A DNA stretch of 64,000 bases from Neptunomonas japonica JAMM 1380 (GTDB lineage Bacteria > Pseudomonadota > Gammaproteobacteria > Pseudomonadales > Balneatricaceae). A program made the translations under genes and the position numbers. The stretch lies in NCBI RefSeq assembly GCF_016592555.1, contig NZ_AP014546.1, forward strand, positions 3,110,501 to 3,174,500, read 5' to 3'. The notes beneath the pieces are model-generated. The model was given only the letters and a program-made list of their open reading frames with translations. It had not been told where the DNA came from and searched no databases. Positions 1 to 64,000 of the stretch are shown one piece after another (the first letter of the stretch is position 1; each line of letters starts with the position of its first letter).

Positions 1-1
1 A

Positions 2-1132
2 CGTGTTTTACTAGCTCAAGCACTGTTCTCAGATCCAGACATTTTATTATTGGATGAGCCTACCAACAACTTAGATATCAACACAATCCGCTGGCTCGAA
101 ACACTATTAAACGAGCGAAAAAGCACAATGGTAATCATCTCGCATGACCGCCACTTCCTCAACTCCGTATGTACTCATATGGCTGATATCGATTATCGAG
201 AGCTACGTGTCTACCCCGGAAACTATGACGATTTCATGATGGCTTCAACCGAAGTTCAGGAACGTCTGCTATCAGAAAATGCGAAAAAGAGTGCTCAAAT
301 TGCTGACCTGCAACAGTTTGTGAGCCGCTTCTCAGCTAACGCATCTAAAGCTAAACAGGCTAGCTCACGCGCTAAGAAGATTGATAAAATCAAACTTGAT
401 GAAGTCAAACCCTCAAGCCGTATTAACCCTTTTATCCGTTTCACTCAAGATAAAAAACTATTTCGCCAGGCGCTGATTCTGGAAAATTTAGGACACGGGT
501 TTGAAGGAGCCCCCCTATTTACAGGGGGCAACATCATCCTTGATGCAGGTAGTCGCTTGGCTATTATAGGCGAGAATGGCGCAGGTAAAACCACGCTATT
601 ACGTTGCTTGCTAGACCAGTTAAGTGCAAAAGAAGGCACTGTTAAATGGTCTGAAAACACATCTTTTGGCTACTGCCCACAAGATAGCACCGCTGATTTT
701 AACTCTGATATCAACGTATTTGATTGGATGAGCCAATGGCGCAAACCCAAACATGGCGACCAAGTTGTTCGCTCCATACTTGGTCAGCTGTTGTTTTCTG
801 CCGATGACTACAACAAAAAAGCAAGGGTCTGCTCCGGCGGTGAGAAAAACCGTCTGTTATTCGGCAAATTAATGATGTCTAACCCTAACGTCCTAATTAT
901 GGACGAGCCAACTAACCATCTCGATATGGAAGCAATCGAAGCGTTAAACTTGGCATTAGAAAACTACCCTGGCACACTTATTTTTGTCAGCCATGACCGC
1001 GAATTTGTTTCATCACTGGCTACGCGGGTCATCGAAATAAAAGACAAAAAACTTGTCGATTTCCAAGGCACCTACGAAGAATACCTAGCCGACCAACTAG
1101 CCCAAGAAAAGAAACTCGCAAAGCGAAAATAA
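2..1132 (+). CDS. ybiT: ABC-F family ATPase YbiT, 3' part
   Basis: The reading frame is open from base 2, so the gene begins before the window. The first visible stretch is the Walker B of the first ATPase domain (LLLDEPTNN), followed by the switch His in ISHDRH, then the long charged interdomain linker. The second domain has Walker A GENGAGKT, the signature CSGGEK and a second [17 protein letters not shown]. Segments of the linker and C-terminus resemble E. coli YbiT closely. ABC-F proteins are soluble, lack membrane domains and act on ribosomes; the exact role of YbiT is not settled. The N-terminal Walker A lies outside the window. Confidence 0.93.
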
Positions 1133-1143
1133 GGGCGACTTGT

Positions 1144-1178
1144 AAGCGGTAGAGACAGGATGTTTATGCCGCTTTTTT
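1144..1178 (+). terminator. Possible intrinsic terminator after ybiT
   Basis: AAGCGG and CCGCTT can pair across a 19-nt loop and are followed directly by a T run. The stem is short (6 bp) and the loop long, so this is only a fair candidate. Confidence 0.45.
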
Positions 1179-1270
1179 TGACTGTTTATTACCCTTGAAT
1201 TGGCTGTCTTACAAGAAGAAAAACCATGTTATAGTTTGCCATAAATATACGGACTTAATTGAGGCCAACC

Positions 1271-1930
1271 TTGATCACACTCCACAGCAACCCACTCGTA
1301 TCTAGCCCGGCTAAAACAGATCAAGCGAAAGCAGAAGATGTCACACCAGTTTCAAATACTGATGCCTCGATAGCTAAAGAAACAGAATCACAAAGTGCTC
1401 AGCCAGAATTTAGCTCACGAGCAGAAATGTTGGCCCAGATGAACAAAGAGTTTGATATTACCGGGACTGATTTCCATATTTCGCAACAGTTTATTAATCG
1501 CCTGTCCGAAATAGGGTTATTAAGCAAAAGTGAAGCAACAGAATTGAATCAAGGCTTACCGCTGACCAGTGACGGAAGTAAATCTACACAAAGCCTCACA
1601 ACACTGAAGTCTGCTTTGGACAACATATTTGAGCGTGTAAAAGATGAAGGGGGTGCCTCTGGCCTGTTATCTGTAATTGATAAATCAAGAAAAATACTCG
1701 ATAACCTTGATGGATCAAAATCAAAAACATTTCCTATTGACCCAGCAACAGCTGCGGCCGAACTTGATCACTACTTAAAGAGCGATGACTCTAGCATTCT
1801 CGCAGAAGACGAAAAACAATCCTTAAATGATTTAAAAACAGCACTAACTATCGCTGACAAACTCAGCCCTGAGCAACGTACCTCAGCGCAAGTGAGTAAG
1901 TACATGGAGATCCTCAAGCGTTACGGTTAA
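1271..1930 (+). CDS. Hypothetical protein, mainly helical
   Basis: I do not recognise this protein. The frame is open from a TTG at 1259, but a GAGG Shine-Dalgarno at 1261-1264 sits six bases before a second TTG at 1271, which I prefer (219 residues). The first ~50 residues are rich in Ser, Thr, Ala and Gln and look disordered. The rest is charged and helix-prone, with no signal peptide, membrane segment or Cys cluster. It stands alone between ybiT and a small secreted protein on the same strand. Both starts are non-ATG, so the exact N-terminus is uncertain, but the length and amino-acid usage look genuine. Confidence 0.6.
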   Translation: MITLHSNPLVSSPAKTDQAKAEDVTPVSNTDASIAKETESQSAQPEFSSRAEMLAQMNKEFDITGTDFHISQQFINRLSEIGLLSKSEATELNQGLPLTSDGSKSTQSLTTLKSALDNIFERVKDEGGASGLLSVIDKSRKILDNLDGSKSKTFPIDPATAAAELDHYLKSDDSSILAEDEKQSLNDLKTALTIADKLSPEQRTSAQVSKYMEILKRYG

Positions 1931-2293
1931 GTGCTTCCAAATAACACCATACCCATATTTACAGCGCACATGACATAGGAAATGATATTTGTATCAACTC
2001 CTGTCATTGCGTTTATCTGCTTATCATTTTATCTAAAAATATAATTTTTATTTTTTCCTATGAATACAAGCAATTAATTAGCAGTAGCATAAGAAGTGAA
2101 AATTTGCACTCGACTCGCATAAAAAAACATTGCATTATCGAAATGAAGAGACGTTTTCAATACAAATGACTCCTTAACCGAAAGCTCCTCTTTTTTGCAC
2201 ACTTGTCCTATTAGCTGTATTACAAGTAGTTAACCGTTCAACATCTGAGCACCCTGATGCAGAACGGCCGACAACTGGGTGCAGGATGGTTAT
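1931..2293. other. AT-rich intergenic region
   Basis: 363 bases without a convincing gene. The middle part is very AT-rich. The only structured signal seen is the candidate promoter near 2195-2223, listed separately. Confidence 0.6.
2195..2223 (+). promoter_or_regulatory. Candidate sigma70 promoter for the gene at 2294
   Basis: TTGCAC (2195-2200), a 17-base spacer and TATTAC (2218-2223) form a reasonable -35/-10 pair about 70 bases before the start codon. It is a pattern match only. Confidence 0.45.
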
Positions 2294-2653
2294 ATGAAAA
2301 AATCGCTACTTCTCACTTTATCTATCTTATGTACATCAACCGCTCACGCTGATCCTGCCATCATGTTTGGATTAAGCTACTCCTTTAATGGAGAGTTTGG
2401 TGTCACTGTTAAAGCACTATCAAGTGACGATGAAGATGAATTCGTCGCAGCAGTAGGCGCAACTTTTTACCCTTATACCAGTAAGTCATTAGGTCTTGAT
2501 GCAGGCATCGGTTATACATTTGATGATGCGGCCGCCGTACTCAGTTGGGACTTCTTGCAAGAAGCCGCTCAAGCGAGCATCGGCTACGCCAATACCGACT
2601 CCAATAAGTCCAGTTCTCCAGTATCCACTCCTGCACCATCACCAGGCGCTTAA
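2294..2653 (+). CDS. Small exported beta-rich hypothetical protein
   Basis: 119 residues. The open frame extends back to a GTG at 2279, but ATG 2294 has an AGGA Shine-Dalgarno seven bases upstream and begins a clean signal peptide (MKKSLLLTL, cleavage likely after AHA). The mature part alternates Gly and aromatic residues (FGLSYSF, VGATFYPY, GIGYTF), like a short outer-membrane beta-barrel or YadA-like surface fold, and ends in a Ser/Pro-rich tail. I do not recognise a named family. It is a single-gene unit with its own candidate promoter and terminator. Confidence 0.65.
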   Translation: MKKSLLLTLSILCTSTAHADPAIMFGLSYSFNGEFGVTVKALSSDDEDEFVAAVGATFYPYTSKSLGLDAGIGYTFDDAAAVLSWDFLQEAAQASIGYANTDSNKSSSPVSTPAPSPGA

Positions 2654-2667
2654 ATTTATATTATTAC

Positions 2668-2699
2668 TGAGCCAGCGTACCTGGCTCATTTTCTTTTCT
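2668..2699 (+). terminator. Intrinsic terminator
   Basis: TGAGCCAG and CTGGCTCA pair perfectly around a 5-base loop and are followed by a T-rich run (TTTTCTTTTC). Confidence 0.85.
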
Positions 2700-2910
2700 C
2701 ATTAGACACAAAATTATTCACTGAAAACACTGTTATCAATAAAAACCTACAGCATTAAAGATGAGTTTCAGGTGAGATGTTTCAACAGCATAAAACTATC
2801 TACAACCGAAATACATATACAGATAAATGAGAATAAATTACGCAATACTCAGTAATTTTTTTGTGTAGCCGATGTCGAATAGCCATATCAACAACCTTTA
2901 GGGACATTTT

Positions 2911-3612
2911 ATGGATACGCGTAACTTACTAGACCAACTCCTTAAATCAGGAACAGATTTTTTACAGAACAAAAATACCGATAACACTAATAACACGGCT
3001 AAATCACAAGAAAACTCTACGCTAGGAAACCTGCTATCAGGTACCAGCGGTGGTTTACTCGCTGGCGGGGTTCTTGGATTACTTCTGGGTAGTAAAAAAG
3101 GACGCAAAATAGGCGGAAAAGTACTAACTTACGGCAGTCTTGCTGCTTTAGGTACTGTTGCATACAAAGCTTACAATAACTGGCAAGAGCAACAAGGCAA
3201 CCCGTCATCCCCTGACTCGCATTCAATAAATACCCTACCAGAACAAGAAGCCGAGCATCATAGCCGTGCTGTTTTATGTGCAATGATTGGTGCAGCAAAA
3301 GCAGACGGTCATATTGATGAGCATGAGCGTCAGTTAATTGATCAAGGGATTGCAGGGATAACCAATGACCCTGAATTGCAACACTGGTTTGAGCAAGAAC
3401 TACACAAGCCTTTAGACCCTGCCGATATTGCCCGTAATGCAAACTCCCCTGAGATGGCAGCAGAGATGTATCTGGCTAGTTTATTAGTTATTGATGAAGA
3501 TAGTTTTATGGAAAAAGCTTATCTAGAAGAACTCGCTCGACAATTAAAATTTGAGCCTGCTTTAAAAGCAGAACTCGAAGCACAAGCACATCATGCAGCG
3601 CAAACAAGCTAA
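2911..3612 (+). CDS. yebE: YebE-like inner membrane protein (DUF533, TerB-like)
   Basis: 233 residues with ATG at 2911 and an AGGGA Shine-Dalgarno. The first ~50 residues are polar and Asn-rich. A Gly-rich hydrophobic segment follows (about 45-65, GGLLAGGVLGLLLG), then basic residues (SKKGRK) and a second weakly hydrophobic stretch. The C-terminal ~120 residues form the helical TerB-like domain, with acidic helices such as AKADGHIDEHERQLID, similar to the metal-binding fold of the tellurite-resistance family. This order is typical of DUF533/YebE proteins. Enterobacterial yebE belongs to the Cpx envelope-stress regulon; whether that holds here cannot be seen. Confidence 0.88.
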   Translation: MDTRNLLDQLLKSGTDFLQNKNTDNTNNTAKSQENSTLGNLLSGTSGGLLAGGVLGLLLGSKKGRKIGGKVLTYGSLAALGTVAYKAYNNWQEQQGNPSSPDSHSINTLPEQEAEHHSRAVLCAMIGAAKADGHIDEHERQLIDQGIAGITNDPELQHWFEQELHKPLDPADIARNANSPEMAAEMYLASLLVIDEDSFMEKAYLEELARQLKFEPALKAELEAQAHHAAQTS

Positions 3613-3626
3613 CGCCAGCAGCACCC

Positions 3627-3664
3627 AACTTATAGCTACACTTTATAAAGTGGAGCTATAAGTT
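3627..3664. repeat. 38-bp near-perfect palindrome after yebE, likely bidirectional terminator
   Basis: AACTTATAGCT and AGCTATAAGTT pair outside, and CACTTTATAAAGTG pairs inside; only one position (A against G) breaks the symmetry. It lies 15 bases after the yebE stop. The outer arm ends in a short T run on each strand, so it probably ends transcription in both directions. Confidence 0.65.
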
Positions 3665-3735
3665 TAACAAATGATATTGGTTGCTAATAAGGCCTATTAG
3701 CGCACTTGAAATTTATTTTACAACTACCTTATGGT

Positions 3736-3766
3736 TTTCAGTTCCATTTCAGTAATGAGTTTTAAA
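3736..3766 (+). promoter_or_regulatory. Direct-repeat operator/promoter, cassette copy 1
   Basis: TTTCAG occurs at 3736-3741 and again at 3747-3752, 11 bases apart, and a -10-like TTTAAA follows at 3761-3766. The same arrangement precedes all three copies of the small secreted gene. Direct repeats one helical turn apart that take the place of the -35 are typical of OmpR/PhoB-family activators. The identity of the regulator is not shown. Confidence 0.55.
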
Positions 3767-3803
3767 GTACTCACATCAACTTAGATTACTGGAGTAACGC
3801 AAC

Positions 3804-4091
3804 ATGAAAACTTTACTTAACGCTGCACTGATCACTTCCGCCCTTTTCACTTCACAGGCTTTTGCTGGTGTTTTGAATGATTTTTCTACTCAATCAGTAG
3901 AGCATAACTTAGCGGCCGACGTTACGACCCAAGCTCAAGGATTTACTGCAGTGATTAGCCCTCTTTCTTCTTTAGGCGCATCAACTGAAGCACACTTTGC
4001 AACGGGCTCACAGACAACCAATGTTGTTAGCAGTGCAGTCGCAAGTTTTGGTTTAGAAGCACCGGCAAACTCCACTGAAGTACTTCTATAA
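3804..4091 (+). CDS. Small secreted protein, paralogue 1 of 3
   Basis: 95 residues: a signal peptide (MKTLLNAALITSALF..., cleavage after AFA at 21) and a 74-residue mature part without Cys. ATG 3804 has a GGAG Shine-Dalgarno in a leader (ACTGGAGTAAC) shared with the two paralogues at 5848 and 6723. Conserved mature motifs are NDFSTQSVEHN, SPLSSLGAS and VASFGLE. It matches no family I know. The conserved promoter repeats and 3' hairpin mark each copy as a self-contained cassette. Periplasmic or extracellular location is inferred from the signal peptide. Confidence 0.8.
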   Translation: MKTLLNAALITSALFTSQAFAGVLNDFSTQSVEHNLAADVTTQAQGFTAVISPLSSLGASTEAHFATGSQTTNVVSSAVASFGLEAPANSTEVLL

Positions 4092-4107
4092 GTGTTTTCA
4101 CACAGTA

Positions 4108-4128
4108 ATGGGAGGCTAAGCCTCCCAT
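4108..4128 (+). terminator. 3' hairpin of cassette copy 1
   Basis: ATGGGAGGCT and AGCCTCCCAT pair around a minimal loop. The GGGAGG/CCTCCC core is shared by all three cassettes. The T tract behind it is weak (CTTTTG), so it may also protect the mRNA end. Confidence 0.7.
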
Positions 4129-4309
4129 AGCTTTTGAATAAGAATGCCACCCTTACAACACACACTTGCCCAGAGTACCCCAAAGTATTTAAAAATCCTG
4201 ATCGTCTGCAAAACCACTGATTTAACTCCTTAAGTAACCCGATCTGCAAAAACCGTTTATTTTTTCACTTACCGTATAAGAGTAGGCAACTTCATTCAGC
4301 ATACAATTA

Positions 4310-4332
4310 AAAATGTATTTTATTGACATTTT
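4310..4332. promoter_or_regulatory. NsrR-like operator 1 of hmp
   Basis: AAAATGTATTT, one base, then ATTGACATTTT fits the palindromic NsrR consensus (AAnATGyATTT-N-AAATrCATnTT) at nearly all positions of the left arm and 8 of 11 of the right. It overlaps the -35 of the hmp promoter. NsrR is the NO-sensing Fe-S repressor that controls hmp in many proteobacteria. The assignment rests on the match and the downstream gene. Confidence 0.65.
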
Positions 4333-4351
4333 AATGCGCATCCATTTTAAT
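4323..4351 (+). promoter_or_regulatory. Promoter of hmp
   Basis: TTGACA (4323-4328), a 17-base spacer and TTTAAT (4346-4351): a strong sigma70 pair about 35 bases before the hmp start. NsrR-like sites overlap both the -35 and the region after the -10. Confidence 0.7.
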
Positions 4352-4369
4352 GCATCCAAAATACATCTA
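4347..4369. promoter_or_regulatory. NsrR-like operator 2 of hmp
   Basis: TTAATGCATCC, one base, then AAATACATCTA. The right arm matches the NsrR half-site almost fully; the left arm keeps ATGCAT. It lies over the -10 and probable transcription start, 37 bases after operator 1. Confidence 0.55.
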
Positions 4370-4384
4370 TTAATGAGACATTCT

Positions 4385-5596
4385 ATGCTAGCGTCAAATA
4401 TCGACATAATTAAACAAACCGTACCTATTATTCAAGAGCGTGGGGAAGAGATCACTCAGCATTTCTATCACCTATTATTTGAAGAAAATCCTGAACTCAA
4501 GGATATATTCAATATGGCAAGTCAAAAGAATGGCCGCCAGCCTGCCTCATTAGCTAACGCCATTCTTGGGTATGCAGCACATATTGATCGATTAGAAGCG
4601 CTTGGGGATGCCGTCGGTAGCATTGCAGCAAAACATTTCAGTTTGGACATTCAACCCGAACAATATCCTATTGTTGGTCGAAACTTGTTAAAAGCTATTC
4701 GGGAAGTATTAGGAGCAGACGTTGCAACTGACGCTGTAATCAACGCATGGGCAGAAGCTTACGGGCAATTAACAAACATTCTCGTGGGTGCAGAAAAGAA
4801 ACTATATGACGATGCACAAAATGCCCTAGGTGGTTGGTCTGGTTTTAAACCTTTTCGTGTCGTTCAAAAAATTGCTCAAAGCAGCGAGATCACATCCTTC
4901 TATTTACAACCCGTTGATGGACAACCATTACCTCATTATAAACCTGGCCAATATATCAGCTTAAAAATTACTGATGCTAGTTTGGAGAATACAGAACTGC
5001 GCCAATACAGCTTGTCTGATGCACATAATGGCGAACACTACCGTATCTCTGTCAAGCGAGAACCAACACTACAAGATGATATTCCTGCTGGCGTCGCTTC
5101 TAATTTCCTTCACGATAAAGTCAATGTAGAAGACACTATTTTAGTCCACGCGCCTGGCGGAAATTTTTATTTAGATGAATCAGATAAGCCTCTTGTCCTT
5201 ATCAGTGGAGGTGTAGGCATCACTCCATTGCTTAGCATGCTAAATGACTTGACCCTACAAAGTTCAACACGAAAAATCACATGGTTGCATGGCACCCGTA
5301 ATCGTCAAACCCATGCGTTTCGTGAACATATCAATGCCTTAAATAACGACTTACCTAACCTGACAAAAGTTGTTTTTTATGATGACGTGACAGATGCTAT
5401 AAAAGAAACTGACTATAATCATGAAGGTTATATGACAGCTCAGCTACTAAAAGAAAGCTGCCCATTAGATGCCGAATTCTATTTCTGCGGACCGCTACCT
5501 TTTATGCAAGCAATATACACGACGCTACGCCAATTAGGCGTTGCCGAAACACAGTTAAACTTTGAAATTTTTGGCCCGAGTGAGTCACTAAACTAA
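4385..5596 (+). CDS. hmp: Flavohaemoprotein, nitric oxide dioxygenase
   Basis: 403 residues from ATG 4385. The frame extends back to 4313, but that part lies over the promoter, and family members start at this Met. The N-terminal globin domain (about 1-140) has distal Tyr28 (HFYHLLF) and proximal His84 (AAKHF, then QPEQYPIVG as in E. coli Hmp). The FAD domain shows RQYSLSD (about 225) and the NAD domain GGVGITPLLSML, ending in EIFGPSE. It converts NO and O2 to nitrate using NAD(P)H in the cytoplasm. The two NsrR-like operators suggest induction by NO, fitting the nitrate respiration genes in this window. It lies between two secreted-peptide cassettes but has its own promoter and terminator. 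Confidence 0.95.
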   Translation: MLASNIDIIKQTVPIIQERGEEITQHFYHLLFEENPELKDIFNMASQKNGRQPASLANAILGYAAHIDRLEALGDAVGSIAAKHFSLDIQPEQYPIVGRNLLKAIREVLGADVATDAVINAWAEAYGQLTNILVGAEKKLYDDAQNALGGWSGFKPFRVVQKIAQSSEITSFYLQPVDGQPLPHYKPGQYISLKITDASLENTELRQYSLSDAHNGEHYRISVKREPTLQDDIPAGVASNFLHDKVNVEDTILVHAPGGNFYLDESDKPLVLISGGVGITPLLSMLNDLTLQSSTRKITWLHGTRNRQTHAFREHINALNNDLPNLTKVVFYDDVTDAIKETDYNHEGYMTAQLLKESCPLDAEFYFCGPLPFMQAIYTTLRQLGVAETQLNFEIFGPSESLN

Positions 5597-5611
5597 TTTA
5601 AACCTCCTCTT

Positions 5612-5646
5612 AAAAGGCTCTTTATTCTCGTGATAAAGAGCCTTTT
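5612..5646 (+). terminator. Intrinsic terminator of hmp
   Basis: AAAAGGCTCTTTAT and ATAAAGAGCCTTTT pair perfectly (14 bp) around a 7-base loop, with T residues in the 3' arm. Confidence 0.9.
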
Positions 5647-5779
5647 CAATAGAAACGATAAGCAAACATATAAGATATTAAAGTCTACAGTAAGATTAAC
5701 ACGGCCATATAAAAACTTTTTCTAGCATTATTAAACATTATAATTAAAAACAGTCTGATTTTTTATAATTTATAATTTT

Positions 5780-5810
5780 TTTCAGTTTCATTTCAGTAAC
5801 GAGTTATAAA
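5780..5810 (+). promoter_or_regulatory. Direct-repeat operator/promoter, cassette copy 2
   Basis: TTTCAG at 5780-5785 and 5791-5796 (11-base spacing), then TATAAA at 5805-5810, the best -10 of the three copies. A -35 at normal spacing would fall inside the repeats, so activation by a factor bound there is likely. Confidence 0.6.
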
Positions 5811-5847
5811 GTACACACACCAACTTACATTACTGGAGTAACACAAC

Positions 5848-6135
5848 ATGAAAACTTTACTTAATGCCGCACTAATCACTTCAGCCCTTTTCGCTTCACA
5901 GGCTTTTGCTGGTGGATTAAATGATTTATCTACTCAATCTGTAGAGCACAACTTAGCCTCAGGTGTTACTTCACAGACTCAAGGCTTTACAGCAGTCACT
6001 AGCCCTTTATCTAACTTAGGTGCATCAACAGAAACACATTTCGCAACAGACACACACGCCACAAACACTGTTAGCAGCACAGTCGCAAGTTTTGGCTTAG
6101 AAGTACCAACAAGCTCAACTGAAGCACTGCTATAA
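5848..6135 (+). CDS. Small secreted protein, paralogue 2 of 3
   Basis: 95 residues, same design as the genes at 3804 and 6723: signal peptide ending in AFA, mature part starting GGLND, and the conserved motifs STQSVEHN, SPLSNLGAS and VASFGLE, ending EALL. It has the same ACTGGAGTAAC leader and GGAG ribosome site. Differences from copy 1 are spread through the mature part (for example ETHFATDTHATN), so the copies are diverging, not recent identical duplicates. The function is unknown. Confidence 0.8.
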   Translation: MKTLLNAALITSALFASQAFAGGLNDLSTQSVEHNLASGVTSQTQGFTAVTSPLSNLGASTETHFATDTHATNTVSSTVASFGLEVPTSSTEALL

Positions 6136-6153
6136 TGCTACCCATATAAAAAC

Positions 6154-6170
6154 GGGAGGCTAAACCTCCC
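6154..6170 (+). terminator. 3' hairpin of cassette copy 2
   Basis: GGGAGG and CCTCCC pair around CTAAA. It is the counterpart of the hairpins after copies 1 and 3 and has no real T run. Confidence 0.6.
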
Positions 6171-6201
6171 AGAAGCACATATATATCAAATAGTTATCTA
6201 C

Positions 6202-6585
6202 CTACAAAGAACGACATAACTTCGGGATATCTCTAATACCGACTCGGTTTCCATCTGGATCTGAAATATTAATCGTTCTTCCCCACTCATATGTCTCTAT
6301 TTTTGCCGCAATACCGTATTGAATAACTTCTTCTAGAGCCCTTTCAATATCAGTGACATTAAAACGAATCTTTGTTGAGTTTTCAGATATTGACTTCTGT
6401 TTATCTTTAGCTAAACCTCCAGTTTCTACCAGCAAGTAAGCGCCACCAAATTCGAAGCTAGTCAGCTTAAAGTCTCCTTCATCTTTTTTAAAAAGAACTT
6501 CAAGCGAAAATAGGTTCTTATAAAAGGAAACACACTCATCATATTTTTCTGTATTAATAATGATCCCTGTTTTATTGATATCCAT
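6202..6585 (-). CDS. VOC/glyoxalase-fold protein
   Basis: 127 residues. It has the beta-alpha-beta-beta-beta pattern of the vicinal oxygen chelate superfamily: YDECVSFYKNLFSLEVLF near the start, FGGAYLLVET in the middle, and the end motif TINISDPDGNRVGI. A pre-start AAGGAA supports ATG 6585. Such proteins include glyoxalases, dioxygenases and antibiotic-binding proteins; the substrate cannot be told from sequence. It lies opposite to, and between, secreted-peptide copies 2 and 3. Confidence 0.85.
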   Translation of the reverse strand: MDINKTGIIINTEKYDECVSFYKNLFSLEVLFKKDEGDFKLTSFEFGGAYLLVETGGLAKDKQKSISENSTKIRFNVTDIERALEEVIQYGIAAKIETYEWGRTINISDPDGNRVGIRDIPKLCRSL

Positions 6586-6654
6586 ACAGCATTCCTTTTA
6601 AAAAGCACTCGCAATAAAAATTCAATTAATAAAATAATCATATTTTATATTATT

Positions 6655-6685
6655 TTTCAGTTTCGTTTCAGTAATGATCGTTAAA
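6655..6685 (+). promoter_or_regulatory. Direct-repeat operator/promoter, cassette copy 3
   Basis: TTTCAG at 6655-6660 and 6666-6671, again 11 bases apart, with GTTAAA at the position of the -10 (6680-6685), the weakest of the three. The downstream leader is conserved up to the start codon. Confidence 0.55.
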
Positions 6686-6722
6686 GTACACACATCAACT
6701 TACATTACTGGAGTAACAGAAC

Positions 6723-7010
6723 ATGAAAACTTTACTTAACACTGCACTAATCACGTCAGCCCTTTTCGCTTCACAGGCTTTTGCTAGTGGATTAAATGAC
6801 TTCTCAACTCAGTCTGTAGAACATAACGTAGCAACAGGTGTAACTTCACAAGCTCAAGGCTTTGCAGCAGTCACTAGCCCGTTATCTTACTTAGGCGCAT
6901 CATCAGAAGCACATTTTTCAACCGGCATACACACAACAAACACAGCTAGCAGCTCAGTCGCAAGTTTTGGCTTAGAAGTACCAACAAACTCAAGCGAAGC
7001 GCTACTATAA
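6723..7010 (+). CDS. Small secreted protein, paralogue 3 of 3
   Basis: 95 residues, third member of the family. The signal peptide ends in AFA and is followed by SGLNDFSTQSVEHN; the later motifs are SPLSYLGAS, EAHFSTG and VASFGLEVPTN, ending EALL. Its GGAG leader matches the other copies. It is closer to copy 2 than to copy 1 in the C-terminal half. No known domain is visible. The VOC gene on the other strand separates it from copy 2. Confidence 0.8.
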   Translation: MKTLLNTALITSALFASQAFASGLNDFSTQSVEHNVATGVTSQAQGFAAVTSPLSYLGASSEAHFSTGIHTTNTASSSVASFGLEVPTNSSEALL

Positions 7011-7029
7011 ACTCAAAAAATACAGCAAT

Positions 7030-7046
7030 GGGAGGCGAGGCCTCCC
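7030..7046 (+). terminator. 3' hairpin of cassette copy 3
   Basis: GGGAGGC and GCCTCCC pair around GAG, the same core as after copies 1 and 2. Confidence 0.65.
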
Positions 7047-7075
7047 AAAAGCTTACAAGTAATAAAAATACTCAA

Positions 7076-7405
7076 TCAATCAACAACAAAAAGTTTAGCC
7101 CCCACTTCCGTAGATGACCTATGAGCCTCAGCATTATCAGCCACCTGATAACTCATACCGGGCTTCAAAACGAATTGACGACCATCATCTAGCTCTGTAT
7201 TCAATTCACCTTCAAGACAAAGCAAAATATGCCCTTTCAAGCACCAATGATCAGCAAGATAGCCAGCTGAATATTCAACCATACGAACGCGAATATCTCC
7301 GAACTGGCTTGTACGCCATAGGGCAAAACCTTTTTCGCCGGGGTGTTGAGTAGGTTTAACTTCTGACCAGTCGGTGGTACCAAATGGGATGGCTTTCATA
7401 TCCAT
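7076..7405 (-). CDS. DHCW-motif cupin-fold protein
   Basis: 109 residues. The sequence has the single small beta-barrel layout of cupins, with the segment ADHWCLKGHILLCLEGEL in place of the usual metal-binding cupin motif 1, and a proline/glycine turn (LKPGMSYQV) before the second motif. Proteins with this DH-C-W signature form a recognised but functionally uncharacterised family. The nearest 5' gene lies on the other strand, so it is transcribed alone. Confidence 0.85.
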   Translation of the reverse strand: MDMKAIPFGTTDWSEVKPTQHPGEKGFALWRTSQFGDIRVRMVEYSAGYLADHWCLKGHILLCLEGELNTELDDGRQFVLKPGMSYQVADNAEAHRSSTEVGAKLFVVD

Positions 7406-7619
7406 GAATAATGCTCCGAATCCTGTTTACTTATAATAAAAAAACATAAACCAACCATTAGTAATGGCATCGAAACCGGTAGTGTATCAACCAACAATGA
7501 CTGACAAATAGATGCTCTACAGTTAAGAAGGTAAGTTTTCATCAAATACCCTCTTCAATCAGCCAATAATGTACTAAAATCTTTCTCCCAAACTCTAACA
7601 GTAAAATCAGCTTCATATT

Positions 7620-8330
7620 ATGAACAAAAGCCTTATCACCAACCTCGTTGCCATCTTGCTCGTTTTTGCTGGCTTCTTTTCGCCTATGTATTCACAGACC
7701 TTATTATCTATCGGCTTATTTGCTCTCTCTGGTGCCATCACCAATTGGTTAGCCATTCATATGCTCTTTGAGAAAGTACCTTTCTTGTATGGATCAGGCG
7801 TTATTCCAAACCAATTCGAAGATTTTAAAAGCGGCATTAAAAACATCATCATGTTGCAGTTTTTCACCACAGATAACATTAAACGCTTCATTCAATCTGA
7901 AGAAGAGTCTGTCAAAAAGGATTTAGACTTCACACCTGTTCTGGATGCTGTCGATTACGATAACATCTTTCAAAAGTTGATTGATGCAATCACTACCTCG
8001 CCTCTAGGCGCTATGCTGAACATGATGGGTGGAGCAGAAGCACTCGAGCCTTTACGCCAACCCGTATCTGAAAAAATGCGCATTGCTTTGCAAGAGATGG
8101 CGCAAAGCGAGCGCTTTCAGGCAGCCATTCACCAAAGCCTAAGTACCGACAAACTCGGGGCCGATATTAGCGAGCATATTGAACAGATTGTTGACGCGCG
8201 CTTAAATGAACTAACGCCAGACATGGTCAAGAATATTATTCAACATATGATCAAAAAACATCTAGGTTGGTTGGTCGTCTGGGGAGGCGTATTTGGCGGT
8301 CTAATTGGCTTAATTGCTAGCTATATCTAA
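7620..8330 (+). CDS. DUF445 family membrane protein
   Basis: 236 residues. Two N-terminal hydrophobic helices (about 5-22 and 27-48) contain the family motif GAITNWLAIHMLFEK, followed by IPNQFEDFKSGI. A long amphipathic soluble middle and one C-terminal membrane helix (about 215-235, LVVWGGVFGGLIGLIAS) complete it. This is the short form of DUF445/YheB-like inner membrane proteins, whose function is unknown. ATG 7620 lacks a clear Shine-Dalgarno. It is monocistronic, with a likely terminator behind it. Confidence 0.85.
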   Translation: MNKSLITNLVAILLVFAGFFSPMYSQTLLSIGLFALSGAITNWLAIHMLFEKVPFLYGSGVIPNQFEDFKSGIKNIIMLQFFTTDNIKRFIQSEEESVKKDLDFTPVLDAVDYDNIFQKLIDAITTSPLGAMLNMMGGAEALEPLRQPVSEKMRIALQEMAQSERFQAAIHQSLSTDKLGADISEHIEQIVDARLNELTPDMVKNIIQHMIKKHLGWLVVWGGVFGGLIGLIASYI

Positions 8331-8348
8331 TAAAAAACAAAGAGCTAA

Positions 8349-8380
8349 CGGGTTTTTTAACTAAGAAAAGCCCGCTTTTA
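8349..8380 (+). terminator. Probable terminator after the DUF445 gene
   Basis: CGGGTTTTTT pairs with AGAAAAGCCCG (one internal G-U pair) around a short loop and is followed by CTTTTA. Confidence 0.6.
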
Positions 8381-8411
8381 TAATGATTTTCACTCTTTTC
8401 AATAAGTGCAA

Positions 8412-8957
8412 CTAACTGTGTACGGCGTCTGGTATATCTATCAAAAAATCAGTCACGCCTATATCGACACCCTTCTGGTAAAGTAAGGCACTAACTTGCC
8501 CTCTATGATGTGTCTGGTGATTAAAAAGATGTGAAACTAGCTCAGAAAAATTTCGTTTACTGACAATACCTTTACTATTGCTATAGGTAAGGAGTCTCTC
8601 AAAATCCGTTTCTAAAACCTCACTCGACAACCACTCATGAACCCTGTCATCTATATCTTTACGCACAAGCCAGTACGCATCTAAATTATCATACAGCTGC
8701 TCATCCAATGAGGAGGGTTTGGGGTGCGTTGCCAAACATGCTAAAGATTGATAGCGACTCGAATGCGTTGCAAAACGTGATAACCACAACAAATCCCCGA
8801 CGACTATATGATTCAAAGCCCCTAAAATGGACTTAAAAAAAGCACCGACATCTTCTTCCAGTTCAGCCGAAGATAAGTTCGTTGAGGCTTGGTAGATCTG
8901 CTTATTCAGCCGCCGATTATAGATAGCCATGAGCTGAAAGTGATGACAGCAATTCAT
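8412..8957 (-). CDS. DinB family protein
   Basis: 181 residues from ATG 8957, which has a perfect GGAGG Shine-Dalgarno; the frame runs 25 codons further upstream without one. The fold is the four-helix DinB/YfiT bundle. Metal-binding His residues are visible in the second helix (ALNHIVVGDLLW) and in the C-terminal motif HLFNHQTHHRGQ. Members are metal-dependent, often thiol-linked transferases or damage-inducible proteins of unknown role. It lies downstream of the DUF1338 gene on the same strand, with a 149-base gap. Confidence 0.88.
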   Translation of the reverse strand: MNCCHHFQLMAIYNRRLNKQIYQASTNLSSAELEEDVGAFFKSILGALNHIVVGDLLWLSRFATHSSRYQSLACLATHPKPSSLDEQLYDNLDAYWLVRKDIDDRVHEWLSSEVLETDFERLLTYSNSKGIVSKRNFSELVSHLFNHQTHHRGQVSALLYQKGVDIGVTDFLIDIPDAVHS

Positions 8958-9106
8958 TAAATGATTCCTCCTTGTGATAGCAAAACGACTATAGGTGGTA
9001 TCAGCTTTAAAATATATGTGTAAAATCAACAAGGCCCGCGCTGAACAACCGTTAGGTTAAAGAGGCAGGCCTATATGTATAGCTAAATGCGTTATAAAAA
9101 GAAAAG

Positions 9107-9901
9107 CTAACCGTTTGTCGATTCAAAAATTTTATCAGCATTCGCTTCAATAAAACCCTGATAAACAACACCTTGGTTATCAGCATGGCGCTTAGCAAAT
9201 TCATAAAAGCACGTTGGGATCTCGTGTTGATCACCACCTGTAAATTCAAAAACCTGACGATCGGCCATTGTCGAGCTTTGCTCTAATAAGGACTCTGGCG
9301 TCCCTTTGACTTCGCCCCCTACCGTGTTCACTTTATACCCTGCGCTCTTCACGCGCTCTAACACATCACGGATCGCGCTCGTCGTGGTTAGATGATTAAT
9401 ACTGACGGTAAAATGATTAACCCGTACACCAATAGCCAGCAACCAAGCACCGTATTCGCTTTCAGCCATGAGCGTGTTGTAATCATCCCAGCTAGGCATT
9501 TCCCAGTGACGGCCAGACCAGAAAACTGATTGATCGAGCAATTTTCCTGTTACCTGTGCTGTGTATTTCTCGATAATTTTCTGAGCAGAGTCACTCAACT
9601 GGTCCACAAGCAGTTCAGAACAAAAAATTTTTGGTACCAGAGGGTTGGGATGAATAAAGCTGTGAGCGCGTAGTTTTTTTGCTTTGAACTCATAACTATC
9701 TTGGCGCTCATGCCCCATCGCTAGAATCAGGGGCTCAAGTAGATCAAGTCGTAACGCTGTATTAGCAAACGTACGAAACGCAACATGATCATTTATCACT
9801 TCGCCATCCGTTGCTGCAAACAGATCATGAATTTTCTGAGCCTGTGGAGCAATGCTGACGTAATCAGTCCACAGTTCATTAAAAAAGGTTTCAGCTTGCA
9901 T
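9107..9901 (-). CDS. DUF1338 protein, 2-oxoadipate dioxygenase/decarboxylase-like
   Basis: 264 residues. ATG 9901 has GGAG upstream and begins with the family's usual N-terminus (MQAETFFNELWTDYV); the 29 earlier codons are rejected. Motifs are DHVAFRTF near residue 40, VNHFTVSINHL and a late FEFTGG, which provide the His and Glu ligands of the Fe(II) site in the VOC-like fold. Characterised relatives (HglS/YdcJ) convert 2-oxoadipate to 2-hydroxyglutarate in lysine breakdown. At 264 residues this is a short-type member, so the exact substrate is open. Confidence 0.85.
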   Translation of the reverse strand: MQAETFFNELWTDYVSIAPQAQKIHDLFAATDGEVINDHVAFRTFANTALRLDLLEPLILAMGHERQDSYEFKAKKLRAHSFIHPNPLVPKIFCSELLVDQLSDSAQKIIEKYTAQVTGKLLDQSVFWSGRHWEMPSWDDYNTLMAESEYGAWLLAIGVRVNHFTVSINHLTTTSAIRDVLERVKSAGYKVNTVGGEVKGTPESLLEQSSTMADRQVFEFTGGDQHEIPTCFYEFAKRHADNQGVVYQGFIEANADKIFESTNG

Positions 9902-10024
9902 GAGACGCTCCAAGAAAAGGATTATTTTTTCTAAGTTTGACTGTGAACACACGACAGAGCAAACAATAAAACTTACCACCAAGGGCAAGTTTTACTATCT
10001 ACTCACATTTCCCCCTGATGACCA

Positions 10025-11203
10025 TTAACAGGCTTTATAGATAGTGACGACAGCAGCGCCCCCTAAACCCAAATTATGCTGTAGAGCAACACTTGCATTA
10101 GGTACTTGTCGTGCACCTGCTTGACCACGCAAGTGCCAAACCAACTCAGTGCATTGCGCTAAGCCTGTCGCACCAATAGGATGACCTTTAGACATTAGCC
10201 CCCCTGATGGATTCACAACAAATCGTCCCCCGTATGTATTATCTGCATCACTGATAAACTGCTCAGCATGCCCTTCGCCACACATCCCAAGGGCTTCATA
10301 GGTAATCACTTCGTTCGGTGTAAAACAGTCATGTAGCTCAACTAGGTCAACGTCATCAATACCAATACCGGATTTTTGGTAGGCTTCATTTGCTGCTTTT
10401 TGCGTCATTTTCGCACCTATCAAATCCATTGGGTTATCCCAACTATTGGCTAGGTCAGTCGCCATTGCTTGGCCAGCAATTTCAACATCAGCTTTAATGC
10501 CATGCCGACGTGCGAACGCTTCACTGCACACAATCGCGGCAGCCGCACCACAAGTAGGTGGGCATGCCATTAATCGTGTTAAATAAGGTGCATAAATTTG
10601 CGGCGCAGACATCACCTCTTCAATGCTTAATTCATTACTGAAAAGGGAAAATGGATTTTTTACTGCATGCTGGCGTGATTTAACAGCAACCTTAGCGAAG
10701 ATATTCGGATTTGCAGCATATTTATCGATGTACGCCGTACCCGCTGAGCCAAACATACGTAAAGCTAATGGCCCCGCTGGTGCTTCAGGGGCAATATCAT
10801 CCAGTTGCTGTAACATCGCATCAAACGGCGATTCCCTATCTGTCCAATGAGAAGATAATGCACCACGTTGCATCTCCTCAAAACCAAACGCTAATGCACA
10901 TTCCACCGCTCCTGATGCAACAGCCTGACGCGCTAAAAATAACGCCGTTGATCCAGAAGAGCAGTTATTATTCACATTAATCACCGGAATACCGGTCATT
11001 CCCACCGTGTAGAGCGCATTTTGTCCACACGTACTGTCACCATAAATATAACTGGCATAGGCCTGCTGGATATCCGTAAAGTTAATGCCAGCATCTTTTA
11101 ATGCGGTTTCTACCGCCTGTTTTACCATCACGCTATATGGTTGGTGCTGTCCAGGTTTGCTAAATTTAACCATACCGACACCCGCAATTTTTGCATTACT
11201 CAT
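10025..11203 (-). CDS. Thiolase family protein (SCP-x/lipid-transfer type)
   Basis: 392 residues. The nucleophile Cys lies in NVNNNCSSGSTAL (about residue 81). The C-terminal half has VELHDCFTPNE and the loop GGLMSKGHPIGATGLAQ, both typical of SCP-x/lipid-transfer thiolases rather than FadA. It would cleave a 3-ketoacyl-CoA, perhaps branched or sterol-like. ATG 11203 overlaps the stop of the acyl-CoA dehydrogenase gene by four bases (ATGA), so the two are translationally coupled. It is the last gene of a three-gene operon. Confidence 0.92.
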   Translation of the reverse strand: MSNAKIAGVGMVKFSKPGQHQPYSVMVKQAVETALKDAGINFTDIQQAYASYIYGDSTCGQNALYTVGMTGIPVINVNNNCSSGSTALFLARQAVASGAVECALAFGFEEMQRGALSSHWTDRESPFDAMLQQLDDIAPEAPAGPLALRMFGSAGTAYIDKYAANPNIFAKVAVKSRQHAVKNPFSLFSNELSIEEVMSAPQIYAPYLTRLMACPPTCGAAAAIVCSEAFARRHGIKADVEIAGQAMATDLANSWDNPMDLIGAKMTQKAANEAYQKSGIGIDDVDLVELHDCFTPNEVITYEALGMCGEGHAEQFISDADNTYGGRFVVNPSGGLMSKGHPIGATGLAQCTELVWHLRGQAGARQVPNASVALQHNLGLGGAAVVTIYKAC

Positions 11204-12348
11204 TTTGCCTCTCTCTTATTGATCATTCCACGGGAAATCACTTCTTTCATGATTTCAGATGTACCGGCATATAAAGTTTGCACACGTGCATCAAGATAAA
11301 AACGTGAAATGGGGTACTCCTGCATATAACCGTAACCACCGAATAACTGTAAGCATTGATCTACCACCCAACACTGCATCTGGGTCGAACTCAATTTTAA
11401 AATAGATGCCTCTTGACTAGTCATATCTCCTGCCTGATATAACCGCATACACTGGTTCAAATAGGCTTTGCAGACCTCTATTCGGGTTTTGATTTCAGCC
11501 AGTTTAAAACGGGTATTTTGAAAGTCAGCAATGCGTTGTCCAAAAGCTTTACGTTGCTGGACATAATCAATCGTTAGTGCCAATGCCCCTTCAGCGGAGC
11601 CGACCGCCTGAGTTGCCACTCCTAGTCGCTCCCGCGGTAGCTCTTGCATCAAATAAGTAAAGCCTTGTTTTTCTTCACCTAGCAAGGCTGCATGTGGAAT
11701 GACTAGATCATCAAAAAAAAGCTCAGCCGTATCACTCGCATGCTGACCTATTTTTTTAATTCCGGGGCCACGAGAAAACCCCACTAAAGAGGTATCTACT
11801 AGAAACAATGAGATACCTTTCGCACCTACTTGTAGCTCAGTTTTAGCGCAAACAATCACTACATCGGCATGCAGCCCGTTAGTGATAAATATTTTTGACC
11901 CATTAAGAACCCAGTTATCACCCTTGCGTACTGCGCGAGTTTGAATAGCGGCTAAATCACTGCCAGTGCTAGGCTCCGTCATGGCTATTGCACCTACCGC
12001 CTCTCCTGTAATTAATTTAGGCAACCAATGCTGTTTTTGCTTCTCATTGCCATACCCCAGAATATAAGGCATAACGATATTGGCATGTATATTCAGCCCA
12101 CTCGCCAGCCCACCAAATCCCATTCGTGACATCTCTTCCAAAATCATCTGAGATACATCAAACGGAGCTTGTGCCGCACCATAACGCTCAGGCATATCAA
12201 CACCTAACAACCCCGCAGCTCCTAAAGTGTTCCAAAGAGAGCGTGGTACTTGACCTGCACTTTCCCACGCCTCATAAAAAGGCGCGACCTCTTGCTCTAG
12301 CATACGAATGGTCATATCACGGTAGAGGCTCATTTCTTCATTGAACAT
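11200..12348 (-). CDS. Acyl-CoA dehydrogenase
   Basis: 382 residues with the usual order: N-terminal helical domain, middle beta domain (AIAMTEPSTGSDLAAI), and C-terminal helical domain (QRKAFGQRIADFQ, CLQLFGGYGYMQEYP). The medium-chain catalytic site reads YAG in place of YEG (near TLYAGTSEIMK), so the base is more likely the Glu in PRERLGVA, as in isovaleryl/long-chain type enzymes. It oxidises an acyl-CoA to the enoyl-CoA using FAD. It overlaps the upstream dehydrogenase gene by one base (TAATG) and the thiolase by four. Confidence 0.93.
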   Translation of the reverse strand: MFNEEMSLYRDMTIRMLEQEVAPFYEAWESAGQVPRSLWNTLGAAGLLGVDMPERYGAAQAPFDVSQMILEEMSRMGFGGLASGLNIHANIVMPYILGYGNEKQKQHWLPKLITGEAVGAIAMTEPSTGSDLAAIQTRAVRKGDNWVLNGSKIFITNGLHADVVIVCAKTELQVGAKGISLFLVDTSLVGFSRGPGIKKIGQHASDTAELFFDDLVIPHAALLGEEKQGFTYLMQELPRERLGVATQAVGSAEGALALTIDYVQQRKAFGQRIADFQNTRFKLAEIKTRIEVCKAYLNQCMRLYQAGDMTSQEASILKLSSTQMQCWVVDQCLQLFGGYGYMQEYPISRFYLDARVQTLYAGTSEIMKEVISRGMINKREAK

Positions 12349-13118
12349 TAGCGAGGCTCCATACGAATAGCGGCATCCAAGCGGATCACTTCACCATTGA
12401 GGTAGTTGTTTTCAATAATATGGCAGCACAAAGAGGCAAACTCATTCGGTTCACCAAAACGACTAGGTGACTGAACCATATTAATCAATGGCTCACGTAC
12501 CTCCTGTGGTAAAGACTTCATCATAGGGGTATCAAACAGCCCAGGGGCTATTGTCATTACACGAATACCGATATCCGCCAAATCTCGTGCCAATGGAAGC
12601 GTCATACCAACAATGCCAGCCTTGCTCGCACTATAAGCCGCTTGCCCTGTCTGCCCATCAAAAGCAGCCACTGATGCCGTATTAATGATGACACCACGCT
12701 GACCATCAGTATCAGGGGAGTTGAGCGCCATCTTTTCAGCAGCGACACGTAATACGTTAAACACTCCAATTAAGTTAACCTGTATTGCTTGGCTAAAACG
12801 ACTTAAGGGCTGCGCTTTACCTTCACGATTAAGCACTTTTCCTGCAGAAACAATACCCGCGCAATTAACACAAATATCAATCTTTCCCCAGCGTGTCACT
12901 ACATCACTAAGGGCACCCTCAATAGTTTCATCTTGCGTGACATCAGCGCGATAGAAAGCAACCTGTTGTGGATACTCCTTCTGTAACGCTTCACCCGATT
13001 CAGAATTCAAGTCTAAAACAGCAACCTTAGCGCCCTGCTCAATTAAACGTAAGCTAGTGGCCAAGCCCAAACCCGATGCCCCTCCGCTCACCACCGCTAC
13101 TTTATTATCAACATCCAT
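12348..13118 (-). CDS. SDR-family 3-hydroxyacyl-CoA dehydrogenase (type II-like)
   Basis: 256 residues. The NAD-binding motif SGGASGLGLAT is at residues 11-21, NCAG near 90, and the catalytic Ser plus YSASK follow (about 153-173). The stretch AAFDGQTGQAAYSASKAG and the ending of the protein match type II 3-hydroxyacyl-CoA dehydrogenases. It is the first gene of the operon with the acyl-CoA dehydrogenase and thiolase. Together they cover three of the four beta-oxidation steps; no enoyl-CoA hydratase is present here. A GGAG lies 10 bases before ATG 13118. Confidence 0.9.
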   Translation of the reverse strand: MDVDNKVAVVSGGASGLGLATSLRLIEQGAKVAVLDLNSESGEALQKEYPQQVAFYRADVTQDETIEGALSDVVTRWGKIDICVNCAGIVSAGKVLNREGKAQPLSRFSQAIQVNLIGVFNVLRVAAEKMALNSPDTDGQRGVIINTASVAAFDGQTGQAAYSASKAGIVGMTLPLARDLADIGIRVMTIAPGLFDTPMMKSLPQEVREPLINMVQSPSRFGEPNEFASLCCHIIENNYLNGEVIRLDAAIRMEPR

Positions 13119-13351
13119 ACTAGGAACACTCCGCTAATAACTGCAAGGGGAAGCACTAATCTCTTCATGTGCTTTTGCATATCAGTATTAACGGTGAGTG
13201 CACATGCTGACCATGATGATTACAGACGATTTATTTGACCAAAGTGTCCATGTGCGTCTTTAACAGAAACTATTCAAAGCTCTCATTCCAGACTGGCGGG
13301 CTAACGGCAATAGCGTTATGCTCTTAAACTAGGGTTTTCACGTAGAATAAA

Positions 13352-14356
13352 ATGAAGAAGAAACTGGTATCCAACCACTACATACACGCTACCATCAGCG
13401 GGGCGCTTCAGGCGGGTTTCTCAAAACAGAAGCTTTTAACTCAAGCGGCTATTCCCCTGGAATTACTAAACAAACCACGCGCTCGCATTACTGAGATCCA
13501 ACTCGCTAACTTAATACGCAGTGTATGGCGTGAAACAGGTGATGAGTTCATGGGGCTTACAGCAACCCCTTGTCGCCTTGGTGTATTTGAATTAATGGCT
13601 GAATCAGTACTACAGTCCAAAACACTGGGTGGCATGCTTCAGCAAAGCGCGCGATTCTATAGTCGTGTACAAAACGACATTGAATTTAGCATCGAGCAAC
13701 AAGGTGACATCGTCAATTTTTCAATTACATTGCGCCACCCAGAACATGACCCTAACCATCTTTTCCAAGAATTTTTACTATTAATGTGGCAGCGTTTTAG
13801 TTGCTGGCTAGTTAATGAGCAAGTGCCTTTTTTAGATACCCGTTTCAACTATCCCGAGCCTTTTCATAATAATGAATACGCGCCTATGTTTAGTGGGAAG
13901 CTATTATTTAAACAACCCACATCGGGATTTACATTACACTCAAAACTACTCAACCTTCCTATTATCAGAGACCATAGCGAACTTACTACATTCTTAAAGC
14001 AATCTCCGTTAGAAATACTACGACGCATTGGACAAGACAGTTCTTTGCACTCCCAGGTCAGGCGCTTATTGCTTCAACAGGGGCTTGAGCAATTACCCAC
14101 GTTAGAGAAAATAGCAGAGCTATTGCACATGACAGCAAGAACACTGCGCCGCAAGCTAAAAGATGAGGGGATAAGTTATCAACAGATTAAAGACCGATTA
14201 CGTTGCGATACAGCCATTCGTTTACTCACAGCTGAGTCACTATCCATTGCTGATATCAGCCAACTCATAGGATTTACCGAACAAGCCGCTTTTTGTAGAG
14301 CTTTTAAAAACTGGACCGGCGTAGCTCCCAGTGCTTACCTGCAATCAAATACTTAA
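13352..14356 (+). CDS. AraC family transcriptional regulator
   Basis: 334 residues. The N-terminal ~190 residues match the arabinose-binding-like AraC N domain of the OruR/ArgR type (ISGALQAGFSKQKLLTQAAI). The C-terminal ~100 carry the two helix-turn-helix motifs: LEKIAELLHMTARTLRRKL and ISQLIGFTEQAAFCRAFKNW, then TGVAPSAYL. It is divergent from the beta-oxidation operon across a 233-base region, so it most likely controls that operon and perhaps itself. The ligand is unknown, though an acyl derivative would be natural. Confidence 0.9.
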   Translation: MKKKLVSNHYIHATISGALQAGFSKQKLLTQAAIPLELLNKPRARITEIQLANLIRSVWRETGDEFMGLTATPCRLGVFELMAESVLQSKTLGGMLQQSARFYSRVQNDIEFSIEQQGDIVNFSITLRHPEHDPNHLFQEFLLLMWQRFSCWLVNEQVPFLDTRFNYPEPFHNNEYAPMFSGKLLFKQPTSGFTLHSKLLNLPIIRDHSELTTFLKQSPLEILRRIGQDSSLHSQVRRLLLQQGLEQLPTLEKIAELLHMTARTLRRKLKDEGISYQQIKDRLRCDTAIRLLTAESLSIADISQLIGFTEQAAFCRAFKNWTGVAPSAYLQSNT

Positions 14357-14382
14357 TTCAGGTTCAGAAATAAACCAACTGA

Positions 14383-15464
14383 TCACCAATTATTATTTAG
14401 ATATTTTCTCACCGGGTTTTCTATTAAATAAAAAGACATTGCCCCTAAAATAATACTTAGTATAAATAGAACCGGGCCTGCCATATAAAAAGCATCCCCA
14501 CCTTTTGTTCCCCAGTAATACAAGGGTTGTTGCCAAAGGTAAATTGAGAAAGACCAAAGTCCAACAAGCCTCAAAGCAGGTACACAAAGCAAACGTTTGA
14601 AGAAAGGAGAAAGCGAGTTGAGATGGTTCACAGTAAAGGCCAACAGAATAGGAGCAATAAGCCATTGTGCAGACCAATGAAGGGGGAAGTCACTGTAGCA
14701 AATTAATGCAATCAAGAAAGTTATTACAGGCAGCCATGACGGAACAAACTGTTCCACCCTTTCCTTCACCAATAAATATCCCGCCGAAATCAATATAAAA
14801 CTTGCTGCAACTTCTGTCCTAAACGAATAGTTTTCCGATGTTAAGTGTGGAAACTTCACATATAGCACTTGAAGAAATATAGAAGCTCCTCCCAACGTCA
14901 AGAGTATCAAGCAAAGGCGGTTTTTATAAAACGAGCACAATGTCATTAAACTTAATAATATATAGACATGTTCTTCAACATTGAGTGACCAAAGATGCCC
15001 TAATGGTAAGCCAGAATTTAATATTCCAGGCTCAACTGGATAATAGGATCGAAGAAAGAACACATTATAAAAATAATTAAAATGTTCAGAGGAAAGATTA
15101 AAAATTAAACTCATCAAACTTATTAAAGACAAAAAAACAATAAAAGCGGGAATAATTCTACTAATGCGTCTTTTATAAAAAGTGCCCAGTGGGGTTCGTT
15201 TGATAAATAAAATATTAGACATGAGCATGCCCGACAAGACAAAAAAACATCGACTCCCATTCGACCTAAGTCAATTTCGACGACATGAAAAAAATGGCTC
15301 AGTAAGACAAGTGAAATAGCGACGCCTCTCCATCCATCTAAGTAGTCAATTCTCTCAAGCTCAGATCTGCCATGTGATGAGGCACTTTTTACTGTATCAA
15401 AAAGATGCACACGCCCCTCCATACTCTCTGAGCACCAAACAACCAAAGGGGCATGGTTATTCAT
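14383..15464 (-). pseudogene. OafA/YrhL-type acyltransferase, interrupted by a one-base frameshift
   Basis: Two overlapping frames make one acyltransferase-3 protein. The upstream part (15464 to about 15241) contains ERIDYLDGWRGVAISLVLLSHF and reads to GVDVF. The downstream part (from about 15240 to 14383) continues with VLSGMLMSNILF and about eight membrane helices, ending YLIENPVRKYL. The shift falls in a run of seven A at 15241-15247; eight would restore one frame of about 360 residues, the family's usual length. The gene is either broken, phase-variable or misread. Such proteins O-acetylate surface polysaccharide. Confidence 0.8.
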
Positions 15465-15605
15465 TAGCTCTTTAGAATATAAACGTCTGATTTCTCAGCC
15501 GTGAGAGTACAGCATACTTAAAAAAACGATAGTTTTCCTTTTCTATTTGACATAGTAGAAAAATCAGCTATGAGGAGCCATTGCAGATCCTCTCTCTTTT
15601 TTGTG

Positions 15606-15638
15606 AAAAAGAGCGGATGCTCAATAGCAACACCGCTC
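15606..15638 (-). terminator. Intrinsic terminator of the gene at 15660
   Basis: Read on the minus strand, GAGCGG and CCGCTC pair around a 16-base loop and are followed by five T. Confidence 0.7.
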
Positions 15639-15659
15639 ACTTAACCACATTTTTGGGTA

Positions 15660-16136
15660 TTAGCTTTGTTCGGTTTCTAACAAATTAAGCATGGCAATTT
15701 TCACTTGTTCCTTACTAGGAAAATCATGGTACTCCACAGCACCATCAGCACCTTGTTGGTACACTTTTTTTAACTCATCTGCTTTCATCGAACGCACACC
15801 TTTAGGCCCGACCTTGGCTGCACTTAAGTAATCTAAAGGAACAACACCGCTCCCTAGTGCTTCAGGCAATTTAAGTTCACCCACCGCAATTTGACGCACG
15901 ATTAATGACCCACCGTCCATCAATGCTTCTAAAAAAGCCATCCGATAACGCTCAAAGTCACTCTCATTTCCTGTGACTGGACCTTGTTCACCACAACGGT
16001 TTACTTCACCACTGTTGGACACATAAAAACGCTCTTGTAGGGCCCCAAAACTAATGATGATAACCTTATCTCCATCTAGAGACATCAAGGCACCATCTAG
16101 GTATGCAGTACTTTTTTGGAAATTTTCTGTATTCAC
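15660..16136 (-). CDS. Hypothetical cytoplasmic protein
   Basis: 158 residues from a GTG at 16136 with GGAG upstream. I do not recognise it. It has no signal peptide or membrane helix. The first half looks beta-rich (GDKVIIISFGALQERFYVS) and the second half contains a basic/acidic helix (MKADELKKVYQQG) and the phrase AVEYHDFPSKEQVKIAMLNLLE. It has its own terminator and lies between the acyltransferase and the acyl-CoA synthetase, without obvious functional ties to either. Confidence 0.65.
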   Translation of the reverse strand: MNTENFQKSTAYLDGALMSLDGDKVIIISFGALQERFYVSNSGEVNRCGEQGPVTGNESDFERYRMAFLEALMDGGSLIVRQIAVGELKLPEALGSGVVPLDYLSAAKVGPKGVRSMKADELKKVYQQGADGAVEYHDFPSKEQVKIAMLNLLETEQS

Positions 16137-16376
16137 ACCAACTCCGATACGTAGTGGCCATGTTAACTAGCTGTTTAATATTAACTGATCAGTATTGAGC
16201 ATATCGGCTAAAGTCCTCCCTTCTTTAAGGTAGACATCAAACATCTTACTGGCCTTAATCGTTAAACGCTTTGGACATATTAGTCATTGTTTACCTAACA
16301 GCACTCACCGAAACTATGAGACAACTCGATAAAAGCCCATATAGAAAACAACAATAAATTTTAGAGGCCATTAGCG

Positions 16377-17969
16377 ATGCAAACTGACTTTCTACCTATT
16401 ATCCAAGCTGCGACCAGTAATACCATCGGCAATGGACTAACTCGCTCAGCTATGCGATTTTCTAATAAAGAAGCCATCATCTTCGAACAGCGTCGTTGGA
16501 CTTACCAACAACTGGATTTAGCGGTTAATCGCGTGGCTAACTGTCTGATGACCTTTGGTCTACAACAAGGAGACAGGGTCGCCGCTTATGGTAAAAACTC
16601 AGATGCTTACTTAATACTCTGGCTTGCCTGCACACGTGCAGGGCTGATTCACGTGCCAATTAACTTCGCGCTTATTCAAGACGAGCTCAGTTACCTGCTA
16701 AAGCAATCAGGTGCCAAAGCTATTTTTGTGGATGATGCATTAGCGGAGCATATCTCAAACGTTAAAAATTCAACGTCACTTTCACTTATTGGTCGCTTAC
16801 GTTCAAAAGCAACACCAGATCATGAGTTAGATATCCTCAATATTGCTCTATCAGAGGGTAACGACCAGCTTCCAAGTATAAAGATTAACGATACTGATGT
16901 AGTACAGATTTTATATACATCAGGAACGACCTCACACCCTAAAGGCGCTATGCATACGCACCGCTCTTTCATGAGTGAATACAACAGCTGTATTCACCAT
17001 TTAAATCTTAAAGGCACGGACCGATCATTAGCAGCACTACCTCTTTACCATTCAGCACAAATGCATGTATTTACTATGCCTGCATTGATGATTGGCAGCC
17101 TAACTTATTTAATGGAAGCCCCTCTACCTGAGTCAGTATTTGACATTATTAGTCGCGAAAAGATAAATTCATTTTTTGCTCCGCCAACCGTATGGATTGG
17201 CCTTTTACGCCACCCTGCATTTGATCAACACGACCTTAGTTCTCTACAAAACATTTATTATGGCGCCTCTATTATGCCTGAGCCGATTGTCGCTGAACTC
17301 ACCAAACGTTTAGCCGGCAGTCGTTTATATAACTGCTATGGGCAAAGCGAAATAGCGCCTTTAGCCACGGTATTAGGCCCCGATGAACATGCGGGAAGGC
17401 TTTCATCTGCAGGGAAACCGGTAATGTCAGTGACTACTCGTATTGTTGACCCGTTAACTATGCTCGATTGCGCCACAGGAGAGCGTGGTGAAATAGTCCA
17501 CCGATCACCGCACTTGATGATTGGTTACTGGAATAAACCTGATGAAACCCGTGAAGCTTTTGAAGGAGGCTGGTTTCATTCAGGTGATTTAGCCTATGCG
17601 GATAAAGAAGGGTTTATCTATATCGTCGATAGAATTAAGGATGTCGTCAATACGGGGGGCGTATTGGTTGCCAGCCGCGATGTAGAGGAAGCGCTTTATT
17701 TGCACCCATCCGTGGCTGAAGTTGCCGTAATAGGCACGCCTCACGAGCGGTGGATTGAAGCCATTACAGCAATCGTAGTTCTCAAGCCTGACGGTGAAGC
17801 AACAGCACAAATGCTGATCGATCATTGCCAAGAACATCTAGCCAGCTTTAAAGTACCCAAAGCGATTATTTTTGCTGAGGGCTTGCCCAAAAATACCGCC
17901 GGAAAACTGTTAAAACGTACGTTACGAGAACAGTATTCTGAAGCCCAACTGGACGAGCTATTGAATTAA
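16377..17969 (+). CDS. Acyl-CoA synthetase (AMP-forming)
   Basis: 530 residues. The P-loop is ILYTSGTTSHPKGAMHTH (about 178-195). Further ANL motifs are YNCYGQSEIAPLAT (A5 region, about residue 320), GGWFHSGDLAYADKEGFIYIVDRIKD (A7-A8) and the catalytic Lys in PKNTAGKLLKRTLRE at the C-terminus. It activates a carboxylic acid, probably a fatty or related acid, to the acyl-CoA with ATP. The nearby beta-oxidation operon makes a supply role plausible, but the substrate is not readable. ATG 16377 has GAGG upstream. Confidence 0.92.
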   Translation: MQTDFLPIIQAATSNTIGNGLTRSAMRFSNKEAIIFEQRRWTYQQLDLAVNRVANCLMTFGLQQGDRVAAYGKNSDAYLILWLACTRAGLIHVPINFALIQDELSYLLKQSGAKAIFVDDALAEHISNVKNSTSLSLIGRLRSKATPDHELDILNIALSEGNDQLPSIKINDTDVVQILYTSGTTSHPKGAMHTHRSFMSEYNSCIHHLNLKGTDRSLAALPLYHSAQMHVFTMPALMIGSLTYLMEAPLPESVFDIISREKINSFFAPPTVWIGLLRHPAFDQHDLSSLQNIYYGASIMPEPIVAELTKRLAGSRLYNCYGQSEIAPLATVLGPDEHAGRLSSAGKPVMSVTTRIVDPLTMLDCATGERGEIVHRSPHLMIGYWNKPDETREAFEGGWFHSGDLAYADKEGFIYIVDRIKDVVNTGGVLVASRDVEEALYLHPSVAEVAVIGTPHERWIEAITAIVVLKPDGEATAQMLIDHCQEHLASFKVPKAIIFAEGLPKNTAGKLLKRTLREQYSEAQLDELLN

Positions 17970-17983
17970 AATAACTTAACTGA

Positions 17984-18916
17984 TTAAAACCCGGCGAATC
18001 TAGCATCATCTTTCAGCGTATTGAAAAGCCATTTTTTAAATGCCAACGTCAGCTCATCTTGCTGGCGTTCTTCCCCCACCACCAACCAATAGCCCGGTAA
18101 TAGCGAAGGGTTAAGCACACTCACGGGCGTTTCCCATAATGGCATTACCAACCGCCCCCCCTTACAAGCCTCTAGCGCCAAAGCATCTGAAATCAATGCC
18201 ACACCTAATCCTTTTTCTGTTGCCTCTACCTGGCTGGCCTGACTATCAAGAATAAGCGTTTGCCGTTCCAATAACAGGTCAAGACTTAGCGTATTAGATA
18301 GCTGTTGCCACAAAGCCACTGATAGCTCAGTACACAATAAACGATGATATTTAAGGTCTTTTGGAATGCCTAAGGGTTTTTGAGTGCTTATGAGTGAAGG
18401 TGCGCAAACCAATCTTTTGTCATCTTTCAATAACAGTTGTTTAGCACTACTGGGCCACTGCCCCCACCCCCACTGTATCGCGCAATCTAATCGCTGCGAT
18501 ACAAAGTCGGGAAAACCAACCGCAGTGGTTATCTTTACATCCACATCTGGGTGCTGTTGCTCAAACTGTTCCAGCACGGGGAGCAGACGGTGAATAGCGA
18601 ACCATGGAGAGGCATTAATACGGAACTGGCGGCGCTGCTGGCACGATTGCGCTTCACGAATACCCTGTTCTAATAGCTGCAAACTACGCTCAGTATACTC
18701 ATATAAACGCTCCCCTGCAGGCGTAAGCCCAACCCCTGCAGCAAAACGTTGGAATAAGGAAATACCTAGCGCACTTTCCAACGAGCGAACTTGTAAGCTC
18801 ACCGCTTGCGAGGTTACACACAACTCTTCTGCCGCTTGTTTAAAACTATTGAGCCTCGCTACCACACGAAAAACATTGAGGCTCTTTAACGGCAAACGCC
18901 CAACCAGATCAGCCAA
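17984..18916 (-). CDS. LysR family transcriptional regulator
   Basis: 310 residues from a TTG start with AGGAG six bases upstream. The N-terminal winged helix (LKSLNVFRVVARLNSFKQAAEEL...) is followed by the linker helix and a substrate-binding domain of the GcvA-like kind (NASPWFAIHRLLPVLEQF, then DCAIQWGWG). It follows the RND efflux gene by 25 bases on the same strand, so it is probably co-transcribed with the pump. It may regulate the pump or itself; the inducer is unknown. It converges on the acyl-CoA synthetase gene with a 14-base gap. Confidence 0.9.
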   Translation of the reverse strand: MADLVGRLPLKSLNVFRVVARLNSFKQAAEELCVTSQAVSLQVRSLESALGISLFQRFAAGVGLTPAGERLYEYTERSLQLLEQGIREAQSCQQRRQFRINASPWFAIHRLLPVLEQFEQQHPDVDVKITTAVGFPDFVSQRLDCAIQWGWGQWPSSAKQLLLKDDKRLVCAPSLISTQKPLGIPKDLKYHRLLCTELSVALWQQLSNTLSLDLLLERQTLILDSQASQVEATEKGLGVALISDALALEACKGGRLVMPLWETPVSVLNPSLLPGYWLVVGEERQQDELTLAFKKWLFNTLKDDARFAGF

Positions 18917-18941
18917 AACTGGCTCCTATCTACAGAGTCTA

Positions 18942-21900
18942 TCAAGCACTCGTTTTCGTATTAGACCCGGACGATCGATCACGCCCTTTTTGAATCACAT
19001 AATAGAGCACAGGAATCATAAAGGTACCAATCAAGGTCGCTGCAAGCATACCCCCAAATACCGCTAAACCAATAGAAACTCGACTCACCGCACCAGCACC
19101 AGTTGCCAATACCAAAGGCAACACACCTAACACAAAAGAGATTGCTGTCATCATCACGGCACGAAAGCGCAATCGTGCTGATTTTTCAGCAGCAGCCATT
19201 GTCTCTTCGCCTTTTTCCCGCAGCTCTTTAGCAAACTCAACAATCAAAATAGCATTTTTGGCGGCAAGACCAATCAACATAACCAGCCCTACTTGCGTAT
19301 AAATATTCACAGGCATTCCAACAAAGCCCACCAGCCCCAAAGCGCCTAATATTGCAACGGGAACTGACAACAATACAGCTAACGGAATCGTCCAGCTTTC
19401 ATACTGAGCTACCAAGAACAGGTATACAAACAGCAAAGAGAGCATAAAAATCAGTGTCGTCTGGCCTGCAGATTTTAGCTCTTGATACGACATTCCCGAC
19501 CACTCAAAGCCCATACCTTCAGGTAAATTTTGTTCGGCCAATAATGCCATTTCAGACATAGCATCCCCTGAGCTAAATCCTTGAGCGGCATTACCGCTGA
19601 TAGTTGTCGAGCGGAACATGTTATAACGACTAATAACATCAGGGCCAGTCCTCATACCAACAGTCACGAGTGTTGATAACGGCACCATATTTCCAGCATT
19701 ACTCTTCACGAAAAGACGGCTTATATCGTCAGGCTCGTCCCTATATTGTGCATCCGCTTGGACTAAAACACGATAAATACGCCCAAACTTAGGGAAGTCA
19801 TTCACATAATAGCCTCCTAGTTGCGTCTGTAAGGTTGTGAATATTTCATTCAGCGGTACATCTAGAGCCTTGGCTTTCTGTTTATCAATATCAACCCATA
19901 CACGCGGTACATTGGCACGGTATTGCGAGTATACGCGGCTCAATTTCTCATCAGTATTGGCGGCCACTAAAAGCCCATTCATGACCGACTCAAGCTCCTG
20001 CGGTGTTGAACCTGACTTATCTTGAAGTATAAATTCAAAGCCATCACTACTCCCTAAACCAGGAATAGCCGGAGGCATAAAGGCAATAATATTGGCTTCA
20101 GGTATGGCCGACATCTCTCCCCAAATGCGCCCCATTAAACCACGCAGCTGCACCTCTGGTGTGGTACGGTTACTCCAGTCATCCAGCATAACAATAGCAA
20201 AAGCGGTATTGGAAGCAACAGTACCGGACATCAAGCTAAAACCGGTCACACCAATCACATCTGTTACTCCAGGGACTTCTAACAGCTTTTGTTCAACCTT
20301 AGCTAAAACAGCTGTGGTTCTTTCAAGTGAAGCAGCATCTGGCAAGCGTACATCGATCATCAATGCACCTTGGTCCTCAGGTAATAAAAAAGCAGTCGGC
20401 AGCGTATCAAACAGCTTCCAAACGCCAGCAATCATGACAACTAATACCAACATCACCATAAAAGAGCGGCGTAACAAGAAACTAACCGTTGATGAATAAC
20501 CGTTAGTGAGCTTTGTCACGGCACGATTAAAGAAGCCTAGCACCCCAGTGGATGCTTGTGCTTTAGGGCGCAATAATATGCTGCATAGTGCAGGGCTCAG
20601 CGTTAGGGCTGCCACAGATGACAGTGTTACTGAAGCAGCAATAGTGACAGCAAACTGTTTATACAGCTCACCCGTGATGCCCGGTATCATCGCTACTGGT
20701 ACAAACACCGCTAACAAAACTAATGTGGTCGCAACAACAGGTGTTGATACTTCTTTCATCGCCTGAATCGTGGCATCTTTGGGTGATAGTCCTTCATCGA
20801 TATGCCGCTGGGTGTTTTCCACCACTACAATGGCATCATCCACCACTATCCCAATAGCTAATATCAGCGCAAACAAAACCACCGTATTCAGCGAGAATCC
20901 CATCAACGATAGGACAGCAAAGGTGCCTATCAATGATACGGGGATGGCAATAGCTGGGACCAGCGTCGCACGCCAATCTCCCAAAAACACAAACACCACC
21001 AAGATAACTAGCGCCAATGCCTGGAAGAGTGTTATCACGACTTCAGTCATTGATATACGCACATAATTAGTGGTGTCATAAAGAATGTCGTAGGTGACGC
21101 CCGTAGGGAAACTCTCAGCTAAACGGTCTAATTCTGTCCTGATATTATCGGCAACATCTAACGCATTAGCCCCCGGCAGTTGGTATACCGCCATGGCTAC
21201 TGCGGGCTTACCATTTAAACGCCCGAACGACCCGTAAGATGCGGCACCCAGCTCTACTCTAGCCAAGTCTTTAATTCTTACTTGTGAGCCATCCGAGTTA
21301 ACCCGTACCATAATATCGCCAAACTCTTCAGGGTCGCTTAAGCGCCCTTGCGTCGTGACGGTATATTGAAACTGCTGCCCTGAAGCAACAGGAGGTGCTC
21401 CAATCTGGCCTGCAGGGATCTGTACATTTTGCTCTTTAAGCGCGTTAACCACATCCGAAGCGCTAATGTTTAAACTCGCCATACGATTGGGGTCTAACCA
21501 AATCCGCATACTGTAATCTTGAGACCCGAATAGCATTGCATTACCCACACCCTCAACTCGCGCTAACGCATCCCGAATATTGATCGACGCATAATTGGAC
21601 AGGAAAATACCGTCACGCGAATTATCAGGAGAAAACAAGTTGATCAACAGCACCATGTCGGTAGCACTTTTCTTGGTAACAACTCCCTGGCGTTTAACAT
21701 CTTCTGGCAATTTGGATAACGCTGCAGACACACGGTTTTGCACATTGACTGCGGCAATATCTGAATCAGTGCCAATTTCAAAAGTCACCGTTAGCGTCAT
21801 GCTGCCATCATTTGATGATTTTGAAGAGATGTAGAGCATATTCTCTACACCATTTATTTCAGCCTCTAATGGCTGGGCTACTGCTTGCTCCACGACTTCA

Positions 21901-22064
21901 GCACTCGCACCAGGATAAACCGCTGTCACCTGTACGGTCGGTGGTGTTACTTGTGGAAACTGTGAAACAGGCAGACCCGGAAACGCCAAAAGCCCTGCAA
22001 GGGTAATCAGAATAGAGAGTACAAATGCAAACTTAGGTCGAGATATAAAAAAACCGCTAAACAT
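18942..22064 (-). CDS. RND efflux transporter, HAE1 (AcrB/MexB-like)
   Basis: 1040 residues, typical for the family. It has TM1 at about 10-30, porter-domain segment [19 protein letters not shown], and TM4 with the proton-relay pair Asp409-Asp410 ([13 protein letters not shown]). TM10 keeps the relay Lys in [15 protein letters not shown]. It would exchange protons for drugs, solvents or other amphiphiles across the inner membrane as a homotrimer. The adaptor gene lies 21 bases upstream and a LysR gene downstream. No outer membrane channel gene is present, so a TolC-like protein from elsewhere must complete the pump. Confidence 0.95.
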
Positions 22065-22085
22065 AGTCGTGTCCTTTTAGTGACG

Positions 22086-23210
22086 TTACAGAGAAACAGG
22101 GTTTACTGTTCTTCCGGGTTTAGCCTTTTGTAGACCTTCGACAATGATCCTTTCACCCATCTTTAGCCCTGCAACGACAATCCAATCGTTTCCTGTTCGC
22201 TCACCCAGCTGTATCACTCTTTGCTCAACTTTATTTTCTGCGCCTACCACCAATACAGAATAGCCTCCTTGACCTGTTTGAACTGACGACTGCGGCACCG
22301 TTAGCAAGGCTTCTGTTTCTGCACTGCTCATATTAACCGTTACAAATAACCCGGGACGTAACAACTGTGTTGGGTTAGGGAAGCGAATAGTCAGGGGGAT
22401 TGTCCCTGTAGCAGCTTCTACCTCATTGCCAATAAAACGCACTACGCCTTTCTGAGCATATTCAGAGCCGTCCGCTAAAATGAGCTTTGGGACTATATTA
22501 AGTTCAGCCTTACCTTCTTCAGCCCTTTGTGCTGTTAACTTTGTAAATGCAAGATACTGGGTATCACTGATGTTGATAGTGACGTCCATCTCTGACAGAT
22601 CAATAATGGTTGCCAGCACACCCGACTCAGGCCCGACTAAATTGCCTACATCCACTGCCGCCGCACCAATTTGCCCAGAAAATGGTGCTATAATTTTTGT
22701 GTAGGAAAGATTTAACTCTGTATCTTGCAGCTTCGCTTTGCTTTCTTGCACTCCGGCTTTGGCCGCTTGTTCGCTAGCAACAGCTGCATCCAAATCTTGT
22801 CGGCTTGCTAGCCTTTTCTTACTCAGTGCGCGCAACCTTTTGAGTTGCAGCGATGCTTCTGTCTGTTTAGCTCTATCTGCCGCCACTTTAGCCTTGGATT
22901 GCGCCACTAGAGCATCGTAACGTTCGGTTTCAACTTCATATAAAACATCGCCTTTTTTTACAGAGCTACCTTCGGCAAAGTGTTTTGCTTTAAGAAAACC
23001 TTGAACACGTGCAATAAGATCTACTTTTTCCGTCGCATGAGTACGCCCGATAAACACTGTACCACCCGCTATTTGCTGAGAGATAACATCAGCCACTATC
23101 ACTGACGGTGGAGGAGTTTTTACAGCAGGTGCAGCAGCGTCGTTTTGATTACATCCTGTAATCGCCAACGCTACAGATGACATCAGTAATAAATAGATAA
23201 GTGGCTTCAT
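22086..23210 (-). CDS. RND efflux periplasmic adaptor (MFP)
   Basis: 374 residues. The N-terminus is a lipoprotein signal with Cys20 in AITGCNQ. The lipoyl-like halves (ARVQGFLKAKHFAEGSSVKKGDVLYEV; YTKIIAPFSGQIG) flank an alpha-hairpin (about 85-150, rich in Ala/Lys/Gln), and a beta-barrel plus membrane-proximal domain follow (LRPGLFVTVNM, then LKMGERIIVEGLQKAKPG). It links the inner membrane transporter to the outer membrane channel. It is the first gene of the adaptor-pump-LysR operon, with the divergent AraC gene 292 bases away. Confidence 0.94.
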   Translation of the reverse strand: MKPLIYLLLMSSVALAITGCNQNDAAAPAVKTPPPSVIVADVISQQIAGGTVFIGRTHATEKVDLIARVQGFLKAKHFAEGSSVKKGDVLYEVETERYDALVAQSKAKVAADRAKQTEASLQLKRLRALSKKRLASRQDLDAAVASEQAAKAGVQESKAKLQDTELNLSYTKIIAPFSGQIGAAAVDVGNLVGPESGVLATIIDLSEMDVTINISDTQYLAFTKLTAQRAEEGKAELNIVPKLILADGSEYAQKGVVRFIGNEVEAATGTIPLTIRFPNPTQLLRPGLFVTVNMSSAETEALLTVPQSSVQTGQGGYSVLVVGAENKVEQRVIQLGERTGNDWIVVAGLKMGERIIVEGLQKAKPGRTVNPVSL

Positions 23211-23502
23211 TAAATGGTTCCCTCACATAAAGTAGATATAAAGCGATTCTAACAACACAAAAAGAAAAATGCGTCCGTTAAATCAACACTTTTATTAAGC
23301 GACACATCCATATTAATGCCACCAAGTTATAGGCTAATTATCATTATATGCCGACCCGTTGTCCTTTTATGCCAGCCTGTTATACAAAGATTACATCTAG
23401 GTTACGCTCCCTACCCATAAACAATGCACACCTTTAACCGTATCAACTTGTACCTTGGGCAAAATGCTCTTACATTAGCATTTTAAGTATGGGTTTCAGG
23501 TT

Positions 23503-24537
23503 ATGGCACAAGTACCGCTATCCGATGCGACTAAAGGAACAACAATTGCCAGCATAGTATTGATGATTAAGCAGGCTATTGAGTCTCATGGGTGTGATAG
23601 TCAACCAATATTCAAAGCAGCAGGTATCGATGTGACCCAAGCAAGAAACCCTGAAGCTCGTTTTCCGGCTATTGCCATGCAAAATGTCTGGAACCTTGCG
23701 ATAGAGGAAACAGGTAATGAAGGCTTAGGGCTTACGGTTGCACGACAGCTTTCTCCTATTGCATTCAATGGGTTAGGGTTTTCTTGGCTGGCTAGCGACA
23801 CTTTATTCGACGCGTTACAACGGCTCTCCCGCTACTTCAAGATCATCAATAATGGAACAACGCTTGAGTTAAATAGGTATGAGAATGAGTCTTGTCTTTG
23901 GCTGATCATTCCCGCAGAAGCAGTACATGTTATTAATGCATCAATTGATTCAGCCTTAGCCTTGTTTATTCAGGTATGTAGGATGACGGCAGATCAAGAA
24001 ATAACGCCTTTAAGAGTCGAAATGAGGCGCGCTAAACCATTAGACATCACACCATTTGATGCATTCTTTAAATGCCCAATTGAATACTCAAGTAAAGAAA
24101 ACCGTATCTATTTTGATAACGACACACTCGATCAAGCGCTACCTACAGCAAACACAGTGCTCGCCAGAGTCAACGACCTAGTTGTCATTGATTACCTCGC
24201 AAGGTTTGATAAGGACAACACTATAGCGCAGGTCAGAGCAATTATTATTGGGTCACTACCTAGCGGTCGCGTAACTCAACAAGTTGTCGCTAAAGAGCTA
24301 AACTGCAGTTTAAGAAACTTACAACGCAAATTACAGCACGAAGGCTGTAGCTTCAAAGCGTTACTAGAAGATACCCGTAAAGACCTTGCTGAGCAGTATC
24401 TAAAGGGAGCACCGAAGAGCCATGCCGAAATCACCTATTTATTAGGCTTTTCTGAGCCAAGTAATTTTACTCGTGCTTTTAAACGCTGGTTCCAATGCAA
24501 CCCTCAGGAATATAGGCAACAACGGTTACAAAGTTAG
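23503..24537 (+). CDS. AraC family transcriptional regulator
   Basis: 344 residues. The N-terminal domain is of the AraC_binding_2/OruR type (FPAIAMQNVWNLAIEETGNEG..., FNGLGFSWLASDTLFDALQRLSRYF). The C-terminal helix-turn-helix pair reads VVAKELNCSLRNLQRKLQHEG and ITYLLGFSEPSNFTRAFKRW, then FQCNPQEYR. It is divergent from the RND operon and directly precedes a DUF3313 gene. It may control either; no operator can be named from sequence. ATG 23503 is preceded by a CAGG-type ribosome site. Confidence 0.9.
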   Translation: MAQVPLSDATKGTTIASIVLMIKQAIESHGCDSQPIFKAAGIDVTQARNPEARFPAIAMQNVWNLAIEETGNEGLGLTVARQLSPIAFNGLGFSWLASDTLFDALQRLSRYFKIINNGTTLELNRYENESCLWLIIPAEAVHVINASIDSALALFIQVCRMTADQEITPLRVEMRRAKPLDITPFDAFFKCPIEYSSKENRIYFDNDTLDQALPTANTVLARVNDLVVIDYLARFDKDNTIAQVRAIIIGSLPSGRVTQQVVAKELNCSLRNLQRKLQHEGCSFKALLEDTRKDLAEQYLKGAPKSHAEITYLLGFSEPSNFTRAFKRWFQCNPQEYRQQRLQS

Positions 24538-24596
24538 TGCGCTACCACTTAGCACCAAGCTTATTACCTCTTAATTTTGATGAGATAAGAACTTCC

Positions 24597-25319
24597 ATGA
24601 AAAAATTACAGATATTACTTATATCTTGTATGTGCTCCTTATTAGCATTTTCACCCGTACAGGCCGCTGCGACACACTCCGGATTCTTAGATAACTACGA
24701 TCAAATGAAGCAAAGCTCTTTTGGCGGAGCCAATATCTGGGTTAGCCCCGATGTTGAAAAACAACCCATTAAACGCTATAAAAGAATCATGTTGGACCCA
24801 GCTGAAGTATGGTTTCATCCAGACTCGCCGGTTCACGGCATGAGAGTAGAAGACCTACAATCCGTTGTGGATTATCTAGAAAGCACGTTTAGTAAAAACC
24901 TTGGTGAGCACTTCACTATCGTTGATGAACCAGGCCTTGATGTTCTGCGCATCAGGCTCGCTATCACCAACATTAAACGAAAAGCTCCCAGCAAAAATGC
25001 ACTGGACTATATTCCTTTTCGCTTAGTGCTCAATACCGCCAAAGATGTTGTGCGTAATACACAAAATAGTGAACTGATTGTATTAGAAATGACACTTGAA
25101 TCTGAATACTTGGATAGTGTTACGAACAAACGCCTAGCAACAGCTATCGATACACGAGAAGGGACCAGTAAAACAATTGGTAAAAATGAGCCCGCACCTT
25201 GGGGATTAGTAAAAGAGACACTAGATGATTGGGCCCAAACCCTCGCGAAACGTTTAATTGCCTCAACAAAAAGGCCTGCACAAAATGATGGCTTTCAAAA
25301 CACTTTGAATGAAAACTAG
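24597..25319 (+). CDS. DUF3313 family exported protein
   Basis: 240 residues from ATG 24597. The frame opens earlier, at 24537, but this Met begins a clear signal peptide (MKKLQILLISCMCSLLAFSPVQA). The mature protein has the DUF3313 pattern: HSGFLDNYDQMK, the domain entry YKRIMLDPAEVWFHPDS, and a conserved C-terminal segment with a short helix (VKETLDDWAQTLAKRL). DUF3313 proteins are periplasmic or outer-membrane-linked proteins of unknown function. It probably shares a transcript with the AraC gene before it (59-base gap) and the small secreted gene after it (8 bases). Confidence 0.82.
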   Translation: MKKLQILLISCMCSLLAFSPVQAAATHSGFLDNYDQMKQSSFGGANIWVSPDVEKQPIKRYKRIMLDPAEVWFHPDSPVHGMRVEDLQSVVDYLESTFSKNLGEHFTIVDEPGLDVLRIRLAITNIKRKAPSKNALDYIPFRLVLNTAKDVVRNTQNSELIVLEMTLESEYLDSVTNKRLATAIDTREGTSKTIGKNEPAPWGLVKETLDDWAQTLAKRLIASTKRPAQNDGFQNTLNEN

Positions 25320-25327
25320 AGAAACTG

Positions 25328-25564
25328 ATGAAACTAGTAAAAATTGCTGTTATTTCTACTTTGCTGACACTAACAATCAGCAGTGTGGCCACCGCTGAAC
25401 CTCAACCATTGATGGAAGCCGCACTCAAAAGCCTAGAAAAAGCAAAATGGGAACTAAAACACGCCTCAAACAACAAAGGCGGCCATAAAATTGCAGCTAT
25501 CATCAATATTGATAAAGCCATAAAGGCAACACGAAAAGGTATTCGTTACGATAATAAACATTAA
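25328..25564 (+). CDS. Small exported helical protein with a KGGH motif
   Basis: 78 residues: a signal peptide (cleavage after ATA, about residue 23) and a mature ~55-residue two-helix part, MEAALKSLEKAKWELKHA and IAAIINIDKAIKATRKG, joined by NNKGGH. Similar small periplasmic proteins are widespread in proteobacteria but have no named function that I can support. It starts 8 bases after the DUF3313 stop and is the last gene before a strong hairpin, so the three plus-strand genes form one unit. Confidence 0.75.
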   Translation: MKLVKIAVISTLLTLTISSVATAEPQPLMEAALKSLEKAKWELKHASNNKGGHKIAAIINIDKAIKATRKGIRYDNKH

Positions 25565-25590
25565 ACAGTCGTAGTGAGTACAACGCAATA

Positions 25591-25614
25591 AAGAAGGCGC
25601 TAAAGCGCCTTCTT
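25591..25614. terminator. Bidirectional terminator between two converging units
   Basis: AAGAAGGCGCT and AGCGCCTTCTT pair perfectly (11 bp) around AA. It lies between the small secreted gene (plus) and the CBS gene (minus) and has A/T flanks suited to both directions. Confidence 0.85.
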
Positions 25615-25653
25615 AAATTAAAGAAAAGTGCTAAAAGTGAGCGAAATGACTCC

Positions 25654-26127
25654 TCACGCCACTCTTTTTAAAATATCTAATGTGGATAACACACCATTTA
25701 ACTCGTTATCCGAAGTAACAAACACACGATGAATTTTTTTCCTGCACATCAAGGCTGCTACATCTGATAATGAGACGGATACATCAACTGAAACAATATG
25801 CGCAGTCATGATTTCACTCACTTGATGTAGCGTATGACTATCACCGCCAACCAACCCTAACTGCTCTGGTGATGCCCCATCTAGATTGTTGTAATAATAC
25901 TGAGTTGATGGGTTTTCGGTAATAGAGTGCGCACGACTGTCGAACTTTAAAATATCACTAATACTAACAACACCGACTAAGCTGCCATTATCACCCATCA
26001 CAGGAGCACCATTAATATTCTGTTGATCAAAAAACTCTATTAATTGCTTCAACGACCAGTTTTGAGGAACTGTCAGCACGCTGGGAGACATTATTTCACC
26101 GGCTGTTAACATTGTCAGATCACTCAT
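25654..26127 (-). CDS. CBS-domain pair protein
   Basis: 157 residues made of two CBS domains. The first (about 8-65) reads AGEIMSPSVLTVPQNWSL, then GAPVMGDNGSLVGVVSISD; the second (about 103-157) reads VSEIMTAHIVSVDVSVSL, then IHRVFVTSDNELNGVLSTLDIL. Such stand-alone pairs bind adenine nucleotides and act as energy or ligand sensors on partner proteins. The partner is not evident. It follows moeA by 58 bases on the same strand and may share its transcript. Confidence 0.9.
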   Translation of the reverse strand: MSDLTMLTAGEIMSPSVLTVPQNWSLKQLIEFFDQQNINGAPVMGDNGSLVGVVSISDILKFDSRAHSITENPSTQYYYNNLDGASPEQLGLVGGDSHTLHQVSEIMTAHIVSVDVSVSLSDVAALMCRKKIHRVFVTSDNELNGVLSTLDILKRVA

Positions 26128-26185
26128 TGCCCATCCTCTGCATAGTATTTATCTAGTATTGTGCTTATCTCTGCCGACTACTTAT

Positions 26186-27415
26186 CTAAACAGCTCCAAT
26201 TTCTGAAAACGGAATGAAGTCTAATATGTCTCCACATTTAACCTGATGCTGCTCAGGCACCACTAGCAAACCATCAGCCATTACTGCCGAGCTAAGCACG
26301 CCCGAACTCTGACTATGTGCAGGTGTTGCCAATAATCGTCCGTTTTCATTCATCACTACGACTCTTAAAAACTCTTTTCGAGAGATACCCTTGCTGCGCT
26401 CAAACCCTGCACATACCTGATAGAGACGAGGTTCAACATTTTTCGAACCCTGCATTTTCAAAATGTACGGACGCGCCAGCATTAAGAATGTTACGAGGAC
26501 CGCAGAAGGGTTACCTGGCAAACCAATAAAAGGCGTTCCCTTTACGTCACCAAACGCTAATGGCTTACCTGGTTTAATGGCCAAGCGCCAAAGATCTAAC
26601 GAGCCAAGCGCTTCTACCGCTGATTTTACGTGGTCCTCCTCACCCACAGACACACCACCGCTACTGATAATAACATCGGCAGTACTCGCGGCTTGCGCAA
26701 GTGCCTGCTGTGTCGCTTCAGGGGTGTCCTTAACGATACCTGGCGTCCACACATCACAACCAAGACGTGTTAATAAACCGCTTAATGTGAAAAAATTTGA
26801 GTTATATATTTTTCCTTCGGAACAAGGCATCCCAGGCATGACGAGTTCATCACCGGTATTTAATACGGCGACCCGTAAACGTCGATATACAGTCACATCG
26901 GCCACACCAACAGAGGCCAAAACCCCTAAGTGCTGAGGAGCCAATAGGGTTCCTTGGGTAATAACGTGATCACCGATATTGATATCTTGCCCTGCGCGAC
27001 GAATATGATCGCCTTTGACCGGTTTTCCAATAAAACGAACACCTTCGCCCTCAAGCAAGGCTTCTTCCTGCATGATGACTGTATCAGCGCCTTTAGGTAT
27101 TTCTGAACCGGTAAATAATCGAACGGCTGTACCACGCTCAAGAGCGGCTGCTTGGTGGCCTGCAGCAACACGCTGCGATATGTAAAAAACCTTCCCATCT
27201 TCTAAGTCTTTAGCACACACCGCATACCCGTCCATTGCACTATTGTCTGCTGGAGGAACGGATAACGTTGAGCGAATATCTCTTGCTAACACTCTGCCAA
27301 GTGCTTCTTGTAACTCAACAACCTCGGTTTCTTGAACGCTACTCGCCGCATTAACTAATTGCGCCAAACCACTTTCAAAGGGCTGCAACCTACCATTATC
27401 ACATGAGCAACTCAT
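26186..27415 (-). CDS. moeA: Molybdopterin molybdenumtransferase MoeA
   Basis: 409 residues. ATG 27415 overlaps the moaB stop as ATGA; a TTG five codons upstream is unlikely. Domain order is typical: the N-terminal NSAMDGYAV (about 60), FTGSEIPKGADTVIMQEE (about 105), the MPT-binding domain with NTGDELV and SSGGVSVGEEDHVK (about 190-260), the GLPGNPSAV motif, and a C-terminal beta-barrel. It inserts molybdate into adenylylated molybdopterin in the cytoplasm. NarG of this window needs the product, as bis-MGD. Confidence 0.95.
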   Translation of the reverse strand: MSCSCDNGRLQPFESGLAQLVNAASSVQETEVVELQEALGRVLARDIRSTLSVPPADNSAMDGYAVCAKDLEDGKVFYISQRVAAGHQAAALERGTAVRLFTGSEIPKGADTVIMQEEALLEGEGVRFIGKPVKGDHIRRAGQDINIGDHVITQGTLLAPQHLGVLASVGVADVTVYRRLRVAVLNTGDELVMPGMPCSEGKIYNSNFFTLSGLLTRLGCDVWTPGIVKDTPEATQQALAQAASTADVIISSGGVSVGEEDHVKSAVEALGSLDLWRLAIKPGKPLAFGDVKGTPFIGLPGNPSAVLVTFLMLARPYILKMQGSKNVEPRLYQVCAGFERSKGISRKEFLRVVVMNENGRLLATPAHSQSSGVLSSAVMADGLLVVPEQHQVKCGDILDFIPFSEIGAV

Positions 27416-27960
27416 GAGCGGCTCCCGCAAGCAGTTTGTGCGTGAGGTAAGACCATCTCTACAAAGTTACAAGGACGGTGACGCGCATCTAACTGCTCTT
27501 CAATAATGCGCGTCCAAGCAGTTTTACAGGCTTTAGGAGAACCCGGCATACAAAAAATAACTTTACGGTTAGCAATACCCGCAACAGCACGAGACTGAAT
27601 CGTCGAGGTCCCAATTTCTTCATAAGAGAGGGTTCTAAACAACTCGCCATATCCTTCAACATGTTTATCAAACAAAGGGGTTAGCGCCTCTGGCGTACTA
27701 TCACGTGTCGTAAAGCCAGTACCGCCAGTGACTAAAATAATTTGTGTAGACTCACATGCAATCCAATGAGAAACTGCCGCCCTTAACTGGTAGATATCAT
27801 CAGGAACAATTTTACGTTCTGTGCAGTGATGACCGACGGCTGTTAACAACGTTTCTAATGTATCGCCTGAGGTATCTGTTTCAAATGTGCGTGTATCGGA
27901 AACAGTTAATACAGCGATATTTAGTGGCGCAAAGGCCACTCCTTCTTTTGCGTGTCCCAT
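27412..27960 (-). CDS. moaB: Molybdenum cofactor biosynthesis protein MoaB
   Basis: 182 residues, the usual length. Motifs: LTVSDTRTFETDTSGD at the start, the MPT-binding signature TGGTGFTTRDSTPEAL (about 95-110), SYEEIGTSTIQSRAVAG, and FCMPGSPKACKTAW. MoaB/MogA-type proteins adenylylate molybdopterin before molybdate insertion by MoeA. It is translationally coupled to moeA (ATGA overlap). Another Moco gene, moaA, lies 0.8 kb further on the same strand beyond the dnr-like gene. Confidence 0.94.
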   Translation of the reverse strand: MGHAKEGVAFAPLNIAVLTVSDTRTFETDTSGDTLETLLTAVGHHCTERKIVPDDIYQLRAAVSHWIACESTQIILVTGGTGFTTRDSTPEALTPLFDKHVEGYGELFRTLSYEEIGTSTIQSRAVAGIANRKVIFCMPGSPKACKTAWTRIIEEQLDARHRPCNFVEMVLPHAQTACGSRS

Positions 27961-28047
27961 TGATCTACTCCACTAGTTACGCACTTAAGCTGTTTCTATC
28001 TCAGTATATTTTGAGCACACATATCCGCATAAAGTGCTCATAAATAA

Positions 28048-28740
28048 CTAATCAACTGCTTTAAGCCGCTCAAGACTGTTAATAGTTACATCTCTACCGT
28101 TTACGATGATGATCTCTTCTTTAATTAGCTCTCTTAAAATACGAGACAAGGTTTCAGGCTGCATCGCTAACCTCGCGGCAATGAGTTGTTTTGCGACGGG
28201 CAGGTGAATCTCCTGCCCTGACAACGCATCTTTTCCTGCAAGATCAAGCAAATACCGGCAAGCACGATGCCTCGCATTTTTTAACGTCAGCGTTTCAATT
28301 TCATTTAGACGGGTGTGTAAACGGCGTGAAAGTGTACCAAGAATTTTAAAACAACTCTGCGGTGATGACTCTAAAATCTGTAAATACAAACTACTATTAA
28401 AACCAACCACTGTCGTTTTTTCCAAGGCCTCAGCGTTCACTGGATAACAACTGAGCTCTTCCATAAACATGATCGCTTCTGCCATAGAGTGTCCTTCCTC
28501 GATCACCTCTATGACTTTCTCCTGCCCATCTTTGGAAAACCTAAAAAGCTTAACGCTTCCTGATACTACGATATAAAAACGATCTGCTTTTTCGCCTTGT
28601 GAAAAAAGTTTCTCATGTGCCACTAAATCAATAGGACGTGCCCGCTCAAATAGTTGAGCCAAATCTTCATCTTTAAGTGAGGAAAATAATGGATGTACTC
28701 GTACTCGATCCAGTACTTTTACTCGAATAATTGGATTCAT
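28048..28740 (-). CDS. dnr: CRP/FNR family regulator, DNR type
   Basis: 230 residues. The N-terminal cyclic-nucleotide-like beta-roll has no Cys cluster, so it cannot carry the FNR [4Fe-4S] centre, and it resembles Pseudomonas DNR (GQEKVIEVIEEGHSMAEAIMFM, then RRLHTRLNEIETLTLKNA). The recognition helix MQPETLSRILREL holds the E..SR residues that read TTGAT-N4-ATCAA. DNR is a haem-dependent NO sensor that activates denitrification genes. Its gene starts 2 bases after moaA stops. The FNR boxes before narK1 and narG are likely targets, perhaps shared with an Anr/Fnr encoded elsewhere. Confidence 0.85.
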   Translation of the reverse strand: MNPIIRVKVLDRVRVHPLFSSLKDEDLAQLFERARPIDLVAHEKLFSQGEKADRFYIVVSGSVKLFRFSKDGQEKVIEVIEEGHSMAEAIMFMEELSCYPVNAEALEKTTVVGFNSSLYLQILESSPQSCFKILGTLSRRLHTRLNEIETLTLKNARHRACRYLLDLAGKDALSGQEIHLPVAKQLIAARLAMQPETLSRILRELIKEEIIIVNGRDVTINSLERLKAVD

Positions 28741-28742
28741 AA

Positions 28743-29774
28743 CTACCCCCCTGTCATGTTCATAAAACGAACGACCTGAGGCTGGTCATCCTGGTAAAAA
28801 GTATGCTCTTTGGGTTTATATTGCATAGCATCAATAACCGTCTGCTTTAAACGCTCCGTATCCCCTGGATAACGCCTGACTACTGCTCGTAAATCCACAG
28901 CATTATCACGTCCCAAACATAACAACAGTTGCCCCTCAACCGTTAGACGAATACGGTTGCAGGTCTCACAGAAATTATGACTATGTGGCGATATAAAACC
29001 GATACGAGTATCACTCTCTTGCATGCGATAGTAGCGTGATGGGCCACCTGTTTTTTCATCACTTGCAATCAATGCATAACGTGTTTGAATGCGCTCAAGC
29101 ACTTCATCACTGGAACAAAATGCTTCTTGGCGGTTATGCGAACTAACCACGCCTAATGGCATCTCTTCAATAAAACTAATATCAATATTTAACTCTCTTG
29201 CAAAATCTACTAGGTCAATAACTTCATCATCATTGCGACCTTTCAAGACAACCGCATTCAACTTGATTCGCTCAAAACCTGCAGCAGCGGCTACACGTAT
29301 TCCATCGAGTACCTGATCAAGCTTTTCTCGTCGAGTTAATGCAGCAAAACGCAGAGGGTTTAAAGAATCCAAACTAATATTTAAGCGCTTAATGCCAGCT
29401 TTTAGCAAAGGCTCTGCATAACGCACTAATTGAGAACCATTAGTTGTCATAGTAACTTCATCAAGGCCAGGTAAAGCCCCTAATTTTTTTGCTAAAGAGA
29501 TGATGTCGTGACGTACTAGCGGCTCACCACCCGTTAAACGGATCTTTTTAACGCCTAGCTCACTAAACGCTTGACCTATAGTCGCTAGCTCTTCTAAAGA
29601 AAGAACCTGCGCACGTGGAAGAAACTTAACATCTTCAGACATGCAATAAACACAGCGAAAATCACAACGATCAGTCACTGACATACGCAGATATTCAATG
29701 CGACGACCAAAACCATCGACCAACTGTGTATCCGATAAACTAGCAATGCTGTCGTTAATTGTGTTGCCCGTCAT
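28743..29774 (-). CDS. moaA: GTP 3',8-cyclase MoaA
   Basis: 343 residues. The radical-SAM cluster Cys are C37, C41 and C44 (CDFRCVYC). The C-terminal substrate cluster is C-x2-C-x13-C in [18 protein letters not shown], and the protein ends in the required Gly-Gly. The GGEPLV loop for SAM binding is present (about 80). It converts GTP to 3',8-cyclo-7,8-dihydro-GTP, the first step of molybdopterin synthesis. It forms an operon with the DNR-type regulator. No moaC, moaD or moaE is in this window. Confidence 0.95.
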
Positions 29775-29781
29775 AATAGTT

Positions 29782-29819
29782 CTCGCCCTTTTCAGCTAAC
29801 TTATATTATGGGGGGCGAG
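29782..29819 (-). promoter_or_regulatory. Inverted repeat covering the moaA ribosome site
   Basis: On the minus strand CTCGCCC can pair with GGGCGAG 24 bases later. The second arm contains the moaA Shine-Dalgarno (AAGGGCGAG), eight bases before ATG. If the first arm is transcribed, the hairpin would hide the ribosome site. A -10-like CATAAT lies in the loop, so the true transcript may start after the first arm. Confidence 0.35.
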
Positions 29820-29909
29820 CCTCTAGCGAAATATACCTAACAGGTGGTAACTAAACGGATTAAAAGGGATAGAGAAATAACGTCCTAACGCCTAACTAGG
29901 CCAACTAGA

Positions 29910-29993
29910 TTAGCAAGCAATAAAAATATGGAATGCCATTCGAGCCACTAACAACGCCATGATCAATCCGAAGATATAGGCATACGCTGTCAC
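29910..29993 (-). CDS. Possible 27-residue membrane peptide
   Basis: A GTG-started frame encodes VTAYAYIFGLIMALLVARMAF then HIFIAC-stop: one hydrophobic helix with a central Arg. It is too short for routine gene finding. There is no strong Shine-Dalgarno and a stop lies three codons upstream, so it may be chance. It precedes moaA by 135 bases on the same strand. Confidence 0.2.
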   Translation of the reverse strand: MTAYAYIFGLIMALLVARMAFHIFIAC

Positions 29994-30144
29994 TTCTGCT
30001 TACTAAAACCATATTGACTCAAAAGAGCGCAATAATCGAAAAGTTTAAATACTGGGACACCTACCTCTTAAATATCGACCTCCCCCTTGACCCTTACCGC
30101 ATACATAGACTTACTAGTTAGATAATAAAAAAAGGAGTGATCAA

Positions 30145-30582
30145 ATGACAACGAAACTAATCGTAGGCTTGGATGGTAGTGAGCCGGGAGATAGAGCGCT
30201 CGAACACGCTAAACGCTTATCAAAACTTATTGGCGATTGCACAATTGAATTGGTGTATATCATTGAGTGGTCTCCATATAGTTTTCAAACACCCGAAGAA
30301 AATGCCATGCGCCACAAACGTAGAGAGCAAGAAATAAAAACAGCGACTGAGCGTGTTATAGCTCCCGCATTAGGCGCTCTTAAAAAGGAAGGATTCACCG
30401 CAAAGGGTCGTGTTTTACATGGTGATGCGGCAGAGTTATTGAACTCAGTTGCCTCTAAAGAAAAAGCCGAGCAAATTATTGTAGCCAGATCTAAGGAAAG
30501 TGGCTTTGCGGCAAAACTGTTTGGCAGCGTCACGGCAAAATTGGTGATGAGCGCCAACGTTCCCGTCACCGTCGTAAACTGA
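30145..30582 (+). CDS. Universal stress protein, UspA family
   Basis: 145 residues in the Rossmann-like Usp fold: KLIVGLDGSEPGDRALEHA at the N-terminus and the C-terminal phosphate loop region ARSKESGFAAKLFGSVTAKL followed by VPVTVV. The usual G-x2-G-x9-G(S/T) loop is incomplete, with Ser-Lys where the first Gly would be expected, so ATP binding is uncertain. A perfect AAGGAG ribosome site precedes ATG 30145. It is 9 bases upstream of the symporter gene and surely shares its transcript. Confidence 0.9.
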   Translation: MTTKLIVGLDGSEPGDRALEHAKRLSKLIGDCTIELVYIIEWSPYSFQTPEENAMRHKRREQEIKTATERVIAPALGALKKEGFTAKGRVLHGDAAELLNSVASKEKAEQIIVARSKESGFAAKLFGSVTAKLVMSANVPVTVVN

Positions 30583-30591
30583 GGTTTTATT

Positions 30592-32145
30592 ATGCAAACT
30601 AAAAAAATAATAAGTTGCGCAATCATCTCCCTTATTTCGTTTTTTCAAAGTTCAGTTGCACTAGCACAAAGCAGTATTGATCAAACGGTAAATGAAGCCT
30701 TTTCATGGGCCACTGGCTGGTTTGTTAACCTGATTTTTGCACCACTACCGGGTACCAGCTTTCCATGGATAGTTTTATGGTTAGTAACAGGTGCTACCGT
30801 ATTCACACTCTACTTCGGATTTATCCAGTTCCGTGCCATTCGTCATTCTGTTGCCCTTGTGAAGGGCGATTATTCTGACCCTAATGATGCAGGTGAGGTA
30901 TCTCACTTTCAAGCACTCGCTACAGCCTTATCTGGCACTGTCGGTTTAGGTAATATCGCCGGTGTTGCCGTAGCCGTAAGCATTGGTGGCCCGGGTGCTA
31001 CTTTTTGGATGATTCTGGCTGGTTTAATGGGCATGGCATCAAAATTCACAGAGTGTACTCTGGGGGTAAAGTACCGCAATGAATATGCAGACGGTACGGT
31101 ATCAGGTGGCCCTATGTATTATATCTCTAAAGGTTTTAAGGAACGCGGTGTCCCAGGTGGGAAACCCCTTGCAGGTCTATTTGCGATATTTTGTATTCTA
31201 GGCTCACTAGGTGGCGGAAACATGTTCCAAGCGAACCAGGCACATGCGCAGATTAGCAGTATTGTGGGTAGTTACCCCGGCTGGATCACAGGTGTTATTT
31301 TTGCACTGATCGTTTTTGCTGTCATTGTTGGTGGAATTAAATCAATCGCCAATGTTACTGAAAAAATTGTTCCATTCATGGGGCTAATGTACGTTGCAGC
31401 CGCATTAGTCATTATTTTAATGAACGCTGATAAAATTGGCTGGGCTTTTGGACAAATTTTCGAAGGCGCTTTCACAGGGTTGGGAATTGCCGGTGGTTTT
31501 GTCGGAGCCCTAATTCAAGGCTTTAAGCGCGCCGCATTCTCTAACGAGGCCGGAGTGGGTTCTGCCGCTATTGCTCACTCTGCTGTACGAACTAAAGAGC
31601 CAATCACAGAAGGCTTAGTCTCTCTGCTTGAACCATTTATTGATACAGTTGTGATCTGTACCATGACGGCATTGGTTATCATTATTACAGGGCAGCTAAC
31701 GACTGACCCCACTTCAGGGCTGTATCTGATTGGTGAAAATGGTCGAATTATTACGGCAGATGGCTCCTCTGGTGTTGCTTTGACATCTGCTGCCTTCTCA
31801 TCCGCATTCAGCTGGTTCCCGTTCGTACTGGCTATTGCCGTTGTCCTGTTCGCCTTCTCAACGATGATTAGCTGGTCTTACTATGGCTTAAAAGCGTGGA
31901 CCTACCTGTTCGGTGAAGGAAAAACGACAGAGCTAGTTTTTAAAATAATCTTCTGTATTTTTGTAGTGATTGGTGCCGCCGCCAACCTTGGCCCTGTCAT
32001 CGATTTCTCCGATGCGGCCATTTTTGCCATGGCCGTTGCCAACATCATCGGGCTTTACTTCTTAATGCCAGTCGTTAAGAAAGAGTTGACTTCATACATG
32101 TCACGTCTGAAATCAGGTGAAATTAAGAAGTTCGATAATCACTAA
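30592..32145 (+). CDS. Sodium:alanine/glycine symporter, AGCS family
   Basis: 517 residues. An N-terminal hydrophobic segment resembling a cleaved signal peptide (ending ALAQ) precedes about ten membrane helices. Family signatures are ATALSGTVGLGNIAGVAVA, GGPGATFWM and FKRAAFSNEAGVGSAAIAHS. It imports alanine or glycine with Na+ across the inner membrane. It is co-transcribed with the universal stress gene and ends at a strong terminator. It converges on the carbonic anhydrase remnant, which suggests that agcS and can were once neighbours. Confidence 0.94.
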   Translation: MQTKKIISCAIISLISFFQSSVALAQSSIDQTVNEAFSWATGWFVNLIFAPLPGTSFPWIVLWLVTGATVFTLYFGFIQFRAIRHSVALVKGDYSDPNDAGEVSHFQALATALSGTVGLGNIAGVAVAVSIGGPGATFWMILAGLMGMASKFTECTLGVKYRNEYADGTVSGGPMYYISKGFKERGVPGGKPLAGLFAIFCILGSLGGGNMFQANQAHAQISSIVGSYPGWITGVIFALIVFAVIVGGIKSIANVTEKIVPFMGLMYVAAALVIILMNADKIGWAFGQIFEGAFTGLGIAGGFVGALIQGFKRAAFSNEAGVGSAAIAHSAVRTKEPITEGLVSLLEPFIDTVVICTMTALVIIITGQLTTDPTSGLYLIGENGRIITADGSSGVALTSAAFSSAFSWFPFVLAIAVVLFAFSTMISWSYYGLKAWTYLFGEGKTTELVFKIIFCIFVVIGAAANLGPVIDFSDAAIFAMAVANIIGLYFLMPVVKKELTSYMSRLKSGEIKKFDNH

Positions 32146-32152
32146 AAAAACA

Positions 32153-32182
32153 AAATGCCACCTTCTTTTGAAGGTGGCATTT
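32153..32182 (+). terminator. Intrinsic terminator after the symporter gene
   Basis: AAATGCCACCTTC and GAAGGTGGCATTT pair perfectly (13 bp) around TTTT. Confidence 0.9.
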
Positions 32183-32208
32183 ACATTGATTAACACACGT
32201 TATTCAGT

Positions 32209-32348
32209 TTATAACGTGTTCATGCAGTAGATATCAGGGATATCATCCAAGCCACTGATATCAACATTAAGTTCTTTAATAATGCCATCATCAATGCTGT
32301 AGATCCAACCATGTACTGTCAGTTCATGGCCATTTTTCCAAGCTCTTT
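32209..32348 (-). pseudogene. 3' remnant of carbonic anhydrase gene can (left direct repeat)
   Basis: These 140 bases match the last 140 bases of intact can (43277-43416) at all but two positions, and both differences (32214 and 32230) are synonymous. The fragment encodes the final ~46 codons from RAWKNGHELTVHGW to the stop. It has no start codon or upstream sequence, so it is not expressed as an enzyme. The match ends abruptly at the stop codon on one side and after CTCTTT on the other. Confidence 0.93.
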
Positions 32349-32432
32349 AAGTACAAACAATTAGAAAGAACCATAACGCAGATATTCTAACTATATATTG
32401 CTTAGCAGCTTCAGTAATTGGGAGTTTGTCTA

Positions 32433-35400
32433 TCATTCTCCCGCTTTCTTTTCAGTAGACTTTTCTGTTTCACTTTCATCAGAAACTGCCGCTTCAATTC
32501 CTATTGAAATATCGGACTTTTCAGCCTTAATTTTGACTTCCTTCCCAATGATTTCCTTCTCATCTTTAGCGATTATATTAGCTTCCTGATTAACAACGTT
32601 TTTACCCTTTATGCTCACTTTGCCACCTGAATCAATGGATGTCGCATCCGAATCAATTTTATTGGCGTAAGCTGCATTGCCACTGATAGAACCTTCTTTT
32701 TTACTACCTTCACTGCCCTTTTCAGCATCTATGCTCCCTTCAACGCCAAAGGATGTCGTGGTCGCAGTACTCTTAGCCGCTTTAAGATTGACATTGCCGC
32801 CAGCATCAACCGTAGTATCACCATCGGACTTCAACTTAGTTCCTTCAAAACTAGCATCCTTACCCGCACTGATGTTAATACCGCCGCTACCCGCTTTTAT
32901 ACTGCCCGCTTGAGCCGTACTACTGGAGCTATCCTCTTGTGAATACCCTCCACTTGCTGCTGCACCTTTACTCCCTTTGCTGCTACTCAGCTCCACACTA
33001 GCATCGATAGTAGACTTGCTGCTTTCAGCTGTATCACGTGCAGCTTTGAAATCAACATTACCGCCAGCAGCAATATCAGCCTTACCACCGGCCTCTATAT
33101 TGGTTCCTTCAAAGCTTGCATCATCTTTGGTCTTAATAGTAAGGTTTCCACCTGCATTAATACTTCCGGTGCGCGCAGTACTTGTACTGCCACTTTCACC
33201 TTCATTACCGTATGAGGCTTCAAGGCTACCACCGGCTTTACCGACGACATCTACTTTAAGCGCTGCATCAATCTTGTTGGCATCTGAAGACATGCTAGTT
33301 GTGTCTTTAGCAGCCTTATACTCCAAGGAACCTGCTTCAATATTGATATCACCGCCAGACTCAAACTGCGTACCTATCAGCGTGGTTTTTTCTTTCGACT
33401 TGGAATTAATACTGCCACCTGACTTGTATTTAGTAGTGACGGCAGTGGTCGAGCCTTCACTTTCGCTATCGATACTTCCTTCATATTTAGCACGCAAGCC
33501 TGCACCTGCGCCGGCATCTGATTCGGTTTCACCTTTTGCATTACCACTCGCTTCAGCAGAAGCACTGGCACCCACACCAATTTTTGCATCATGACTAGAC
33601 GAGCCTTTACTGGAGAAGGTTGAGTCATTTGCCTCTATCTCCTTGATCTCACGCGCCGATTGAATAATATCGCCTCCCGCTTCAATCTGCGTGCCCTGAT
33701 CCACAATGGTATTTTCTGCGTTACGTGTAAAATCACCGCCAGACTTGAAGCTGGTCGTAACGTTAGTCACCGAACCTTCTATACTGGATTCTTTCTCATT
33801 TTTAAAACGAAGACCAGCACTCGCATCGGCCGATACCTTACCACCAGCCTCTCCATTGGCTGGATCACCACCTACATGAATCTTGCCTGCATCCGCCTCA
33901 GCGCCTGCTTCAGCACTCACTTCCCCATCGATATAAAGCCCAGCAGTATTAGTTTCCTTCGATGAAGTTTTCAGTGTTATATCTTCTGCCGCCTTATTGA
34001 CAATATCAGTAGCTTCAATATTCATGTCACCACCGGATTCAACCTCTGCCCCCACAAACACAGCCGTCTCTTTTGCCTTAATCGACATGCTACCGCCAGA
34101 CTTCAACGTGGAACTTGAATTAGTAAGGGAGTAGTCCGTCGTCTCTTCATTCTCAGTTCTAGCACCGATGGTTGTGGTACCACTTGCTTCAGCAGAAGCG
34201 TTCGCGCTAGCGCTTGCATTTGTGCCCACCGTCCCTGCTTTGGCCTGTGCATCTGCACCGGCTTCTGTATTAGCTTCACCTTCGTTATAAATACCGACTG
34301 AGGTACGCACAGTTTGAGTATTAGTCCACTCTTCATTGCGCCCTGTCAGTACTTCTACGTTTTTAGCATCCAGCTCCATATCCCCACCAGACTCAACATT
34401 TGAGCCTTGAACTTTAATCGTCCCTTCCGTTGTAGCCTTTAAATTACCGCCGACTTTAAAGTTTGAAGAAACACTCGTGTTAGTACCTGCTTGGGTAGAG
34501 GTTTTAGTCGTTTCTGCAAACTTGATGTCTGACGTACCAGATGCTTCCGCACTGGCTTCGGCACTTGCTGTAGCATTCGCACGCCCTGGCCCACTCTGCG
34601 AGTCACTACTTGAATCAGAGCCAGAATCAGACTCACCAGCACTACCGATTTTCATGTAAGTTGTTGTTTCTGTAACGGTGTTGGTACGCGTCTCATCTAA
34701 ACCATCCAGAATATTAATTCCTTCCTTGGCATTGATGTCCGCATCCCCAGCAATAGTTACATCTGAGCCCTGCACCGTCATGGATTTATCAGCTTTGACG
34801 GTAGCGTTGCCACCCACTGTCAACGTCGACCCAGAGTTTGTACCTTTGAAATCATCAGTAGTTATTTTTTCGGTACCGGCTACTCCACCACCTACGCCCA
34901 AACCAGAGGTTTCCGTCACTGTTTTACTGGTAGTTTTGTCTTGACGGGATAAGACATTGAAATCGCCACCCGCATCCACACTGAGGTCACCACCAACAGT
35001 GGCATTGCTACCCGCAATCGTTGTGTCACCTCCGCTTTTAATCTTGAGATTGCCACCGGATACCAACGTAGAGCCAATATTCTTCTCGGTAGTCGTTGTG
35101 TTGCTGGTTGTTGTGGTCTGAAGCCCATTACTGGAAGATGAGTGTTTGGTATCTGTCGTCTTATCAATAATCGTGTCAAAGGTCACATTACCACCTGCCG
35201 CTAACGACGCATCACCACCTGCCTTAACTTCCGCTCCTAGTACGGTAATATCTTTCTTAGCATCCAGATCTAAATCGCCTGTCGCTTCAATGCCTGCGGT
35301 CTTACCGATAGACGTCGCATAATTCTCAGCACCACCGCTACCGCTAACCAATGTCTTATTCTCGATGCTGCCCTCAATCGACTTAATCGAAACATCACCA

Positions 35401-38400
35401 CCTTTTATCGTGCCACTGGTATTAGTAATGTCTCCTTGAGCAGTAATGTTGAGCGAGTTTACCCCGCTAATCGTTCCGCCCGTATTACTCACGGTGGTCA
35501 AATTCATTTCAACATTGTTGCCAGCAATGACTGCACCCGTCTCTATCGAATCACGAGTAGCCGCAGAGAGATAAACGACCGGAGCCAATACTTTCTGTCC
35601 TGCCACGGTAGTTTCCACCATCCACACAACATCACTTTCGAGGTTGGCAATCTGTGAAGATGTTAATGCTTCACCAAAGACGAAGCCTGCACTTTCCCCC
35701 TCAGTGACCGCTTGATCCATTAAGCGCTTCATCTGATCCGCTTCATTACCGTAGCCTTTGATAATGTTGTTGCCAGTTTGGCTGATCAACTGCTGTTGAA
35801 TCAGATAGGCCTCATAATTGGAATCACCTAAGCGCTTGATAACTGTATCAGGGTTATAGCCATAGCGATTCGCCATATAATCAGAACCAACAAAATTTGA
35901 ACCCACAGCAAATAGCGGATTAGCTTCTATCAGGTAGGTAGAATTAGAGTCCTGGCTAATTACGAAGTAGCCATTAGGGTTTGTTGGCAAAGCAATTACC
36001 AAGCCACTAAAGCTGACAGCCGGCGCGCCGTCAGTCGTCGTAATACCACTAGCAGCCGATCCGCCCGAAGTACCAGAAGAGGCTCCTGTCATTGAAGAGC
36101 CGGTAACACCACCTGTACCATCAGTGCTATTGGTTAAGCTGGTACTAGCACTACCTGATGCGGTTAGGGTCGTGGTTGAAGTAGCCCAAGGTGAGCCTCT
36201 GTTAACCAAGCCAAAGCCTGTAGCAACTAAAGTATTGGCATAAATGCCTGCAGTATATGGGTTAGGTTGCGCAGAAGATGCACTTGCAGGGTCGTCATAG
36301 GTAATCACCCCTGCATCACAACTGACTAAACCACAGTCTTGATACTGAGTGGCGGTTTGAGTCCAGGCTTTGGATTCAAGAGAAAGATCGTCATTGGTAA
36401 AGGTGCCTGTTCCCGCAATAGTCAAGGTTCCGGAATTAGCTGCTAGCACCCCCCCGCCATTGACAGCAGAAGTGAAGCCAGAAATTGTCATATTTCTGTT
36501 TGCAATAATCTGAGGCTTAGTCGGGGGTATCGAGCTACTAAAAGATTGGGTTTGAGATCCCCATTTTTTATAATATTGCCAAGCGTCATTGGGCCACCCA
36601 AATGAGCCAGTTGTACTCGTGATTGTCCAGCTACCATTACAACTACCTGTGCAAGGATCCCAGGAAACCACACCCCAAGAACGCGAAGGAACTCCACCCG
36701 TGATCACGTTATTAAAGCTCGTCGACACAATAGTGATATCTTGCAACGCATTGATACGGTTGTTATTGGTAAACGTCGTACCCGCTATCAGGTTCAAGCT
36801 ACCATTAGAATCGATTGTACCAGTGCTATAGTTGGTAAAGGTGCCTGTTGCGCTAGCATTAAGCTGAATGCCGGCATATAGCGCACCACTGTTATCAACA
36901 GGCCCACCGGTAGCGTTCAGGTTAAGCGTATCTAGAGCGGAAAAGCCGCCTGTAGGCGTGTTGTATATCCAAGGGGCGTTGAAATCAAGTATGCCACCAG
37001 AGTGAATTGCTCCAGTATTATTAAAGCCATTTGCCAACGTGATAGATGTTGTTGCCCCCCCAGAGGTGTTACCTACAATTTTAGAAGAACTGCCTCCAAA
37101 AGTTAATGTATCCGAGCCCACCCTCATTGCACCTAAACTGGTGAGCATAGCGCCATTGTTAATGTTAAGGTTATTTGCAGTAATACCTACGGTATTGCCC
37201 AGCATGACGCCACTACTTCCCACCGTAATATCAACACCGCTGCCACCACCCAACCCTTTTACATCTAACAATCCGCCCGATTGTATGCGGCCCGTGTTAC
37301 TCACAGTATAATAGCTATCGGTGCCACGTACAGAAAGGCCACTGCCTGTTAATAACTGGCCAGAATTGTGCACAGAAGTTGCCACGTTAAGAGCCGCGTC
37401 GCCTTGTGACTGTAATGTTCCGGTGTTATTGATACTATTTGCTGTAATCGTACCGCTACCGGTGTTTGTATCCGCAAGCGTCAGAGTTCCACTGTTAACA
37501 ACGTTGCCACTCACATTGATCGTACTTGTTGCCGCTCCGCCTTGAATCACCCCAGCATTACTGAGGCTTGCCAGCGTAAATGCCAATTCATCACCCAGGA
37601 TATAGCTGCCGCTGAGGGTAGTTAGTGCGACATTATTCCCACCAATTGTCAGCGTATCTCCGATAGCGCTGCCTGCTTGTAAATACCCCCCCGACTGGTC
37701 AGTCACTGCTAAGCCACTACCAGTCGACATTAACATAAGATCATTATTGGCAATAATTTTACTAGCATTAGTAAGGCGAGCACCGGAAAGGTTTACTACT
37801 AAATTTTGAGCCGACTGAATAACACCGCCACCCGTATTACTCAATGTCGACACGTTTAATGTCCCAGTTTGGCTGGAGGAGCCCGAGGCAATTAATTGGC
37901 CACTATTGGCAAGTGCGCCAGTCGTTATCGTCGCACTCTGGTTTGTTTGCAGTGTTCCCGAGTTGGTCAAACTACCCGAATTAGTGGTCAAGTCTTCAGT
38001 CGAAAACAAGGTTCCTAAGTTATTGATCAAGTTAGAGATTACCAGAGCGATCTCTGCTGCCGACTGCAGCGTACCACTGTTATCTAGGCTGTTAGCCGTA
38101 ATGTTGCTAGTTCCAGTGCCACCGGTGGCTAATGTTAAAGTACCTGAGTTATCAACTGCGCCGCTGGCAACAAGGGTGCTAAGCCCTGCCCCACCCTGAA
38201 TTAATCCTGCGTTAGTTAGACTAGACAAAGATAAAACAAGTTGGTCGGCCAAGATATTTGCACCGCTGTTATTATTTAGTGAAACTGCTGTACCGCCAAT
38301 AATCAGCGTATCACCATTGGTGCTTCCCGCTTGAATAAAGCCGCCATTCTGATTGGTGACAGTCGCTCCTGCACCGGTAGAGGTGAGCGACAGGTCGCGT

Positions 38401-40832
38401 GCTGCAATAATGGTGTTGGCGTTAGTTAGCGAGCTGCCAGATACATTGATAGCCAGATTCTGAGCCGACTGAATAACACCCGCGCCTGTATTGCTTAACG
38501 TGGCAACATTCAGTATCGCTCCAGCACTGGATGAATCCGAGGCGATAATCCCCCCTGTATTGGACAGTGCACTAGTACCAATCGTACTACCTTGGTTGGC
38601 TTGCAATGTGCCTGAGTTGGTGAGGCTACCCGAGTTACTGCTCAACGTAGTTTTAGCAAGCAACGTCCCCGAGTTTACCAGCCCATTGCCAATTGCCAAT
38701 GCCATATTAGCATTGGATTGTAACGTGCCGCTGTTATCCAGCCTGGAAAGGATGATATCAGTCGTATTGCCAAGAACCGTACCCGACTGCGTACCAAATG
38801 TAGCATTAGCACCGGCGATGGAGAGCCTACCACCTGCTTGAATGATCCCAGAATTCGTATTGCTGATAGCAAGTGCGGACGTCCCAGCATTAACCGACAA
38901 GTCCTGGGTTGCCAGTAACTTACCCGTATTATCAAGCGTATCTATTACATTAAGCACTAAGTCTTCTTTGGACTGTAAAGTACCACTATTATTGAGTGAG
39001 GAGAGTGTGAAATTACCGGACTGACCGGCTGTATCTGAGGCAATGAATGTGCCCGCGTTAATGAGCTCGGTTGCTGTTACAGTTGTGCCTGTCGTGCCCT
39101 GAACCGTTGCACCTATCTGGTTGTTAACACTGGCGGCGTTGACTGAAATATTACCATCAGCAATCAACGTACCGCTGTTAGTAATATTTCCTGTTCCTGT
39201 ATTTACCTTATCCGTAATATCTAACGTAGTTTTGGCATGCAACTCGCCGCTGTTGTTAAGCGTTCCATCAATACGTGCAGTGACACTGCCTGTATCAGAG
39301 GTGATTTTACCCGCGTTATTCAGGCCATTACCTGCCGTCAGGCTCAGGTTTCCGTTCGTGGTCTGAATACCTTGATCAACACCAGAGGTAGAGCTAATAG
39401 TGCCAGCACTTGAAGCTAAGGCCATATCACCCGTCGAACGTACTGCGGCGTTAGCCAATGCAAGGACATTAGTCGTGTTAAGATCGACCGTCGTTCCTGC
39501 ATGGATCGTCGCCCCATTCGCCCCAACCGAAAGACTGTCAAACGTTCCTGATAATGCCTTGCCTGCACCCCAGACACTGTCATCAATGCTCGCCTCCCCA
39601 GACGCAACTAAAGTATTATCAGCTTCTGCATAACGGGCTTTATCAGTCGTCGATACATCACTCAAAGTGTCAGCCGTAACAGCTATGTTGTTAGCAGCGT
39701 ATAGCTCGCCTTCTGATAGCTTTACCTGGCCACTAGTAGCTGAGATATCTAAATCATGACCTGCGGATATTTTGGCATCCAAACCCTTAACAAAAACATC
39801 ACCACTACCGCTAGTCGAGGTTGACGAGATAGCGACATCACGGGCAGCACTGATAGCCGATTGTATTTCTACTTTCCCGGCACTGCTTATCGTAAAGTCA
39901 TCGGCACTGGCTGCCGCTTCTCCCAACATACGTACACCAACACCCGCTTCGGTAGCAATAATGCGAATACGACCGGCATACATGCCGCCAAGGGCGGTAG
40001 AATCAATAGCATATGAGGGTGCGGCACCATCAGCGGCCACGGTGCCTGTTGTATTACGACTATCATAGTTCCAACTATTATTACCGGTTGTGATGCCAAG
40101 CTTGCCCGTCGGGTTGGTATTAATATTACCTTCGACTTTGACTGAACGAGTCACAATATCCAGTATTTGTTGTGCAGTGGCATTGGCACCCTTGGCACCA
40201 ATCAAGACATCCCCACTCTTGACGTTAAACCCGGTGAGACTGCCATCTGCACCGATACTCGATGTACCCGTGGTCAACGTAGCTCGATCGGTGTTTATAA
40301 ACCCACAACCATCACAGGTAATACCATAAGGGTTCGCTACGATGACATCAGCCTTACCCCCCAGTACCTCTGTGAAACCCGCCAGTGTGCTGCGATTAAC
40401 CGATACCACTTCATTCAGAATAACTGCGGCTTCTTTCACCAAGTTTAGGTTAGACGTGACCTGCCCTGCCAGTTGAGACTGGCGGGCAATTTGACTGTTG
40501 TTACCGTTGTTCAGTACTAATCCATTTGCCTCGACATCATAGCGGGTATAACGGTTATGGGAGAGACCTGAAGTATTCGCTGTATCGATATTAACAACTG
40601 GCACGCCGTTCGCTGATATATAAGCCTTCGTTTTACCGCTGGCAGGTATCACTGTCGTGGCGGGCTGATCCGCCAATGCTGACTCAATCCCCAAACCGGA
40701 TGATATCAATGCAACAAGCAGCGCTTTACCCACAGCTCGCCCCCCTCCCTTTCCGCGAGAATGTGTTGTTTCTGCCACAACAACCCACGTTCCTGTACGA
40801 ACATTCCAGATAACACGGTGAATTTTATTCAT
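32433..40832 (-). CDS. Filamentous haemagglutinin-family exoprotein (TpsA)
   Basis: 2799 residues. An ESPR extended signal (MNKIHRVIWNVRTGTWVVVA) precedes a signal peptide cleaved near residue 54 (SALA). The TPS haemagglutination domain (about 55-330) contains VIVANPYGITCDGCGFIN (residues 163-180). Residues ~450-1300 are N-S-G-T-L beta-helix repeats, including a 218-residue tandem unit. Residues ~1700-2799 are acidic, Gly/Ser/Ala/Thr/Lys-rich repeats (GGDxxIxA) without Cys. It has no VENN motif, no C-terminal toxin and no immunity gene after it, so an adhesin role is more likely than contact inhibition. AGGA precedes ATG 40832; fhaC ends 9 bases upstream. Confidence 0.93.
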   Translation of the reverse strand: MNKIHRVIWNVRTGTWVVVAETTHSRGKGGGRAVGKALLVALISSGLGIESALADQPATTVIPASGKTKAYISANGVPVVNIDTANTSGLSHNRYTRYDVEANGLVLNNGNNSQIARQSQLAGQVTSNLNLVKEAAVILNEVVSVNRSTLAGFTEVLGGKADVIVANPYGITCDGCGFINTDRATLTTGTSSIGADGSLTGFNVKSGDVLIGAKGANATAQQILDIVTRSVKVEGNINTNPTGKLGITTGNNSWNYDSRNTTGTVAADGAAPSYAIDSTALGGMYAGRIRIIATEAGVGVRMLGEAAASADDFTISSAGKVEIQSAISAARDVAISSTSTSGSGDVFVKGLDAKISAGHDLDISATSGQVKLSEGELYAANNIAVTADTLSDVSTTDKARYAEADNTLVASGEASIDDSVWGAGKALSGTFDSLSVGANGATIHAGTTVDLNTTNVLALANAAVRSTGDMALASSAGTISSTSGVDQGIQTTNGNLSLTAGNGLNNAGKITSDTGSVTARIDGTLNNSGELHAKTTLDITDKVNTGTGNITNSGTLIADGNISVNAASVNNQIGATVQGTTGTTVTATELINAGTFIASDTAGQSGNFTLSSLNNSGTLQSKEDLVLNVIDTLDNTGKLLATQDLSVNAGTSALAISNTNSGIIQAGGRLSIAGANATFGTQSGTVLGNTTDIILSRLDNSGTLQSNANMALAIGNGLVNSGTLLAKTTLSSNSGSLTNSGTLQANQGSTIGTSALSNTGGIIASDSSSAGAILNVATLSNTGAGVIQSAQNLAINVSGSSLTNANTIIAARDLSLTSTGAGATVTNQNGGFIQAGSTNGDTLIIGGTAVSLNNNSGANILADQLVLSLSSLTNAGLIQGGAGLSTLVASGAVDNSGTLTLATGGTGTSNITANSLDNSGTLQSAAEIALVISNLINNLGTLFSTEDLTTNSGSLTNSGTLQTNQSATITTGALANSGQLIASGSSSQTGTLNVSTLSNTGGGVIQSAQNLVVNLSGARLTNASKIIANNDLMLMSTGSGLAVTDQSGGYLQAGSAIGDTLTIGGNNVALTTLSGSYILGDELAFTLASLSNAGVIQGGAATSTINVSGNVVNSGTLTLADTNTGSGTITANSINNTGTLQSQGDAALNVATSVHNSGQLLTGSGLSVRGTDSYYTVSNTGRIQSGGLLDVKGLGGGSGVDITVGSSGVMLGNTVGITANNLNINNGAMLTSLGAMRVGSDTLTFGGSSSKIVGNTSGGATTSITLANGFNNTGAIHSGGILDFNAPWIYNTPTGGFSALDTLNLNATGGPVDNSGALYAGIQLNASATGTFTNYSTGTIDSNGSLNLIAGTTFTNNNRINALQDITIVSTSFNNVITGGVPSRSWGVVSWDPCTGSCNGSWTITSTTGSFGWPNDAWQYYKKWGSQTQSFSSSIPPTKPQIIANRNMTISGFTSAVNGGGVLAANSGTLTIAGTGTFTNDDLSLESKAWTQTATQYQDCGLVSCDAGVITYDDPASASSAQPNPYTAGIYANTLVATGFGLVNRGSPWATSTTTLTASGSASTSLTNSTDGTGGVTGSSMTGASSGTSGGSAASGITTTDGAPAVSFSGLVIALPTNPNGYFVISQDSNSTYLIEANPLFAVGSNFVGSDYMANRYGYNPDTVIKRLGDSNYEAYLIQQQLISQTGNNIIKGYGNEADQMKRLMDQAVTEGESAGFVFGEALTSSQIANLESDVVWMVETTVAGQKVLAPVVYLSAATRDSIETGAVIAGNNVEMNLTTVSNTGGTISGVNSLNITAQGDITNTSGTIKGGDVSIKSIEGSIENKTLVSGSGGAENYATSIGKTAGIEATGDLDLDAKKDITVLGAEVKAGGDASLAAGGNVTFDTIIDKTTDTKHSSSSNGLQTTTTSNTTTTEKNIGSTLVSGGNLKIKSGGDTTIAGSNATVGGDLSVDAGGDFNVLSRQDKTTSKTVTETSGLGVGGGVAGTEKITTDDFKGTNSGSTLTVGGNATVKADKSMTVQGSDVTIAGDADINAKEGINILDGLDETRTNTVTETTTYMKIGSAGESDSGSDSSSDSQSGPGRANATASAEASAEASGTSDIKFAETTKTSTQAGTNTSVSSNFKVGGNLKATTEGTIKVQGSNVESGGDMELDAKNVEVLTGRNEEWTNTQTVRTSVGIYNEGEANTEAGADAQAKAGTVGTNASASANASAEASGTTTIGARTENEETTDYSLTNSSSTLKSGGSMSIKAKETAVFVGAEVESGGDMNIEATDIVNKAAEDITLKTSSKETNTAGLYIDGEVSAEAGAEADAGKIHVGGDPANGEAGGKVSADASAGLRFKNEKESSIEGSVTNVTTSFKSGGDFTRNAENTIVDQGTQIEAGGDIIQSAREIKEIEANDSTFSSKGSSSHDAKIGVGASASAEASGNAKGETESDAGAGAGLRAKYEGSIDSESEGSTTAVTTKYKSGGSINSKSKEKTTLIGTQFESGGDINIEAGSLEYKAAKDTTSMSSDANKIDAALKVDVVGKAGGSLEASYGNEGESGSTSTARTGSINAGGNLTIKTKDDASFEGTNIEAGGKADIAAGGNVDFKAARDTAESSKSTIDASVELSSSKGSKGAAASGGYSQEDSSSSTAQAGSIKAGSGGINISAGKDASFEGTKLKSDGDTTVDAGGNVNLKAAKSTATTTSFGVEGSIDAEKGSEGSKKEGSISGNAAYANKIDSDATSIDSGGKVSIKGKNVVNQEANIIAKDEKEIIGKEVKIKAEKSDISIGIEAAVSDESETEKSTEKKAGE
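37400..38480 (-). repeat. Tandem 654-bp repeat inside the exoprotein gene
   Basis: GGxVIQSAQNL begins at 38480 and again at 37826, exactly 654 bases (218 codons) apart. The similarity carries on through SLTNAG.IQGG and NSGTLTLA to about 37400. The copies differ at many codons, so the duplication is old. The outer limits are approximate. Confidence 0.75.
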
Positions 40833-40841
40833 AACAATATC

Positions 40842-42620
40842 CTAAAATGAGTAAGCCGCACGGAACCACGTTTTATTGGACTCTTTCTTCATCGAGCCCG
40901 GCAGAGTTAGTGGTCTGGTATTAATAAGTTCCAACGATGCACCGCGCCAGTTAGTCGAAATACCGACGACCATGCCCGACAATCGCCCCTGTGGAACATC
41001 ATCTGCACGGCTACTCACTTCACCGAGGTCATATCCCGCATAGAAACGGGCAGAGACAACTTCATCACCCATTGTGACGGGTTTACGAATGGAGACCTCA
41101 TTGCGCCAGAAGTAACCGTTATCACCTGATATCGTGCTATCTACGAACCCTCGCACTGAATAGAGGCCACCAATGGATATTTGCTCAGAGCCATAGAGAG
41201 CACCCGGAGATTTTTGGGCAGTTAGCTGACTCGTAAAACTGACATGCTCATCAAACAATCGAAATGGGCGCATATAGTTAAACCCAGCCTTAATCTTTCT
41301 AAACTGAGCTTGCGGTGCCCATTCAGGCAAGTTACTAGGGTCTTTTAAGGCCCCTGCTATACTCAACCCTTGAGCATAACCAAGGTTAAGTGAAAGAATA
41401 CCACCAGCAAAATCTGTGCTGAGGTTAGCGTCGATATCAAGCACGGTTAACCGTCGACTACTCACGCCTAAGAATTGATTATCAAGATAGTTTCTTGCAT
41501 TTTTACCGGTCAGTGAACCCGACAGTAAAACACGCGTAGATTGATCACGATACATCACTCGATCAATATTCAAACTATCTGTTCTATTATTGCCGCTTGC
41601 GGAAAGACTAAGTCCACTAGGCACACTGATCATACTGTCATAGCGCGAATAACTGGTTGCTAAAGAAACCGTGGTGTAACCAAAAGGAATACTCAGATTA
41701 AAACTATCACTTCCAGAAAATTTACGACCCGAGTCGCCCGGTGTCGACTCGCGGTGTGTAGCAGAAAACGAATCATTAAAACCCAAAAGATTATCAACAG
41801 TGAAGGTCAGGCCTGTTTGCAACTCGCCTGTTGATTTTGAACCCTGATTATCTGTGGATATATAATAATGAAACCTAGAGCTGGGCTGATTATATACAAT
41901 CACCTGACTTGCCCCGGCAGTCTCACCCGGTTGAATATCAAGTTGTGCGTTGTTGGAGGCCAGCCGGTTTATCTGGTCAATACCTTGCTCCAAATCACGC
42001 AGGTTCAACAGATCACCCTCCGAACTTGGAAATACATTTCTGACAGAGATACTATGAGTGTCTCCGTCTTTAATCATGATTGTTTCCACAACGCCTTCGA
42101 TCACTAAAATTTCCAAAATACCGGTACTTAAATCTTGTGCTGGCAAATAGGCGCGCGTAGTGACGTAACCTCTATCGATATAATCCTTCGTTATCGTTCC
42201 AAGAATTTTTTCGATATCAACGACGTTGAGGCATCGACCATTATATTCATCGGCAATATGCTGACGTGCAGTCTCAGAAAGATGAAGTGCACCACTGATA
42301 ACAACCGTTTGAATTTTACGACAATCCGCACCAAGAGACGGCACGGTTATTTTCGGCATAAGCTGTTTGGTATCCATGCCATCCACACCTTCAATACGGC
42401 GCCTGGCAGCGTCTTGGTCCTTTTGAACACGGTCCTGTGCTTGGCGCTGGATAATCTCTAATTGACGTTGTGCGGCTTCAATATCTGCTGGAGTTGCTGC
42501 AAATGTCACGCTGCTCATCAATACACTCATTACAAGCCAAAAACAAAGCCTTATATGCATTGATGCCGTATTCCCCTTCAACATAAAAAAATATTTTAAA
42601 TAACTGTACATGTATGGCAC
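40842..42620 (-). CDS. ShlB/FhaC/HecB-family outer membrane transporter (TpsB)
   Basis: 592 residues. A GTG at 42620 has AGGAG at good spacing and is preferred, although later Mets (residues 13 and 21) would also give a signal peptide ending TFAA. The mature part has a coiled N-terminal linker (EAAQRQLEIIQRQAQDRV), two POTRA domains (about 95-250, starting IQTVVISGALHLSE) and a 16-strand barrel ending in Phe (FRAAYSF). The loop motif VRGF is present in YSVRGFVDSTISG, where Arg plugs the pore. It secretes the exoprotein encoded immediately downstream. Confidence 0.94.
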   Translation of the reverse strand: MPYMYSYLKYFFMLKGNTASMHIRLCFWLVMSVLMSSVTFAATPADIEAAQRQLEIIQRQAQDRVQKDQDAARRRIEGVDGMDTKQLMPKITVPSLGADCRKIQTVVISGALHLSETARQHIADEYNGRCLNVVDIEKILGTITKDYIDRGYVTTRAYLPAQDLSTGILEILVIEGVVETIMIKDGDTHSISVRNVFPSSEGDLLNLRDLEQGIDQINRLASNNAQLDIQPGETAGASQVIVYNQPSSRFHYYISTDNQGSKSTGELQTGLTFTVDNLLGFNDSFSATHRESTPGDSGRKFSGSDSFNLSIPFGYTTVSLATSYSRYDSMISVPSGLSLSASGNNRTDSLNIDRVMYRDQSTRVLLSGSLTGKNARNYLDNQFLGVSSRRLTVLDIDANLSTDFAGGILSLNLGYAQGLSIAGALKDPSNLPEWAPQAQFRKIKAGFNYMRPFRLFDEHVSFTSQLTAQKSPGALYGSEQISIGGLYSVRGFVDSTISGDNGYFWRNEVSIRKPVTMGDEVVSARFYAGYDLGEVSSRADDVPQGRLSGMVVGISTNWRGASLELINTRPLTLPGSMKKESNKTWFRAAYSF

Positions 42621-43276
42621 CCAGCTCTCCTTTTTATAATTATCTGCATATTTATAATATTTTAGCCGTCAACTTTTACTTAAATAATCCCTTACTAAAA
42701 ATGAGCTAAAATAAACATTTACTGATTTATTTAAGCTTTTAAGACAACTATTCATCCATATAATATCGAGCAACTCCAGCTATTACTTATAGGAACACAG
42801 CGTGTCATCGACGCTAATTCATATGATTTTAAATAAAATCGTATATAACGAACTTTCTGATTTGTGTCCCGGAAGGAAAGGTGAATAAAATTCATCTAAA
42901 GTTAAGCTAACACAAAAAATAACGAATAAGTACTTCTCATTAGCCGTGCTTACTGAAGATTCATATGATTTTTTTATTTTAAGTGGATTTTTATCAGTAC
43001 AAACCTGAATTAAATTTTATTGGGAATAAATATTTCTATTAATATTTTCCGTAAAAAGCCACGTAAATTCATCTTTACGTAAAATAAATCTTCTATAGGT
43101 CTTAATCGTTAAACAGTTGTTATGAATTATGAAGGTTACTTTTTTATTTGAGGCCCTACACCATTATAAAAATAAATAACTCTCTTTCAAAACGGAAGTA
43201 ACCAATAAATCAGCTCTGAATTGGTAGCGGCCAATAAAACTTAGCCACTACACATTTAGTCACTTAAGGGGGGGGG
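42621..43276. other. Very AT-rich region upstream of the TPS transporter gene
   Basis: 656 bases without a gene. It contains a 14-bp direct repeat ATTCATATGATTTT (42817-42830 and 42959-42972), an inverted repeat ACGTAAA/TTTACGT (43061-43080), and a run of nine G (43268-43276) directly against the can stop codon. The composition is much more AT-rich than its neighbours, which fits acquired DNA and silencing by H-NS-like proteins (inference). Confidence 0.6.
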
Positions 43277-43416
43277 TTATAGCGTGTTCATGCAGTAAAT
43301 ATCAGGGATATCATCCAAGCCACTGATATCAACATTAAGTTCTTTAATAATGCCATCATCAATGCTGTAGATCCAACCATGTACTGTCAGTTCATGGCCA
43401 TTTTTCCAAGCTCTTT
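43277..43416 (-). repeat. Right copy of the 140-bp direct repeat (within intact can)
   Basis: This is the partner of 32209-32348, same orientation, 11,068 bases apart. It begins exactly at the can stop codon. Confidence 0.93.
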
Positions 43417-43906
43417 GTACCACTTTACTATGGCAAATATTGGTAACTTGTTTTTGTATACTTAACTCACATAAGCGGTCAACACGCTTATCTTCATCGG
43501 GTTCAGCATTCAATATATCTCTGTACTCAAAGCCGATATCTTTTAAATGCCTCAGCCAGTTATCGATCAAGCCAAGATCCTGATTACCCAATGCAGCTTT
43601 AACACCACCGCAACCATAATGCCCACACACAATGATATGTTTCACTTGAAGTACTTCAACCGCATAGTGAAGTACCGACATACAGTTTAGGTCAGTGTGC
43701 AGAACCAAATTAGCAATGTTACGGTGTACAAAGAGTTCACCCGGCAGCATACCTACAATTTCATTCGCAGGGACACGGCTATCAGAGCAGCCTATCCACA
43801 AGTACTCAGGCTTTTGCTGCTCCGACAACTCTTTAAAAAAGCCTGGGCACTGCACTTCCATAAAGCGTGCCCACTGCTTATTGTTATCTAACAAATCTCG
43901 CAACAT
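43277..43906 (-). CDS. can: Beta-class carbonic anhydrase
   Basis: 209 residues. The zinc ligands are Cys40 and Asp42 (CSDSR, with Arg44 forming the dyad), His96 and Cys99 (CGHYGCGG), as in E. coli Can. It interconverts CO2 and bicarbonate in the cytoplasm. The start lies 12 bases after ppiC, so can is probably the last gene of the narGHJI-ppiC operon. Its 3' end borders the TPS segment; the stop codon is followed by nine C on the coding strand. The last 140 bases exist again at 32209-32348. Confidence 0.95.
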   Translation of the reverse strand: MLRDLLDNNKQWARFMEVQCPGFFKELSEQQKPEYLWIGCSDSRVPANEIVGMLPGELFVHRNIANLVLHTDLNCMSVLHYAVEVLQVKHIIVCGHYGCGGVKAALGNQDLGLIDNWLRHLKDIGFEYRDILNAEPDEDKRVDRLCELSIQKQVTNICHSKVVQRAWKNGHELTVHGWIYSIDDGIIKELNVDISGLDDIPDIYCMNTL

Positions 43907-43918
43907 CTGCGGTACCTA

Positions 43919-44740
43919 TTATTGCATTAACAGAGAATCAGCACCCTGAATGTCTATGCCTTCGATAGAAGCCTGCCCTGCCAAGAGTGAAACATATTGA
44001 CTAATACTGCGACGATAAACTTGGTCTTTAAGATAAGTAGCAATACGATCTGCCACCATGTTATACGGTAATGGTTCACCTTCTACACGCTTATCTAAAC
44101 GTACAATATGATACCCATAGCGGCTTTCAACAGCATGCAGAGCAAGCCCTTCTTGCATCTTAAAAACCTGACGCTCAAACTCCGCAACGGTTTGGCCTTT
44201 TTCCAACTGGCCTAATTCACCATTAACTTCTTTAGACGGACAATCAGAATACTGTTTCGCTAAATCAGCAAAGCTATCTGGATCTTTTACCAGTGTAGCA
44301 ATGATAGATTCTGCTTGTTGTGCTGCAAATTCACGCGCTTCCTGATCTTGAGGGTCTGCACCTAGCAATATATGGCTTGCAGCAATAAGAGTAGGCGTTG
44401 TGAACTTCTCTTGATTTGCAAGAAAATAGCGCTCACACGCCTCTTCATCAGGCGCTGGTTGCTTTACTTCTTCTACTAGTAGCGTGCGAATAAGTGCTTC
44501 TTCTTGGTTTTCACCTGTTAGCACTTGTGCTGTTAACTCAAGCTCTTTTGCCCGCTGTAACATTAATTCTTTTACCACTAAAGCTGAGGCCGCTTTTTGA
44601 TGCGCCGCTTCAACCGTCTCTGCAGAGTGGTATTGCATCTCTTGCAAGATCTCCGCTTCATCAATCGCTGCACCATTAACGCTTACCGGTACGAAGTCAT
44701 TAACAATATCCGACACCGTAATTGAATCGATAAGTTCCAT
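43919..44740 (-). CDS. PpiC-type parvulin peptidyl-prolyl isomerase of the nar operon
   Basis: 273 residues without a signal peptide. The N-terminal helical region (about 1-130) resembles SurA/NifM chaperone helices. The parvulin domain (about 135-235) has ASHILLGA, SFADLAKQYSDCPSK..GGELG-like VNGELGQLEKGQ and SRYGYHIVRL. Homologues sit after narI in Pseudomonas and relatives and are thought to help fold cytoplasmic nitrate reductase; that role is inferred. GGAG precedes ATG 44740. It is 56 bases from narI and 12 from can. Confidence 0.88.
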   Translation of the reverse strand: MELIDSITVSDIVNDFVPVSVNGAAIDEAEILQEMQYHSAETVEAAHQKAASALVVKELMLQRAKELELTAQVLTGENQEEALIRTLLVEEVKQPAPDEEACERYFLANQEKFTTPTLIAASHILLGADPQDQEAREFAAQQAESIIATLVKDPDSFADLAKQYSDCPSKEVNGELGQLEKGQTVAEFERQVFKMQEGLALHAVESRYGYHIVRLDKRVEGEPLPYNMVADRIATYLKDQVYRRSISQYVSLLAGQASIEGIDIQGADSLLMQ

Positions 44741-44796
44741 AAGAGTCTCCTGAAAGAAGGGGCGGCGTACCGCCCCTTATAAGCTTTACGTGATAA

Positions 44797-45471
44797 TTAA
44801 CGCTGACGAACGATCTGGTAACTACGTGCTAGGTACTTCATAGGAGCACTCCAAACGTGTACCAATCGCGTAAACGGGAACAGTAGGAAGATCGTCATAC
44901 CTAAGAAGATATGTAGCTTATAAATAAAGCTCACATTTAATAGGTAATCTGCTGCACCACCATTGAACGTCACAATACCTTGCGCCCAGCCAGCCAGCAG
45001 TAGCATTACGCTGCCATCCAGATGCCCTAACGATGCAAAGATTGTAAACAAGCCTAGCGTAACCTGAACCATCAAGATCACTAAGATCAGGATATCGGCA
45101 GTTGTGCTGGTAGCCCGAATACGTGGGTTAAATAGACGACGTTGTAGTAACAACGCTGCACCTATCAAACATGCAACACCTGCTACACCACCAATCATGA
45201 TAGCGATTAGCTGCTTAGTACCTGAAGACATAAAAGGCTCATAGAACGCATGCGGCGTTAACAAACCTACTAAGTGTCCAAAGAAAATAGCAAGTACGCC
45301 CACATGGAATAGATTACTAGCGCGGCGCATTCCTGCGCTGCTCAGCATCTGGCTTGAACCCGTTTTCCAGGTGTATTGCTCACGGTCATAACGTACCCAG
45401 CTCCCTACCAGAAATACAGCGCCGGCAAGGTATGGGTAAATGCCAAAGAGCAAGTCATTTAGATAAGACAT
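44797..45471 (-). CDS. narI: Respiratory nitrate reductase gamma subunit NarI
   Basis: 224 residues from ATG 45471 with GAGGAG upstream; the frame extends back over narJ but those codons are not NarI-like. Five membrane helices carry the haem b ligands: His in LFHVGVLAIFFGHLVGLL (helix 2) and in YKLHIFLGMTIFLLFPFTRLVHVW (helix 5). It takes electrons from ubiquinol or menaquinol on the periplasmic side and passes them to NarH. It follows narJ by 19 bases. Confidence 0.95.
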   Translation of the reverse strand: MSYLNDLLFGIYPYLAGAVFLVGSWVRYDREQYTWKTGSSQMLSSAGMRRASNLFHVGVLAIFFGHLVGLLTPHAFYEPFMSSGTKQLIAIMIGGVAGVACLIGAALLLQRRLFNPRIRATSTTADILILVILMVQVTLGLFTIFASLGHLDGSVMLLLAGWAQGIVTFNGGAADYLLNVSFIYKLHIFLGMTIFLLFPFTRLVHVWSAPMKYLARSYQIVRQR

Positions 45472-45490
45472 TTTTGTTCTCCTCGGCCCC

Positions 45491-46225
45491 TCAAGAGCCA
45501 GATGGTCCAGTAGGGGTGATATGTTTAACAGCATCACTGATATGCAACTGCTGCACCTGATCAAGCTCGCGACGGCGCTGCGTGACAGCATCATTACCAC
45601 AGTCTTGAGTGGAGGGTTCAGTAAAGCGAACCATCTCCTCTTCCCACACTTTATCAAGCGCTTCAGGTGTGTCATCAGCAGCTTCAGTAGCAACCTTAGC
45701 GACCAGGTCTTCCCGCTCTACTTCTACACCTGAGATATCGATAAGCGCGGTACAAAGTACTGCATAAAAGCTCTTGCGCTGATCCAATCGAGTCTCTAGC
45801 AGCGCTAGGATATGACTCACATCACCCAACCACTGTTGCACTTCTTCCAACGGACGCTTAGAGAGGTACTCCAAAAACAGCGGGATATAATCCGGCAGTT
45901 CTTTGGCATCAATTTGAAAGCCGTTGTCTTCATACACTGCCATCAGATCTACCATCGCCTGACCACGATCACGGGACTCACCGTGGACGTGTTCAAACAA
46001 CAATAATGACAGTGAACGACCACGATCAAACAGGCCGACATAATTATCCTGAGCATCCAACAGGTCTGTGGTACACAGCTGATCGATAAACTCGATCAGC
46101 GGTGCACGCTGCCCTTCAGGCAGCGCTCCATCAGCCCTGATCTCTTCGATCAGTTCCTGTTGTATTTCAAATAATTCATTACTGGGGTAATCCAGCAACA
46201 AAGAGATCACTTTAAGACTACGCAT
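45491..46225 (-). CDS. narJ: Nitrate reductase chaperone NarJ
   Basis: 244 residues. ATG 46225 has GGGGAG upstream and gives the family start MRSLKVISLLLDYP; an ATG five codons earlier overlaps narH and is less likely. It is an all-helical TorD-like chaperone with the motif LFDRGRSLSLLLFEHVHGESRDRGQAM (about 65-90). NarJ is not part of the final enzyme; it guides Fe-S and Mo cofactor insertion into NarG. The C-terminal tail is acidic and polar. Confidence 0.93.
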   Translation of the reverse strand: MRSLKVISLLLDYPSNELFEIQQELIEEIRADGALPEGQRAPLIEFIDQLCTTDLLDAQDNYVGLFDRGRSLSLLLFEHVHGESRDRGQAMVDLMAVYEDNGFQIDAKELPDYIPLFLEYLSKRPLEEVQQWLGDVSHILALLETRLDQRKSFYAVLCTALIDISGVEVEREDLVAKVATEAADDTPEALDKVWEEEMVRFTEPSTQDCGNDAVTQRRRELDQVQQLHISDAVKHITPTGPSGS

Positions 46226-46226
46226 C

Positions 46227-47795
46227 TTATCGCTCCCCATCGTTCAGCAACGCAGGGTCTACCTGCTGCACACCACTGATTTTTTTAACCATGGTGACTG
46301 TCTGCTTTTTAGCGCCAAACATGTTGGTTTCTTCTTCACCGCCGCCACAACCATTACCGAATGTGAAACCACAACCGCCTCTTTCAGGGAAAGCATCGTT
46401 AGCAAGCTCACGATGGCTGGTTGGAATAACAAAACGATCTTCATAGTTAGCGATAGCTAAGTAGCGGTACATTTCTTGTACCTGTGTCTCTGTCAGACCA
46501 ACATCTTCTAACACATCAAGATTGACCTTACCTTCAACCTGCTCATCACGTTTGTAAGCACGCATTGCTAGCAGACGTTTAAGCGCAAGACGGACTGGTT
46601 TCTCATCGCCCGCAGTCAACAGGTTAGCTAGGTATTTAACCGGGATACGTAGTGAATCCACATCCGGGATCGCACCATTCATACCAATTGAACCAGCATC
46701 AGCAGCAGACTGAATTGGGCTTAGTGGTGGTACATACCAAACCATTGGCAATGTGCGATATTCAGGATGCAGTGGCAAAGCCAGCTTCCAATCGACCGCC
46801 ATTTTGTAAACAGGAGACTTCTGAGCCGCACTAATCACGTTATCAGTGACGCCATCCAGTTTTGCCTGAGCAATAACTTTTGGATCAAACGGATCAAGGA
46901 AGATCTCAAGCTGCTTCTCGTATAGGTCCTGCTCACTACCACTAGCAGCCACTTCTTCAATACGATCTGCATCATATAAAAGCACGCCAAGGTAACGAAT
47001 ACGGCCTACGCACGTTTCAGAGCAGACAGTCGGCATACCTGATTCAATACGTGGGTAACAGAAGATACACTTCTCAGATTTACCACTTTTCCAGTTGTAG
47101 TAGATCTTTTTGTAAGGGCAGCCACTGACACACATACGCCAGCCACGACACTTATCTTGATCGATCAGTACAATACCGTCCTCATCACGCTTGTAGATCG
47201 CACCACTTGGGCAAGATGCTACACAGGCAGGGTTCAGGCAGTGCTCGCACAAACGCGGCAAGTACATCATGAAGGTATTCTCGAACTGGCCGTAGATCTC
47301 CTTCTGTACATTATCGAAGTTTTTATCTTTCGAGCGTTTAGTGAACTCAGTACCAAGAATCTCTTCCCAGTTTGGACCCCACTCGATTTTCTTCATTCGT
47401 TGACCAGTGATCAATGAACGAGGACGTGCGACTGGCTGATGCTTACCTTCAGGTGCGTTATGCAGATGCTGGTAATCAAAATCAAACGGCTCATAGTAAT
47501 CATCGATTTCTGGAAGATCAGGGTTAGCGAAGATATTCGCCAACACACGCCACTTACCACCGATACGCGGCTCTATACTGCCATCGACTTTACGTACCCA
47601 ACCACCTTTCCATTTTTCTTGGTTTTCCCACTCTTTCGGGTAACCGATACCTGGCTTGGTTTCAACATTGTTAAACCAGGCATACTCAGTCCCTTCACGA
47701 GAGGTCCAGACGTTTTTACAAGTAATTGAACAGGTGTGACAACCGATACATTTATCAAGGTTAAGCACCATACCTACTTGGGAGCGGATTTTCAT
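46227..47795 (-). CDS. narH: Respiratory nitrate reductase beta subunit NarH
   Basis: 522 residues. It has four Cys groups: CIGCHTCSITCKNVW (from Cys16), CEHCLNPACVASCP, CRGWRMCVSGCP and CIFCYPRIE.. with CSETC. The Trp in the third group (CRGW) marks the [3Fe-4S] cluster, as in E. coli NarH, next to three [4Fe-4S]. It carries electrons from NarI haem to NarG. ATG 47795 overlaps the narG stop (ATGA). A Cys/Gly patch near the C-terminus (ERGGCGFTFGNGCGGG) is typical of the Pseudomonas-like branch. Confidence 0.97.
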   Translation of the reverse strand: MKIRSQVGMVLNLDKCIGCHTCSITCKNVWTSREGTEYAWFNNVETKPGIGYPKEWENQEKWKGGWVRKVDGSIEPRIGGKWRVLANIFANPDLPEIDDYYEPFDFDYQHLHNAPEGKHQPVARPRSLITGQRMKKIEWGPNWEEILGTEFTKRSKDKNFDNVQKEIYGQFENTFMMYLPRLCEHCLNPACVASCPSGAIYKRDEDGIVLIDQDKCRGWRMCVSGCPYKKIYYNWKSGKSEKCIFCYPRIESGMPTVCSETCVGRIRYLGVLLYDADRIEEVAASGSEQDLYEKQLEIFLDPFDPKVIAQAKLDGVTDNVISAAQKSPVYKMAVDWKLALPLHPEYRTLPMVWYVPPLSPIQSAADAGSIGMNGAIPDVDSLRIPVKYLANLLTAGDEKPVRLALKRLLAMRAYKRDEQVEGKVNLDVLEDVGLTETQVQEMYRYLAIANYEDRFVIPTSHRELANDAFPERGGCGFTFGNGCGGGEEETNMFGAKKQTVTMVKKISGVQQVDPALLNDGER

Positions 47796-50700
47796 TTGGC
47801 TGCCTCCTGAGTGTAATCGTTGTCTTCGTCATCTAACCAGTCGATGTTTTTCATTTTACGAACAACAACAAATTCATCGCGGTTAGAACCCACAGTACCG
47901 TAGTAGTTAAAGCCATAAGCTTGCTGTGCATAACCACCAATCATGTGTGTCGGTTTAGGACATACACGCGTAACCGAGTTATGAATACCGCCACGAGTTC
48001 CGGTTGTTTCAGCACCCGGTACGTTTACGATACGTTCCTGTGCGTGATACATCATCGCCATTCCATCAGGTACACGCTGCGATACAACAACACGACAAGC
48101 GATAGCACCGTTGGCGTTGAATACTTCTACCCAGTCGTTATCTTCGATACCCGTACTGGTCGCATCACCTTCACTCATCCAGATAATCGGGCCACCACGT
48201 GATAACGTCAGCATTAGCAAGTTATCGCTATAGGTTGAATGGATACCCCATTTTTGGTGAGGCGTAATCCAGTTCAACGCAATCTCTGGGTTACCGTTTG
48301 GCTTCTTGTTCATCAACGGCGCAACAGATCGTGTATTGATTGGCGGACGATAAGAGACAAAACCTTCACCGAAGTCGCGCATCCACTCATGATCTTGGTA
48401 GAACTGCTGACGACCTGTCACAGTACGCCAAGGAATCAACTCATGAACATTGGTGTAACAAGCATTGTAAGATACGTGTTCATCTTCTAGGCCCGACCAA
48501 GTCGGTGAAGAGATGATCTTACGCGGCTGAGCTTGCACATCACGGAAGCGAATTTTCTCTTCCTGTTTAGGTTTAGCTAAATGCGTGTGATCAAGACCGG
48601 TCATTTCACCCAGTGCTTCCCACGCTTTCACTGCTACTTGACCGTTAGTTTCTGGTGCTAGACTTAAAATCATCTCGCAGGCATCAATTGCCGAATCCAG
48701 TTTCGCTTTACCTTTATGAGCCCCTTCTTCGGTATGCGTCCAGTTAAGCTCTTTGAGGAATTTAACTTCGTCTTTTGTATCCCAAGCAATCCCTTTACCA
48801 CCATTACCAACATTTTCAAGCAAAGGACCAATCGAGGTGAAGCGCTTATAGGTATTTGGATAATCACGTTCAACCACCATCAGATGTGGCATAGAGATAC
48901 CCGGTACAGGATCACACTCGCCTTTTTTCCAATCCATAACGCCCAGCGGTTGTGCTAGCTCACCCGGAGAGTCATGCTGCATTGGCAGAGTGACGAGGTC
49001 TTGTTCTACACCAAGATGGCCTACACACACTTCGGAGAACTTCTCAGCGATACCTTTATAGATATCCCAGTCAGAACGCGCTTCCCAAGCAGGATCAGTC
49101 GCTGCAGACAGCGGATGGATGAACGGATGCATATCTGATGTATTCAGGTCATCTTTCTCATACCATGTTGCTGTTGGCAGAACGATATCTGAGTACAAGC
49201 AGGTAGTAGACATACGGAAGTCTAGCGTCACTAGCAGATCAACCTTGCCTTCAGCGCCTTCATCGTGCCATACCACATCTTCTGGCTTTTTAGTGCCCGC
49301 TTCGCCCAGATCTTTGTTCATCACACCATGATTAGTACCGAGTAGGTATTTCAGCAGGTATTCATGCCCCTTACCGGACGAACCTAGTAAGTTAGAACGC
49401 CAGATAAACATGTTACGCGGGAAGTTTTTAGGGTTATCAGGGTCTTCACAGGCAAAGTTTATAGCGCCTGATTTTAGCTGATCAACTGTATATTCCTGAG
49501 GTGTTTTGCCGGCAGCTTCAGCCGCTTTACCAATGTGTAACGGGTTAAGATCCAACTGAGGAGCTGATGGCAACCAACCCATGCGTTCTGCACGGATATT
49601 GTAATCAATCAAGCTACCTGTCCATTTTGACTGATCAGCCAATGGCGATAAAATCTCAGTAACATCTAGTTTCTCATAGCGCCACTGGCTCGAGTGGTTA
49701 TAGAAGAAAGACGTACCGTTCATATGACGTGGTGGACGCTGCCAATCAAGACCGAAGGCAAGTGGAGTCCAACCTGTCTGAGGACGTAGTTTTTCTTGGC
49801 CCACATAATGAGCCCAACCACCACCAGACTGACCGACACAACCACACATGATTAACATGTTCATCAGGCCACGGTAGTTCATGTCCATGTGATACCAGTG
49901 ATTCATACCGGCACCCACGATGATCATGGATTTACCTTTAGTTTTACTGGCGTTATCAGCAAACTCACGTGCAATTTGGATAGCAACATTACGGTCTACA
50001 CCGGTAATTTGCTCCTGCCATGCAGGCGTATACGGTGCGTTATCATCATAGCTAGTCGCTACAAAATCACCACCTAGACCACGATCAATGCCGTAGTTAG
50101 CCATCATCAAGTCATAAACGGTTACCAGTAAAGACTCTGAACCATCAGCTAGCTTAACGCGCTTAGCCGGAAGGTTGTGATGAATAATGTCAGAGAAGGT
50201 ATTGTGCGTGAAATGCTCGTTCTCTACACCACCGAAGTATGGGAAACCAACAGAAGCGACTTCGTCATGACTATCTAGCAAGCTCATTTTCAATGAAGTA
50301 GAACGGCCTTCAAGCCCTTCTTTTTGCTCGATGTTCCACTTACCTTTCTCACCCCAACGGAAACCAATAGAACCATTTGGCACGACATAGCTATCCGTTG
50401 CTTCATCATAAGCAACAGTTTTCCATTCTGGGTTGTTATCCTGACCCATGTTGCCATCAAAGTCAGACGCACGGATAAAGCGGCCAGCAGCATACGAACC
50501 ATCGTCGCGTTGCTCTAGCTGAACCAAAAATGGCATATCCGTATAGTCGCGACAGTAATCTGTGAAGTATTCAGTTGGGTTATCAACATGGAACTCTTTC
50601 AGAATGACATGACCAAAAGCCATCGCCAAGGCAGCATCAGTACCCTGTTTAGGGTTCAACCACTGATCACACAGCTTTGAAACTTCGGCGTAATCTGGAG

Positions 50701-51541
50701 TAATCGATACTGTTTTAGCACCTTTATAGCGCACTTCTGTGAAGAAATGAGCATCAGGTGTACGTGTTTGAGGAACGTTAGATCCCCAAGCAATAATATA
50801 GTTAGAGTTATACCAGTCAGCTGACTCTGGAACGTCAGTCTGCTCCCCCCAAGTCATAGGAGACGCGGGTGGTAAGTCACAATACCAATCATAAAAGCTC
50901 AGGCAAACACCACCAATCAACGATAGGTAACGCGCACCAGCAGCATAAGAAACCATCGACATCGCTGGGATTGGCGAGAAGCCAATAACGCGGTCTGGGC
51001 CATATTCTTTAATTGTATAGGTATTTGAAGCAGCAATGATTTCGTTTACTTCATCCCAAGTTGAACGTACAAAACCACCTTGTCCACGCATTGACTTATA
51101 AGATGTTGCCTTTGCAGGATCTTCAACAATAGAAGCCCACGCTGCGACAGGATCTTTGGTCGCACGTGCTTCACGCCACAACTTAATTAAGCGCTTACGT
51201 ACGGTTGGGTATTTAAGACGGTTAGCACTGTAGATGTACCAAGAGTAACTTGCGCCGCGAGGACAACCACGAGGCTCATGGTTTGGCAGGTCAGGACGCG
51301 TACGAGGATAATCTGTTTGCTGGGTTTCCCAAGTGATCAGACCATTCTTAACGTAGATTTTCCAACTACAAGAACCCGTACAGTTAACACCATGAGTGGA
51401 ACGAACAATTTTGTCATGCTGCCAGCGCTGACGATATCCATCTTCCCATTCACGACTTTCTTTAACAGTCTCCCCGTGCCCATTGGCAAAGGTGCCCTGC
51501 TTTTTCTTTAAAAATCTCAATCTATCGAGCAAATGACTCAT
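47792..51541 (-). CDS. narG: Respiratory nitrate reductase alpha subunit NarG
   Basis: 1249 residues. The FS0 cluster ligands are His50, Cys54, Cys58 and Cys93 (HGVNCTGSCSW; RGCPRG). The molybdenum ligand Asp222 lies in YDWYCDLPPASP. Numbering agrees with E. coli NarG. It reduces nitrate to nitrite with bis-MGD on the cytoplasmic face. ATG 51541 has AGGAG upstream. A long leader (about 150-200 bases) contains an FNR box and a hairpin, so narGHJI-ppiC-can has its own promoter besides narK1K2. Confidence 0.98.
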   Translation of the reverse strand: MSHLLDRLRFLKKKQGTFANGHGETVKESREWEDGYRQRWQHDKIVRSTHGVNCTGSCSWKIYVKNGLITWETQQTDYPRTRPDLPNHEPRGCPRGASYSWYIYSANRLKYPTVRKRLIKLWREARATKDPVAAWASIVEDPAKATSYKSMRGQGGFVRSTWDEVNEIIAASNTYTIKEYGPDRVIGFSPIPAMSMVSYAAGARYLSLIGGVCLSFYDWYCDLPPASPMTWGEQTDVPESADWYNSNYIIAWGSNVPQTRTPDAHFFTEVRYKGAKTVSITPDYAEVSKLCDQWLNPKQGTDAALAMAFGHVILKEFHVDNPTEYFTDYCRDYTDMPFLVQLEQRDDGSYAAGRFIRASDFDGNMGQDNNPEWKTVAYDEATDSYVVPNGSIGFRWGEKGKWNIEQKEGLEGRSTSLKMSLLDSHDEVASVGFPYFGGVENEHFTHNTFSDIIHHNLPAKRVKLADGSESLLVTVYDLMMANYGIDRGLGGDFVATSYDDNAPYTPAWQEQITGVDRNVAIQIAREFADNASKTKGKSMIIVGAGMNHWYHMDMNYRGLMNMLIMCGCVGQSGGGWAHYVGQEKLRPQTGWTPLAFGLDWQRPPRHMNGTSFFYNHSSQWRYEKLDVTEILSPLADQSKWTGSLIDYNIRAERMGWLPSAPQLDLNPLHIGKAAEAAGKTPQEYTVDQLKSGAINFACEDPDNPKNFPRNMFIWRSNLLGSSGKGHEYLLKYLLGTNHGVMNKDLGEAGTKKPEDVVWHDEGAEGKVDLLVTLDFRMSTTCLYSDIVLPTATWYEKDDLNTSDMHPFIHPLSAATDPAWEARSDWDIYKGIAEKFSEVCVGHLGVEQDLVTLPMQHDSPGELAQPLGVMDWKKGECDPVPGISMPHLMVVERDYPNTYKRFTSIGPLLENVGNGGKGIAWDTKDEVKFLKELNWTHTEEGAHKGKAKLDSAIDACEMILSLAPETNGQVAVKAWEALGEMTGLDHTHLAKPKQEEKIRFRDVQAQPRKIISSPTWSGLEDEHVSYNACYTNVHELIPWRTVTGRQQFYQDHEWMRDFGEGFVSYRPPINTRSVAPLMNKKPNGNPEIALNWITPHQKWGIHSTYSDNLLMLTLSRGGPIIWMSEGDATSTGIEDNDWVEVFNANGAIACRVVVSQRVPDGMAMMYHAQERIVNVPGAETTGTRGGIHNSVTRVCPKPTHMIGGYAQQAYGFNYYGTVGSNRDEFVVVRKMKNIDWLDDEDNDYTQEAAK

Positions 51542-51572
51542 TTTATTCTCTCCTGAAACCGCTAGGTCAGGA

Positions 51573-51588
51573 CGGGGCTATAACCCCG
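51573..51588 (-). promoter_or_regulatory. Hairpin in the narG leader
   Basis: CGGGG and CCCCG pair around a 6-base loop (TTATAG on the minus strand), ending about 32 bases before the narG start. No T run follows, so it is not a terminator; it may stabilise the leader or affect translation. Confidence 0.4.
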
Positions 51589-51734
51589 AGCCGTTTTATT
51601 AATACGCCGACAAGGTCAATTGTCTTGAGCGCTTACCGATTCATCCGGTCATAAGGCCGTTCAACCATCCCTGAAGAACAAACCCTATTGCTTACTGTTG
51701 AGCCCACAATAACTGCTTTAATGCTCAAAACTTG

Positions 51735-51748
51735 TTGATCTGTATCAA
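51735..51748. promoter_or_regulatory. FNR/DNR box of the narG promoter
   Basis: TTGATCTGTATCAA, a perfect TTGAT-N4-ATCAA palindrome. On the minus strand a TATTGT/TTATTG -10 follows at the spacing expected for class II FNR activation. Confidence 0.85.
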
Positions 51749-51930
51749 CATACAAACCATGAAAACAAACCCCAACAGGGAGAAATACCACTTTGGTGAT
51801 ACATCGAAAAAACAACTTAAACACATGTTTTATATGAATAAAAAATAATTACACCAACAGAACTCTACGTAAAATAACGACAGAGGAGTATTTGTAGGTA
51901 GTCAGTCAAAATAGGAATAGCAGCCATAAA

Positions 51931-51955
51931 AAAAGAGCCCTTGAAGGGCTCTTTT
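51931..51955 (-). terminator. Intrinsic terminator of narK2
   Basis: AAAAGAGCCCT and AGGGCTCTTTT pair around a 3-base loop (11 bp), with T residues on the minus strand. It separates narK2 from the narG operon. Confidence 0.9.
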
Positions 51956-51986
51956 AAATAGAAAATCATCATGCTTAATTTTGCAT

Positions 51987-53591
51987 TTATGGATTCTTAA
52001 ACTCTGCTTTAGGGCCTAGGTAATACCACCAGTTCAACGCCAAGCACAGCAAGTAGAAGACAGCGAAGCCATAGAGTGCCATTTCAGGTGTAGCCAGTTT
52101 AATCTGCTCACCAAATACCTTTGGTATAACAAACGCACCGTAAGCAGCCACAGCAGAAGTCCAGCCGAGTGCAGGACCCGCTTGCTCTTTAGGAAAGACC
52201 ATAGCAATAGTACGGAAAGTAGAGCCGTTACCAATACCTGTTGCAGCAAACAACACTAAAAACAATCCAATGAAAGGTACAAAATACTCTTCAGGCGTCG
52301 CTGACTGGTAAGCCGCTTTAAGGTAGTAAGCAACCCCTAGAGCACTTGCAATCATCACGATAGAAACATAGTGAGTTACACGTGCGCCACCCATTTTATC
52401 TGCCATCCAGCCTCCGATAGGACGGATGAAAGCACCAATAAATGGTCCCATCCAAGCATACATTAGAGCAGAAGGCCCATTAGCGTTAACAATGTTATGA
52501 GTCATCACGCCATCAACCATTAAATGCTGATAACCAAATACAACTTTGATTGCTAATGCAAAACCGGCAGAGTAACCAATGAAGCTACCAAAAGTCATGG
52601 TGTAGATAACGCTCATCACCCAAGTATGCTTATTTTCAAAGATTTTAAACTGACGCTGTAAATTAGGTTTAATGTCACCAGGTATCATCTTCATCAACAT
52701 AATTGTGAAGAAAAGAATACCAACAATCACAGGCCACTTAGCCCAGCCTGGAGCGCCCAGGCCTGTTGGGTCTGGTAAGATAATGAACAAACCAGCAGCG
52801 GCTGTCATAAAACCAATAAGCAATAAGCCTACAATTTTAGACATCGCACCGACAGGTGAGCCTATATCTGGAGAAACGTCATCCGTACGAAGGTTGTTCA
52901 TTCCAAACCAACCAACAATCGCCAGCGGAATTAAAAACAACAACCATACAAAACCAGCGTTGTGGATATAAGTTTCAGATCCAGCAGGAATCTTACCAAT
53001 CAAGGTACCTGAAGTGTTTTCTAGGATCATCGGCGCACCACCGAAGATACCCATAGTCATGACTAATGGCACAAGGATTTGCATAGTAGTTACACCAGCA
53101 TTCCCTAAACCCGCATTTAGTCCCAGCGCCAAACCCTGCTGCTTCTTAGGAAAGAAGAAGCTGATGTTAGACATCGAAGATGCGAAGTTACCACCACCAA
53201 TCCCTGACAAGAAGGCCAGCAATTGGAAAACCCACAACGGCGTATTTTGATCTTGCAAAGCAAAACCAGCACCAATGGCAGGAATCATAAGCAACGCGGT
53301 AGTAAAGACAATAGTATTTCGGCCACCGGCGATACGAATAAAGAAGCTACTCGGTATTCGCAAGGTTGCCCCTGTTAGCCCCGCTATCGCTGCCAATGTA
53401 AAGAGTTCAGCCTTCTCAAATGGAAAGCCTAAGTTAAGCATCTGTACCGCAATGATGCCCCAGTACAACCAGACGGCAAAACCACACAATAAACTAGGAA
53501 TCGAGATCCACAAGTTGCGCGTAGCAACTCGCTTACCTTCTGACTCCCAGAATTGTTCGTTTTCTACGTCCCATTTTTTTATATCAGACAT
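51987..53591 (-). CDS. narK2: Nitrate/nitrite transporter NarK, NarK2 type
   Basis: 534 residues from ATG 53591 (GGAG upstream); 8 earlier codons are rejected. It has about 12 membrane helices. The nitrate signature in helix 5 is GIGGGNFASSMSNISFFFP, with QGLALGLNAGLGNAGV after it. The second signature (GIGNGSTFRTIAMVFP) lies in the C-terminal half, together with a short intervening loop region. NarK2-type proteins import nitrate in exchange for nitrite, feeding the cytoplasmic NarG site. It is preceded by narK1 (96-base gap) and ends at a strong terminator. Confidence 0.94.
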   Translation of the reverse strand: MSDIKKWDVENEQFWESEGKRVATRNLWISIPSLLCGFAVWLYWGIIAVQMLNLGFPFEKAELFTLAAIAGLTGATLRIPSSFFIRIAGGRNTIVFTTALLMIPAIGAGFALQDQNTPLWVFQLLAFLSGIGGGNFASSMSNISFFFPKKQQGLALGLNAGLGNAGVTTMQILVPLVMTMGIFGGAPMILENTSGTLIGKIPAGSETYIHNAGFVWLLFLIPLAIVGWFGMNNLRTDDVSPDIGSPVGAMSKIVGLLLIGFMTAAAGLFIILPDPTGLGAPGWAKWPVIVGILFFTIMLMKMIPGDIKPNLQRQFKIFENKHTWVMSVIYTMTFGSFIGYSAGFALAIKVVFGYQHLMVDGVMTHNIVNANGPSALMYAWMGPFIGAFIRPIGGWMADKMGGARVTHYVSIVMIASALGVAYYLKAAYQSATPEEYFVPFIGLFLVLFAATGIGNGSTFRTIAMVFPKEQAGPALGWTSAVAAYGAFVIPKVFGEQIKLATPEMALYGFAVFYLLCLALNWWYYLGPKAEFKNP

Positions 53592-53687
53592 ACTTTTTCT
53601 CCAAAGTGAATGCACCGCCGCCTAATGACAATCTCTGCACTCGACCTACATAATCTGAACAGCGTGATACACGCATAATTACTGCCA

Positions 53688-54986
53688 TTATCTGCTGCTG
53701 GTAATATCAGAATCTTCTTTCAGAAAGTTATTGCGGATCGCTTCTTGCAATCGAGAACGCCGCTCTTCAACAGAGATGCCGTAGTACATTACGCACATAC
53801 AGACAGCCAAAACGCCGTAGAGCAACATAAAGCAAGAGCTGCGAACCCCCATCGTATCGGCCACCAGACCAAAAAGGATTGGCAAGACAAACCCACCAAT
53901 CGCACCCAACATGCCCACCATTCCCCCGACTACACCCATTCTTTCCGGATAGTAGTCATAGACAAGACGAAACACGCTGGCCTTCCCAAAGCCCATTGCC
54001 ACACCCATCACCATGACCAAAACAGTAAACAACCAGACCGGCATATCGATCACGAACGTCGTATCCTCACGAATTCCATGAACCGTCATAGTGGTGGGGG
54101 GATAGGAAAGGAAAAACAAGCACACGAGGCAAACCCAGAAGACACTCCAATTAACATGGCGAGCCCCTAATTGATCTGCACTCCAACCTCCCAAGATGCG
54201 TGTTAGCGCACCTGGAAGCGTAAACATTAATGTCAGGAATGATGCAGTCTGAATATCCAAATCATAATGACTGACATAGTAATCAGGCAGCCATAAAGCA
54301 AGCGCTATATACCCCCCGAACACGAAGAAGTAATACAAGCCAAAACGCCATACACGGGCATCCGCGAGTGGTTTAAGCTGTTCAGATAGACGGTATACTC
54401 GACGCGGCTTACCAATACTTTTCTGATCTTCATCAGTGAGTATCCAAAACAAAAAAGCCAGCAACAACAGTACAACACCATAAACGGTTGGCGCCATTCG
54501 CCAGCCATAAGCAATAATTATTAACGGTGCGATTAAATTTGTGACTGCCGCTCCCAAGTTACCTGCACCAAAAATACCCATGGCCATGCCTTGCGAACGC
54601 TCACTAGAACGAGAAGAAACAAAGTGAATACCGATACTAAACATGCTACCGGAGACACCTACACACAAACCCAATAACAAGTAATGATTAAAAGTTGATG
54701 CATAAGAAAACAAAAACAACGGCACACTGACAAACATAAGTAAGGCGACAATAAGAATTCGGCTTCCCCAACGCTCAGCAAGAATTCCCATCGGTAACCG
54801 AAGTAACGCACCAGTAAGAATTGGTGTAGCCACCAACACACCAAATTGAGTCTCAGAAAGACCTAATTCATGCTTTATTTGAAGGCCAATAACAGAGACC
54901 AATGTCCAGACCGCGAAACACGCAGAAAAGGCCAATGTGGCCATCGCGATCGCAGATATCTGCTGCTGGTTGCTGTTAACTATCAT
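53688..54986 (-). CDS. narK1: Nitrate/nitrite transporter, NarK1 type
   Basis: 432 residues from ATG 54986; a TTG five codons upstream lacks a ribosome site. Major facilitator family with 12 helices. The signature in helix 5 differs from NarK2 (CVGVSGSMFSIGIHFVSSRS, then GMAMGIFGAGNLGAAVTNL), as expected for type I NarK, proposed to couple nitrate to protons. The C-terminal tail is polar. It is the first gene after the nar regulatory region, about 70 bases from the FNR box, and forms the narK1-narK2 unit. Confidence 0.92.
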   Translation of the reverse strand: MIVNSNQQQISAIAMATLAFSACFAVWTLVSVIGLQIKHELGLSETQFGVLVATPILTGALLRLPMGILAERWGSRILIVALLMFVSVPLFLFSYASTFNHYLLLGLCVGVSGSMFSIGIHFVSSRSSERSQGMAMGIFGAGNLGAAVTNLIAPLIIIAYGWRMAPTVYGVVLLLLAFLFWILTDEDQKSIGKPRRVYRLSEQLKPLADARVWRFGLYYFFVFGGYIALALWLPDYYVSHYDLDIQTASFLTLMFTLPGALTRILGGWSADQLGARHVNWSVFWVCLVCLFFLSYPPTTMTVHGIREDTTFVIDMPVWLFTVLVMVMGVAMGFGKASVFRLVYDYYPERMGVVGGMVGMLGAIGGFVLPILFGLVADTMGVRSSCFMLLYGVLAVCMCVMYYGISVEERRSRLQEAIRNNFLKEDSDITSSR

Positions 54987-55048
54987 CGAACACCCGTTCA
55001 AAGTGATATGAATGGGTGTAAAGGTAAGCCCGTAGCTATTTATTTTTG

Positions 55049-55062
55049 TTGATCGAAATCAA
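55049..55062. promoter_or_regulatory. FNR/DNR box between narK1 and narX
   Basis: TTGATCGAAATCAA, a perfect palindrome. On the minus strand a weak -10 (TACCTT, 55021-55026) lies 22 bases on, as for FNR-activated promoters, giving a transcript start about 30 bases before narK1. Confidence 0.88.
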
Positions 55063-55099
55063 GACCTAACCTTATGATTAAAGTGATTTTTTACCAAAA

Positions 55100-55120
55100 T
55101 ACCTCTTTATGAGTACCTCT
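55100..55120 (+). promoter_or_regulatory. Two NarL-like heptamers upstream of narX
   Basis: TACCTCT at 55100-55106 and again at 55114-55120 fits the NarL consensus TACYYMT. Both are in the same orientation. They could serve narK1 activation or narXL autoregulation. Confidence 0.5.
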
Positions 55121-55244
55121 TTTTATCTTTGTAAGCACATGATTTTACTGATATTTTAAACATAGATTAGATCAATCATTCAGAAAGCCTTTTCTCACAA
55201 TTTCTTTGTGAGTATTTGGCAATGCTAGAGGCACAATTAAGCCA

Positions 55245-57062
55245 ATGCACTTTTTTAAACAATCAATCATCGCGCGCTTAGGTGCTGCCATGTTAGCTAT
55301 CAGCATCATGGCGGTAGTCAGCATGATTGGGTCTGTTATTGTAGCGGAAAGTACTCAAGGTGATGCGGCAGGTATTAACCTAGCAGGCTCCCTGCGGATG
55401 CTCTCTTATAGAGTCATCGCAGAAACAGGCCAATACACGCAATCCCCTTCTGAAGAAAATCATAGTAAAGTCAAACTCTCTATTTCAGAATTTGAAAAGC
55501 GTATTAATAGCCCTATCCTCAAAACCGTTATCCCTCAGGACGGCGACCATGACCTCTACCGCCTCCACAACAACCTTGTTAATGATTGGAATGAACACAT
55601 CATCCCATCCCTTAACAAAGCACTGATCGACACCCAACCTTCACATAAATATATTGATCTAATTGAAAAATTTGTTCATAGAATCGATCAGATGGTATTA
55701 CTGTTAGAGCGCAGTACTGAATCTAAAATCAAGCTGCTCAGCTTGGTTCAGGCTATCAGTCTCTTTATGACGGTACTGATCATCTTTATTGCCATGTTGG
55801 ACATAAAAAACAACGTAGTTCTCCCACTACAAGAACTTGTACACATGGCCCGTCGCGCCAGCCGAGGTGACCTAGCGGCGAGAGTTGAATATGAAAGCCA
55901 AGATGAACTAGGTGTGCTCGGCGACTCTTTTAACCATATGGCTGAAGAGCTTTCGAAAATTTATACGGATCTAGAACAGCGCGTTGAACGTAAAACCGCT
56001 CTATTACAGCAATCAAATGAATCTTTACAACTCTTATACGACACCACTCGATGCTTTAACCGTAAAGAAGATATCTGTCGCCGCTTAATGCCCGTCATGC
56101 AGCAACTGGAAACGGTCAGCCCGTTTGGCCCAATAGAAGTAACCCTTTGCGAACCCAACAATAAAAAAAGCTATCGAGAGCTCACGACACAAACCATAGA
56201 AAGGCCTGAGAACTGTCGCGTACTCAGTTGTAATAGCTGTATCGTTCAAGAGCTTGATCACCGACCACACAAAACATTATCTTTACCTATTCAGACGAGA
56301 GAAACGTATTTTGGGGAGTTTAATGCACAGTTTCTTCCTCATGTACCTCCTAATCAGTCAGAGATAAAACTGATAGAAACCATAGTAGAAAATTTAGCTA
56401 CATCGATGTCTCTTGAGTTAAAAGCAGAACAAGAACAGCAACTATCACTGATAGAAGAGCGCGCCGTTATTGCTCGCGAGCTTCATGACTCGCTCGCTCA
56501 GTCACTTTCTTATTTAAAAATACAGGTCACTCGCCTACAAATTCTGCGTAAAAAAGAATCCAGTACAGAGAGTATTGATGATGTTGTAGATGAGCTAAAA
56601 GAAGGACTTAACAATGCTTACCGCCAATTACGTGAGTTACTCACCACTTTTCGTCTCAAATTGGATGAGCCAGGGTTAGCACATGCGCTTGAAACCACCA
56701 TCAATGAATTTTCGGAACGTTTAGGCATCCCGATAAAATATCACTACGGAATCCACCACTTAACATTAACGCCTAACGAAGAGATTCACGTACTTCAATT
56801 ACTGCGAGAAGCGCTGGCAAATGTCGTCAAACATTCACAAGCCAGCAAGGTTAGTGTCTCGATCAGCGCAGAGAAAGATGAAATCACAGTCTCAATACAG
56901 GATAACGGTGTGGGCCTTCCTCAAAACCAGGAACTGACTAACCACTATGGTTTAGTCATAATGCAAGACAGAGCAGCTACCATTAATGGCCAACTGAGTA
57001 TTGCAAACCAGCCAAGCGGCGGCACACGAGTTCTGTTAACATTTAAATCAAAACATCATTGA
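55245..57062 (+). CDS. narX: Nitrate/nitrite sensor histidine kinase NarX
   Basis: 605 residues. TM1 is at about 11-34. The periplasmic P-box (GDAAGINLAGSLRMLSYR, residues 39-56) binds nitrate. TM2 lies at about 167-186, followed by HAMP, and a Cys patch (C324, C329, C332) as in the central module of NarX. The HisKA_3 phosphoacceptor is His414 (ARELHDSLAQS); the ATPase domain has REALANVVKHS (521-531) and DNGVGLP (553-559). It phosphorylates NarL. It is divergent from narK1 and 27 bases before narL. Confidence 0.95.
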   Translation: MHFFKQSIIARLGAAMLAISIMAVVSMIGSVIVAESTQGDAAGINLAGSLRMLSYRVIAETGQYTQSPSEENHSKVKLSISEFEKRINSPILKTVIPQDGDHDLYRLHNNLVNDWNEHIIPSLNKALIDTQPSHKYIDLIEKFVHRIDQMVLLLERSTESKIKLLSLVQAISLFMTVLIIFIAMLDIKNNVVLPLQELVHMARRASRGDLAARVEYESQDELGVLGDSFNHMAEELSKIYTDLEQRVERKTALLQQSNESLQLLYDTTRCFNRKEDICRRLMPVMQQLETVSPFGPIEVTLCEPNNKKSYRELTTQTIERPENCRVLSCNSCIVQELDHRPHKTLSLPIQTRETYFGEFNAQFLPHVPPNQSEIKLIETIVENLATSMSLELKAEQEQQLSLIEERAVIARELHDSLAQSLSYLKIQVTRLQILRKKESSTESIDDVVDELKEGLNNAYRQLRELLTTFRLKLDEPGLAHALETTINEFSERLGIPIKYHYGIHHLTLTPNEEIHVLQLLREALANVVKHSQASKVSVSISAEKDEITVSIQDNGVGLPQNQELTNHYGLVIMQDRAATINGQLSIANQPSGGTRVLLTFKSKHH

Positions 57063-57089
57063 GAATAAAATAATAAGGACTCAATTTAT

Positions 57090-57740
57090 ATGAGTGACAC
57101 TACATCAGCTTCTATCCTACTCATTGATGACCATCCGCTACTGCGTAAAGGCGTGAAACAACTGATCGAACTCGATGACGAATTAATCGTTATTGCAGAA
57201 GCCAGCAATGCCATTGATGGCATAAAAGCGGCTAAAGAAACCGAACCTGATCTCATTTTACTTGATCTCAACATGCCAAATATCAACGGTATAGAGACAC
57301 TCAAAATGCTACGCGATGAAGAAGTAGCATCACGCGTTATCGTATTTACGGTGTCTGATAACGAAGAAGACGTAGTAGCAGCATTAAAAGCGGGGGCTGA
57401 CGGCTACCTGTTAAAAGACATGGAACCAGAAGAACTCCTTGAGAGCTTGCGCCAAGCAGCACTGGGCAAGGTAGTGATCAGTGATAAGCTGACAACGCTA
57501 TTAGCACAAGCACTTCAGTCTGGCCGTAGCAGTAACAAATCAGATATTAGCAGCCTTACACCTCGGGAAAAGCAGATCATCAAATTAATTGCTGGCGGAC
57601 TACCTAACAAGCTAATCGCACGAAAGCTCAACATCACTGAAGGTACAGTAAAAGTACACGTAAAACATCTGCTTAAAAAATTACGTTTACGCTCGCGTGT
57701 TGAAGTTGCCGTATGGGCGGTACAAGAAGGGTTGGGCTAA
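57090..57740 (+). CDS. narL: Nitrate/nitrite response regulator NarL
   Basis: 216 residues. The receiver domain has the acidic pair at 13-14 (IDDHP), phosphoacceptor Asp59 ([10 protein letters not shown]) and Lys near 109 (YLLKDMEP). The LuxR-type helix-turn-helix occupies about 152-212 ([37 protein letters not shown]). It acts with NarX to activate nar genes when nitrate is present. The TACCTCT heptamers upstream of narX are likely sites. ATG 57090 follows an AAGGAC ribosome site. Confidence 0.95.
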
Positions 57741-57803
57741 TATTTAACTTCACGTATTTAGCGATAAAAACTCCTACACCCTTTAATATTCTTAGAGCTC
57801 TTT

Positions 57804-58538
57804 ATGACCCGGCGTAAACGCAATAGCTATTTTGAGTGTAAGCAGTTTAAGATTGAGCAAGGCGATTGCGCCATGAAAGTCACCACTGACGCATCACTTT
57901 TAGGTGCTTACGCCAACGTAGAAAATGCCCAGCGGATACTCGATATTGGTACGGGGACAGGCTTGCTAAGTTTGTTCGCAGCACAACGAACATCCGCCTA
58001 TATAGATGCCGTAGAACTCGATGCGCAAGCTGCAACACAAGCCAGAATAAACTTTCACAATAGCCCCTGGCCAGAACGCTTATCATTAATAGAGACAGAT
58101 ATTCGTGACTACGCTGACAAACAGCCTCAACGTTACGATTGCATTCTAACTAATCCACCTTTTTTTACTGACTCCACCCCCAATGCTTGTGATAGGGCAT
58201 CGTTGGCACGTCACAATAGCCAACTCCCCCTAATTGATTTAATCAAAGTAATCGATCAGCTACTAACAACAAACGGCAAAGTATGGATACTACTACCGCT
58301 ACAAGAGTCTGAAACCTTAGTAAAACTCGCAGAGCCATTAAGCCTTTATCCACAGGAACGCATGCTGGTACGTAATAGCAACCAACATGAAGCACACCGA
58401 GAAATCATGACTCTGGGCCGTGAGCCAACCGATATTAAACAAAATATTTTTACGCTCTATAAAGAGCACCCGTATCATACACATGCAGCTGCCGCATTAT
58501 TCGACCCTTATTACACACGTATGAAAGTTGAAAGCTAA
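57804..58538 (+). CDS. trmN6: tRNA1(Val) (adenine(37)-N6)-methyltransferase
   Basis: 244 residues. The SAM-binding motif is ILDIGTGTGLLSLFAAQR (about 46-63) and the catalytic motif of N6-adenine methylases is NPPFF (about residue 116). The N-terminal segment FECKQFKIEQGDCAMKVTTD is diagnostic of TrmN6/YfiC. It methylates A37 of the valine tRNA in the cytoplasm. It follows narL by 63 bases on the same strand but has no functional link to nitrate. An AGAG ribosome site precedes ATG 57804. Confidence 0.92.
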   Translation: MTRRKRNSYFECKQFKIEQGDCAMKVTTDASLLGAYANVENAQRILDIGTGTGLLSLFAAQRTSAYIDAVELDAQAATQARINFHNSPWPERLSLIETDIRDYADKQPQRYDCILTNPPFFTDSTPNACDRASLARHNSQLPLIDLIKVIDQLLTTNGKVWILLPLQESETLVKLAEPLSLYPQERMLVRNSNQHEAHREIMTLGREPTDIKQNIFTLYKEHPYHTHAAAALFDPYYTRMKVES

Positions 58539-58734
58539 TACCAAAAGTATCTAGGAAAATTATTGCCCACTCGCGTACACGAGTTCGTAAAAAAGCAACG
58601 TTCCTGCTCGGCTAGATCAAGCCAGCAGTGTAAATCTCTGTAAAGTTGGCTGTATCATTGACAAATCTTCTATATATTAGTGACTGTATATGTAAAGTTT
58701 ATTCTTTCCCTGTCCTGCTGCTCTGGAAAATTTG

Positions 58735-60147
58735 ATGAAAGCTCTGTTTCAAAAGCCGTTTATGTTTTTTGTCATACTACTTATCGGAGCAGCGGTGGCT
58801 GCTTTTATGATAAAAAGTAAACCTGCCATTAAACACTCAGGTACAGAAATCCCAGCCAAAGCCGTTGATACTATAACCGTTAGGCCTATAACAATTAGCC
58901 CACACGTGACAGCCTATGGCACGGTTGAGCCTGCAATAGCACTCAAAACCAAAGCACAAGTCAGCGGTAAAATCAGTTACCTACACCCCGACCTACAATC
59001 AGGTGGAAGTATTTTACAAGGTACATTGGTCGCAAAGATTGACCCTGAAGACTCTCAAATATCGCTTAGCCAAAGCGAAGCAGATTTACGAGCGAACTTA
59101 TCATCTTTAGCACAGCTAAACGAAGAAGAAAAAACCACACGCCGCTCGTTACAATATGCCCGAGAAAACTTACGTGTCGGAGAAAAGGAATTAGCCAGAA
59201 TCAGGGACATCTGGAACAAACAGCTTATCTCCCGTTCAACACTCGATGCTGAAGAACAAAAAGTATTACAGCTACGCCAAAGCACCACCGATTTACAAGG
59301 GCAGCTCAATACATACGCTAGCCGTAAAGACTCAACAAAAGCACAGATAGAACGTGCTACTCAGCAAGTCAAAGGACAGACAACTACGCTAGGAAGAACC
59401 GAGATATACATGCCTTTTGATGCTCGAGTTGGCGAGGTATTAATCGAGGAAGGTGAGTATGTCACCGTCGGCACTTATCTGTTTGAATCATTAGCTATTA
59501 ATCGCATTGAAATAAACGCACAATTACCTGTGCAAAAAATGCGCACCTTGATCAGTTCAGGGTTATCACAAGGTGAAACCGACACTCTTGGCTTTGATTT
59601 GAGCCACATTATGGAACAGTTGAATTTTTCAGCTAATGTCAGCCTTGTCGGCGCAAGCTCAGAAGCCAACTGGGAGGCAAAACTATTACGTTTCAGCGAA
59701 TCAGTTGACCCCGTTCGCCGCACTTTAGGCATCGTTGTCGCTGTAGATAACCCTTATCAGAACATCATTCCTGGAAAACGCCCTCCTCTCATAAAAGGAA
59801 TGTACACGGCGGTGGATCTATATGCACCAGCATATACAGCCATTGTCATTCCCAGAAGCGCGCTACATGAAGGACGAGTTTACCTTTCAAACACACAGCA
59901 AAAACTGGAAATACGACCGGTAAATGTGCTGTTTCATCAAGATAATCTAGTCATTATTGAATCTGGCTTAGAAGCAGGAGAACAGATCATTATCAATGAC
60001 CTGATTCCAGTTATTGAAGGAATGCCTTTACAGCCCACACTCAATATTGAAAGTGAAACAGCGTTGCAAATAGCGGCTAAAAAACCAGCGCAGCTAACCT
60101 CCACCATTATCGATAACACAAGCAATACTAGTGGAGCAGCTCAATGA
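58735..60147 (+). CDS. RND efflux periplasmic adaptor (second system)
   Basis: 470 residues from ATG 58735, just after an in-frame TTG. An uncleaved N-terminal anchor (about 10-28) is followed by the lipoyl half (TKAQVSGKISYLHPDLQSGG), a long alpha-hairpin (about 100-215, with two coiled-coil arms), the second half (TEIYMPFDARVGEVLIEEGEYV) and the beta-barrel. The hairpin is longer than in the first adaptor of this window. It overlaps its transporter gene by four bases (ATGA). The substrate is unknown. Confidence 0.93.
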   Translation: MKALFQKPFMFFVILLIGAAVAAFMIKSKPAIKHSGTEIPAKAVDTITVRPITISPHVTAYGTVEPAIALKTKAQVSGKISYLHPDLQSGGSILQGTLVAKIDPEDSQISLSQSEADLRANLSSLAQLNEEEKTTRRSLQYARENLRVGEKELARIRDIWNKQLISRSTLDAEEQKVLQLRQSTTDLQGQLNTYASRKDSTKAQIERATQQVKGQTTTLGRTEIYMPFDARVGEVLIEEGEYVTVGTYLFESLAINRIEINAQLPVQKMRTLISSGLSQGETDTLGFDLSHIMEQLNFSANVSLVGASSEANWEAKLLRFSESVDPVRRTLGIVVAVDNPYQNIIPGKRPPLIKGMYTAVDLYAPAYTAIVIPRSALHEGRVYLSNTQQKLEIRPVNVLFHQDNLVIIESGLEAGEQIIINDLIPVIEGMPLQPTLNIESETALQIAAKKPAQLTSTIIDNTSNTSGAAQ

Positions 60148-63100
60148 TCCGCTACTTTGCAGGGCATCCAACTGCTGCCAACATTCTAATGGTCGTCATT
60201 ATTCTGCTTGGGTTGGTCGCTTTACCTCAATTAAACAAAGAAACATTTCCAGAGATTAAGCTCAATAAAGTCAGTGTTACTGTGGCTTACCCTGGCGCCA
60301 GTCCAGCCGATGTTGAAGAAGGATTGTGTAACCGTTTAGAGGATGCTACCGATGGTCTGAGCTTTTTAGACGAGCAAATGTGTGAAGCGCGCGATAGCCT
60401 AGCAACGCTCACATTAGAGATGCAAGAAGCTGGGGATATAAAGCAATTCGTCGATGATGTTAACGCTGCCATTGATGGTATTAATGATTTTCCTGATAAA
60501 GCAGAAGATCCAGTAGTAAAAGAATTAGGGCGCACAGAAGCTGTTTTAAGCATTGCGGTGACGGCTAATAACACCATGCCAGAACTCAAAGCTTTGGCTG
60601 AATATTACCGTAACCGCCTACTGGCGTTACCCGAAATCCCTATTGTTACTGTCACTGATTTCTCGGAGCACGAACTTAGTGTACGCGTAAAACCAGATGC
60701 CATGCGTCAATACCAACTTAGCATTCAAGATGTAGCTAACCTTATCTCAGCACAAGCTGTCGATCTACCCGCTGGAGTTCTTGAAGGAAGCCAAAACTCC
60801 TACCAAATCCGTGTTGAAAACACCCGTCGTACTGTTACAGAACTGGAAGACCTTGTTATTCTCGATAACGATAAAGGCGGCCAGATCACACTGGGCGATA
60901 TAGCAACAATCCAAGATGATTTTGCTGTTGAAGAGCAACGCACAGAATTAAACGGTATCCCTGCGGCACTTATACAGATCAGTAAAAACAAGACCGATGA
61001 TACACTCAGAATTTACAACGCAGCAAAGAAGTTCATTGACCAAGAGAATGCCCGCTTACCAGAGGGCACCTCGTTAATTATTACGCAAGACTCGGCCTCA
61101 ATTGTTCAAGACAGGCTGAGCCTGTTAATGAAAAATGGCTGGCAAGGTTTATTACTCGCAACCCTCGCGTTATTTATGTTCTTTAGCTGGCGTTACACCT
61201 TTTGGGTCGCCTTAGGTTTGCCCATTTCGTTTTTAGGTGGGCTTGTCATCATGTCAACACTGGGGGTCAGCATTAATATGATTTCCATGGTGGCGTTATT
61301 AATGGCCATCGGCATATTGATGGATGACGCCATTGTTCTGTCAGAAAGCATCGACCATGAATACCGCAAAGGAAAGTCACCCTTTCAGGCCAGTATTGAT
61401 GGTGTTAAAAAAGTTGCAAGAGGTGTTTTCTCGTCCTTTGTCACATCAGCCATGTTATTTGGAAGCTTATTATTTCTAAAAGGTGATATGGGGCAGGTTC
61501 TTGGTGTATTACCTGTTGTCCTGCTCGCCGTACTATCCATTAGCCTCATTGAGGCATTCCTCATTCTACCTCACCATTTACAACACTCTTTAGCTCATCA
61601 CAGTGAACGCCAACCATCACAATGGCGTAACCGTTTTGAAGCAAAGTTTGAGAAGCTAAGAGCACGCGTAGGAACTATGGCAGATACAGCGATCCGTTAT
61701 CGCTACCTTACTGTTGGCTTTGCCATTGTCATGTTAATCATATCGATCAGTTTAATTATATCTGGCACGCTGAAATTTAAGGGCTTCCCTGACATAGAAG
61801 GAAACCGCTTAGAAGTGCGTGTTTTAATGCCACAAGGCACGCCGTTTAGCCGCACTCAAGAAGTCGTCTCTATTCTGACGCAAAGCCTAAATAAAACCTT
61901 GCAGCAGCTCCCTGCTGAAACTGAAGGAAAATTAGTTAAGAACACTGCCATTTTATACAGTCGCAATGATGATGCCCATGAAAGTGGCGCACACCTTGCC
62001 ACCATTAGTCTTGATTTACTGGATGCAGAAAAACGTAATACCTCGCTCGTAGAACTTAAACGACGTTGGCGTGAACTCACACCACAAATAAGGGATGCTA
62101 TATCCATTCAATTTAAAGAGCCTAAATTTGGCCCTTCCGGGCAAGCGATTTCTATTCGCTTACAAGGCAACAACTTGGATACCCTCTATACCGCCTCTTG
62201 GGAGTTACAAAACTGGCTCAAAGGTTATTCTGGCACTAGCAACATCATGTCTGATATTCGTCCGGGAAAAACAGAGTTCAAGGTTCAACTACAAGCAGGC
62301 GCTATTAGCTCAGGTATTGATGTTCAAGGACTATCATCGCAACTCAGAGCTGCTTACCAAGGTGTCAAAGTGAGCGACATATATCGCGGCAGCGAAGCTT
62401 ACGAAATTAACGTAATGCTCGATAGCCAGCCTGAAAACGCATTGAATGATTTTGAAAATATTACCCTTTTTTCTAAAAACGGTGTTGATATCCCACTTAA
62501 GTCGATCGCCGATATTGAAGAAGGCCGTCAATACTCACGTATCGTGCGTATAAACCACCAACGCACCGTAACTGTCAGTGGTGACGTTAATACTCAAATA
62601 GCAAATACCAATGAAATTATCGGCCATACCCGCAATGAATTTTTGCCGCAGCTCAAAGCACGTTATCCCGATTTGGTTTTTAGTTTAGAAGGCGAAGTTA
62701 AAAACGACTCCGAAACCAGCGGCTCAGTATTAACCGGGTTCATTCTTGGCATAGCCGGAGTCTACCTACTACTGAGCCTACAGTTTGCCAACTTTAAAGA
62801 GCCTATTATTGTTCTACTCAATATTCCGTTGGCATTGATTGGTGTTATCTGGGGTCATTTTTTAATGGGCTTAGATTTGAGCTTACCAAGCATGATAGGT
62901 TTTGTGTCATTAGCAGGCGTTGTCGTTAATGATTCAATACTCTTGGTTGAGTTTGTAAAAGCACGCAGTATGGAAGGTATGAACTTACACGATGCAGCAG
63001 GGCAAGCTGTCCGAGATCGTTTCAGGGCTATTTTCCTGACATCTATCACCACCGTGGCAGGAATGATTCCTTTATTGTCAGAAACCAGCTTACAGGCTCA

Positions 63101-63263
63101 GGTGTTAGTGCCACTCGTTGCCAGTGTGGTTTTTGGTATGCTATCCGCTACATTGTTATTGCTACTAGTACTACCGGCCTCTTATGCAATACTCGAAGAC
63201 CTTGGTTTTACTGAACTAGATAGCGTAGGTGATGATAAACCTACTTTAGCCATTCCTGCATGA
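60144..63263 (+). CDS. RND efflux transporter (second system)
   Basis: 1039 residues with the full RND layout: TM1 at about 10-30, porter segment SVTVAYPGASPADVEEG, and TM4 with Asp394-Asp395 (GILMDDAIVLSES). In TM10 the relay Lys of AcrB is replaced: the stretch reads GVVVNDSILLVEF, with Asn929-Asp930. This is the form found in a separate branch of proteobacterial RND pumps, so its proton relay differs from that of the first pump in this window. No outer membrane factor or local regulator is present. Confidence 0.93.
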   Translation: MIRYFAGHPTAANILMVVIILLGLVALPQLNKETFPEIKLNKVSVTVAYPGASPADVEEGLCNRLEDATDGLSFLDEQMCEARDSLATLTLEMQEAGDIKQFVDDVNAAIDGINDFPDKAEDPVVKELGRTEAVLSIAVTANNTMPELKALAEYYRNRLLALPEIPIVTVTDFSEHELSVRVKPDAMRQYQLSIQDVANLISAQAVDLPAGVLEGSQNSYQIRVENTRRTVTELEDLVILDNDKGGQITLGDIATIQDDFAVEEQRTELNGIPAALIQISKNKTDDTLRIYNAAKKFIDQENARLPEGTSLIITQDSASIVQDRLSLLMKNGWQGLLLATLALFMFFSWRYTFWVALGLPISFLGGLVIMSTLGVSINMISMVALLMAIGILMDDAIVLSESIDHEYRKGKSPFQASIDGVKKVARGVFSSFVTSAMLFGSLLFLKGDMGQVLGVLPVVLLAVLSISLIEAFLILPHHLQHSLAHHSERQPSQWRNRFEAKFEKLRARVGTMADTAIRYRYLTVGFAIVMLIISISLIISGTLKFKGFPDIEGNRLEVRVLMPQGTPFSRTQEVVSILTQSLNKTLQQLPAETEGKLVKNTAILYSRNDDAHESGAHLATISLDLLDAEKRNTSLVELKRRWRELTPQIRDAISIQFKEPKFGPSGQAISIRLQGNNLDTLYTASWELQNWLKGYSGTSNIMSDIRPGKTEFKVQLQAGAISSGIDVQGLSSQLRAAYQGVKVSDIYRGSEAYEINVMLDSQPENALNDFENITLFSKNGVDIPLKSIADIEEGRQYSRIVRINHQRTVTVSGDVNTQIANTNEIIGHTRNEFLPQLKARYPDLVFSLEGEVKNDSETSGSVLTGFILGIAGVYLLLSLQFANFKEPIIVLLNIPLALIGVIWGHFLMGLDLSLPSMIGFVSLAGVVVNDSILLVEFVKARSMEGMNLHDAAGQAVRDRFRAIFLTSITTVAGMIPLLSETSLQAQVLVPLVASVVFGMLSATLLLLLVLPASYAILEDLGFTELDSVGDDKPTLAIPA

Positions 63264-63406
63264 ATACCAAATAATTGTAATATGAGAAAGCTGTGACCTA
63301 GTGATTCACAATCCCAGCCTATCATTAACGCACATGCTAATAGCTAGTCTATACTTTTATCCAACATTGGCTGTTTGGTCAAAAAAAGGGAAAAAAAGAG
63401 ACTGCG

Positions 63407-64000
63407 ATGCGATTACTATGCTCTTTATTGCTAGTAATCTTTGGCTTTTCTTTTCAGGCGTCAGCATCCGAAAACAGTGATACAAGCCGGTTAACAAAGA
63501 TCACTGCTCAGAAGATGATTCGCGTTTGTATTTGGCCAGAGTATTACAACATCACTTACCGAAACCCGAAAACACTACAGCTTTCGGGCCTTGATTTTGA
63601 TATGGCCAACGAACTCGGTAAAGACTTGGGGGCATCAGTACAATTTGTAAACAGCTCTTTTTCAAAAGTAACAGAAGATATTGCGCATGACCGATGTGAT
63701 ATTGCCATGTTCGCTATTGGTATCACTCCTCACCGAAAAGAAAAGCTGCGTTTTAGCCAGCCTCACCTGAGCAGTGATATTTATGCGATCACATCCAAAA
63801 GTAATCCACGTTTACAAAATTGGCACGATATAGACCAACCTTCCTCAGTCGTGGCTGTCAGTAAGGGATCCTTGCACGAATTTTTCATGAAGAAATCCCT
63901 AAAGTCTGCAAAGCTATTAATACTCAACCAGCCTTTTGCCCGTGAGTTAGAGGTTCGTTCAGGCAGGGCGGATGTTTTTATGACTGATTATCCATATAGC
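63407..64000 (+). CDS. Periplasmic solute-binding protein (family 3), 3' end missing
   Basis: The frame is open from ATG 63407 to the end of the window (198 codons). It has a signal peptide (MRLLCSLLLVIFGFSFQASA), then IRVCIWPEYYNITYRNP, GLDFDMANELGKDLGA, CDIAMFAIGITPHRKEKLRFSQPHL and ADVFMTDYPYS, all in the order of amino-acid-type solute-binding proteins. It could be an ABC transporter subunit or the sensory part of a larger kinase or cyclase; the missing part decides. An AAAGAG lies upstream of the start. Confidence 0.85.
   Translation, partial: MRLLCSLLLVIFGFSFQASASENSDTSRLTKITAQKMIRVCIWPEYYNITYRNPKTLQLSGLDFDMANELGKDLGASVQFVNSSFSKVTEDIAHDRCDIAMFAIGITPHRKEKLRFSQPHLSSDIYAITSKSNPRLQNWHDIDQPSSVVAVSKGSLHEFFMKKSLKSAKLLILNQPFARELEVRSGRADVFMTDYPYS

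Follow-up and report, generated by a model that had tools for sequence, protein, structure and literature searches.

A repeated carbonic anhydrase gene end beside a two-partner secretion locus in Neptunomonas, and its possible part in gain, exchange and loss of the locus

Here, we describe a two-partner secretion locus (fhaC and fhaB) that lies between two direct copies of the 3' end of the carbonic anhydrase gene can, and we propose, as the account that we consider probable on balance, an old capture of fhaCB beside can that was later homogenized, multiplied, exchanged and perhaps lost via homologous recombination. The window (the whole stretch of DNA analyzed, 64,000 nucleotides) contains the repeat; comparison with other Neptunomonas genomes revealed an empty site in a sister genome, a breakpoint at the same can codon and a two-unit contig pattern in Neptunomonas antarctica, can copies that are most alike within a genome, and a divergent usp-symporter block beside the locus. 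A copied can tail may thus let ordinary recombination add, swap and remove secretion genes without a dedicated enzyme.

The repeat and the genes between its copies

A repeat scan of the window recovered a single family of 140-nt direct repeats, the two copies of which (Table 1) are identical at 138 of 140 positions, share the same orientation, lie 11,068 nt apart from start to start and both represent the last 140 bp of can, as the first-pass annotation had described. They are the sole two copies in the genome: a search of all 4.1 Mb at E ≤ 0.001 returned just two matches (4e-68 and 2e-65), which excludes a chance origin. One copy ends an intact can, which scores 285.4 bits with NCBIfam PRK10437 (carbonate dehydratase; cutoff 251), and the other is the orphan can'. 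A run of nine G residues (43268 to 43276) sits on the stop-codon side of the intact gene, exactly at the repeat edge. The copies differ at 32214/43282 (A/G) and 32230/43298 (G/A), and both differences are indeed synonymous on the can strand (TTA/CTA, Leu; ATC/ATT, Ile), though this is weak evidence since 34% of transitions in the 140-bp stretch are synonymous and two of two would be so by chance with a probability of about 0.12. The annotation had taken this synonymy as a hint that the two ends came from different functional can genes, which the wider comparison does not support: the window copies match each other at 138/140 positions and the other compared Neptunomonas can ends at no more than 122/138, a closeness that suggests gene conversion or local copying.

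Table 1. Features of the window around the repeated can end
Feature	Position	Strand	Remarks
moaA, conserved gene on the far side of the variable gap	28743..29774	-	adjoins can in 12/16 outgroup loci
usp, universal stress protein gene	30145..30582	+	with the symporter gene, an insertion between moaA and can
Sodium:alanine (AgcS-type) symporter gene	30592..32145	+	convergent with can; within divergent block
Terminator-like hairpin, gap between symporter gene and orphan can'	32153..32182		13-bp stem; also present at the N. japonica empty site
can', orphan 140-bp can 3' end (repeat copy 1)	32209..32348	-	138/140 identical
Junction between fhaB stop and can'	32349..32432	-	can side broken at the codon shared with N. 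antarctica
fhaB, large exoprotein, 2799 aa	32433..40832	-	extended signal peptide (ESPR), TPS domain, haemagglutinin repeats (Fil_haemagg_2)
fhaC, ShlB/FhaC outer-membrane transporter of the two-partner secretion pair, 592 aa	40842..42620	-	PF03865, PF17287, PF08479
Spacer between can and fhaC, AT-rich, 29.7% GC	42621..43276	-	sigma-70-like site 43190-43163, 11/12 matches
can, intact beta-carbonic anhydrase, 209 aa	43277..43906	-	last 140 bp (43277-43416) are repeat copy 2

That two-partner secretion genes fill the interval was confirmed by Pfam, with ShlB and POTRA domains in fhaC and PF05860, PF13018 and PF13332 in fhaB, so that a TPS-domain exoprotein adjoins a POTRA-bearing ShlB/FhaC transporter. 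Pfam profiles at E ≤ 0.001 revealed no toxin domain in FhaB, and the 84 bp between fhaB and can' hold no immunity ORF of at least 80 aa; judged by Pfam, the locus does not have the C-terminal toxin domain followed by an immunity gene that marks contact-dependent inhibition systems (CdiBA/BcpAB). As to the source of fhaC, a search of 390 genomes sampled from the order gave no match at E ≤ 1e-110 outside the window genome, and 369 sampled from the class held one match at 47% identity. Among the best 120 of 896 FhaC relatives were two on unnamed contigs (96% and 85% identity), one in N. antarctica (80%) and one in Sulfurirhabdus autotrophica (64%); viral contigs held no FhaC. Our literature search found no paper linking Neptunomonas with two-partner secretion.

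The stop of the orphan can' is 63 bp from that of the convergent symporter gene, in a gap with a terminator-like hairpin, and a hairpin scan found none after the intact can; counts of hairpins and promoter-like sites over the whole scan were not above those in shuffled sequence, and sigma-70-like sites in the region, including that in the spacer between can and fhaC, occur in chance-level numbers. Rfam models gave no match at gathering score between window positions 28000 and 46000.

The can-moaA gap in relatives and the exchanged block beside the locus

For an outgroup, 116 genomes of the family were searched, and 16 loci that carry a close can were taken from genera other than Neptunomonas; in 12 of these, from five of six genera, can and moaA are neighbors in the order nar/nifM-can-moaA with a gap of at most 0.9 kb (one of the contigs begins inside can). 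A further locus (L020) has 2.3 kb between the two genes, and the remaining three (L014, L017 and L027) have no moaA behind can within the stretch examined. The comparison within the genus covered eight Neptunomonas genomes of different species, among which N. japonica DSM 18939 is closest to the window genome by rpoB and gyrB, followed by the Neptunomonas metagenome-assembled genome OB1. In OB1 and one other genome (G002) can directly adjoins moaA. The gap holds symporter-usp plus three genes (GNA1162-like, DUF4810 and CsgG) in N. japonica, a P450 gene plus symporter-usp in N. qingdaonensis, and fhaCB plus symporter-usp in N. antarctica and the window genome, always between nifM/can on one side and moaA on the other; two genomes (G004 and G005) lack a close can, with best matches at 34 to 36% identity. 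Given the can-moaA adjacency in outgroups and the varied cargo in four Neptunomonas genomes, the gap is a Neptunomonas hotspot with changing cargo, in which symporter-usp is itself an insertion. Between moaA and usp, no can remnant scored above shuffled sequence in any of the four genomes. In N. qingdaonensis the P450 gene lies between symporter and can (locus L004, 2985 to 4402) and is bracketed by two copies of the symporter terminator hairpin (score 41, against 26 for the best of 500 shuffles), where N. japonica has one copy; this resembles a second insertion into the gap, with part of the old junction duplicated around it.

The first-pass annotation had predicted that a relative without fhaBC would have can directly followed by the symporter gene, and N. 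japonica DSM 18939 has this arrangement, the two genes converging with 70 bp between their stops. When the window flanks are joined via one repeat copy, they match this empty site in a single 3.9-kb alignment (3,899 columns, 7 gaps, 86.9% identity), which means that the junction between orphan and symporter is the old one, and that the intact can faces newer DNA. On the reading proposed here, N. japonica would have lost the fhaCB unit rather than never having had it. Against this reading, fhaC was found in only two of the eight genomes of the genus, so that several losses or transfers must be assumed.

Divergence at four-fold sites bears on both the age of the locus and exchange beside it. Between the window genome and N. 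antarctica, the values for fhaC (0.489) and for the N-terminal (0.459) and C-terminal (0.472) parts of fhaB fall within the range of the core genes measured (0.42 to 0.71; rpoB 0.440, gyrB 0.543), and do not point to a recent transfer from one lineage to the other. Between the window genome and N. japonica, symporter (0.475) and usp (0.460) stand far above their surroundings (rpoB and gyrB together 0.162; 12 other surrounding genes 0.14 to 0.30), and DNA identity drops to 84% across this block against 92% and 93% in its flanks, which points to exchange of the usp-symporter block, in either the window strain or its sister. Relative to the rpoB and gyrB background, itself a low one, nine of those 12 genes are nominally raised (p < 0.05), and nifM and the moa genes are slightly raised in this one strain pair. 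The can gene (0.412) is raised in every compared pair, so that it is by itself no sign of exchange and was not counted in the block. Symporter distances pair the window genome with N. japonica, and usp distances make it the odd one out; we infer rather than observe which genome received the exchanged DNA, i.e., the direction of transfer.

A second case in N. antarctica

The arrangement in N. antarctica S3-22 was pieced together from draft contigs. An intact can lies on contig C26, contig C40 carries a can' fragment behind the stop of fhaB1, and on contig C54 the stop of fhaB2 is 128 bp from that of the symporter gene. The stretches behind can and behind can' are 80 to 88% alike, and the terminal 49 bp of the single fhaC contig (C10) equal the start of both the can and the can' contigs, so that these two contigs continue into one and the same fhaC sequence. 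At its opposite end, C10 has no overlap with either fhaB contig, which makes the fhaC-fhaB1 and fhaC-fhaB2 joins presumptive. Beside the symporter gene lies a decayed can' that scores 42 against the genome's own can' (best of 1000 shuffles, 26), 30 and 32 against other can ends, and 25 against that of N. japonica, a value reached by 2 of 1000 shuffles. Relatives with fhaBC at this site and no second can fragment, which the annotation had named as evidence against its reading, were thus not encountered, as even the fhaB2-symporter junction keeps this decayed remnant. Together, the contigs suggest the order can-fhaC-fhaB1-can'-fhaC-fhaB2-(can')-symporter, i.e., a tandem pair of [fhaC-fhaB-can'] units; a single unit at can, with another copy elsewhere or on a circle, is a possible alternative that would be expected to give the same contig pattern.

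At the junction between fhaB and can', the break in can falls on one and the same codon in N. antarctica and in the window. The sequence leading from fhaB to can' is only weakly alike in the two (score 24, reached by 10 of 1000 shuffles), and the shared breakpoint therefore rests mainly on position. Over their shared C-terminal part, FhaB1 and FhaB2 of N. antarctica diverge by 0.469, as much as either does from the window FhaB (0.472 and 0.521), so that the second unit is no simple recent duplicate and, with one fhaC contig and two divergent fhaB genes, the N. antarctica array would be a mosaic. Its can and can' agree at 130/140 positions, and the window copies match the N. antarctica ones at no more than 113/140, a grouping by genome that fits gene conversion or separate duplications.

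Recombination at a copied gene end and the explanations set against it

We propose the following sequence of events. In a can-moaA hotspot in which cargo comes and goes, an fhaC-fhaB pair would have entered 3' of can before the N. antarctica lineage split off or near that time, and a further copy of the 140-bp can end would have come to lie behind fhaB, creating the [fhaC-fhaB-can'] unit that the shared breakpoint implies. Because can and can' are direct repeats, homologous recombination, presumably RecA-type, could then convert, multiply, delete or exchange the unit. Ordinary recombination of this kind may have homogenized can and can', added the second unit in N. antarctica, deleted the unit back to can-symporter to leave the structure seen in N. 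japonica, and exchanged it with other Neptunomonas DNA, and the conserved flanks would also allow exchange of whole blocks, such as the usp-symporter block swapped in the window strain or its sister. Excision of the window locus via its repeat is likewise possible on the arrangement of the sequence. If true, a cassette beside a copy of the flanking gene's end offers a simple route to scar-free loss, tandem gain and transfer that depends on host recombination only and, as the contigs of N. antarctica suggest, a way to stack and shuffle FhaB variants within a single genome. A bolder version, which we regard as doubtful, would make [fhaC-fhaB-can'] a self-contained, recombinase-free cassette. The housekeeping gene fragment that it carries would supply the homology for landing; the cassette would spread within Neptunomonas in linear or circular form, integrate at can through RecA recombination, accumulate in tandem as in N. 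antarctica while exchanging FhaB variants, and exit without a scar.

The main rival, in our judgment unlikely but to be taken seriously, is a decayed site-specific island, i.e., an element with a tyrosine integrase that once inserted at the 3' end of can with a replacement gene end and then lost its integrase, leaving a CIME-like remnant with the can ends as att sites and, in N. antarctica, a second unit added by tandem accretion. It would fit the footprint equally well in form. Prophage e14, as outlined in PMC6379469, integrates site-specifically at icd of E. coli and leaves a 163-bp orphan icd', and the window locus closely matches this structure, with a duplicated gene 3' end of similar length, intact on one side and orphan on the other; the break at the same codon in two species, and the old, different FhaB1 and FhaB2 alleles expected from accretion, agree with such an island. 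Unlike e14, the interval here holds just two secretion genes, a relative apparently has two units, and no recombinase was found. The annotation had stated that the locus lacks an integrase, and our search for tyrosine recombinases bore this out, with none within about 101 kb (the nearest PF00589 match lies at genome position 3254793); nor did the six interval ORFs scanned on the plus strand, out of 11 with 80 aa or more, give any Pfam match at E ≤ 1, or ORF lists of six outgroup loci, inspected by eye, an integrase recognizable behind can. No viral contig encodes the window can, and the six phage records that match it all do so at under 60% identity. Moreover, the high identity of can copies within each genome needs conversion or local copying in any case. 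Cis-mobilizable elements (CIMEs), in the account given by PMC7563491, keep att sites and lack recombination genes, and the window locus is like them in its target-gene-derived repeats on both sides, in the lack of recombination genes between them and in possible tandem accretion; it differs in that no related integrative and conjugative element (ICE) or integrase was found for the can site, where an att role of the repeat is putative.

The annotation's proposal of an insertion at can stands insofar as the sister has the empty site, and is not supported as a recent, single event in this strain. If a circle with fhaCB and the 3' end of a can gene had integrated in Campbell fashion into the window strain's can, exactly the observed topology would result, with an empty site in the sister species and repeats identical at 138/140 positions, but N. 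antarctica shares the breakpoint codon, fhaCB divergence is at the level of core genes, the usp-symporter block alongside has been exchanged and the can copies are not visibly from different sources. The footprint is thus probably older than a recent integration, and the single-circle scenario appears improbable to us. We give similarly little credence to tandem duplication and deletion, whereby fhaCB first lay between can and the symporter gene, a duplication from inside can to behind fhaB made can', and deletions followed. The middle junction of N. antarctica is the product expected from such a duplication, and orphan gene ends a few kilobases downstream of intact genes occur elsewhere (P. 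helleri can and OB1 gyrB, see below), yet by itself it accounts neither for the can' remnant between fhaB2 and the symporter gene nor for the match of the window's orphan-symporter junction to the empty site.

Returning to recombination at the copied can end, close parallels in setting are hotspots without mobile elements that are described in outline in PMC5635113 (2017), with recombination at flanking core genes. The can-moaA gap, compared here across eight genomes of different species, shares their conserved flanks, changing cargo, lack of a detected integrase and divergent block beside the cargo, and differs in that its cargo has a copied end of the flanking gene next to it and could multiply or excise via direct repeats. 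The bcpAIOB megacircle transposon of Burkholderia thailandensis, a secretion-type locus that moves as a circle between direct repeats according to the summary in PMC6350997, is similar in that genes of the two-partner secretion type lie between direct repeats; it has a circular intermediate, and the locus here may have one. The repeats of that element are IS2-like, with a transposase, and it spans about 210 kb, whereas the unit here is 11 kb with no immunity gene seen, and its 140-bp repeat is a housekeeping gene end with two copies in the genome rather than an insertion sequence of a composite transposon.

Further gene-end orphans were sought in 105 can loci, of which 103 had a can match (the two without were N. 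antarctica contigs C54 and C10); eight of the 103 duplicated other loci in the set, two came from one genome (N. antarctica) and two (L011 and L026) were cut at contig ends. As these loci reach at most about 10 kb past can, and some much less, an orphan at the window's distance of 10.9 kb would be missed. One real extra can end was found besides that of N. antarctica, in Pseudomonas helleri DSM 29165 (locus L052, 12613 to 12808), where the last 196 bp of can recur at 96% identity about 2 kb downstream. Between the copies lies a transporter gene, which we take to be AtoE-like and which is present behind can in relatives too. Other rows with an apparent extra can were discarded as a self-match of the N. 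antarctica fragment, a match of 15 residues in L021 (E 0.009) and, in L107, short matches in inverted orientation. In the Neptunomonas genome OB1 (locus L108, 10292 to 10442), a 151-bp orphan of the gyrB 3' end, with 90% identity, lies 2.9 kb behind the intact gyrB and about 220 bp from the contig end, and the DNA between the copies is present in N. japonica without the orphan. Because their interval genes occur in relatives without an orphan, we rejected both the P. helleri and the OB1 case as clean insertions. A scan for direct repeats (80 bp or longer, 75% identity or more, within 30 kb) covered 480 kb of the window genome (about 12%; the window, one 16-kb stretch and five 80-kb segments) and found no further gene-end orphan, the three pairs besides the can pair all lying between small whole ORFs; in 96 other loci (1,585,281 bases) the repeat scan gave 20 pairs, including one in the P. 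helleri locus. Elsewhere in the window, positions 3735 to 7047 hold three copies of a repeat of about 393 bp, each with a 95-aa ORF (at 3804, 5848 and 6723) and with short minus-strand ORFs in between, which resemble a small tandem gene family.
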